A stretch of DNA of 64,000 bases from Schoenoplectus triqueter (taxonomy: Eukaryota > Streptophyta > Magnoliopsida > Poales > Cyperaceae). Below the pieces are notes generated by a model. The model worked only from the letters and a program-made list of their open reading frames with translations, was not told the DNA's origin and did not search any database. The position numbers and the translations under genes were made by a program. Numbering within the stretch: the first letter of the stretch is position 1; each line of letters begins with the position of its first letter. The stretch is from the NCBI GenBank assembly GCA_964058805.1, contig CAXKVV010000282.1:124001-188000 (forward strand), in the 5' to 3' direction. This document shows positions 1-64,000 of this stretch, piece after piece.

Positions 1-19
1 GAGTGCAACGTGTATAATA

Positions 20-30
20 CTCCCCCTCAT
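20..30 (-). promoter_or_regulatory. Polypurine tract of the copia element
   Basis: On the minus strand the run ATGAGGGGGAG lies about 50 bases downstream of the RNase H end. A G-rich purine run at this place is the usual plus-strand priming site of copia elements and lies next to the 3' LTR. The LTR itself is cut off by the window edge. Confidence 0.55.
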
Positions 31-80
31 TTTAATGTACATCTTTTAAGTGACGAATGCCAATTTTATGTGAAGGCTGC

Positions 81-2084
81 TCAAAAAATATTTCTTGGCA
101 ATGATTTTGTGAATAAGTCCGCCAAATTATCGCTTGATCTGATTTGACAAATATTTATCAAACCATTCTTCTGTAAGTCATGTGTTGAGAAGAACTTCGG
201 CGAGATGTGTTTGGTTCTGTCACCTTTGATATATCCTTCTTTGATTTGAGCAATGCATGCAGTATTATCTTCGTATATCACCGTCGGGTTTTCTCTGACT
301 GTCTCGAGACCACATTTCTCTTGGATGTATTGGATCATGGATCTTAACCATACACATTCTCATCCAGCATCATAAAGAACAATTAATTCAGCATGATTTG
401 ATGATGTTGCTGTCAATGTTTGCTTTGTCGATCGTCATGAAATTGCAGTGCCGTCATATGTAAACACATATCCAGATTGTGATCGAGCTTTATGCGGATC
501 TGATAAATATCCTGCATCTGCATATCCAACTTGTTTGGACTTTATATTTTTTCGATAAAATAGTCTCATATCACGCGTCCCACAAAGGTAACGTAATACA
601 TGTTTGATTCCGTTCCAATGTCGGCGTGTTGGATCAGAACTATATCTCGCTAATACATTTATAGAAAAAACAATATTAGGTCTCGTATTATTAGCAAGAT
701 ACATCAAAGCCCCAATTGCACTTAAGTATGGTACTTCAGGACCAAGAGCTTTTTCATTATTTTCTCGGGGCCGATAAGGATCTTTTTTCATATCAAGTGA
801 TCGGACAACTATTGGTGTACTTAGAGGATGAGCTTTGTCCATATTAAAATATTTCAACATCTTCTGGATGTAGTTTGATTGATGGACAAATATATCATTA
901 TGCAAATGCTCGATCTGCAGGCCGAGACACAACTTTGTTACACCAAGATCTTTCATTTCAAATTCATTATTTAATAATTTTGCAGTCTTTTCGATCTCTT
1001 CAGGAGACTCAATGATATTCAGATCATCAACATATACTGCAATAATTATAAAACTCGAGATTGATCGTTTAATAAAAACACATGGACTGATTATATTAGA
1101 TTTATATCCTTCTTTTATGAGATATTCACTGAGTCGATTATACCACATTCGACCCGATTGTTTTAGTCCATACAATGATCGTTTTAACTTTATAGAATAC
1201 ATTTCTCGAGATTTTAATGTAAATGTTTCAGGCATTTTTAATCCTTCAGGGACTTTCATATAGATATCATTATCGAGTGATCCATACAAATAGGCTATGA
1301 CAACATCCATGAGACGCATTTGAAGGTTCTCAGTGATTGTGAAACTGATTAAAAATCAAAGATTTATTTCATCCACTACAGGTGAATACGTTTCTTCATA
1401 ATCAACTCCTGGTATTTGTGTAAAACCTTGTGTCACCAGCCTTGCTTTATATCTCACAATCTCATTTCTTTTTATTGCAAAAATCCACTTGTAACCTACA
1501 GGGTTAACATTTTTAGGGGTTATAATTATAGATCCAAAAACATTTCGCTTTTCAAGCGAATCTAATTCAGCCTTCAGGGCATCTTTCCATTTTGGCCAAT
1601 CATTTTTGTGCATACACTCTTCTGGAGTTTTTGGCACAAAATCTTTCTCATTTATCACTTCAATTGCTATAGCATATGCAAAAATTTCATCAACACGTGT
1701 TTCATTTCGGTTCCATATTATACCATTCTGTACATAATTTATTGAGATCTCATAATCATTCGGTGCCTGAGTTTCTTCTGGAACTTTATCAACGACCTCT
1801 TCTGGGGTTCTACTTTCAATCTCTTCTGGGATTTTACTGACAATCTCTTCTGGGATTTTATCGGTAACTTTTGCTGAAGTTACACCAACTGCATTATTCT
1901 GCTCTTTCATTTTTCGTGGATTTTTGTCTTTGGAACCGATTGATCTTCCACGTTTTCTTTGTATAGTAACCTCTGCTGGGGTTATTTCAATTCGAGCAGG
2001 TGCATTTAAAGCTGGTATATGTAATTTAGTCACTCTTTTTGTATCTGTAAATGCATCTGGTAACTCATTTGCTATTCTTTGCAA
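81..2084 (-). pseudogene. Copia reverse transcriptase and RNase H, with in-frame stops
   Basis: This is the pol 3' half of the retrotransposon. One reading frame runs the whole length, interrupted by stops near 1356, near 435 and near 350. The upstream part is a variable linker with repeated PEE units, then the RVT_2 start (DWPKWKDAL, GYKWIFAIKR, YKARLVTQGF). The central part has VDDLN with the YVDD catalytic motif and LYGLKQSGRMW. The RNase H part ends with DLFTKSLP. Each stop is TGA and sits where copia proteins normally have Trp or Arg (for instance AIS-stop-RSTKQT, where the family has Trp). The sequence is clearly related to intact copia polyproteins, but this copy is dead. Confidence 0.93.
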
Positions 2085-2165
2085 ATGTATAATCTTTTGA
2101 ACTTCCAGTTCACATTAACCACTCCGGGAATCAAGATAAGATATTGATGATGCATTCCAAGTTAC

Positions 2166-2500
2166 TTATTTTTCCAGCTTTTCTTTTTCTCCCCCTAAGA
2201 TTGGGAATATTGTCTCATCAAATTGACAATCAGCAAAACGAGCTGTAAAAACATCTCCAGTTAATGGTTCTAAATATTTAATAATTGATGGAGAGTGAAA
2301 ACCAATATAAATTCCTAATCTCCTCTGTGGTCCCATTTTTGTGCGTTGTGGAGGAGAAATTGGAACATATACAGCACAACCAAAAATTTTAAGATGGGAC
2401 AAGTTTGGTTCTCTTCCAGAGACCAATTGTAATGGAGAAAATTTATGAGATGCAGTTGGTCTTAATCTAATAAGTGCAGCAGCATGTAATATTTCTTGTA
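2166..2500 (-). pseudogene. Copia integrase C-terminal part
   Basis: The translation HKFSPLQLVSGREP, then SHLKIFGCAVYVPI, is the conserved copia segment after the integrase core. It continues with RLGIYIGFHSPSIIKYLEP. It is out of frame with the upstream integrase piece. The join lies near 2490-2500, where the middle of the catalytic core is missing. The second catalytic Asp and the Glu are not present in either piece, so this integrase cannot be active. Confidence 0.88.
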
Positions 2501-3380
2501 GCTAATAGGCAAACATGTGACCATCGAGTTGATGCATCAATTAAAACCATAAAATATCTAAATGGTCCACATGGAGGAGAAATATGCCCACAAATATCTC
2601 CTTGAATTCTCTCTAAAAATAAGGGAGATTTATTTTCAATTTTATTTTTAAATGACCTAATTATCAATTTTCCAAGAGAGCATGCTGCACATGATAAATC
2701 TTTTGATAATAGGATCTTCAGGTCCTTAGGATGCCTATTTGCACTTTCAATTATTCTCCTCATCATAATGTTACCTGGATGACCTAACCTGTCATGCCAC
2801 AGAGTAAACATTTTTGTGTCATGCAACTTCTGGTTACTGACCATATTTAATTCTATTGAACTTATGTTCATACAATATAGTCCAGATGATAAAGCTTTCA
2901 TCTTTTCCAATATGATCTTCCGACCATATTTAATCGTTGTAATTTGAAGATATTCAATATTATTTTCAGTCATGGTTTCGATATGATAACCATTACACCG
3001 AATATCTTTAAAACTTAGTAAATTTCTTCTGGATTTACTAGAGTATAATGCGTCATTTATAATTAATTTTGTCCTTTTGATAACAAAATACAAGCTCTTC
3101 CAGAGCCTTCAATTAAGTTACTAATACCAGAAATTATATTAACATGTGTCTCTACAGGAGACAATTGAGAAAAATATTTTTTGCTATTTAATATTGTGTT
3201 TGTTGTTCCACTGTCTACTAGACATTCATCTCTAATACTTGTCATTGCTCTGCTGGAGCCTTCAATTATATTCTTTTTCCTTTGAACAAAAAAAAAATAT
3301 ACAAGATCAAATTTAAAGAAACTAATTGTATTCATGAGAAACATAAACTTACAACATATAACTGAACTAAAATAAACCAA
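2490..3380 (-). pseudogene. Copia protease and integrase N-terminal part
   Basis: The upstream piece has the aspartic protease motif CLVDSGTTNTIL followed by YFSQLSP. A one-base shift near 3090 separates it from the downstream piece, which starts in INDALYSSKSRRNLLSF. The downstream piece carries the pre-integrase zinc finger (WHDRLGHPG, then CAAC) and the first part of the integrase core (IQGDICGHI and DASTRWSHV). The core stops abruptly at LLATRN because of the internal deletion. In a working element this stretch would cut the polyprotein and insert the cDNA. Confidence 0.9.
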
Positions 3381-3427
3381 GATGTTTAATTTTTTTTCTT
3401 TTCATATCTCCCCACATTGTTATCATT

Positions 3428-4162
3428 TTATTTGAAATTATGACCTTCACGTCGCCAAACATTATTGCGACCATGTCCACGACCTCTTCTGGGGCCGCGA
3501 CCACGTACTCGACCACGATTTCCTTTAAATGATATTGCATTCGCTTCAAGGAATGATGTCGCATTTGCTTCAGGAAATGGACTAGAGTAAGTGGGCCGTG
3601 ATTGATGATTTTTCATGAGAACCTCATTATTTTGTTTCGCAACAAAAAGACATGATATCAATTCTGAATATTTTTTAAAAACACGCTCCCGATATTGCTG
3701 CTGCAGGAGCAAATTCGAAGCATGAAATATGGAAAATATTTTTTCTAACATGTCTTCATCAGTAATTTTTTCTCTGCATAATTTTAACTCAGAAGTTATG
3801 CGAAACATTACGGAATTATATTCACCCACAGATTTAAAATCTTGCAACCTTAAATGAATCCATTCATAACGAGCTTTTGGGAGGAGCACTTGTTTTTTAT
3901 GGTCATATCTTTCTTTTAAATTTTTCCATAATTCTAACGGATCTTTTACCGTTAAATATTCAGTTTTTAAATCCTCATGGAGATGATGACGGAGGAATAT
4001 CATTGCTTTGGCTTTCTCCTGCGGGGAGGCCTTATTTTCATTTTTTATTGTATCTCCAAGATTATTTGCGGTAAGATGAATCTCAGCATCGAGAGTCCAT
4101 GGTAGATAGTTCTTGCCCGATATATCAAGGGCAACGAATTCAAGTTTATTAAGATTTACCAT
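3428..4162 (-). pseudogene. Copia gag (UBN2-type capsid protein)
   Basis: The start chosen, MVNLNKLEFVALDISGKNY, matches the usual beginning of plant copia gag, and an upstream in-frame Met would only add a hydrophobic stretch of 17 residues. The body shows PLELWKNLKERYDHKK and ITDEDMLEKIFSIF, typical of the UBN2 gag domain. The end is a Gly/Arg-rich tail. The CCHC zinc knuckle expected after it is not readable in frame, which suggests decay near 3370-3430. Gag would form the particle that packages element RNA. Confidence 0.88.
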
Positions 4163-4239
4163 AAAGAAAAATAAAAGTACTACTAATATTAATAAATTTA
4201 ATCGAACATCCATTTATGAAAATTACTAAAGAAAAAGAA

Positions 4240-4634
4240 TATTAATAACTTCAGGTCATTAAGAGAAAAGATTAGAGACATTACATTTATTTGTTTATTT
4301 ATCTAATTTGATAACTTCTGGTTATCATTTTAGTTGAATAAAATAATAACTTCTGGTTATTAAGTATATCGATAACTTCGGGTTATCAATTGTAACTCAT
4401 TTTGATAAAACTTTTAATTATCAAATACAATGACTTCTGGCCATTAAAAATATCAATAACTTCTGGTTATTTAATAAATAAAAAAAATATTTCTGGTATA
4501 TACTTATTTTATCATTCTCTTCGGGGAATGAAAATATTAGTCTCATCCAATATAAGAACAATTTCTGGTATTTACTTATTTTATCATTCTCTTCGGGGAA
4601 TGAAAATATTAGTCTCATCCAATATAAGAATAAT
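4240..4634 (-). repeat. Copia leader with palindromic motif repeats and a 72-bp duplication
   Basis: This untranslated leader lies between the primer binding site and gag. The near-palindrome ATAACTTCTGGTTAT or a close variant occurs about six times between 4242 and 4470. A 72-bp unit that begins TTCTGGTA and contains CTCTTCGGGGAATG is then present twice in tandem from 4491, almost without change. No coding capacity is apparent. Confidence 0.75.
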
Positions 4635-4788
4635 TTCATAAGGAAAATAAATATTATAATTAATGGTAAAATGATAAAATATAATATAAAGTGTACCTCT
4701 TTTTAGAGACAATCTTACGATAATCTGTTTATGTCGATCTCGTGCTTCTACTATAAAACAAACTTCCGTCACAACTCGATTAGAGCGA

Positions 4789-4960
4789 AGTCGTGCTGAT
4801 AACGTGTTATAAAATAAAGATAGAAGATAAAAGTTGTGAGATGCTAAAATCTTATTTCTATATTATCTCATCTAAAGATTTTTTTATATTTTCATCAACA
4901 ACATACAAGCCTCTATTTATAGGCTAGAGAAACATCATGTAATAAAAGAGAAAATTAATA
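4789..4960 (-). promoter_or_regulatory. 5' LTR end with TATA box and primer binding site
   Basis: On the minus strand TATAAATAG at 4921-4913 looks like the LTR promoter. About 110 bases downstream the LTR seems to end in TTATAACA, followed by CGTTATCAGCACGA. That TATCAG-containing stretch is where copia elements pair with initiator Met tRNA, although the match is partial. The beginning of the LTR is not resolved. Confidence 0.55.
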
Positions 4961-5093
4961 CAAAATTAAATCTAGAGTTAAGGAGAAAGTGAAGAGAATG
5001 AAAAACTTCTATTATTATGGGAGGAGGTGGAGGAATGAGAAGAGGTGGAGGAGGTGAAACATCTATCATTAATATTATAACAAAATATACAAT

Positions 5094-5537
5094 CAGGGCC
5101 GGATGCAGCTGTGGCCGGGGGGGGGCGGCCCCCCTGGATTTTGAAAAACAGTGCTTTTCGGTAATATTTTCGGTAGTTTGCCCCCCCCCCCCCCCCGGAA
5201 AATTTTTTTGCCCCCCCTGAATTGTCTGATTAATTTTATTGAGAAAAAAATATTTAATATCATATATAATAAAATAATTATGCAAATATATCAAAATATA
5301 AAGTTTTATAGACGAAAATTTTCTTCATCAACTTGATTATCTATTACTTTGAGCTTTATTTTATTGTTATTTTTAATATATAAAATGTTATTATTCTAAT
5401 AAATTTTTTATTAGGTAAGAATATATATTAAATTATTATTTTTTTATTTAGTACCCGATTAGTTAATAGATTTAAACCCGATAAACTATTACAATCCGAT
5501 ATTTGCCCCCCTGACTAAAATCCTACATCCGCCCATG
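5094..5537 (+). mobile_element. hAT-type nonautonomous element, copy 1 of the 0.4-kb family
   Basis: The ends are imperfect inverted repeats, CAGGGCCGGATGCAG at the left and the complement of CATGGGCGGATGTAG at the right. The element is flanked on both sides by the identical 8-bp target duplication TATACAAT. Eight-base duplications and CAGGG-type ends are typical of hAT transposons. The inside has runs of C and G near the left end and an AT-rich body without coding capacity. A second copy with its own target duplication lies at 17056-17446. Strand is arbitrary. Confidence 0.9.
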
Positions 5538-5984
5538 TATACAATGGAACTCATGAAAAAATTAACAAAGAATTGATTGTACAGACAGATGGGGCCGTTT
5601 GTCAGAAAGCTATCTCTCTCTCTCTCTCACACACACACTGTGCTCTTGTCCTTCATTGTCTTATTAGTTATTTCCCACCGCTTCATTTAAGTGCGAGTCT
5701 GACAGTATGCTTTCAATTTCAAACACCTAAAATTCTCCTTCTTTTCCATATCCCACATTGCAAATGCCAAATGGATTGGATCCTATCAAATGTTGAATCC
5801 AGTGCACAAAAATCTGACGGCTGAGTTAAAAATTATGTCATCCTTGAAGCATTCCAAATCCTTGAAATTTATTAAGTGCAGGGATCAGTCAATCTTCGGG
5901 TTTTCTGAAATCGCATGTGATGGATTTTCCCTTGGATTCTTATACTAACCTCAATCCTTAAATGCATTCTCATGCATCGCACCT
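5538..5984. other. Intergenic region downstream of the O-fucosyltransferase gene
   Basis: This holds the 3' flank and probable 3' UTR of the minus-strand gene. A short CT run passing into CA repeats lies near 5606-5640. No credible coding region was seen. Confidence 0.6.
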
Positions 5985-7338
5985 TCACACAGTTGACCTT
6001 GTGTCGGTACCATTGCACATGCATTCTGGTACCGGGTATGCAGTAACATCCTTCCCTGCCCGATCCATTCTGAGTTCGGGTTGACCCAACGAGTTCTCAT
6101 GGAGCGATTTCATGATCCGATTGAACTCGGATTCGTTGAGTGTCGTGTTCAGGAAGTACGGTATCATTTGCCGCTTGTTCGGGGTTATGAATTTCTTGTG
6201 ACCGGCGAATGCACGGTCGCCTGACAACAAATGCCCCATGTTGCCACCGTGTGACGGCATGAAGACGTCGCTCTGTTCGCACACTATGTAGTCTATGGCT
6301 GCTAGTATCGATGATTTGTTTGCAAACAGGGCGAGTTCACCTGGCAATGCCAGGTCTTCTTTGTTGTAAAAATTGGGGAACTCACTTGTCAGAGGTTGTA
6401 ACGCTGCGGGCCCACCAAACGGTTTACCGCCCGCCCAAAATATTCTTGTGTCTGATTGAGCATCAAGGGCTTTTAGCAACCTAATCATAAGCAACATTTG
6501 AATTTTGAGCAGTTAATATGCTTGGTTAATATGAAGAATTATCAATTGTTAAAAGAAAAAGCAGGACAACCAAAATGTAAAGTAAAACCAATTGGCATAA
6601 AGTGTACTGATTATTGGGAAAAAAACATTATCTTAAAGATTGTTAAAAAGATTATTATACCTGGAAACATCTAAAGCATTAAGCGGGCATTGACCTGCGA
6701 GTTTTCGTTCGTGCGAGCTCATATTGGATCGACCCGTTAGGAGTTCTGGATGAAGCTTTCTCTGTTCTTGTATGATCTTATCGGATTCGGGGCTTATACC
6801 GGGAAGGCACCCAGTGCGAACCCACACATCCATCTCCATTCTAAGATGTAATGCGAGATACGGTCCCTTGCTTTGCATTCGTGCTGCTAATTTGTTGCCG
6901 AGCTCCATTATTGGCGCAGAGAATCGTAATGCTTGAAATGCTACCTGTTTAAAGCAGGGGAAAACCATGAATTTATAAACCAAATTATTAAATTAGTTTA
7001 ACATGATTTGTTGCATAGTTGCTTGAATGGTTGCCCAAACTGCGATGCTTTTAAATCAAGACCGGCTAAGTCAACTAAATCAATAAAATTATAAAACAAA
7101 AAAATCAATTAAGGGGATAAGTATTTGATTTATTACTTTGCAACGGAGCTTTTGAAGATCTGTTGGGAGATCTTTTGATAGCTTGGTATTTAATCCTCTT
7201 AGAAGTAAAACGCCTTCTTTATTAAACTGCATAACAAAATAAAATTTAACAAAATGCAACACTGATGAGACATTTCATTCCAAATTTTAAAAAAGTAGAA
7301 GTTAAATACTCTGCTCCAAAGTTCCAATTAGAACAAAT

Positions 7339-7374
<36 letters not shown>

Positions 7375-9497
7375 TAGGCTATGGTGCTTTGCAAAGCACA
7401 ATAGCGTTGTGTGCTTTACGCTCCATTATTAATTTTAAGTCAGAAAAGATCGATCCAAACCACTCAATCTAATCTCCATATCCAAATTTATTAGTAAAAC
7501 AAATTTTATATTTTTTAAAATTCATTTGCTATTTTTTTTATTGAGAGAAAATCGTCATTTTTGGATGAACCAGAATTCTCATATCAAATCATTTTTCTCC
7601 TCACCAGAAAAAATAACAAAAAATTCAAAAAATATAAATTTTGGTTTACTAATAGATTTTGATATGAAGATTAGATTGAACGGTTCGGATCGGTCATTTC
7701 TGACTTGAAATTAAAAATAGAGCGCAAAACACATAGCGCCTCTGTGCTTTGCAAAGCACCATAGTCGGACTATATATATATATATATATATATATGTTTT
7801 ATTTCTATATAATTATGCAACTTGAATTTTGAGATTGTAACGTGGTACACAGACGCATCCGTATAATGCGTTGCATTTTAAACTTTCTCTCTCTATATAT
7901 ATAAAAGAAAATTTAGGTTAATTCTTAATCCATTGCAAATCAATGAAGTAGATAGACAGTTGCAATGGTAAGTATCTGCCTACATTTTAGTTTTCTGGGA
8001 TTGTTATGTCAGAAGTGGTACCAGTTCAGTTACAGTGCACCTAACTCATAAATCATAATCAATTAAAGAAAACAAAAGTAGGTGACAATCACTCCTTTTC
8101 TAGCACCATCCTTTTCAAAAAATCAAAAACCATGATTTTCTAACAAGACACCAAATTCTATCGCAATCATAGGTAGTTTCCTGTTTATACTTTCAAAAAG
8201 AGAGCTACGTACTCATATAAATGCATAAATTAATTGATGCAGGTTATGTGAGGACTACAAAGGTGTGCGACTTCTAGTTGCATAATTGTACAGAAATAAA
8301 ACACATTACAAAATATACAAACGGATCCTAAATGTCAGTGACTAGTCCACATGGTAACAGCATTGATATTGATCTTGTAAATGGGTGTCTCATTTATCAC
8401 AGAGAGTATATAGATTGTCCGAGAAAATTAGAACAATGTTACTGGGATAAACTGATAATAATATTAAAATGTTACTGGAAAATCCCTGCAAACATGAATG
8501 TATTTGAAAAGGACATATGTATACATTTACAAACAATGTCTTCCATATTTTTGCAGTTTGCAAAAAACAAACCATAAATAAAGCAGAGGTGAGGTGCCTA
8601 GTATGTTACTGCATAAACATGAGGAAACCTCTAACAAATTTGTTATACAAGAACATTACAAGTTAAACCAAAACATACCCGCTTGAGGTAGCGTGATCGA
8701 ATCTTCCGCGGTGATACAAGTGGAGGTATCTGTTTATCAGTCACAATTCGAGCCATGATATGTGTCGATGGCAGGGACGACACCACTTGTACATCATCAG
8801 CCAACACTTTTCTGAAGTGTTCAAAGTCAAATATATCCGAAAACTCACTGCATAGAGTTTTATTTTTCAAAAAACAAAATCAGAAATTATCATATAAATT
8901 ATGGTTCTATATTTTTCAGAAAAAACATCAGAAATAAATATCTATTTGCAAAAACCTTCCATCACCCCATATAGCATTGACTTGTAGAATCGGCACGACC
9001 AAAGTCGCACCAAGAATTCGCGCAATCACAACTGCATCAATTATCTCGATTTTCTGTTGATTCAACCCACCTGAAACCACCACCAGCAAATACTTTCTCT
9101 TGTTCGCTGCCATGACCACCGACTCCAATCGGTACTCTTCACTGAACTCCAAGCATGGCCGGTATGCCATGTCATTCGGTTGTTTCCAGAAATCTTTGGA
9201 AATATTATTGCCAAGTACACTCCCTCTTTGCCATTGGTGGGTTGACTGTCGTGATGACGTAGTAATGGAGGTGAACGGTGAGCAGGGGACTGAAGAAAAG
9301 GGAAGGCTAATGCCAAGGTGTAAAGTGAGAACGAGGAAGAGAAAGAGAAGAAGAACAAGGAGTTTTGGGTTTGTGGGGAACTGGATAATTTGAACTGGAG
9401 AGGATTTATGGTACTTGAAAAGAAGATAATGGTGTAAAGAAACTATTTTGAATGGAACAGAGATACATGAGGGATGCTTTGGTTTCTGTTTCGCCAT
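5985..9497 (-). CDS. O-fucosyltransferase family protein, five exons, 526 aa
   Basis: Proposed exons on the minus strand are 9497-8956, 8847-8679, 7226-7137, 6944-6661 and 6480-5985. All introns are GT-AG, and the joined frame is open for 526 codons. The protein has a hydrophobic segment at about residues 45-65, fitting a type II Golgi membrane protein. After it come SGGLNQQ (142-148), WGDGSEFSDIFD, a central HLRMEMD (300-306) and SDVFMPSHGGNM (432-443). These are family hallmarks of the plant GDP-fucose protein O-fucosyltransferase-like proteins (PF10250), whose His/Arg motif binds GDP-fucose. Plant members act on cell-wall glycans or proteins; the acceptor here cannot be told. Exon phases match throughout, and length is normal for the family. 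Intron 2 contains a foldback MITE. Confidence 0.95.
7371..7770. mobile_element. TA-flanked foldback MITE in O-fucosyltransferase intron 2
   Basis: The element lies between (TA)n tracts at about 7342-7370 and 7771-7794. Its ends are inverted copies of CTATGGTGCTTTGCAAAGCAC-like sequence, each containing the palindrome GTGCTTTGCAAAGCAC. The arms extend inward for about 150 bases with mismatches. It has no coding capacity. It belongs to the same loose group as the elements at 59570-60345 and 63392-63772. Confidence 0.82.
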
Positions 9498-10280
9498 TGT
9501 TAGAGCTTGATATGTGTGTGTGTGTGTGTTTTGGTGGGTTCAGTTGTATAGACTATAGAGACAAGACTCAAAAGAGAGGAGGTAGGCGGAAAGTGAGAGA
9601 AAAATAAAAAGACAGCATTAACCGTAAAAGTATTGTTTTGAAATGTAACCGTAACCGCATATGCTTATGCATGCATATTCACATATTCAATAATGGGTGG
9701 TATTTTTATTTTTTTTTATCTTATTAAGCGGTCATATGATATATTTCATGTAAAAAATTAAAATTATATTAATATCTAACTATATTTTCCTATTTTATAC
9801 TAAAAATTTTAAAATCTTGCATAAAAGCAAAGCATATATATAAATGATGATTTTTGTTTTCTGAAACTCTGAACTTTCAGTTGACGCCACAATACTGAAA
9901 TATATTAGTCAATGATGATTTGTACTTTATGAATGAAAAAAGAGTAATTTGAATTATGAAGTTCATAACTTTTATTTTTGTGCACAACACTCTACCACGA
10001 TATATATATCTAGAATTCTAGATGATACAAATTGTTGAAAGGAAAGGAAGAAAGAAAACTATTTTGTCCAAGCAGATTGAAAATTTTCTACTAATTAAAG
10101 GGTAGGTTGGGAAATCAGCATCCGATGCTATGTCAAAGCCCATCAATCTTTTGAAAGCTGACAAATCGGCCGGTCATTATCTGAGGGAAGAATTTGTGAG
10201 AAATCATGCATCTTATCTTCATATACGATAACTCTTAAGTTTTACAAAAAATAAAAATTGAAAAAAGTCACTTGACGTCT
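9498..10280. other. Promoter side of the O-fucosyltransferase gene and AT-rich spacer
   Basis: A (GT)n run lies at about 9511-9530, just upstream of the start codon. I saw no convincing TATA box and no gene in the rest. Confidence 0.5.
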
Positions 10281-10284
10281 TTGC

Positions 10285-10430
10285 ACAAACACATCAGTCT
10301 CACTGCGCGTGTTTACACAGCGCCACTGACAGTGGCACGCTGTCATTCGTATTCTCAAATTTTCGATTTTATCACTCTTATTATTAAAATTAGGATTATT
10401 TAAATAATTATTATAAAGAAAACTGTCGCA
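10285..10430. repeat. Remnant of a Mutator-like terminal inverted repeat
   Basis: The stretch contains CACTGACAGTGGC, then TTTATCACTCTTATTATT and an AT-rich tail. The same order, in the same orientation, is seen in the right terminal repeat of the Mutator-like element at 12136-16164. No partner end was found nearby, so this looks like a solo terminal repeat or the edge of a decayed relative. Confidence 0.55.
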
Positions 10431-10879
10431 TGCATAGGGCTGTTTTGGGAATTTCAAGTTTAATAACCGTTTGATTTGGGAAAAATTAGGTACCAACGTG
10501 GAGTTTACGAAAATCGCGGTCCAAAGCCTCTGCTGCTGTGTACTTGGCACGAGTTCAAATCACTTTGCATATTTGATAATAATTAATAATAATTCGTGGA
10601 AAAAAAATAAGATTCTTATTTGAAATTTTGAATTCCTCCCCCGTTCAAATCACAATGCCTTAATTTTTGTCTCAATTTTGTAAATCTTTAATAACTTAAA
10701 TTTAAAAGTGAAATATCTAAATAAAATTATTAAATTTGATCTATATTATATATTTTTCTTATATATAAATAATTATTCATTTTTTACTTTCATTTTATAT
10801 AAATAAATGTGTTATAAAATCAATATCCAAAAATTAATTATATAGTGCATTTTCATAAATAAAATAATATTCAAACGTT

Positions 10880-11545
10880 CAGGGACGAAGCTAGGATTTT
10901 AGCATAGGGGGTCGAGATGTGGATTTATGCCGTTAAAAAAATTTTAATTGATAAGTTATGGGGGCGATATATCGCACGAAATAAAAATACATGATGTGTG
11001 TGTTTGGATGGTGAAAGGATTAGTATGAAAATAGCATTGTTTGAGTTAGTAGTTGAGAATAGTGCGAGGTTAGTGATATCTCGAGAAAAGTGAGAAGAGT
11101 GCTAATTTTACTATTCTGGGTTAGCAAAATATTGTTTGGATAGAAACTTGAGAACATTGGAGAGAATAGTTAAAATAATTAATTATTTTTTAGTATTTTA
11201 TTTAATAATAATATTTATTTAATACTACTCCATACTAATATAAAAGAAAAAATATATATTTTTTAATTATTTTCACTACCCTCATGGACGCTAATCCGCT
11301 AACCCAACATTTTCTATGGGTTAGCGGATTAGCACAGTTCTGCTGCTATTCTCGATTTCAATTTTGTGTTTGGATGGTTATTAACCTGGGAACAGTACAT
11401 CTATTCTCAGAACAGTGCTATTCTACACCATCCAAACACATCCGATATATTTTAACCTGGACATGTAACTTCCGGGGGATTGGGAGGGGAGGCCGGCCCC
11501 CCAGCCCCTCCCCCCAAAATTTTCTATACATAAAAAATGACCTAG
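10880..11545. mobile_element. Decayed hAT-like sequence interrupted by a MITE
   Basis: The left part begins CAGGGACGAAGCTAGG, a common hAT-type end, and has a G-rich stretch. The right part near 11470-11520 has G-rich then C-rich runs with GGCCGGCCCC, like the inside of the 0.4-kb hAT family. A separate MITE lies between them. The right end of the outer element and its target duplication were not found, so the two parts may come from different insertions. Confidence 0.4.
10999..11440. mobile_element. 442-bp MITE with perfect 15-bp ends
   Basis: The ends are perfect inverted copies of TGTGTTTGGATGGTG (10999-11013 and 11426-11440). A perfect 17-bp inverted repeat, GCTAATCCGCTAACCCA at 11290-11306 with its complement at 11317-11333, could form a hairpin inside. 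No coding capacity is present. The target duplication is not clear, so the superfamily stays open. Confidence 0.75.
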
Positions 11546-11630
11546 ATCGAATTTAATGATTTTATTTTGATATTTCAGTTTCAAATTTTAAGTTATTAAA
11601 CATTTAGAAAGTTGAAACATTTAAAACTTT

Positions 11631-11688
<58 letters not shown>

Positions 11689-11689
<1 letters not shown>

Positions 11690-12093
11690 ATAAAGATACC
11701 GTGAGCTTAAGCTCACGGAGGTCTTTCGTGAACTTAACTCTAAAAGTACAACAAATCATCTCAAAATTTTAATTTATCATGCTCAATAAATTATTTATAT
11801 GAAAATCTTATGGGATGTAAAAATTTTAAGTGTTTTGAGTTTTCTATGTTATGGTTTTTAATTTTTGAAAATGAACTCTAAAAATAATAATAATATATTC
11901 AATATTTGAACATAATTTTTAAAAATTAAAAACGGTGACTTAAAAAGCTCAAAATATTTCAAAATTTTGTATCCCACAAGATTTTTATATAAAAAAATTT
12001 AATGAGTATAATAAATTAAAATTTAGAGATAATTTGATGTACTTTTTGAGTTAAGCTTACGAAAAACATCTGTAAGCTCACGGTATCTTTATT
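11689..12093. mobile_element. TA/GA-flanked foldback MITE
   Basis: The ends are inverted copies of AATAAAGATACCGTGAGCTT-like sequence. Nearly the whole 405 bp folds on itself through complementary arms. The left flank is (TA)n followed by (GA)n (11634-11688), and the right flank is (CT)n then TATATA. A homologous copy lies at 61321-61692, also between (TA)n tracts. Confidence 0.85.
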
Positions 12094-12367
12094 CTCTCTC
12101 TCTATATAGACGTATTAATAATATTGGACCTTTATGGCAATAATAGTAGTTTTTTATATATAATTATTATTAAATTAATATTATTAAAAATAAGAGTGAT
12201 GAGTGTAAAATTTTAAATCTATGACTGATAACGCGCTACTGGTAGTGACACGTTTGGTAGCTATAAATACTGAAGTCCCCGTTACTCTTCTCATCTCACT
12301 AACACACACTGATCAAACAATCGCTCTCACAAACTGATTAAATATCCAATTTTTTCATTTCTTCTAA

Positions 12368-14830
12368 ATGATAGTAGATTTAAATTTTTATCCTGTAGAT
12401 GAAGAAAATTACACTGTGGAAGAACCGAGCGGCAGTAGTTTTTTAACGGTAATATTTCTAACCTACGAACAAACCAATTCCTATCTAAATCATGTTCAAA
12501 ACACAATATCTAATTTTAATCAAGGCGGATATTATCTGTATCCAGCTATTTATAGTATTAATATAATTTATCAACAACCGAACCCAATAGTGCCACCATA
12601 TAATATTTTTGGCGGTAGTAGTAGTACCTCCGACTATAATTTAGCTGATGATCTTAACTTAAATATTTTTTTTACGGTAATTTAAGTCTTTGTAGGACCG
12701 AAGAGCAAAGTAATATTGATGACAACAGTAGTGTTGATCCAATGATAATGGAATTAAGTGATGATCACGATGATGGTGGTTCGTATTATTGGAGTAAAAT
12801 AGAAACATGAGAGGATTACATTGAGCAGTCAGATATTTTAATTGATGAATCTGAAAATGAGAAAATTCAGAGATGCGATACCCCATTGTTAATTACGAGA
12901 TGAATCGAGAGGCAACATCCAATAGAAGCGTTGAACAATTTTGAGTTGTTCGACCATTTAGGTGTAAATGAATCCCGATTAGGACTTGATGATGAGTTAG
13001 CTGAAAATAGAATATTTACTTCTAAATCAGCTTTAAATTGGATAATTTATGATTGAAGTGTTAGAAAAAATATTCAATGTTAGGTACAAGAAAGTTGTAA
13101 AACATAACTTATTATGAAATGCAAAGAAGAGAGTTGTCCTTGGAGATTATACATTAAACTTGAAGAGGGATTAACCACATGGAGGATCATCACAAATAAA
13201 ATCCCCCACAATTGTAGAAGACCACTAATAGACCGCAAACACTTACAACTCACATGTAATTTAATTGCAGGATGTGTCCACCAATATTTAAAAAAAAATC
13301 TCTCTCAAATAGTGCAACAAATCAATATGATTATAGAAATGAAATATCCCGGTGTGGCACCAACGTACAGTAAACATTGGCGTGATCGAGAAAGAATAAT
13401 TAAATAATTATTTAGTACTTGATAAGGATCATATACATTATTTCTATAAATATTGGGGGCGATTGCTCTGACTACTCCAGGTATAAAATATAAAATATCG
13501 ACGTGTGATACTTCAGATGACAATGTAAAAATGTTTAAATCCATACTTTGGCTTATGGACCGTGTATTGCAACGTTCAAATATTTAAGGTCCGTTATAAC
13601 CATTGACGTTGGATTCTTATCGGACCGTTATAATGGTAAATTATTAATGGGTTGTAGATACGATGTAGAAAATAAACGTATTCCTCTAGCATTTGGAATC
13701 GTGAAAGTAGAGAATGTGGATAATTGAGGTTGGTTCATACAATGGATCCGTAATGAAGTGATCCAATCTAACATAAAAATATATGTTATATCCGACCATT
13801 ATAGTGGAATAAAGGGAGTTTCCGAGCGGGCGTATTTGGGATGGTTTGTACAACGTGGAGAGACAGTACACTTGTATTGCATGCAACACGTCGTAGAAAA
13901 TTTAGATAAGGAAGCCGAAAAATATGGAAAGAAAAAAGATAATCTCAGACATAATTTCAGAAGAAGACTAGCGAACAAGAAGAAACCACGTCGTTTCATA
14001 GAGATATGACGGATTTTGAGGAAATCAAATAAAAAAACTTATGATTTTTTGAAAAAAAAATTTGGAAGAAGATTAGAAAATGATGATAAAAAGTGTTCTA
14101 ATTTTACTTCATAAGCACAAACTTATGATGAAGGACATCGATGTGGTATAATGACTAATAATGATTCAGAAGTTCTAAATAGTGTCTTCAAAGTTGAGCG
14201 AACTTTACTGGTTACGACAATTGTAGATGAAACATAGTATAAATATGATAAATTGTTTGATAAGAGGGAAATTGAAGTATTAAACCTATATAGAGCATGC
14301 AAGCAATGACCCAAAAAAATTAATGACATCTTATCAAAATGTGATGACAAAGCAGGTTCGTCTTGATACCATTTTACTATATTTTACTAATTTTTTGACA
14401 TAACGTGATAATTTTTATATATTTTTTAATAATTATAGCTCGTATGAACGTAATTTCGCTTGGAACTGCTCGAGGAGAATACGAGATTCAGGTGCTTAGT
14501 GAGAGGATCGAGAGTGGAGGGTATGGACCATTCAAGTACACTGTTATAATTCCGAATGAACAAACCACTCGAGATGACCCATAATTGTCAGAATCACACT
14601 GCACATGTGATTGTCAGAAACCTCAACTGACTGGGATACCCCGCTCTCACGTGATTGATGTATCCCAATATAGAAACTTTGATGTGTACGGTTTCATAGA
14701 TGAACGATATAATACAACTCACCTACTGAATACTTGGTCCGGTCAATTTTATTATTACGGAGATCAACAAGTTTGGTCACCATACCTTGGAGAAACTATA
14801 ATATCAAATAAAAAAACTGATAAAAATTAG
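12368..14830 (+). pseudogene. MULE transposase pseudogene
   Basis: The fragments in order are an acidic N-terminal region, then a Mutator DNA-binding zinc-finger-like segment (KCKEESCPWRLYIK) near 13114. The DDE-type core follows near 13580-14010, with ITIDVGFLSDRYNGKLLMG and YVISDHYSGIKG. A SWIM-like finger (CTCDCQKPQLTGIPRSH) lies near 14600. Together these are the standard domains of plant MuDR-type transposases. The frame is broken by several TGA codons at 12808, 12901, 13054 and near 13725, by TAG/TAA at 13081 and 13105, and by at least two frameshifts. Several TGAs stand where Trp is expected, as in DN-stop-GWF. It cannot make an active transposase. Confidence 0.88.
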
Positions 14831-15039
14831 CCGACGTGCGAAGGTTAAACGTCGAATGGTAATGGACGAGATGGAGGGTCAAGACAGATCGAGGAACATA
14901 TAGTCTTCTCAAGGCGGGCCTTCTCGAAGAAATGAAATTAGTCGTGACCCCCTTCCAATTGATACATTGTAATCAGGATGTCATAGGAGTAGGCCTTCAA
15001 ATCCCACAACAAACAGAAAAACTAAAACTTCTCGAGATG

Positions 15040-15830
15040 CTTTCCAATTAGTGAGATTATACAATTAAATAATAAATAAAATTTATATTTATTCTACACA
15101 ATTAATCAACAACTAATCTATAATTATAATTAAATTAAATTATAATTAAAATCTAATCTATAATTAAATTATAATTAAAAGCTAATTAATCTATTCAACA
15201 ATTAAATAATAAATAAAATCTATAATTATTCTACCCAATTAATCAACAATTTATTTATAATTAAAATATAATTAAAAGCTAATTAATCTATTCTACAATT
15301 AGGGTTACTATATAATTAATCTATAAAAATAATATACAAATAATCTAATTATTCTACAATTAAAGTCTAATTAAATATATATTATTCTACAATAAAATTA
15401 ATACTTAATCTACAATTAAATAATAAATTAAATATATATTCTACAATCAATAATTAAATCCTAATTAATCTATTTTATAATTAAATAATAAATTAAATCT
15501 TTATTATTCTACATAATTAATCAATAATTAATCTATAATTAAATTATAATTAAACAATTCTACAATTTAATCTACAATTCTATATTATTCTACACAATTA
15601 ATTAATAATTAATCTATAATTAAATTATAATTAAATAATTCTATAATTATTCTATAATTAAATTATAATTAAAAGCTAATTAATCTAAATCTATAATTCT
15701 AAAATTTAAAAGCTAATTTTTAATTAATCTATATAATTTATAATTCATTCACAAATTAATTTATAATTTTATAATTTAAAATTAATATATATAATTTATA
15801 TTTCAATTCTAATTATTAAGATAAATAAAA
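15040..15830. repeat. AT-rich degenerate repeat tract inside the MULE
   Basis: Short units such as AATTAATCTA, CTACAATTAAATAATAAAT and TATAATTAAATTATAATT recur in shuffled order over almost 800 bp. The tract lies between the transposase remnant and the right terminal repeat. Its G+C content is extremely low. Confidence 0.7.
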
Positions 15831-16164
15831 TTTACCTTCGATAGCAAAATCCAATAATCTCCCACACTTGATCTCGTCCTGTACGTTCTATTTTCTTTCT
15901 TTTTCTTCTCTTCCTCTCTCTTCTCTTTTTTTTTCTCTTTCTCTTTTTTTTTTCTCTCTCTTCAGCAAACGCGCAGGGGTGTGAGAGGGGGATTTACGTA
16001 TTTTATTTATATAAGAGACAAACGCATCACTGTCAGTGGCGTGTTTACTCTGCGTCACTGACAGTGACGCGCTGCCATTCATAGATTTAAAAATAACCAA
16101 CTCACTCTTATTTTTAATAATATTAATTTAATAATTATTATATATAAAAACTGCAATAATAGCC

Positions 16165-17055
16165 AAACCAAAAGGTAATTTTCTTGGGAATTTCCAGTGA
16201 TGTTTGGTCAGATTTGCAATGAAGATTGCTTGAATGATTAAAATTAGTCACAGGAGGATCTTTTAAAAAGATAAGTTTTTTTCTTGAAAGGAAATTACGG
16301 AGGGATTTTTTTTTCCAGTCCTAGCTACTAAAGGCAAAACACTATCGGACAAATGCTATTTAGGAAAGATATTTTTCCATTCTCAAGGCCTCAACCAGGC
16401 AATAAAATTATCGAATTTGGTGCTAAAAATGTTATTTTAGTAAGCTGAAGCTCTTTCTTTTCTTCTTTGAGGTTGTTAGAAAAAATAGATATCAAGGGAT
16501 TTTTTTTAGTTTTACCAAATTTAGTTTTCCGAATAAAAATCTCAAGGTTTCAAAAGAATTCGCATTATTCTCTTTGCTCTATAATGCGTTTGTATGGTAT
16601 TTCATCTATTTCAGGAACACTCGTCGATGGCTTTTGGGACAATCCAATTTTCTTCTGTGAAATTTATTCTATATTAGTTACACAAAAAATAAATTCATTT
16701 GATATAAAACATGAACTTGATATAATTTTATACTCTTTCTATTATACATACAAGGTGTGATTTTTTTTTTTGTGGAAAAGAGGAAAAAAGAAGAAGAATT
16801 TTATGTTGATCCGTAGGTCTTTTTGTGGGCTGAATAAGGTTTTCTTGAACCAATTTAATCATTTTCATCTCAAATCAGTTATTTTTTAAGAAAGAAAAGA
16901 ATAAGATTAATTTTTTTAATTTTAAATATCGACAATAAAAAAATTCTTCAATGGAAATTTAAATCTATGCCCAAATCAGTTGTTAAGTTTGTTAAAAAAA
17001 TAAGAGAAAGGAATAACCATAAAAATACAATAAAAATGAAAGATGAATTCTAAAC
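16165..17055. other. AT-rich spacer without recognised features
   Basis: No protein similarity, RNA gene or clear repeat was recognised. The 97-codon open frame near 16467 has unremarkable composition and no motif, and is probably chance. Confidence 0.5.
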
Positions 17056-17446
17056 CAGGGGCAGACCCAGAGTTATCCAGGGGGGGCACGTGCCCCCCTG
17101 GATTTTAAAAAAATAGTGCTTCCTGAAATTTTTTTTGTCCCCCCTGAATTGTCTGGTTATTTTTATTGAGAAAAAAATATTTAATACCGTGCATAATGAA
17201 ATAATTATACAAAAATATCAAAATATAAAATTTCTTAGTCAAAAACTTTCTTCATCAACTTGATTATCTATTACTTTGTGCTTTATTTTATTGTTATTTT
17301 AATATATAAAATGTTATTATTTAATAAAAAAATTATTAGTTAAGTATATATATTAAAATTATTAATTTTTTTATTTAGTACCCGATTAGTTAATTGAGCC
17401 CGATAAACCATTACAATCCGATAATTGCCCCCCTAAATCCGCGCTG
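17056..17446 (+). mobile_element. hAT-type nonautonomous element, copy 2 of the 0.4-kb family
   Basis: The element is flanked by the perfect 8-bp target duplication TTCTAAAC. Its ends CAGGGGCAGACCCAG and the complement of CAGCGCGGATTTAG are imperfect inverted repeats. The inside is collinear with copy 1 at 5094-5537, including CCCCCCTGAATTGTCTG and TACCCGATTAGTTAAT. Compared with copy 1, it lacks part of the C-rich region. Confidence 0.9.
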
Positions 17447-17454
17447 TTCTAAAC

Positions 17455-19799
17455 AGTTGTAAGCTTTTCTTGAAGTTTGGTACCTGTTGAGGAATTTGGG
17501 ACGCATAAAATTGAAAGATAAATCATAACCAGTTGTGATAACAATGATTGCTGCCTTCAGCTTTGCCTTTGCGTTCAACTATTGAAAGCCAAGATTTATG
17601 CACAAGCAGCATGGGCTTCCTTTTGTCTAGGGATATTTAATAGTTACATCCACTTCATTTGCACTCCAACAAATTCTACCACTTCGTTTTCATTTCTATA
17701 AAAGTATGGAATCTCTCTAAATTTTTAGATTTTAAACTTCATTTTTTTGAAAAAAAAAATTGTTAGACATGAAAGTCTTTAGTAGACCTTCCACCAAATT
17801 TAAAATATACCTAGGGAAATGGACCACGAAGGATTCAAAGTATTTAAATTTCACAATCCAATAACAACTCACTTTATAAGTATTTCTATAATGGTCGGGA
17901 AAAGTCCAAATAAAAAATGGAAAAGAAAAAATGTGTGTCTCTCTCTCTTTTCTCTGTTTTGCTTGTTAAAACTCGTAATAGAATTTAGATAACTAAATGG
18001 TAAAAAAAAGGCATAACATGATGAAAGGGTGATTTTTAGCCACCAAAACAATTAGTTAGAGTGCATGACTAAGTGTATTTTTTTTGTAATACTCTGTAAC
18101 TAATTTTTTTTTTCGGAATGTGGAAACATTTTTCACTGACTCACTACATATGTTACCACACCAATTCCACGGATACAATGAAAAAAAATTTAGTAAACAA
18201 AAAAGAGAAAAGAGAGAAAAGGATAAAGTATATGCGACTTGGTGTTTAGAAAGACATTATGTTGAAATTTTAGTGGGTAGGAAAAGTCTCAATTTTAGGG
18301 TGTTTAGAAAGACAACTCAATATTTTGGAAAGTCTCACTCTATTATTTTTAAAACAAAACTATTTTTTTATATAGAAAAATATTTGACTATGTTAAAAAA
18401 TTAAATCTGTTTTCCGAAAAATATCCATGTTTTTAAAATTTGAATCTCCTTAACTGATATATTGTATTTCCGTTTGCACATTTCAGATAACAAAATGGTT
18501 CGATATAAATTATGTGTTGATGGTTGGTTGATACTCTAAAATAAACATTTGAGAGTTTGAATGGGCTTACATTTGAGAGTTATCTTATAGTCTGGCCTAG
18601 AAAGCCCATTAAACACCAACATACTAGCTCCTGAATTCAGTCTACGCATTAAATTTAAACACCAAACCAAGGTTCTTCTTTTTGTCTCCTTTGTTCTATT
18701 TTTCTGTCACCTCATTGAAATATGTCACACTTTTAATCCTTGAGGGTTAATCTTTCAAATTTTGTTATATCATTATTTTTTTATCATTAATTTTATTTAA
18801 ATCTGTTCATCTTCTTGAATCGAATAATTCATATACAATAATTTTTCTCTCCTCATTTAAAATAATGTGTGTAGTAACTCTTAAAATAATTTATTTTTTT
18901 ATATAATCCTTTATAGATTATTATGTATTCAATTATATTATTTATTATAATAATAATAATAATTATTATTATTATTATTTAGTATTTAAAAATATTGTAG
19001 TTAATTTTTTCTTTAATGTAATAATTTATTAAATATATTTAAAATTTTATATTGTTAATTATTTATTTGAGAACAATATTATCGAGATGAAACCTAAGTT
19101 ACAACCCTAGTTCTAATAGAGTGTGTATTAAGAAAATGAACAATCAATAAATTAGACTTTAAATGTGATCTTCTTGGCCGAAGAAGGATGAGACCCAATA
19201 ATATTCGTTCCATATCAAGAGTGGGGTGCTTCCTTATCTTCAAGTGGGTGAGTCGATTTTCTTCGTAGTGTGTGCTTGAAGAATGACACATGGAGAGAAT
19301 TGAGTCTTTGTACGACGTGTCTTGTAGGAAATGTATTATCGGAGTTTTTTGTTGCATTGAGTGTGACAAGGTATTCAGTGAGTTTTGATCTTCATAGTGA
19401 GTGGAGTCTAAATTTTCTTACTTGAATGTGAAATTTTTTGTCAATCGAGTCTTGATTGTCTTGATGGGAAGAGTCTTAATCTTCTTACTTGAATTTGAAA
19501 TCCTCATTTGCCTTGTCTTTAATTTTCTCACTTAATTGGACTTCAAATGTTGTATTTTGATGCCTGATCGGAAGGGAATTATAATTGATGATGAAAGAGA
19601 GACTTCTGTTATTGAGGCTTTTTCTTATTATTCATAAATGTTACAGAAATAGTTTTATATATCCTTGTTGCCTAATGGTAATAAATGCTTAACGATACAC
19701 TATTCTCTAAACTGTTCTTTAAATTCGTTAGAGCCCAAAAAGAATTGGAGACAACAAAGCCCAGTCGTTAATATGGTCCAGTTCTAAAGAATACGCAAG
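17455..19799. other. Intergenic AT-rich region between hAT copy 2 and the C53 gene
   Basis: No gene was recognised. A short AAT/ATT microsatellite that is self-complementary lies near 18948-18980. Small open frames at 17869, 18120 and 19094 lack recognisable domains. Confidence 0.5.
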
Positions 19800-20059
19800 T
19801 TAGCCGAGAAGAATCGATCTTCTTCACAATACGTCTTGTTCTTCTCACCTTCGTCTCCGCTTGCGCGACTCTTCAATCAGAACTCGCAGTTCGTGTGCTT
19901 CGACACTTCAGTCGCTGCAATCCAAGTCGGTAAGGTCGCTGGCGCTGGCGTTGATGGCTACAGCAGTATAATCTGTCGACGCTGCAAGAAGTTCACACAA
20001 TTATCCCGCCTAACTTTCTAATTTTGCTATACAGTTATTCTAAGGTGTGACAGAAGATA
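19800..20059 (+). promoter_or_regulatory. Probable 5' UTR and proximal promoter of the C53 gene
   Basis: The sequence changes from AT-rich to pyrimidine-rich and GC-richer (for example CTTCTTCACAATACG and CACCTTCGTCTCCG), as plant 5' UTRs often do. A possible donor CGGTAAGGT lies near 19927 and a possible acceptor TATACAG near 20035, so a leader intron is conceivable. No clear TATA box was assigned. Confidence 0.45.
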
Positions 20060-23000
20060 ATGTACGATCCATCGAATCTGCAAAATCTTCCCATAGACAT
20101 TGCATTTTCTCGTCTGGGAGGTGCTTTGTTTTGTTTTTACTATGCCTTTTTTCTCTTTTGTATGTATATTTTTTGTTTCCAGTTTCTTTTACTGATTTGT
20201 ATTATTGAATTTGAAATTTCGTTGATTATTTGGAAGAATGGCTTGTGGATCGAAAGAGGATACCTCAGGATTGGAGAAAGCGTCTAAATGCTATCAGGTC
20301 TCGGATTTCTTCTGTGTTCCTCTCACTGCCACGTGATCTCGATCCATTCTTTCTCACTGTTGACGCTAATTGTAGGTTTCTTAACCAAAACTCTTTTGAT
20401 TTGGTGCTCCAATTGTGTTTAGGAGTTAAGTTAGTCTAGTTGGAGCTTTATGTGCTAAATTTTAGAAAGTTAACAGCTTTCACTAGTGAAAATCTCTCTT
20501 TGATTATATTATCTGTGGCAACTTATCATGATTCTTGTTTCTTTTGCTGATTGAGAGTATCTATTCAGTTCAATTGAGAATCTGTTTGTAATTAGTATGA
20601 TCAGTTTGTAATTGGGTTGATATCATGCAAAAGGTTATTATTTTGAGCTTTCAATTGAAGTCTTTCTATTCAACATTCCAGCTAGCCTCAATTTTGTGGT
20701 TGATATTGATATTTAGATTAATCAGTGTATCCAAGCAATGTTTTGAAGTGAAAAATGTTATAAACTTGACACTTGCTCAAGCCACCTCAAGTTGTCTGGT
20801 TAATTTTCAGTATTGTGGAAAGGTTAAGTGATAATCAAATGGCCTTAAGTTTATACTATATGGCACCTTTCTGTTTGTCCATCTCATAATGAAAAAATGG
20901 TATTTTGCATGAAGGATGGTTTCATTCTAACAGTCTAGCATTGGTGGGCTCATTACATAACATTTGATTCTAATTTGCAAAATGCAAATCTACAGAGTTA
21001 TTAAGATATGTTGTTGTGATATTTTGATCAGCGATAGGATATATGGAAGCAAAACAGATATACAACATCCTGTTGAACACTGCTACAGAAAGCACTCGCA
21101 ATATTTTTGGGCGCCTCTCTGGTTCTGCTGTAAGTCTGTCTCTTTAAGGTGTGTGTGGGTGGTCATATCTGTTTCTGTATTTATGTTTGTGAATTAAATA
21201 TAAGAAACATTTGACAGGGTGACTGGGAAGCTATAGTAAAAGCATTTGAGAAGGATCACATTTTCTTGGGAGAAGCTGCTCAGATTATGGTTCAAAATGT
21301 CAACTATGAAATGTATCTCTCCCTCTCTCGCCCAATTGTATTATCATTTTTATTATTTACATTTTCAATTAATCAGTGATTCTTATTGAAGCCCCTACCA
21401 GAAAAAGCAAATTCAAAAGATCCAACAACAGCTTGCTGAGCTGGACCGAAAAGAAACGGAAATTAAGAGGAATGCTACTCTGTCTGCAACTAAATATACT
21501 GAAGCTTGTCAGGAACTGGGATTAAAGGTTTGCAACTGTCTCATATCTAAGTATTCGTTGAGCAAAATCAGATTTTGGGCGGTATGAATTAGAATTTTGT
21601 TCATGTTGAAATTTGATTGGTTGTCAAGTGCTTGGGTTATTTCCTAATACTGTGCTCCAAAAAGAGGAATGGAAGGGAAGGGAAGTGAGGGGAAGTAAAA
21701 TGAGCGAGTTAGAGAGGGAGGGTAAAATCTTTCACCCCAATTTTGGGCAGAAAATTTTATTGAGTTTGTATAGAAGACTTTACCTCCTCTTCCCCTCTCT
21801 CCCCTTCAAAATAATATGTTATAGAGCAAATAAACTTGCTTGGACAAGTAAAAATGTTTGCCCGGTTACTCTCCTCTCCCTTTCCTCCCCTCCTCTACCT
21901 TTGTAAGGAGCACAATGTTAAAGGGTGGAGGTTCAAGCCCCTATGGGTGCTTTTCTTTGTTACAAAAAGATTAGAGCGCTTGCCGACTTACCTCAAAAAA
22001 AAAAAGGTTTGATTTGTTGGGATTGTAACCACCTATTGGATGCATTTGTGTTACAATATTGTGAAATCTTGATGAATTTTTTTTGTACATTCATATATTT
22101 TTTATTGCAAAATGTTCCGCTATGTTGGAAATTTAGTCTCTTAACTTTAACTGAAGTAGAACTGTAGAAGTGCTGACCTGATCTGGTATTAAATCTTGCT
22201 CTGATCCGAGTTGGACCTATTAACTGATAGGAAATGAGTTTTCAGATCAGTCTGGTCAAACAATGTACATCCTTGGTGCAAAAGAAGTCCTTTTCTATTT
22301 AAAGGATATATTATTAGGAACTGGTATTTTATACAAGCATCTAAAATCTTGCATGATGCTTATCCAGGGGGAAAATGTTAGAATGGAGCTTATAGAAACA
22401 GCAAAGGCCCTGCCTGAAACATTTAACAAAATAATGTTGGTTTTAAATGGCGATTCAGTATCTAAAGTCATGGAGTATTACACCAACTTTGTAAAAGAAG
22501 CTCATACAGAGAAAGAGGTAAAATTTTTTTGGTCACTGATAATGACTATGCTGCTGAAGTATGAATGGTACAGAATATTTTGGCATTTTCCAGCCAATAT
22601 TCAACATTACCTGCATATTTACCCTATATTTCTCTTATCATATTCAAGCAACAACCATACTAATGTGATTGAAAATGATTTATTTTGTATATAGTTGAAC
22701 TTTCTTTGATGTAACCCTTTTTTTTTTTTAACTATCAGTATTAAAGAAAAATCACTTGGCCATTTGACATTTTGTATTCTAGTTCATATCAAATGATAAT
22801 GAACAGATTGATTTGGTTAGTTGAAAAGGATGAAAGCATCTTTGATCATGAACCTTTTGCATTAACATTTCAAAATTCAGAATCCAAATGAAACTGTTGA
22901 TCTCATTCTTCTTCACAAGTAATGCATCAAACTTTTATGATTTCCTGGTTTGTCTTATTCAGTTCAATATCCCATAAGATGAATAGATCAAGTTAACTAA

Positions 23001-25729
23001 AGTATGTGCAATTTAGTTATTGTTTGATAGTCCATCAAAGACTATCGAAATATTATACAATTTGCAATGAGTGTAATTAAATGATCTTTGATGGACCATC
23101 AAGCGATAACTAAATTGTATGAAATTTGAAAGATTATCAGTTTATAAGTTGAAGAATATATTGATAAACTTTTTTTTTTCTTTTTTTTTTTCTATTTTGT
23201 TTGAATTCTTTTAGAGTGCCATTGTCAAGATTGTCACAGTAACCCATTGTCAAGGATCCCTTCCCTTTATTAAATATAGTGATTAACTTTGTTTTCTTTC
23301 TACTACATAGCACAAACTTAGATGACTATAAAATTACCGCCTGTTAGGAATTAGTGTAATTATGAAGGATTTAATTCATTTAACTCTGTTGCAACTCCAT
23401 AGACTGTTGTGCTGGTTCCAATAACTATATGCACTAGACACTGCATATTTTAGTGGTTCAGGGGATTTGAATTCTGGGCAATCAGGGTTCATACCACAAC
23501 CTCAGTGTTAAGATATTCTGCAGGTTACTTTAGAGCAACGCCACCCTATACTGTTATACCTTAGTATTTATTCTACTGGTATATAACCAATAAAAGAGAT
23601 AATTTTGTTTTGCATTTTTCTTTTTCGCTTCCTTCTGGCTTTATACAGAGTAACAGGCACTGTTCTGGTCTATTTCAAAATTTCTGTAACTGTCATCTAA
23701 TTGATATATTTTTCACTTACATAGAGAACTTCAGTTGCTGTTCTGAAAAATCTGCATGACCTCCGAAAGAATCCTCCATCACTTCATGTGTCAGTTTGTG
23801 CTGAGGTACAGAATTCTCTTGTTGAGAATTCAAATCCAAATCCAAATCTAAATCTTGATTTAAGCTCTTCCATTGACGGTATCGACTGGAACATAACAAT
23901 GGACGAGACTCAAATTGACTGGGACGTTGGTGCAGTTGAAGAACAATCAGAAGAATCTGGAAACATGCTCACTGCGCATGTAATTAGCGACTCAAATGTA
24001 GAAGGCGATCAGTCATCGGACAAAATTGAAGGGATAAATTGGAATGTTGGTATTGAGAATCTGACGGTGGAAATGGAGTCTCAAGCTCAGGATGCAACTA
24101 TTGAAGAGCATGTGTATGAGCTGGTTGAAACTGGCACAAGTGGACTTGAAGAGAGAAGTCAGTTGTTAGAGACTGATTACAGGAACAATGTTCTCGATGA
24201 TTTATTTGAGGTACTTCTCTTTGACTTCGATTGGAATTTTCACTTACTCCTGAAATAGTGAATTTGCACTGTGATTTTGTAAACTTCTTTTATTCAATAA
24301 ATTTGTTCAAATTTTGCAAGCTTAACCAGCCACTTAAATTGACTTTAACCAACTAGCATCAGTAACTCATTTGGATTAATCAACATAAGTAATGGATCAC
24401 TGTACTTGAGAATCATAGTCAAATTATTCATATTGTATGTTATAAACATCAATGCACTCAAAACATGTTATAGGTGTCGTTATGACAATGGGTCTGACAA
24501 ACTTAAGCTTTTTATTGTTTTCAACCTTTTGGCATCATTAGTGTTTATATTTATTTTGGTTAAATCCAGAACATGAGCTTTAATGGAGGCTAGTTGTCTT
24601 AAATTGAAGTTGGCATATAAACATCATTTGAGATAAATCGTAGGTTCAGTTTGCCTCAGTTATATATAAAAACGAAAAAGAGTATCTGAAACTGGCAGCT
24701 TGTTGACTATTACATTAAATTGAAATCTTTGTTTTTTTACAGCTTGCATTGTCTTTTCTTTTCATCAGATTAAGGCATTCTTATACCAGAGATTGATGGA
24801 ACTAAGGAGCGAAGATACAATGTCTTTGCAAAACCAAGTCCAGGCTGTAGCCCCTTTTGTGCTACAACAATACACTTCTGACACATTAGAGGCTATTTTA
24901 GCTGATGTGTCCTCTGCTATTTCTCTTCTGACAAACAGGAAAACTCGTGACCTGATTATGATTCTGAATTCCAACAGGTAAGGAATTTACATTTTTCTTA
25001 AGTTAATTTACTTTCTATTAGTCTGTCGAGAAACACTCAGCTGTGCAATTGAGCCCCAAATATGCAAGTCTCAATCGATGCTTGATTAAGAATGAGTCAT
25101 AGGTTTTCCTGATATAGTCTGAATGTAACCTCAAGTATGCAACAAAATATGTTTTAATGCAATTTGACCTAAATCCTAAGCAAAGAGGCCTTTTTGTATT
25201 ATTGTTTGCTTACTGTAGAAATTATTATTGTCCGGAAGATTTTTAGATAGATTGGTAAAGACACTGGAGGAAAAGAAGCAGCATGAGGTAAAACTAAGAG
25301 AGAGTCTAAATGATTTATCTGTAAGACGCATGGAATTACAAAATTCTCTCTCTTCTTCCTGGCCTAAACAGGTTTTATTTTTATCCATTCAATTCTCTTG
25401 TTCTTTTTTCCCTATTCGGATATGTTATTTTCTCTCTCTTTATTGGAATACAATTTCTTTTCTTTTGCTTGACAATTTAGCATTTCTTTTGGAAGATGTA
25501 TGTAGTAATATTAACTGCTTGGAGTATTTCTCTGTTGGGATAGAAACATATATTTACATTTTTGTTGTTGTGTTGCTTATCAATTATTTGCTTATATCAG
25601 GAGGCAGCAATTGCTAAGACAAGGGAGCTGAAGAATCTATGTGAGACGGCGCTGTCGTCTATGTTTGATGGAAGACCGGTTCATATAATTGGAGAAATTA
25701 GTTCAGTAATAAATTCTAGCATCCTTTAG
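20060..25729 (+). CDS. CDK5RAP3/C53-like protein, ten exons, 543 aa
   Basis: Proposed exons: 20060-20120, 20237-20371, 21032-21129, 21218-21312, 21392-21527, 22368-22517, 23725-24210, 24769-24977, 25239-25371, 25601-25729. All introns are GT-AG, and the frame is open throughout. The N-terminus has LPIDIAF and [17 protein letters not shown], diagnostic of CDK5RAP3-like proteins. Residues about 133-170 form a likely coiled coil ([14 protein letters not shown]). An acidic, probably disordered region follows, with IDWN (278-281), IDWD (289-292) and INWN (329-332). In plants and animals C53 joins the UFL1/DDRGK1 ligase complex and acts in UFMylation and ER-phagy, and such IDWG-like motifs bind ATG8 and UFM1. 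The C-terminus has [17 protein letters not shown] and [12 protein letters not shown]. Length is normal for the family. Confidence 0.95.
21905..22006 (+). mobile_element. Possible SINE fragment in C53 intron 5
   Basis: The stretch contains GGTTCAAGCCCC, like a polymerase III B box, and ends in an A11 run. A tRNA-derived SINE would have this arrangement. I could not find a good A box or a target duplication, so this is tentative. Confidence 0.3.
23009..23117. repeat. Short hairpin in C53 intron 6
   Basis: Arms of about 33 bases at 23009-23041 and 23085-23117 are inverted copies with few mismatches. They include CAATTTAGTTAT and TCCATCAAAGA, with a loop of 43 bases. It could be a small MITE or a transcribed hairpin. 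Nothing shows that it is a microRNA precursor. Confidence 0.6.
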
Positions 25730-26100
25730 TGCGATATCAATACATGTTGGCAGCACATTTTTTTCTGACAAGTCTACTGTTTTGGTCTTTAATCTGATAA
25801 TAATTTAATATTTTCCCTTTTAGATCCCCATTTTTGTAGTCTAGTGTTAAATCTTATTATTATTTTTTCTTCTGTTGTTCAATGGTTCAGTTGAGTATAA
25901 TCGTGTTAAGAGATTTTATTGTTTATTATAGACGTATTTTCGAAATTATAATTCATTGTATTTAAACTTTTATGAAATTGATATCTCATTAAAAATTATT
26001 AAAATTCTACGCAATTTGCAGCCATTCGTATTTAATTGTATGCTCAAATAATACTTAAATTGCATTGAATTTAAACACAATTAATTTTCTACAAATTATA
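25730..26100. other. Downstream flank of the C53 gene
   Basis: AT-rich sequence with T-rich runs follows the C53 stop codon and probably includes its 3' UTR. No other feature was recognised. Confidence 0.5.
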
Positions 26101-27035
26101 ATTGCTGCTAAGAAATTGGATTCCCTCTTTTTTTTTCTTCTCCTACGAGTATTTTTCTCCTTCGCTCATTGAATGCTGCTAGCGGGTTGCTGTCTTCGGG
26201 ATCTAGGGCGGTCACGGTAGAAGGTAGAAGGCAGCAGACAAAGTATAAGGCATAGCCGCATAGGTCAGAGTAGAAAGCAGTGGTAAGGGGAAGTAGAGAG
26301 TGGTTAGGGTAGAGGATAGTGGTTGCCGAGGACATGATTGAAGTTGTTGTCGAGGAAAATACATTCAGAGGGGCATGCATGGCTCAACTAGTAGCCCAAT
26401 CAGAGGCAAATTACAACAATCATCAGAACAACAGAGGCACAAGGCTCAACCTCGATATAGGCCCACTCGGCCGAAAGGAATACCAAGTTTGAACTCAAGG
26501 TAACACAAAGAGGTTAGGCTGTTGGTCGTTTTTGGGTCGGAAGGGTTGGGTTGAGGGCTCCTCGTTTGTCTCGGCTCAGGGCAGCCAGAGTGTTGCTGGC
26601 TCGGTTTGGGTAGTGAGAGAAGAGGTTTGATCAAGGTCGTAGGTTTCCAGAGAAATGAGCACAAATTAGCGGCTATCAGAATTTACCAGCAAACTAAGCA
26701 TCCCAATACAAGAGAGTACTGATCAAGGTTAGAGTTTATCAGAGAAATGGAGAATAAAATCGAACCACCAAATGAATCAGACTAATATGAAAGACACGAG
26801 GGACACCCGAATCTAAGAGCGTGGCCAGCGAAGGATTGGGCGAGCTCTCATGAGAGCCGACTAGTGAGTGGCTGAGATTGGATGGGCGATTTGGTGGTTG
26901 TGCTCACATCGGACGGTGGAGCAGTTAGAAGAGTGAAGTGGTGGACGTGCTCACATCCAGGTTGGTTGTGTGACCTGGTGGTTGTGCTCATGTCCGGGCG
27001 CCTCTCCTCCTAGGGTTTTATGATAGTGAAGGCTT
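26101..27035. other. GC-richer block of unknown origin with internal short repeats
   Basis: This block is clearly richer in G and C than either side. The phrase GTGGTTGTGCTCACATC recurs in variant form near 26894, 26941 and 26979. A second pair, TGATCAAGGTCGTAGG and TGATCAAGGTTAGAG, lies near 26627 and 26718, each followed by CAGAGAAATG. The open frames (26108-26380, 26446-26664) show no domain I know. It may be an old retroelement LTR, a captured gene fragment or a gene relic. Confidence 0.4.
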
Positions 27036-30000
27036 TTTTTTTTTCATCCTTCCAATTGCATCTTCACTTCTTGTCAAGTCGAAGAAAATCTTAAAAATAA
27101 AAAAATTATAAATATAATTTTGAAATTGTAGATTATTTTCAATTTCATATAATCTAATTATTATATGGTAGTTCATGGAAAACATTATCAATGCAGTAGA
27201 ATACTAATACACAAAATAGATGTCAACCCAACGTGAGAGCCAATAAAAAATAAATGTCAACCCAGCGAATCACAATTAGCTCTCGCGATTGCTTAATACA
27301 ATTGCACGACGTCTATCGCCAACTTAATTTTTTTTTATATTTCCATACATAATTTTGTGAAAAATCATACGATACTCCTATTAATGTATATTAATTATTT
27401 TTATAATTAACTCTTAAATATGAATATTTCACGACAGTATTTTTATACATAACTTAATTCAGATGCATAAAAAAATAGTCTCAACAGGTTGTTTGAGTTT
27501 TTAATCATTTTTGACCTCATTACTGCTCATAAATTTGTATATATTCATATATTAGTCTTAATATTATTTATTATATCTTTTATAATTAAATATTCAATCT
27601 ACGACACTAATATTGCAAAAATTTTCATTCCGAAACATTAAAAATTGTTGGTTAAACAAGTTATTTGAATTTTTCATCATTTTAGCTCCATAAGTACTCA
27701 AAATTCATATAAATACTCCTAATTATGTTTATTATTACATTATTTAGTTAACTACTTGATATGAACATTTTATGACACAAATTTAGCTCAAAATTTCATC
27801 CGTATGCATTAAAAATTATAGTTTAAACAAGTTATTTGCATTTCTAATCTTTTTGGTCTCGTTTCTACACATAATTTTGGGCATAGTCGTAAGGACAAAT
27901 CTAATAATGTCTCTTAACTATTTTATGATTAATTTTTCAATGTGAATATTCTTCGATAATATTTTTGTCTAGACTTAACTCAAAAGAATTAATAACTATT
28001 GTCCTAAAAAGGTTGTTTGAGTTTTTAATCATTCTTTGTCTCATAACTGCTCATAAATTGATATAAATTCATATAAATACAGCTAATATTGTCTATTATA
28101 GATTTTTATAATTAAATATTTAATATGAAGATTCTACAACACTAATTTTGTACAAAAGGAAAATAAATTTTTTTTCATAACAATTATAGAACTTAATTGG
28201 GATGCGTTAAAAACAGAAGTTCAAATAATTTATTTGAGTTTTTTTTTATTTTTAACATCATAACTGCGCATAAATTAATGCAAATTGATATAAATAGTTC
28301 TAATTATGTCTATTATAAGATTTTTTAATTATCACTTCAAAATGAACATTCTACGATACTAATTTTGCTTAAAATTTTATCCGGACGCATTAAAAACTGA
28401 TGTTTAAATAAGTTATTTGCATTTTTAATCATTTTGTTCTCGTTTCTACACATAATTTTGTGAAAAGTCATACATATACTCTTATTAATGTCTATAAATT
28501 GTTTTTATAATTAACTCTTGAATACAAATATTTCACGATAGTATTTTCGCACATAACTAAACTCAATTGCATTAAAAATATCATCTCAACAAATTGTTTG
28601 AGTTTTTAATCATTTTTTGTCTCCTAACTTCTCATCAATTAATAAAAAAAATTATATTTTTTAATCATTTTGGCCTCGTTTCTTCACATAATTTCGTGCA
28701 AAATCGTATGTATTCCTCTAATAATGTCTATTAACAGTTTTTTATGATAAGCACTTCAATTGAATATTCTATGACTCCATTCTCGGACTAAACTGAACTC
28801 AAGCATTAATAAATTTTTGTTTAAACAGATTATTTGAGTTTTTAATCATTTTTTACCTCATAACAGCACATAAATTGGTGTAAATTCATATGAATACCCC
28901 TAATATTGTCTACTATATGTTTTTATAATTAAATATTCAGTATGAAGATTTCACGGCACTAATTTTACACAAAACTTAATTCAGATGAGTTAAAAATGAC
29001 AGTTTCAATAAGTTATTTGAGTTTTTCATCATTATTGGTCTCATAACTACATAAAATTTCGTATAATTTTATATAAGTACTCATAATTAAGTCTCTTTTA
29101 AGATTTTTTTTAATTTAGCATTTCAATACGAATATTTTACGACACTAATTTTGCACCAAACTTAATTATGATGAATTAATAACTGTTGTTTAAATTTATT
29201 GTTGGACTTGTTATTCATTTTTGACCTCATAACATCACATAGTTTCATACACATAATATCTATTATATTTTTATAATTAAATATTCAATAATTTTTTTTA
29301 CGATACTAATTTTATAAAAAACTTAATATTGATGCATTAAAAACTACTATTTTAAATATGTTATTTGAGTTTTTATTTATTTTGGCCTCATAACTGCACA
29401 TAATTTGGTTCAAATTCATATGAATACCTCTAATATTATCTGTTATATATTTTTATAATTAAATACTTAATATGAAGATTCTAATACACTAATTTTGCTC
29501 AAAATTTCATCCGGATACATTAAAAATAACTGTTTAAATAAGTTACTTGCTTTTTAATCATTTTGGTCTCATTTCTATACATAATTTTGTTCAAAGACGT
29601 ACATCTCCTAGTAATATCTATTAGTTATTTTATGATTAACTTTATAATTTGAATATTTAACGATAATATTTTTGGATTAAACTTAACTCAAAAGAATTAA
29701 TAACTGTTATTTAAACAGGTTGTTCGAGTTTTTTTTATCATTTTTACCTCATAACTGAATATTAATTGGTGCAAATTTATATGAATATCCCCAAATATTG
29801 TCTATTATATGTTTTATAATTAAATATTCAATATGAAAATCCTACGACACTAATTTTACGTAAAACTTAATCTGTATGCATTAAAAACCGCTATTTAAAT
29901 AAGTTCATTGCTTTTTAATCATTTTGGCCTCATTTCTGCATATAATTCCATGCAAAGTCATAGGTATACTCATAATAAAGTCTATTAACTATTTTTATGA

Positions 30001-32254
30001 TTAACTCTTCAATGTGAATATTTTATGATAATATTTTCTGTATAAACTTTACTCAAAAGAATTAATATCTATTGTTTGAACATTTTGATTGAGTTTTTAA
30101 TTACTTTTAGCCTCATAACTGCATTTAAAATGATACAAATTCATATGAATACCCCTAATATTATATATTATATTTTTTATAATGAATTGTTCAATATGAA
30201 GATCATACGATACTAATTTCGCAGAAAAGAAAAGAGCCCTTCTAAAAAATAATTGCAAAACTTAATTTGGGTGCATTTAACATAGCTGTTTAAATAACTT
30301 GTTTGAGTTTTTCATAATTTTTTGGCTTCATAACTAGACATAAATTCATGCAAATTAATATAAATATTTATAATTATGCCAATTATAAGATTTTTTTCAA
30401 TTAACACTTCAATATGAACGTTCTACGACACTAATTTTACTCAAAATTTCATCTGGACACATTAAAAACTACTGTTTAAATAAGTTGTTTGCGTTTTTAA
30501 TTATTTCGGCCTCTTTTCTACACATTTTTGTGCAAATTCGTATGGAGACTCATATTAATGTCTATTGACTATTTTATGATTAACTCTAGAATATGAATAT
30601 CGTACGACCATATTTTCTGTCTAAACTTATTTCAAAGCCTTAAGAATCGTTGTTGAAACAAGTTATTTTAGTTTTTAATTATTTTTTACCTCATAACTGC
30701 ACATAATTGGAGCAAATTCTTATGAATATAACTAATATTATCTATTATCTATTTTTATTATTAAATATTCAATATCAACATTATACGACACTAATTTTGC
30801 ACAAAACTTAGTTCATATGCTTTAAAATGGTTGTTTAAACAAGTTATTTGCATGTTTCATTATTTTCAGCCTCATAACTATACATAAATTCATGTAAATT
30901 AATATACATATTCGTAATCATGTCTATTATAAGATTTTCAATTAACACTTTTATATGAACATTCTACTACACTAATTTTGCTCAAAATTTCAACCGGACA
31001 CATCAAAAACTGCTGTTAAATAAATTATTTATGTTTTTAATCATTTCGGCCACATTTCTACACATAATTTGGTGCAAAGTCATACTGACGCTCCTACTAA
31101 TTTCTATTAGCTATCTAATGATTAACTCTTTAATATGAATACTATACGACACTATTTTCTGAATAAACATAACTAAAAAACCTCAATAACTGTTGTTTAA
31201 ATAAGTTATTTAAATTTTTAATTATTTTTTCCACATAACTGCACATAACTAATAATTGCTGCAAATTCATATGAAAACAACTAATAATTTCAATTGTATG
31301 TTTTTGGAATAAAATATTTAATTTGAATTCTACGATACTAATTTCTAATTATGTCTATTAAAAGATTTTTCAATTAACACTTCAATATGAACATTCTACG
31401 ACACTAATTTTACTCAAAATTTCATCCGGACACATTAAAAACTATTGTTTAAACAAGTTATTTATGTTTTTACTTATTTTGGCCTATTTTCTACATAATT
31501 TTGTGCAAACTCATACGGAGACTCCTAATAATGTCTATTCACTGTTTTATGATTAACTCCATAATATGAATATCGTACGATCATATTTTTTTGTCTAAAC
31601 ATAATTCAAAGCCTTAATAACTATTGTTTAAATAAGTTATTTTAGTTTTTAATTATTTTTTACCTCATAAATGTACATAATTGGTGCAAATTCATATGAG
31701 TACAACTAATATTATCTATTATATATTTTTATAATTAAATGTTCAATATGAACATTATATGACACTAATTTTGCACAAAACTTAATTCAGATGCATTAAA
31801 ATGGTTGCTAAAATAAGTTATTTGTATGCACAAAACTATACATAAATTTATAAAAGTTAATATAAAAATTCTTAATTATGTCTATTATAAGATGTCTAAT
31901 TAAAACTTTAATATGAACATTGTACTACACTATTTTTGCTCAAAATTTCAACCAGACACATCAAAAACTGCTGTTAAATAAGTTATTTGTGTTTTTAATC
32001 ATTTCAGCCTCATTTCTACACATAATATGGTGCAAAGTCATTAGAGACACTCCCAATAATTTTTTATTAACTGTCTTATGATTAACTCTTGAATATGAAT
32101 ACTGTACGACACTGTTGTTTAAACTTAACTCGGTGCAAAGTCTTCTGAATAAACTTAACTAAAAAAACCTTAATAATTATTGTTTAAACAAATTATTTAA
32201 ATTTTTAATTATTTTTATCTCATAACTGCACATAAATTGGTGCAACTTCATATG

Positions 32255-32588
32255 TAGAGGTGGCAATCGGGCGGGTCGGGTCGGGTTCGGGTTCGGGTCG
32301 AGCGGGTCGGGTCAGTTTGACTTTCTGGAAGAAATCAGGTCGGGCCGGGTCGGGTCAGGGTCGGGTCAATTTACATGTTGTGTTTTTTCAGATCGTTGAT
32401 AGATTTCGATTGGATTGAAGGCCATTTGATCTCGGGTCGGGTCGGGTCAGGTCGGGTTCGGGTCGGGTCGGGTCTGTTTGACTTTCTTAAAAAATCGGGT
32501 CGGGTCGGGTTCGGGTCCGGGCGGGTCGGGTTCGGGTCCGGGCGGGTCGGGCGGGTTTGTCGGGTCGGGTCGGGTTCTGCCACCTCTA
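32255..32588. mobile_element. hAT MITE with GGGTC-repeat interior, inserted in the satellite
   Basis: The ends are perfect 11-bp inverted repeats, TAGAGGTGGCA. The element is flanked by the perfect 8-bp duplication TTCATATG, which is part of the satellite subunit. The inside consists mainly of two blocks of GGGTCGGGTTCGGGTC-type repeats around a short unique centre. TAGRGGTGGCAA ends with GGGTCGGG interiors are common among plant hAT MITEs. The open frames on both strands are only translations of the repeat. Confidence 0.93.
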
Positions 32589-35500
32589 TTCATATGAATA
32601 CAACTAATCTTTTCAATTGTATGTTTTTGGAAAAAAATATTCAATATGAATTCTACGACGCTAATTTTGCATAAAACTTAATTCATACGCCTTAAAAACT
32701 GTTTAAACAAATTATTTGAGCTTTTTTTATCATTTTTGGCCTCATAACTATACATTAACTCATTCAATTTAATGTAAAAAACTCAAAATTAAGTTTCTTT
32801 TAAAATTTTCTGATTAACACTTCAACAGGAACATTTTACGACACTAATTTCACAAAATACTTAATTTTGATGCATTAAAAAGCTTTTTAAAAAGGATGTT
32901 TAAGTTTTTCATCATTTTGGGCCTCATAACTAAACATAACTTCATACAAATTCATACAAAAACTCTTAATAATATCTATTATATGTTTTTATAATTAAAT
33001 ATTTAATATGAAGATTCTATGACATTATTTTGTTCAAACTTTATTCTGATGCATTAAAAACTACTGTTTAAACAAGTTATTTATGTTTCATATTATTTTA
33101 GTACTCATAATTCATGAAAATTCCTATAAATAATTCTAATTATGTCTATTATTAGTTTGTCTAGTTAACTCTTTAATATGAACATTTTACGATACTGATT
33201 TTGCTCAAAAGATCAGCCAAATGTATTAAGAATTGTTGTTTGTTTAGTTGTTTGCATTTTTTTAATCATTTTGGTCTCATTTTCTGCACATAATTTTGTG
33301 CAAAGTCGTACATATTCTCCTAATAATGTATATTAACCATTTTTTATGATTAGCTCTTGAATTGAATATTCTATGACTGCATTCTTGGACTAAACTTAAC
33401 TCAAAAGCATTAATAACTGTTTGTTTAAACATGTTGTTTGAGTTTTTAATCATTTTTTACTTCATAATGGCACATAAATTGGTGTAAAATTTATATGAAT
33501 ACCCATAAAATTGTCTACTATATGTTTTTATAATTAAATGTTAAGTATGAAGATTCCACAGTACTAATTTTACACAAAACTTAATTCAGATGTGTTAAAA
33601 CGGCTCTGTGCAAATTTATATGAATACAAATAATATTATTTATTACATGTTTTTATAATTAAACACCAATATGAACATTCTACGATACTAATTTTGCACA
33701 AAATTTTATTCCAATGCATTAAAAATGGTTGTTTAAACAAGTTGATTGAGTTATTCATCATTTTTGGCCTCATAACTACACATAATTTCATGCAAATTAA
33801 TATAATTATTTTAATTATGTCTATTATATGATTTTCTAATTAACACATAAATATGAATATTATATGACACTAATTTGCTCAAAACTTCATCTAGACAAAT
33901 TAAAATCTTTTGTTTAAATAAGATGTTAGTATTTTTAATCTTTTTGACCATATTTCAACACATAATTTTGTGCAAAAATTGTACGGATACTCCTACTAAT
34001 ATCTATTAACTATTTTTATGATTAACTCTTGAATAAGAATATTCTATGACAGTATTTTCTAACTAAACTTAACTCAAAAGCCTTAATAATTATTGTTTAA
34101 ACAAGTTTTTTTGACCTTTTAATCATTTTCAATCTCATAAATAGACATAAATTGGTGCAAATTAATACGAATACAACTAGATGTTTTTGGAACTAGATGT
34201 TCAGTATGAATATTTTACGACACTAATTTTGCATAAAACTTAATTCGAATTCTTAAAAAATTGTTGCATAAATAAGTTGGTTGAGTTTTTTTAAACTTTT
34301 TTGGCCTCAAAACTACACAAAAATTCATATAATTTAATATAAACACTCATAAATTTATAGATTTTCCAATTAACGCTTCAATTCAAATATTTTGCAACAC
34401 TAATTTTATAAAAAAATAATTATAATGCATTATAAAGCTATTTATAAAAAAAAGTTTGAGGTTTTCATCATTTTTGGCCTCATAACTTAACATAACTTCA
34501 TACAAATTCATATGAAAAGTCCCAATAATATCTAGTAAACGTTTTAATAGTTAAATGTTAAATATGAAGATTCTATGATACTAATTTTGCTCAAAATTCA
34601 TGCAAATTCTTATAAATAATCCTAATTATTTCTATTGATAGTTTGTCCAATTAACTTTTTAATATAAACATTCTACAACACTGATTTTGCTCCAAGTTCA
34701 TCAAAAACTACTGTTTAAACAAGTCGATTTTGGTTTTAATCTTTTTAGTCTCATTTCTATGCATCATTTCGTGCAATGTCATTTGTATTCTCCTAGTAAT
34801 GTCTTTTTAACTATTTTTATTATTAACTCTTCAATTGAATATTCTACGTGCATTTTCGGACTAAACTTAACTCAAAAGCACTAGCCATTGTTGTTTAAAC
34901 ATGTTGTATGGGTTTTTAATCATTTTTTGTCCATAACTGCACATAAATTGGTGCAAATTCATATGAATACCCTTAAATTTGTCTATTGTATTTATGTTTA
35001 TATAATTAAATATTAAATATGAAGATTACACGATACTAATTTTACATTAAAATTAATTTGAATGCATTAAAGATGGTTGTTTAAATAAGTTATTTGAGTT
35101 TTTCATCATTGTTGGTTTCGTAACTACACAAAAATTCATGCAATTTGATATAAATACTCATAATTGTCTCTTTTAAGATTTTCAATTTAACACTTCAATA
35201 CGAAATTTTTATTGTACTAATTTTGGACCAAACTCTTTTCAGCCTCATAACCTAATTATGCACAAAACTTAATTTGAATGTAAAACTGCTGCTTAAATAA
35301 GTTGTTTGAGTTTTTTTATCATTTTAGGCTCCATAAGTACTCAAAATTCTTGCAAATTCATATAAATACTCCTAATTATATCCATTATTAGTTTGTCTAA
35401 CTAACTCTTTTATATGAATATTCTACCACACTAATTTCATTCAAAAATTAATCCGGATGCATTAAAAAACTGCTGTCTCAAGAAGTTATTTGCGTTTTTA

Positions 35501-38500
35501 ATCATTTTGGTATCAGTTCTACACATAATTTCGTGCAAAGTCATATGTATACTCCTTATAATGTGTATTAACCATTTTATGATTAACTCTTTGATGTGAA
35601 TATTCTACGATAATATTTTCAGACTAAATTTAACTCTAAATAATTAATAACTGTTGTTTAAAGAGTTGTTTGAGTTTTTAATCAGTTTGGACCTCATAAC
35701 TGCACATAAATTGGTACAAATTCATATGAATACCTCTAACATTTTTTATTATATATTTTTATAATTAAATGTTCAATATGAACATTCTATAACATGAATT
35801 TAGCTCAAAATTTCATCCGGATGCATTAAAATTATAGTTAACAAGTTGTTTGCATTTCTAATCAGTTTGGCCTCGTTTTTACAAACAATTTCGTGCAAAG
35901 TCATAAGAATAAATCTAATAATATCTATTAACTGTTTTAATAATTAAATCTTCGATGTAAATATTCTATGATAATATTTTCGGACTAAACATAACTCAAA
36001 AGAATTAATAGTTGTTGTCTAAAAAGGTTATTTGAGTTTTTAATCATTTGTTTGCCTCATAATTGCTCATAAATTGATGCAAATTCATATGAATATCCCT
36101 AATATTTTCTATTATATGTTTTTATAATTAATTAATATGAAGATTTTACAACACTAATTTTATACAAAAAGGAAAAGAATCATTTTCATAACAATTGCAA
36201 AACTTAATTTGAATGCATTAAAAACAATTGTTGAAATAAGTTATTTGAGTTTAACTGCGCATAAATTTATGCTAATTGATATAAATATTCTTAGTTATAT
36301 CTATTATAAGATTTGTTAATTAATATTTCAATATGAACATTCTACGACACTATTTTTTGTCAAAACTTCATCAAGCCGCATTAAAAACTGCTGTTTAAAC
36401 AAGTTGTTGGCATTTTTAATTATTTTGGTCTTATTTCTACACATAATTTTGTGGAAAGTTGTATAGATACTCAGATGCATTAAGTTTTTTCTCCTAACAA
36501 TGTCTATTAACTGTTTTTATGATTAACTCTTCAATTTAAATATTCTACGATAGTATTTTCGTACATAACTTAACTCAGATGCATTAAAAAATATTGTCTG
36601 ACAAGTATTTGAGTTTTTAATCATTTTTATCCTCTTAACTGCTCATAAATCTTCAGTATGAAAATTCTACGGCACTAATTTTACACAAAACTTAATTTGG
36701 TGTCATTAAAAACTGTTGTTTAAATATGTTATTTAAGTTTTCATCTTTTTGACTCCATAAGTACTAAAATTCTTGCAAATTCATCTATATACTCCCAATT
36801 ATGTCCATTATTAGTTTGTTCAATTAACTATTTAATATAAATATTCTACGATATTAATTTTGCTCAAACCTTCATCCGCATGCGTTAAAAACTACAATTT
36901 AAACAAGTTATTTGCGTTTGTAATCATTTTGGCATCGTTTCTAAACACAATTTTATGCAAAAAAAAAATTACAGATACTTCTAATACTGTCTATTAACTA
37001 TTTTTATGATTAAGTTTTCAAGGTGAATATTCTATAATAGTATTTTTACACATAACTTAGATGTACTAAAAAAATATTGTCTCAACCAATTGTTTGAGTT
37101 TTTCATCATTTTTGGCCTCATAACTGCTCATAAATTTGTGCAAATTCATATATTATACTCTTAATATTGTCTACTTTATCTTTTTATAATTAATTCAATG
37201 TGAAAAATCTTTGACACTAAAATTGCACAAAATTTAATTTGGAAGCATTAAAAATTGTTTGTTTAAACTGGTTATTTGAGTTTTTCATCATTTTTAGCTC
37301 CATAAGTACTCAAAATTCATGTAAATTCATATAAATATTCCTAACTATGTTTACTATTATTTTTTTCAGTTAACTACTTAATATGAATATTCTATCACAC
37401 AAATTTAGCTCAAAACTTCATCCGGATGCATTAAAAACTATAGTTTAAACAAGTTATTTGCATATCTAAACTCTTTGGCCTCGTTTCTACACATAATTTT
37501 GGGCAAAGTCGTAAGGATAAACCTAATAATGTCTCTTAACTGTTTTATAATTAAATCTTCAATGTGAATATTCTACGATAATTTTTTCAAACTAAATTTA
37601 ACTCAAAAGAATTAATAATTGTTGTCTAAAAAGATTTTTTGCCTCATAGCTGCTCATAAATTTAATGCAAATTCATATGAATATCCCTAATATTGCCTAT
37701 TATATATTTTTATAATTAAACATTTAATGTGAAGATTTTACAACACTAATTTTATAAAAAAAATTAAAGAGTCCTTTTCATAACAATTGCAAAACTTAAT
37801 TTGGAATTGATAATAACAGCTGCTCAAATAAGTTATTTGAGTATTTTTATTATTTTTGGCGTCATAATTGCGCATAAATTCATACAAATTGATATAAATA
37901 TTCTTAATTATGCCTATTTTAAGATTTATTAATTAACACTTCAATATGAACATTCTATGACACTAATTTTTCTCAAAACTTCATCTGGACGCATTAAAAA
38001 CTACTGTTTAAACTAGTTATTTGCATTTTTAATTATTTTGGTCTTGTTTCTACACATAATTTTGTGGAAAGTCATACAGATACTCCTATTAATGCCTATT
38101 AACTATTTTTATGATTAATTCTTGAATATGAATATTCCACGACAGTTTTTTCGTACATAACATAATTTAGGTGTATTAAAAAAATGTTGTCTCAACAAAT
38201 TATTTGAGTTTTTAATCATTTTGTCCTCATTACTGCTCATAAATTTGTACAAATTCATATATTATAGTCTTAATATTATTTACTATATCTTTTATAATTA
38301 AATATTCAATTTGAAAAATTCTATGACACTAATATTGCAAAAACTGAATTCTGAAGCTTTAAAAACTATTGTTTAAACATGTTATTTGAGTTTTTCATCA
38401 TTTATGGCTCCATAAGTACTCAAAATTCATGTAAATTCATATAAATACTCATAATTATGTATAATATTACTTTGTTCAATTAACTACATAATATTAACAT

Positions 38501-41500
38501 TATATGACACGAATTTAGCTCAAAACTTCATCTGCATGAATTAAAAACTGTAGTTTAAACAAGTTGTTTACATTTCTAATCTCTTTGGCCTTGTTTCTAC
38601 ACATAATTTTGGGGAAATCATAAGGATAAACCTAATAATGTCTCTTAACTGTTTTTAGGATTAACATTTCAATGTGAATATTCTTCGATAATATTTTTGA
38701 ACTAGACTTATCTCAAAAGAATTAATAACTATTGTCTAAAAAGGTTGTTTTTGTTTTTAATCATTTTTGCCTCATAACTGCTCATAAATTGATGCAAATT
38801 CATATGAATGCACCTCATATTATCTATTATAGTTTTTTATAATTAATTATTAGTATGAAGATTTTACAATACTAATTTTGTACAAAAGGAAAAGAATTAT
38901 TTTTCATAAAAATTGTAGAACTTAATTGGGATGCGTTAAAAACAGATGTTCAAATAAGTTATTTGAATTTTTTATTATTTTAACATCATTACTGCACATA
39001 AATTAATGCAAATGAATACAAATAGCTTAATTATGTCTACTACAAGATTTTGTTTAAATTATCACTTTAAAATGAACATTTTATGATACTAATTTTGCTC
39101 AAAATTTCATTCAGACACATTAAAAACTGATGTTTAAATATGATATTTGCATTTTCAATCATTTTGATTTCAATTTCTACACATAATTTTGTGGAAAGTC
39201 GTACAGGTACTCCTATTAATGTCTATAAATTGTTTTTATAATTAACTCTTGAATATAAATATTCCACGATAGTATTTTCATACATAACTAAACTCAGGTG
39301 CATTAAAAAATATTGTCTCAACAAGTTGTTTGAGTTTTTAATCATTTTTGGCCTCGGACCTTCTCAGAAATTTGTAAAAGTTGTTTGCATTTTTTAATCA
39401 TTTTGGACTCATTTCTGCACATAATTTGTGCTAAGTCATACATATTATACTAATAATGTATATTAACTGTATTTATGATAAGCTCTTCAATTGAATATTT
39501 TATGGCTCCATTATCGGATTAAACTGAACTCAAAAGCATTAATAAATGTTTGTTTAAATGGGTTGTTTGAGTTTTTAATCAGTTTTGGCCTCATAACAGC
39601 ACATAAATTGGTGTAAATTCATATGAATACCCCTAATATTGTCTACTATATGTTTTTATAATAAAATGTTCAGTATGAAGATTCTATGACACTAATTTTT
39701 CACAAAACATAATTCAGATGCGTTAAAAAGGGTTGTTTGAATAAGTTATTTGAGTTTTTCTTCATTGTTGGCCTCATAACTACATAAAAGTTCATACAAT
39801 TTTATATAAGTACTCATTATTAAGTCTCTTTTAAGATTTTTCAATTTAGCATTTCAATACAAATATTTTATGACACTAATTTTGCACCAAACATAATTCT
39901 GATGAATTAATAACAGTTGTTTAAACTTGTTGTTAGACTTGTTATTCATTTTTTGCCTCATAACAGCACATATTTTCATACACATAATATATATTATATT
40001 TTTATAAAATAAATATTCAATAAGAAAATACTACGATACTAATTTTATAAAAAAAATAATTTGGATGCAATAAAAACTATTATTTTAAAAATTTTATTTG
40101 AGTTTTTAATTATTTTGGCCTCATAACTGCACATAAATTGGTTTAAATTCATATAAATACCTCTAATATTATCTATTATATATTTTTATAATTAAATGTT
40201 CAATATGAAGATTTTAATACACTAATAGTTGTTTAAATAAGTTGTTTGCTTTTTAATCATTTTGGTCTCATTTTTACACATAATTTTGTTCAAAGACTCT
40301 CCTAGTAATGTGTATTATTCATTTTTATGATTAAGTTTTCAATGTGAATATTTTATGATAACATTTTGGACTAAGCTTAACTCAAAAGAATTAATAACTG
40401 TTATTTAGACAGGTTGTTTGACTTTTTTTTATCATTTTTTACCTCATAACTGAACATTAATTGGTGCAAATTCATATGAATACCCCAAATAATATCTATT
40501 ATATGTTTTAATAATTGAATATTTAATATGAAAATCGTACAACACTAATTTTGCTCAAAACTTAATCTATATGCATTAGAAACTGCTATTTAAACAAGTT
40601 CGTTGCTTTTAATCATTTTGGCCTCATTTCCACATATCCATGCAAAGTCATACGTATACTCCCATAATTCCACATATAATTCAATGTGAATATTTTCTGA
40701 TAATAATTTCTGAATAAAATTTAATCAAAAGAATTATTATCTGTTGTTTGAACATGTTGTTTGAGTTTTTAATTATTTTTAGCCTCATGACTGCATTTAA
40801 AATGATGCAAATTCATATGAATACCCCTAATATTGTATATTATATATTTTTATATTTAACTGTTCAATATGAAAATTCTACGATACTAATTTTGCAGAAA
40901 AAATAGCGCTTTTCAAAATAATTGAAAAACATAATTTGGGTGCAATAAACACAGCTGTTTAAATAAGTCGTTTGAGTTTTTTTTATAATTTTTGACTTCA
41001 TAACTAGACATAAATACATATAAATTAATATAAATATTTTTAATTATGCCTATTATAAGATTTTTTAATTAACACTTCAATATGAACGTTCTACGACACT
41101 AATTTTTCTCAAAATTTCATCCGGACACATTAAAAACTACTTTTTAAACAAGTTGTTTGCGTTTTTAATTATTTCGGCCTCTTTTTCTACACATTTTTGT
41201 GCAAATTCGTATGGAGACTCCTAATAATGTCTATTGACTGTTTTATGAATAACTCTAGAATATGAATATCGTATGACCATATTTTCTGTCTAAACTTAAT
41301 TCAAAGCCTTAAGAATTGTTGTTTAAACAAGTTATTTTAGTTTTTAATCATTTTTTACCTCATAACTGCACATAATTGGAGAAATTCTTATGAATACAAC
41401 TAATATTATCTATTATATATTTTTATAATTAAATATTCAATATCAACATTATACGATACTAATTTTGCACAAAACTTATCAGATGCTTTAAAATGGTTGT

Positions 41501-44500
41501 TTAAACAAGTTGTTTGCATGTTTCATTATTTTCAGCCTTATAACTACCTTATAACTATAAATAAATTCATGTAAATTAATATATATATTCGTAATTATGT
41601 CTATTATAAGATTTTCAATTAACACTTTCATATGAACATTCTACTATACTAATTTTGCTCAAAATTTCAACCGGACACATAAAAAACTGTTGTTAAATAA
41701 GTTATTTGTGTTTTTAATCATTTCGGCCACATTTCTACACATAATTTGGTGCAAAGTCATACAAACACTCCCAATAATTTCTATTAGCTATCTAATGATT
41801 AACTCTTTAATATGAATACTGTACGACACTATTTTCTGAATAAATATAACTAAAAAACCCTCAATAACTGTTGTTTAAATAAGTTATTTAAATTTTTAAT
41901 CATTTTTTACCACATAACTGCGCATAACTAATAATTGCTGCAAATTCATATGAAAACAACTAATAATTTCAATTGTATGTTTTTGGAATAAAATATTTAA
42001 TTTGAATTCTACGATACTAATTTTGCACAAAACTTAATTCATATGCATTAAAAATAGTTGTTTAAACAAGTTATTTGAGTTTTTTTTATCATTTTTGGCC
42101 TTATAATTACATATTAACTCGTTCAATTTAATGTAAAAAACTCAAAATTAAGTCTTTTTTAAAATTTTCTGATTAACTCTTCAACAAGAACATTTTACGA
42201 CACTATTTTCGCAAAATACTTAATTCTGATGCATTAAAAAGCTGTTTAAAAAGGATGTTTGAGTTTTTCATCATTTTGGGCCTCATAACTTAACATGACT
42301 TCGTACAAATTCATACGAAAACTCCCAATAATATCTATTATACGTTTTTATAAATAAATATTAAATATAAAGATTCTACGATATTAATTTTGTTCAAACT
42401 TTATTCTGATGCATTAAAAACTTCTGTTTAAACAAGTTATTTAAGTATAGCATTATTTTAGGCTCCATAAGTACTCACAATTCGTGCAAATTCATGTAAA
42501 TAATCCCAATTATGTCTATTATTAGTTTATCTAGTTAACTCTTTAATATGAACATTTTACGATACTGATTTTGCTCAAAAGATCATCCGGATGCATTAAG
42601 AACTGCTGTTTGTTTTGTTGTTTGTATTTTTTATAATCATTTTGGTATCATTTCTGCACATAATTTTGTGCAAAGTCGTATGTATTCTCCTAATAATGTC
42701 CATTAACTATTTTTTTGTGATTAGTTCTTGAATTGAGTATTCTATTACTGCATTCCCGGACTAAATTTAACTCAAAAGCATTTGTAACTGTTTGTTTAAA
42801 CAGGTTGTTTGAGTTTTTAATCATTTCGGCCTCATAACAACATATAAATTGGTGTAAATTCATATGAATACCCATAATATTGTCTACTATATGTTTTTAT
42901 AATTAAATATACAGTATGAAGATTTCATGGTGCTAGTTTTGCACAAAACTTAATTCAGATGAGTTAAATGACTCTTTGAATAAGTTATTTGAGTTTTTCA
43001 TCATTGTTGGCCTCATAACTATAAAAGTTCAAACATTTTTATATAAATACTTATAATTAACTCTCTTTTAAGATTTTCAATTTAGCACTTAAATACGAAC
43101 ATTTTACAACACTAATTTTGCACAAACTTAATTTCGATGAATTTATAACTATTGTTGGACTTGTTATTCATTTTTGACCTCATAACAGAACATAGTTTCA
43201 TATACATAATATCTATCATATATTTTTATAATTAAATATTCAATAAAAAATTCTACGATACTAATTTTATAAAAAAACTTAATTTGGATGCATTAAAAAC
43301 TGCTATTTTAAATATGTTATTTGAGTTTTTAATTATTTTAGGCTTAATAAGTACTCAAAATTCGTGCAAATTGATATAAATACTCTTAATTTTGTTTATT
43401 ATTAGTTTGACCAACTAACTCTTTTATATGAACATTCTACGACACTATTTTTTCTCAAAACTTCATCTGGATGCATTAAAAATTGCTGTTTATAGAAGTT
43501 GTTTGTGTTTTGAATCATTTTGGCATCATTTCTATACATAATTTCTTGCAAAGTCGAACTACTAATAATGTATACTAACTATTTTTATTATTAACTCTTC
43601 GATGTGAATATTCTACGATAATATTTTCGGACTAAACATAACTCAAAAGAAGTAATAACTGTTGTTTAAACATGTTGTTTGAGTTTTTAATCATTTTGAC
43701 CTTATAACTGCACATAAATGGATGCAAATTCATATGAACGTCTTTATATTATTTATTATATATTTTTATGATTAAATGTTCAATATGAAGATTCTACGAT
43801 ACTAGTTTTGCTCAAAACATCATCCAGATGCATTAAAAACTGCTGTTTAAATAAGTTATTTTAATCGTTTTGGCCTCATTTCTACACATAATTCCTTGCA
43901 AAGTCGTATGTGTACTCCTAGTAAATTCTATTAATTGTTTTATAATTAATTTTTCAATGTGAATATTCTACTACAATATTTTCAGACTAAAATTACCTCA
44001 AAAAATAATATTTATTGTTTAAACATGTTGTTTGATTTTTGATCATTTTTTACCTCATAACTGCATATTAATTGGTTCAAATTCATATCAATACCCCTAA
44101 TATTATATATTATATATTTTTATAATTAACTGTTCAATATGAAGATTCTACGATACTAATTTTGCACAAACGAAAAGGAGCCCTTTTCATAATAATTGAA
44201 AAACTTCATTTGGATGCATTAAAAACAACTGTTTAAAAAATTTGTTTGATTGCTTCATAATTTTTGGTTTGATAATACATATAAATTAGTGCAAATTGAT
44301 ATACATATTTCTAATTATGTCTAGTATAAGATTTTTCAACTAAAACTTCAATATGAACGTTCTACGATACTAATTTTGATCAAAATTTCATCCAAACGCA
44401 TTAAAAACTGTTGTTTAAACCAGTGATTTGTGTTTATAATTATTTTGGTTGTGTTTCGACATAATTTTGTGAAAATTCATTCGGAAACTCCTAATAATGT

Positions 44501-47500
44501 CTATTAACCGTTTTATGATTAATTCCTGAATATAAATACTGTACAAAATTTTTTCTGACTAAACTTAAAAGCCTACATAACTATTGTTGAAACAAGTTGT
44601 TTGAGTTTTTAATCATATTTATCCTCGTAACTGCAAATAAATTGGTGAAATTTATATGAATACAACTAATATTGTTTATTACATATTTTTGTAATTAAAT
44701 GTTCAATATGAACATTCTACAATACTAATTTGCACAAATTTTTATTCCAATGCATTAAAAACGGTTGTTTAAACAAGTTGATTGAGTTATTCATCATTTT
44801 TGGTCTCATAACTACACATAATTTCATGAAAATTAATATAAATATTTCTAATTATGTCTATTATGTGATTTTTCTAATTAATACTTCAATATGAACATTT
44901 TATGAAATCTCCTAACTTTTAACTGTTTTTACTATTAACTCTTCAATTGAATATTCTACGTGCATTTTTGGACTAAATTTAACTCAAAAGCATTAGCCAT
45001 TGTTGTTTAAACATGTTGTATGGATTTTTAATCATTTTTGGTCCCATAACTGCACATAAATTGGTGCAAATCATATGAATTTTGCATCAAACTTAATTCA
45101 GATGCATTAAAGATGGCAGTTTAAATAAGTTATTTGAGTTTTTCATCATTGTTGATCTCGTAACTACACAAAAATTCATGCAATTTGATATAAATACTCA
45201 TAGTTATGTCTCTTTTAAGATTTTCAATTTAACACTTCAATATGAATTTTTTACTGCACTAATTTTGCACCAAACTTAATTCTGATGTATTAATAAATGT
45301 TGTCTAAACTTGTTGTTGGAGCTTCTGATCATTTTCGGCCTCATAATCGAATATTGATTCATACAAATTCGTAGAGGAAATTCTTGCAAAACTTAATTTG
45401 AATGTAAAACTGCTGCTTAAATAAATTGTTTGATTTTTTCATCATTTTAGACTCTATAAGTACTCAAATTCTTGCAAATTCATATAAATACTCTTAATTA
45501 TGTCTATTATTAGTTTGTCTAACTAACTCTTTTATATGAATATTCTACCACACTAATTTCATTCAAAAATTAATCCGGATGCATTAAAAAACTGTTGTCC
45601 AAAGAAGTTGTTTGCGTTTTTAATCATTTTGGTGTCAGTTCTACACATAATTTCGTGCAAAGTCATACGTATACTCCTTATAATGTCTATTAACCATTTT
45701 ATGATTAACTCTTTGATGTGAATATTCTATGATAATATTTTCGGACTAAATTTAACTAAAAATAATTAATAATTATTGTTTAAAGAATTGTTTGAGTTTT
45801 TAATCAGTTTGGACCTCATATCTGCGGATAAATTGGTACAAATTCATATGAATACCTCTAACATTGTTTATTATATGTTTTTAATATTAAATGTTCAATA
45901 TGAACATTCTATGACATGAATTTAGCTCAAAATTTCATCCGGATGGATTAAAATTATAGTTAACAAGTTGTTTGCATTTCTAATCAGTTTGGCCTCGTTT
46001 CTACAAATAATTTCGTGCAAAGTCATAAGAATAAACCTAATAATATCTCTTAACTGTTTTAATAATTAAATCTTCAATGTAAATATTCTATGATAATATT
46101 TTCGGACTAAACATTACTCAAAAGAATTAATAGCTGTTGTCTAAAAAGGTTATTTGAGTTTTTAATCATTTGTTTGCCTCATAACTGCTCATAAATTGAT
46201 GCAAATTCATATGAATATCTCAAATATTTTCTATTATATATTTTTATAATTAAATATTTAATATGAAGATTCTACAACACTAATTTTATACAAAAAGGAA
46301 AAGAGTCATTTTCATAACAATTGCAAAACTTAATTTGAATGCGTTAAAAACGGTCGTTCAAATAAGTTATTTGAGTATGACTGCGCATAAATTCATGCCA
46401 ATTGATATAAATATTCTTAATTATGTCTATTATAAGATTTGTTAATTAACACTTCAATATAAATATTCTACACACTATTTTTTCTCAAAACTTCATCTGG
46501 CCGCATTAAAAACTACTGTTTAAACAAGTTATTGGCATTTTTAATTTATTTGGTCTTGTTTCTACATAATTTTGTGGAAAGTTGTATAGATACTCTTATT
46601 AATGTCTATTAACTATTTTTTATGATTAACTCTTGAATATGAATATTCCACGATAGTATTTTCATACATAACTTAACTCAGGTTCATTAGAAAATATTGT
46701 CTCAACAAGTTATTTGAGTTGTAATCATTTTTGGCCTTGTAACTTCTCATAAAATTGTACAAATTCAGATAGATACTCTTAATATTGTCTATTATATATT
46801 TTTAATATTAAATTTTAATATTAAAATTCTACGATACTATTTTCGCACAAGAAATAATTCATGAAGCATTAAAAACTATTTTTTTAAACGCGTTATTTGT
46901 GTTTATCATCATTTTTGGCTCTATAAGTACTCAAAATTCATGTACATTCATAAAATACACCGAATTATGTAAATTTTTAGCTTATCCAATTAACTATCTA
47001 ATATGAATATTTTATGACATTAATTTTGCTCAACATTTTATCTGGATGCATTAAAAACTTCTGTTTAAACAAGCTATTTTTCGTTTTTAATCACTTTGGC
47101 TCTGTTTCTACAAATAATTTTGTGCAAGGTCATACTGATACTCTTAATAATGTTTATTAACTATTTTTATGATTAACTCTTTACTTTGAATATTCTACGA
47201 TAGTATTTTAGCACATAACTTGACTCGGATGCATTAAAAAATATTGCTCCACAAGTTGTTTGAGTTTTTAATCATTTTGTCCTCATAACTGCTCATAAAT
47301 CTTCAGTATGAAAATTCTACGGTACTAATTTTACACAAAACTTAATTCGGTGTCATTAAAAACTATTGTTTAAATAAGTTATTTAAATTTCTCATCTTTT
47401 TTGACTCCATAAGTACTAAAATTCATGCAAATTCATCTATTTACTCCCAATTATGTCCGTTATTTGTTTGTTCAATTAACTATTTAATATCAACATTCTA

Positions 47501-50500
47501 TGACATTAGTTTTGCTCAAACCTTCATCCGCATGTATTAAAAACTACAGTTTAAACAAGTTGTTTGCGTTTATAATCATTTTGGCGTCGTTTCTAAATAA
47601 AGTTTTATGTGAAAAAAGTACGAATACTTCTAATAATGTCTATTAACTATTTTTATGATTAAGTATTCAAGGTGGATATTCTACAATAGTATTTTTGCAC
47701 ATAACTTAGATGTACTAAAAAATATTGTCTCAACAAGTTGTTTGAGTTTTTAATCATTTTTGGCCTCATAATTACGCATAAATCTGTGCAAATTCACATA
47801 TTATACTCTTAATATTGTCTATTATATATTTTTATAATTAAATATTCAATATGAAAAATCAACGACATTAAAATTGCACAAAATTTAATTTGGAAGCATT
47901 AAAAACTGTTGTTTAAATAGGTTATTTGAGTTTTTCATCATTTTTGGCTCCATAAGTACTCAAAATACATGTAAATTCATATAGATATTTCTAACTATGT
48001 CTACTATTACTTTGTTCAGTTAACTACTTAATATGTACATTCTATGACATAAATTTAGCTCAAAACCTCATCCGGATGAATTAAAAACTGTAGTTTAAAC
48101 AAGTTATTTGTATTTCTAAACTCTTTGGCCTCGTTTCTACACATAATTTTGGGCAAAGTCGTAAGGATAAACCAATGTCTCTTAACTATTTTTATAATTA
48201 AATCTTCAATGCGAACATTTTATGATATTTTTTTCAGACCAAACCTATCTCAAAAGAATTAATAATTGTTGTCTAAAAAGATTTTTTGAGTTTTTAAAAT
48301 TTTTTTGCCTCATAACTGCTCATAAATTTATGTAAATTCATATGAATACCCCTAATATTATCTATTATATATTTTTATAATTAAACATTTAATTTATAAC
48401 ACTAAGGTTTTACAAAAGGAAAAGAGTCATTTTCATAACAATTGCAAAACTTAATTTGGAAGAGTTAATATAGTTGTTAAAATAAGTTATTTGAGTTTTT
48501 TATTATTTTTGGCGTCATAACTGAGCGTAAATTCATGTAAATTGATATAAATATTTCTAATTATGTATATTATAATATTTTAATTCTGATTCTAATATAA
48601 ACGTTCTACGACACTAATTTTGCTCAAAATTTCATCTGGACGCATTAAAAGTTGTTGTTTAAATAAGTTTTTTTGCATTTTTCAATCAATTTGGTCTCGT
48701 TTCTATACATAATTTTAAGGAGTGTCGTACAGATACTCTTATTAATATCTATTAACTATTTTTATGATTAATTGTTAAATATGAATATTCCATGATAATA
48801 TTTTCGCACATAACTTAACTCGGGTGCATTAAAAAACAGTCTCAACAAGTTGTTTGAGTTTTTAATCATTTTTGGCCTCGTAACTTCTCATAAATTTGTA
48901 CAAATTCATATATATACTCTTAATATTATCTATTATATGTTCTATAATCAAACATTCAATACCAAAATTCTACGATACTATTTTTGCACAAAACTTAATT
49001 CAAGAAGCATTAAAAACTATCTTTTTGATGTTGAGATTGAGCACTAACCTTTTTTATTGCCAAGTTGCATTTTTGAAACAAGTTATTTGAGTTTATCATC
49101 ATTTTTGGCTCTAAGTACTCAAAATTTATGTACATTCACATAAATACTCTTAATTATGTATATTATTAGCTTATCCAATTAACTATCTAATATGAATATT
49201 TTTCAACACTAATTTTGCTCAAAATTGTATCTAGATGCATTAAAATTGTTGTTTAAACAAGTTATTTGTGTTTTTAATCACTTCGGCTCCGTTTCTACAA
49301 ACAATTTTGTGCAAGGTCATACAGATACTCCTGATAAAGTATTTAACTATTTTTATAATTAACTCTTCAATTTGAATATTCTACGATAGTATTTCCGTAC
49401 ATAACTTAACTCAGATGCATTAAAAGGTACTACTTCAACAAGTTATTTACATTTTCAATCATTTTTGTCCTCATAACCGATCATAAATCTTTAGTATGAA
49501 AATTCTATGACACTAATTTTACATAAAACTTAATTCATTATCATTAAAAATTATTGTTTACACAAATTATTTAAGTTTTTTTTATCTTTTTGGCTCCATA
49601 AGTACTCAAAATTAACGCAAATTCATGTATATACTCCCAATTATTTTCATTATTAGTTTTTACAATTATTTTTTTAATATGAACATTCTACGATATTAAT
49701 TTTGATCAAATGCCCATCCGCATGAATTAAAAACTACAATTTAAACAAGTTGTTTGCATTTGTAATCATTTTGGCGTCGTTTCTACACAGGGTTTTATGA
49801 AAAAAAGTATGGATACTTCTAATAATGTGTATTAATTATTTTTATGATTAATTCTTCAATGTGAATATTCTATGATAGTATTTTTTGCATATAACTTAGA
49901 TAGATTAAATAAATATTATTTTAACAAGTTATTTGAGTTTTTTAATCATTTTTGACATCATAACTGCTCATAAATATGTGCAAATTCATATATTACACAA
50001 TTAATATTATCTATTATATCTTATTATAATTAAATATCCAATATAAAAATTCTATGACCCTAATATTACATAAAGTTTAATTCAGAAGCATTAAGAACTG
50101 TTTCTTAAACAAGTTATTTGAGTTTTTCTTAATTTTTGGCTCCATAAGTACTCAAAATTAATGTAAATTCATATAAGTACTGCTAATTATGTCTACTAGT
50201 TTGTTCAGTTAACTACTTAATATGAACATTCTATAAGATAAGTTTTGCTCAAAACTTCATCTGGATGCATTAAAAACTGTAGTTTAAATAAGTTATTAGC
50301 ATTTCTAATCATTTTGGCCTCATTTCTACACATATTTTGTGCAAAGTCGTAACGATGAACCTAATAATGTCTCTTAACTTTTTTTTTCTAATTAACTCTT
50401 CAATGTTATTATTCTACAATAATATGTTTGGACTAAACTTAAATCAAAAGAATTAATAACTATTGTCTAAAAAGGTTGTTTGAGTTTTTAATCATTTTTT

Positions 50501-51612
50501 ATCTCGCAACTGCTCATAAATTGATGCAAATTCATACGAATACACCTTATATTGTCTATTATGTATTTTTAAAATTAAATATTTAATATGATGATTCTAC
50601 AACACTAATTTTGTACAAAAAGAAAAGAATCCATTTCATAACAATTGCAAAACTTAATTTGGATGCGAATAAATGTTCAAATAAGTTATTTGAGTTTTTT
50701 ATTATTTTAGGTGTCATAACTGTGCGTATATTCATGTAAATTATTATAAATATTTCTAATTATGTCTGTTATAAGATTTTTTTAATTATCACTTGAATAT
50801 GAACATTTTACGATGCTAATTTTGGTCAAAACTTCATCCGGACGCATTAAACACTGCTGTTTAAACAAGTTGTTTTATTTTCAATCATTTTGGTCTTATT
50901 TCTACACATAATTTTGTGAAAAATCGTATAGATACTTCTATTAATGTCTATTAACTACTTTTATGATTAACTCTTGAATATGAATATTCCATGATAGTAT
51001 TTTTCACACAAAACTTAACTCTGGCGCATTAAAAATTATTGTCTCAACAAGTTGTTTGTGTTTTTAATCATTTTTGACTTCCTATCTTCTCATAAATTTG
51101 TACAAATTTATATAAATACTCTTAATATTATCTAGTATATATTTATATAATTCAATATTCATTATCAAAATTCTACAATACTAATTTTACACGAAACATA
51201 ATTCGTGAAGAATTAAAAACTATTTTTTTAAACAAGTTATGTGAGATTATCATCATTTTTGGCACTATAAGTACTCAAAATTCAAGTACATTCATATAAA
51301 TACTCCTTATTATGTACATTATTAACTTATCCAATAAACTAAAAAAAATATGAATATTTTACGATACTAATTTTGCTCAAAGCTTTATCTTGATGCATTA
51401 AAAACTGTTGTTTAAACAAGTTATTTTTATTTTTAATCACTTTGGCTCCGTTTCTACAAAGAATTTTGTCTAAGGTCATATGGATACTTCTAATAATGTC
51501 TATTATGTGTTTTTATGATTAACTCTTCAATTTGAATATTCTATGATAATATTTTCACACATAACTTAACTCAAATGCCTTCAATGTGAATATTTTACGA
51601 TAGTATTTTCAC

Positions 51613-52802
51613 GGGCAATTTAATAAAATGCCCTTCTTCATAAATTTTTATAACAAAATACCCTTCCCTCCAAATTCTTTAACAAAATATCCTTGACCCA
51701 TTTAAAATTATCTACCATGATTAATAGAGGGGGTGAGGATCTTAATTCTATGGTTATATCTTAAATGCACAATCCTAAATTAATTAACATACTTTTAATG
51801 AGTGATCGATGCTAGCATGAATTTAAACTAAACTATATAGTAAGCTTAACTAGAAACTTTGTTAATTAAGTTACAAATAAAAAATTTAAACTGTTAAAAC
51901 CAATTTAACTTTTAATAATGTGTTAAATAACTTTGTTAATTCTTACTTTATTATTTGTAAATCGAAGTGGCTAAACTTGATTAAAATGACTTATCAAGCT
52001 TTAGTTTTCGCACTTATCGACTTTTTAATTGAATGAAATTAAAAAAATTTAAATATATCACTTATAAAGTAAAGTATATCGGTTATGATAATTTTGGCTT
52101 AATTCACTCTTAGGGGTCTAGTAGTTCTGGGATTATGCTTATACTGTTATGCATGATAAAATTCTATATATGAAAATTCATCAATCAACTTTGTTGAATC
52201 TATGTGCATAGAAAATGCACAAAAATGATATCGAGGGGGTAGACACTATAGTTTGTTTATATTGTGGCCCTATGAGAAATTTCATCTTTCTTTTTGAAAT
52301 TCTAGATATTATTTCTATTTTTTACTAATAATATTGTTTAAATGAAATGATAATTATTTTTATTCATGTTTTTTTAAATTATGATAAATATTAAGGAAAT
52401 AGTGAAAATAATTAAAAAATGATGAAAAATAATTATTATTAATTTAATTTAAATAAAAAATTAATTAAGTGATCTTTAACAAAATTATATCTTGAAAATA
52501 AAATTTTGCCAATAATTTGTGATAATTGGAAGACTAATAAAATTTGTCGAATGGTTTAGCTATTATTTATTAAGAGGGTAGACTAATAAACTCCATAAGG
52601 CCCAGTGCAAAGGCCATTCAAAACCCTAATTAAACCAATCTGATAATTGAAAGACTAATAAAATTCAAAACCCTAGTTAAACTATCGCTAATTATGATAG
52701 ATAATTTTAAATGGGTCAAAAAAAGTATTTTGTTACAGAATTTGGAGGGGATGACATTTTATTATAAAAAAATTATGAAGAAGGTAATTTTGTTAAATTA
52801 CC
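51613..52802. mobile_element. 1.2-kb element with ~113-bp inverted ends, inserted in the satellite
   Basis: The left end starts GGGCAATTTAATAAAATG and the complement of the right end starts GGTAATTTAACAAAATTA. The similarity runs for about 113 bases through TCCAAATTCT and GACCCATTTAAAATTATCTA. The interior is AT-rich, has no recognised gene and contains no satellite. Long terminal repeats of this kind suggest a nonautonomous Mutator-like element. No clear 9-bp target duplication is visible, and about 45 bp of the satellite subunit seem lost at the right junction. Confidence 0.82.
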
Positions 52803-53633
52803 TTTTAAACAAATTATTTGAGTTTTTCATCATTTTTATTCTCGTAGCCACACATAAACTCATGAGAATTAATGTAAATACTCCTAATAATGTCTATTAA
52901 CTATTCTTATGATTAACTCTTTAATGTGAATATTTCGTAATGGTATTTTCGAACATCACTCTGATACATTAGAAATTATTGTCTCAACAAGTTTTTTAGT
53001 TTTTAATTATTTTTACTTCATAACTGTACATAAATTTATACAAATTCATATAGATGCTCCTAATATTATGTAATATATATTTTATAATTAAATGTTCAAA
53101 ATGAAAATCTTATGACACAAATTTTCTACAAAACTTCATGCGTATGCATTAAAAACTGTTGTTTAAATAAGTTATTTGAGTTTTATCATTTTTGACCTCA
53201 TGATTGAACATAAATTTGTGCAAATTCATATAAATACTTATTATTATGTCTACTATTAGTTTTCTCAATTAATTATTTAATATAAATATTTTATGAAACT
53301 AATTTTTCCCAAAACTTTATCCTGATGTAATAAAAACTCTTGTTTAGACAAATTATTTGTATTTTTTTAATCATTTTGACCTTATTTCTACATATAATTT
53401 ATTATAAAGTTATACAAATACTTTTAGTAATGTCCATTAACTATTTTTATGATTAACTCTTCAATATGAATATTCTACAATAGTATTTTCGCACATAACT
53501 TAACTCAGATGCATTAAAAAAATATTGTTTCAATAAATTATTTGAGTTTTTAATCATATTGGGTCTCATAACTGCGCATAAACTGGTGCAAATTTTTAAA
53601 CAATAGTATTTTCGCACATAACTCATCTCTATC

Positions 53634-54440
53634 TCTATCTCTATTCCTTATTAAGCACATAAGCGTCATGATCTTGCAACAATCCAGATTTTTTTTTTGT
53701 TTAATTTTCAGAGCTAATATCAGTCATCATATTGAGTTATTCGTCAAATAATATTACTATCTCTATGAACATTTCTGTTAAAATTATAATTTTCTCTTAA
53801 TTTTGATTGTTATATGAAATATTACATAATTTAGGAGTACAATTGCTTTATTTTATTTTTTCTTAGATTACCATTAATTATGAATTTTAAATTTTCTTAA
53901 ATTCTGAATATCTACTTCACTTTTGAACAAATATCCAATCAGAATTTATTACTAAAACGACATCACGCCCAAACTTTAGCAACATAGAGTTAATCAGTGA
54001 CTAGTATCTTGTTGTGCATTGTTATGGTAATATCTTTTTAAAATATAAAAATTTATATCTTTGAAAGGAAAAAAAATAAAAATAAAGATAATTTAATAAT
54101 TAATATAAATTTCAATCATGAGTACATAATTAATGTAAAATAAATATAAAATTGAGAAAAAAGTTGACATTCGGAATTTAAAAAAAAATAAAATTCATAA
54201 TTGATGGTCTAAGAAGAAAATAAAGTAGATCAATTGTACTCTTAAATTATATACCATTTTGTATAATAATCAAAATTGAAAGAATTATAATTTCATCACA
54301 AATGACCATAGAGATAGTAACATCATTTGACGGATAACTCAATTCGATAACAATATTAATTCTAGAATTCAATTAAAAATTTGAAATATTGTAGGATGAG
54401 AATACTTACATGCTTACTAAGAAGTAGAGATAGAGATATG
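53634..54440. mobile_element. Foldback element at the right edge of the satellite
   Basis: Left CATCTCTATCTCTATCTC and the complement of the right end, CATATCTCTATCTCTAC, are matching ends. The arms stay complementary for about 270-300 bases, including GAGTTATTCGTCAAAT-like and GAGTACAATTG-like stretches. No coding capacity was found. It separates the last recognisable satellite sequence from the beta-glucosidase 3' flank. Confidence 0.82.
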
Positions 54441-54609
54441 TGACATATGGAGGGTTTAAGACGGCCCTATTAATTTTATTAAAAATCGTTTATAGCTCGA
54501 AATGGCACAACTTCTATTAATTTTATTCAAACTTAAGCGTTAAGCCACAAAATCGAATTTTCACAATACTTAGCTTTATATAATTTATCTGGTTCAATTG
54601 TATTTAGCA

Positions 54610-61074
<6,465 letters not shown>

Positions 61075-61226
61075 TGTCAGATTGTCTCTCCTCTCCTCCC
61101 CACCGCTCTTAGAAGTGAGAAGTCAGAACTCAGAAGTGTGCGTATGTGAGTGAGCGAGCGAGTGAAAGAGAGTCCTTATCTTACTTGATGCTACTTGTGG
61201 GATGGATACAAGAGCCAAGGCGTTAT

Positions 61227-61235
61227 CCTTTTATA
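61227..61235 (-). promoter_or_regulatory. Probable TATA box of the beta-glucosidase gene
   Basis: On the minus strand TATAAAAGG lies about 153 bases upstream of the start codon, with a purine/pyrimidine-rich leader between. It fits plant TATA boxes well. A (TA)n tract and foldback MITE begin about 60 bases further upstream. Confidence 0.65.
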
Positions 61236-61292
61236 GGCAAGTGGATCGATTGGTCAATCAGGACGATAAGATTGCAATTAACAATTTGATGA

Positions 61293-61320
<28 letters not shown>

Positions 61321-61325
<5 letters not shown>

Positions 61326-61689
61326 GTGAGCTTAAATTCACGGAGACCTTCCGTGAGCTTAACTCAAAAAATATATCAAATCATCTCCAAATTTTAATTT
61401 ATTATTCTCATTAAATTCTTTATATGAAAATCTCATAGGATACAAAAATTTAGAGTGTTTTGAGCTTTTTAAGTCATGGTTTTTAATTTTTGAAAATCAA
61501 CTCTAAAAATAATAATAAAATATTTAATATTTGAACATCATTTTAGAAAATTAAAAACGATGAGTTAAAAAGCTCAAAACACTCTAAATTTTTACATCCC
61601 ACAAGATTTTCATATAAAAAATTTAATGAGTATGATAAATTAAAATTTGGAAATAATTTAATTTATTTTTTGAATTAAGCTTATCTTTA

Positions 61690-61692
<3 letters not shown>
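61321..61692. mobile_element. TA-flanked foldback MITE upstream of the beta-glucosidase gene
   Basis: It is homologous over its length to the element at 11689-12093 (ATACCGTGAGCTTAA, TTTATATGAAAATCT, and their complements). (TA)n tracts lie on both sides, at about 61295-61320 and 61694-61724. Its right end has lost some bases compared with the other copy. Confidence 0.83.
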
Positions 61693-61724
<32 letters not shown>

Positions 61725-61728
<4 letters not shown>

Positions 61729-62427
61729 CCAAATTTGATATTGGAGTATGTTTAGGTGAAACAGAAATTCTATTTGAAATTAATGCAATACGGTTTTACC
61801 ACTATGCACATGTGACTCAAGTACAAGACTTGACATTATATTGTTGTGTTCAATTTTCTCATGCACAAGACTCGTAAAATCATTATTACAAATAGTAACA
61901 GATTGAATGAAGAAATTAATTATAAAAATAGTTCATTTCTGTTTGGATGTCTTTTTTTGCATGAGATGGCATGGACAAAAGATGAAGTCACAATCAACTT
62001 TCTACTCCACGAAATTAAGCATTTTGAATGTAGCCTCTCCAACTAGTGTACTGTGTACAATCATGACGCAAAAAATAATATGTAATTCACACTCATTTTT
62101 TTCCTACAAAGGCATGTTGTCGATGGACTCTTCCTATCTCTCTCTATTTTTATTAATATTGTTATGATAATTGTTATTAATGTTTCTAAACTTACGCCTT
62201 ATTTATTAATGAATATTTGTTACTGATTCTTTGGTACTTTTATTATCGCTTCCTATGGTAACATCATATGGAGCATATTCCTCAAATTAGAAAATTTTAT
62301 TGGAATTCGATGTACTTGGTGTGACAGCCTTCTCGCGAGCGAGTGTAAGACCAGTAACCAGTTAAACCACGACGTGGGAATATTGGTAATTACAACAAGC
62401 TGTTTTACTCCCTTTTTTATAAGTAAA
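61725..62427. other. Intergenic region with a possible SINE-like scrap
   Basis: No gene was recognised. Near 62326-62385 the stretch CGAGTGTAAGACCAGTAACC followed by AGTTAAACCACGACG resembles sequence found in tRNA-derived plant SINEs read backward. It is too short to assign with confidence. Confidence 0.35.
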
Positions 62428-62994
62428 TGAGTAAATTATGCAAATGGTTCTTGAAATTAAAAATATAATTTTTTATTAAATTGATCTTTATAGTTTCAAG
62501 ATTTTTATCCAAAACCTTTTGTTATCATTTTGGTCTTCGAAATTTCAAATGTAACAATTTAGTCGTTAACATTTCATTAACTAATCATTTTGATCCTTGA
62601 ACTTTTTTTATTTATAACAAATTAGTTCTATAATTGTCAATATAGCATATATTATAATATTTATAAATAATATTTAATTAATTTACAATTGTATGAATAT
62701 CAATATAGCATTTTTATTACTATATATGTACTAAAATAATGCTATGAACATGATTATATCATTTTGAAATAAATTTTAAATATAAAACCAATTTGTTATA
62801 AATAAAAAACTTAAGGATAAAATTAGTAATAAATGATACTTTAAGAATTAAATTGGTGCTTCAAAATTTAATTTTAAGGATCAAAATAATAACAAAGTGA
62901 TACTTTAAAAACCAAATTGATACTTTTAAAAATTTAAGGATTAATTTAATAAAAAAAGATGATACCTTAAGAATCATTTGTATAATTTAGTTAA
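62428..62994. mobile_element. Foldback element with Mutator-like ends
   Basis: The left GAGTAAATTATGCAAATGGT and the complement of the right end, AACTAAATTATACAAATGAT, match, and the arms continue for well over 150 bases in each half. Ends of this kind are common in plant Mutator-like nonautonomous elements. No coding capacity or clear target duplication was seen. Confidence 0.7.
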
Positions 62995-63391
62995 AGCAAA
63001 TATATTAAAGTAAAAAGTAGTTGAAAAATAGAATTATTATTTTTAAACAAAGAAGCTACATAAAGATGGTTATAAAGCTTAATTAGTTGAGTTTGATATA
63101 AAGAATATTTTTAGCATCTCATATCAACTATATTTAGTTTGAAGTTTGAGATTTAAAGGCCTTGTATGAGCTCATCTGTGCAACATGTTGAATTTCAATC
63201 TATTGTGCTTCCATAAGCACTTCGATCGGAAAATTTACGGTTCAAATTTCAAAATTCGATCTTTAAAATATTGATCTAGATATCTCAAAAAAAATGTATG
63301 AAAAATTTATAGCATATTCATTCTTACTGATTTTAAAATTTTATTACTATCTTAAAAAAATACCATTGAGTCTATATATATATATATATAT

Positions 63392-63772
63392 GAAAAAAGT
63401 GAGGCCATGATGCTTCACGAAGTACAAGATCTTCCGTACTTTGCATCCATATCTCAAATTTAAATTTCAAATGATCGATCCAAACTGTTGAACATGATCT
63501 TCATATTAAAATATCATTGGAGATCAAATTTTATATTTTTTTTAAATTGCTATGTTTTAGATGGGGGAAAAATCTTTAGTATTGGATGGTGCAGATATCT
63601 TTAGATGAACAATTTTTGTATTCATCTTATAAAAAAATATATAATTTGATCTCCAAAGATATTTCAATAAGAAGATCATATTCAACGATTTGGATCGGAC
63701 ATTTAGACTTTAAAATTTGAGATATCGATGCGAAGCACAAAAGATTTTGTGTTTCGTGAAACACTATAGCCT
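63392..63772. mobile_element. TA-flanked foldback MITE
   Basis: (TA)n tracts lie at 63372-63391 and from about 63776. Ends are inverted copies, GAGGCCATGATGCTTCACGA at left and the complement of TTTCGTGAAACACTATAGCC at right. The arms include GATCGATCCAAACTGTTGAA and its partner. A truncated relative may occupy 63200-63370 (GTGCTTCCATAAGCAC). Confidence 0.8.
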
Positions 63773-63775
63773 CAT

Positions 63776-63821
<46 letters not shown>

Positions 63822-63826
<5 letters not shown>

Positions 63827-64000
63827 ATTATGGTGTCTTGCAAAGAAAATAAATATTTTTTCTTTGGGGTGAGATTTCATATCCAGACGACTCAAATGGT
63901 CAACCTAAGTTGCTCAATTATTTTTTCATGTTGAAATCTTATGGGATATTAAATTTCATATTTTTTTTTGAGATTTCTAACTATTTTCTAAATTATTGTT
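63822..64000. mobile_element. Start of another TA/GA-flanked MITE, cut by the window end
   Basis: A (TA)n(GA)n tract at about 63776-63822 is followed by AAATTATGGTGTCTTGCAAA, similar to the end of the element at 7371. The rest lies outside the window. Confidence 0.5.

Follow-up and report, generated by a model that had tools for sequence, protein, structure and literature searches.

The window analysed here, a 64,000-base stretch of Schoenoplectus triqueter DNA (positions 124001-188000 of contig C277, which has 484,461 bases in an assembly of 82 Mb and 2,086 contigs), holds a 26-kb tandem array lying between genes. This leads to the question what kind of satellite the array represents, and whether it is or ever was part of a centromere. 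Its monomers were located with a hidden Markov model (HMM) seeded with the array's own copies. The model gave 148 rows, 138 of them at 30 bits or more, all on the plus strand and within 27354-53580; rows below 30 bits were removed ahead of clustering, and the two rows beyond the array edges scored 3.0 bits or less. Some of the 138 stretches are partial monomers. The median spacing is 182 bp (122 spacings), and GC content is about 25% (25% also in the majority consensus of 414 monomers). As in satellite DNA, the array is thus head-to-tail, non-coding and tandem, with 138 stretches on a single strand over 26 kb, and its subunits are nucleosome-sized, as a sequence-only reading had stated. The array and its neighbours are as follows.

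20215..24978, plus strand: left-hand neighbour, exons of a CDK5RAP3-like gene (three open reading frames match PF05600)
27354..53580, plus strand: satellite array of ~182-bp monomers in A-B-C order, with classes A, B and C plus the minor x (monomer HMM and clustering)
32255..32588, no strand assigned: insert of 334 bp, 60% GC (ends and duplication located)
51607..52809, no strand assigned: insert of ~1.2 kb with terminal inverted repeats, edges approximate (inverted-repeat arms I1-I3; monomer matches end on both sides)
53630..54438, no strand assigned: inverted-repeat element just beyond the right array edge (inverted-repeat arms)
54613..56653, minus strand: right-hand neighbour, exons of a glycosyl hydrolase family 1 gene (three open reading frames match PF00232)

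The two intact genes that had been claimed as neighbours are represented by exons matching CDK5RAP3 on the left and glycosyl hydrolase family 1 on the right. As a correction to the earlier reading, the array is interrupted by two inserts. The ends of the 334-bp insert, which we take to be hAT-like, match in inverted order at 11 of 12 bases and are bordered by an 8-bp target duplication at 32247-32254 and 32589-32596. Further left of the CDK5RAP3-like exons, an O-fucosyltransferase reading frame and copia-type retroelement reading frames were found, the latter with reverse transcriptase and gag matches at 435-4213, close to the window's left end; one reading frame further left of the array gave no match. 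The stretch 15113-15800 is very AT-rich and carries short imperfect tandem repeats with periods of ~7 to 81 bp. A dispersed repeat flanks the array on both sides (11690-12059 and 61315-61683, 86% alike) and is also present near the array of contig C1289. Rfam and tRNA scans of the window yielded no matches. One GRAS protein encoded elsewhere in the assembly places the plant among the sedges, outside Rhynchospora. Besides a 100% JGI match and a 78% match, both lacking a species label, its nearest named relatives are Rhynchospora proteins (69-72% over almost the full length) and one of Carex littledalei (88% over 56%); over the part they have in common, the Carex protein differs equally (88%) from that of Rhynchospora pubera and from the query. 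A small tree groups the query with Carex and one further unlabelled protein, apart from four Rhynchospora proteins and the outgroups (support 0.988). A plastid marker search gave a single short fragment.

Monomer classes were obtained by average-linkage clustering on pairwise identity alone, blind to order, with the tree cut at four clusters: A (45 monomers), B (50), C (34) and a minor cluster x (9). Read along the array, the labels run ABCABC, with A>B, B>C or C>A steps at 107 of 137 junctions; 10,000 shuffles of the class order gave 39.7 such steps on average and never more than 58. The array therefore consists of distinct monomer classes in a fixed order, as is typical of higher-order repeats, and a simple tandem repeat is ruled out. 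Of the 30 off-order junctions, eight are B>x, seven B>A, six x>B, three each A>A and B>B, two x>C and one x>x. Mean identity within classes A, B and C is 0.76-0.78, and between them 0.65-0.70; 12 alignment columns are diagnostic, each class having a majority above 75%. The periodicity of three that clustering had been proposed to reveal is also seen in the mean monomer identity at lags 3, 6 and 9 (0.734, 0.733 and 0.728), which exceeds that at lags 1 and 2 (0.681 and 0.692). Class HMMs built on monomers 1-70 gave the same A, B or C label as the clustering for 64 of 64 monomers of the second half, a check that is not fully independent because the second half largely copies the first; the four x monomers of that half were scattered among the classes. 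The opening words by which the three types had originally been told apart fall where expected, CATAACTGC in class A (18/21), CCATAAGTACTC in class B (7/8) and CGTTTCTACAC in class C (5/5).

A trimer near 540 bp had been proposed as the true basic unit. The trimer exists, with a length near 545 bp, but it is not the largest unit. Monomer-by-monomer self-alignment of the array gave one path of 58 pairs, from 27354/38061 through 39188/50913, and showed that a super-unit of roughly 10.6 kb, present in about 2.4 copies, makes up the array.

27354..38059, plus strand: super-unit, first copy (monomer-level self-alignment, 58 pairs)
38061..48712, plus strand: super-unit, second copy (monomer-level self-alignment)
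48717..53580, plus strand: super-unit, third copy, partial, paired with the second copy up to the monomer at 50913 (monomer-level self-alignment)

Both members belong to the same class in 58 of 58 pairs, and their mean identity is 0.884 versus 0.766 for other same-class pairs (95th percentile 0.845). In 41 of the 58, at least one member has its partner as best match. The two members lie 57 or 58 monomers apart in 30 pairs and between 52 and 66 apart overall. Six pairs near 33.6-34.6 kb are just 0.73-0.78 identical, and this part was therefore replaced or is misaligned. At 88%, the copies fall short of the near-identity expected of multi-monomer units, and the earlier view of a diverged array no longer under homogenisation is supported. 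Applying the rate of 7e-9 used for retrotransposons in the available text of PMC9835760, a divergence of 12% would correspond very roughly to 8-9 million years.

The assembly contains further arrays of this 182-bp family. A family 24-mer gave 439 matches with up to two mismatches, and its backwards control none. The family occurs on at least 26 contigs: C277 (the window's own), C1289, C233, C597, C1809, C1233, C429, C151, C1934, C2057, C295, C695, C491, C459, C358, C335, C229, C490, C2062, C103, C113, C149, C201, C757, C1142 and C1916, where C103, C113, C757, C1142 and C1916 are assigned by 24-mer matches alone. Fourteen of the 26 were read at least in part, and the contig counts are lower bounds. 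Contigs C1289 and C233 share 4,193 identical flanking bases and are probably one locus assembled twice; C113 and C149 have a 3,539-bp spacing in common and C695 and C491 have equal scores, so that probably about 23 independent loci are represented. The family is thus a tandem satellite with arrays at several loci, and the named dispersed repeat that would have spoken against this was not found.

To compare the arrays, the class models of the window (A, B and C) were applied to those of other contigs and in-order junctions were counted. The A-B-C order is present in C1289 (14/15), C233 (11/11, 46/52 and 4/6), C597 (11/15), C1809 (35/54 and 18/29), C429 (14/23; shuffle mean 7.9) and C1934 (16/41; 10.6). 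It is near chance in C2057 (16/53 and 13/40; shuffle means 12.7 and 10.2), C1233 (8/36 and 12/49; 9.4 and 12.3) and C151 (6/42; 5.3). All monomers of C295 are class B, with 0 of 47 junctions in order, and in short reads of C149, C2062 and C201 (21, 3 and 14 monomer stretches) none scored best as A. An unrooted tree was built from 414 monomers: those of the window that reach 150 bp, plus monomers from ten other contigs after removal of near-identical copies. One split of 87 (support 0.974) contains all 43 window A monomers together with monomers of C1934, C233, C1289, C597, C1809 and C429. All 41 window B monomers fall in a split of 119 (support 0.906) that includes 18 of 18 from C295, and all 33 window C monomers in a split of 174 (support 0.79) that includes every C2057 and C151 monomer and 44 of 65 from C1233. 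Six other contigs, representing five loci, contribute to all three splits, from which we conclude that the trimer is older than the separation of these arrays. By the same tree, the C2057, C151 and C1233 arrays appear to be C-side derivatives or to go back to an older pool. The proposed trimer thus stands as an old unit common to other arrays, and the window array has its own larger one on top of it.

Arrays other than the window's also carry array-specific higher-order repeats, for example of 1.8-3.8 kb, some of them 99.5-100% identical. The main spacings are 1,835/1,836 in C2057, 2,202 in C295, 2,300 in C233, 3,795 in C1809, 6,282 in C1934, 8,162 in C1233, about 1,800 and 2,813 in C151, and 3,539 in C113 and C149. 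The identity of adjacent copies was determined for five contigs. It is 99.46-99.84% (four comparisons) and 99.83-100% (three) in C2057; 99.5, 100 and 92.98% in C295; 96.01, 99.66 and 99.76% in C1809; 100, 87.69, 73.32 and 76.93% in C233; and 95.11-96.32% (three comparisons) in C151.

A model that would account for these observations starts with three monomer lineages A, B and C of ~182 bp, joined as a trimer ahead of the separation of the arrays. Unequal exchange or copying within arrays may then have amplified different multi-monomer blocks locus by locus, which would explain why copies are near-identical, periods are locus-specific and the old classes still stand in order. The last such round in the window array would have produced the unit of roughly 10.6 kb, now present in about 2.4 copies, which would since have drifted by ~12%; the array also holds two inserts. 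At some other loci, where copies are 99.5-100% identical, amplification has been recent. An alternative is that the 182-bp repeats form the tandem interior of a transposable element copied around the genome. A dispersed repeat does border arrays on C2057 and C2062 and, in two places, on C233, its best pieces being 76-88% alike, but it has no match in the window flanks at E 1e-10, and period and array length vary between loci, so that this already disfavoured explanation is very improbable. The border repeat in C233 was also considered as a retroelement and rejected, having no long terminal repeats and short frames only, none clearly coding.

We consider it fairly probable that the window array is old and has ceased to be homogenised, within a family that is most likely a centromere-type or heterochromatin satellite, and that this array between the genes is most likely retired. 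The family itself is probably, though not provably, centromere-associated; the putative link is drawn from unit size, homogenisation and a place in satellite-rich DNA, and the resemblance to plant centromere satellites seen in the sequence-only reading would hold by analogy. The A/T steps show a rhythm of 10.1-10.2 bp in four arrays and of 10.8 bp in C1233, with no such peak in two flanks. The 182-bp length and the 10.1-10.2 bp rhythm are weakly suggestive of nucleosome packing, because the arrays are homologous and not independent. Dyad symmetries have been linked to centromere satellites in the available text of PMC11538461. They are not generally enriched in the 182-bp family, where just two of nine stretches lay at least 2 SD above shuffles, in both cases for the longer arm length: C233 with z 3.5 and window 32600-51580 with z 2.2; in the window flanks, dyads were far above shuffles.

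The surroundings of the C2057 array bear on the same question. From this contig (1.49 Mb), 40 samples of 800 bp each were taken outside the stretches read before. A 58-bp satellite, with a consensus of 62% GC, fills 23 of the 40 samples, and the 182-bp family was found in none of them. The 182-bp array has matches from 1,139,170 to 1,203,522 (partly read) and again at 1,227,186-1,230,237; the samples at 1,130,001 and 1,235,001 are 58-bp repeat, and those at 1,215,001 and 1,222,001 are neither satellite. One 182-bp array thus sits inside GC-rich 58-bp satellite. In C1809, 648 bp of the 58-bp repeat occur within 300 bases after the array. The 58-bp satellite was also seen in C79 and C22 (755 kb and 1.0 Mb) and is absent from the window. 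The GC-rich DNA of C2057 was also considered as 45S rDNA, which was rejected after 20 samples gave no Rfam match, and so was a 29-bp half unit within the 58-bp satellite (lags 28-30 no better than shuffles).

The far more abundant 58-bp satellite could itself be the centromere repeat. Its 23-mer has 51,941 near-exact matches in the assembly (backwards control 0), against 439 for the 24-mer of the 182-bp family, a rough comparison given the different words. The 182-bp family would then be a non-centromeric heterochromatin satellite, the centromere being formed by the 58-bp satellite or by satellite-free chromatin, and the A-B-C order a mere by-product of unequal exchange. The share of C2057 samples filled by the 58-bp repeat and the lack of general dyad enrichment point in this direction, but the 182-bp family is nucleosomal in length and its higher-order repeats were recently homogenised at several loci. 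We regard this explanation as possible, if considerably less than probable.

The sedge family is known for holocentric chromosomes, and a 26-kb array between genes in such a plant could also be a working centromere unit, comparable to the Tyba domains between genes in holocentric Rhynchospora. Tyba, a 172-bp holocentromere satellite, is likewise AT-rich, of similar unit length and from the sedge family, and forms similarly sized domains of about 20 kb among genes (available text of PMC11538461 and PMC5049389). However, the copies in the window are just 88% alike and contain inserts, while other arrays are nearly uniform. Two published Tyba primers, covering 49 of its 172 bases, matched the window array no better than shuffles and lend no support to Tyba identity. 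In the Luzula data available in PMC11538461, arrays without CENH3 average 20 kb, versus 94-189 kb with CENH3, and in one satellite those without it are less alike between arrays. The window array would, by analogy, fit this picture of CENH3-free arrays. A working unit in the window is quite unlikely on these grounds, and a retired array remains the preferred reading.

Among other described repeats, Lusy2 of Luzula (174/175 bp, with two variants 62% alike) and JR2 of Juncus (181 bp), both from the sister family and compared by description only, have a similar unit length; a point of difference is that the JR repeats are gathered at a single site on each chromosome (available text of PMC11538461 and PMC9526063). 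The Carex satellites CR1-CR3 (31, 29 and 30 bp) are from a sedge and dispersed over all chromosomes, but their quite different unit length sets them apart from the 182-bp family (PMC9526063, available text). The family appears under no name in the available main text of PMC9526063, PMC11583847, PMC11538461, PMC11251425, PMC9835760, PMC10959549 and PMC5049389, supplements and most subscription papers lying outside this scope, and none of six satellite words occurred in the papers searched. Plant satellites with higher-order repeats are a known kind; the 182-bp sedge family itself was not found described.

Primate alpha satellite is organised in suprachromosomal families and higher-order repeats. 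The sedge family resembles it in its nucleosome-sized AT-rich monomers, its few old classes in fixed order, its array-specific higher-order repeats and its diverged arrays beside homogenised ones. It differs in its plant host, its trimeric ancestral unit and its putative centromere role, and no sequence relation is claimed. As a tentative and rather unlikely extension, the sedge may have independently evolved an alpha-satellite-like centromere system with three ancestral classes, array families (A-B-C, B-only and C-side) and locus-specific higher-order repeats, in which arrays of the C2057 type would be working and those among genes retired. In the available text on related sedges, the centromere repeat of Eleocharis is called still to be elucidated (PMC11583847) and centromere predictions for Bolboschoenus are heterogeneous (PMC10959549). 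The 182-bp family supplies ready FISH and ChIP probes, and its readable monomer lineages and array-specific higher-order repeats may allow the birth, spread and decay of arrays to be ordered in a plant family with diffuse centromeres.
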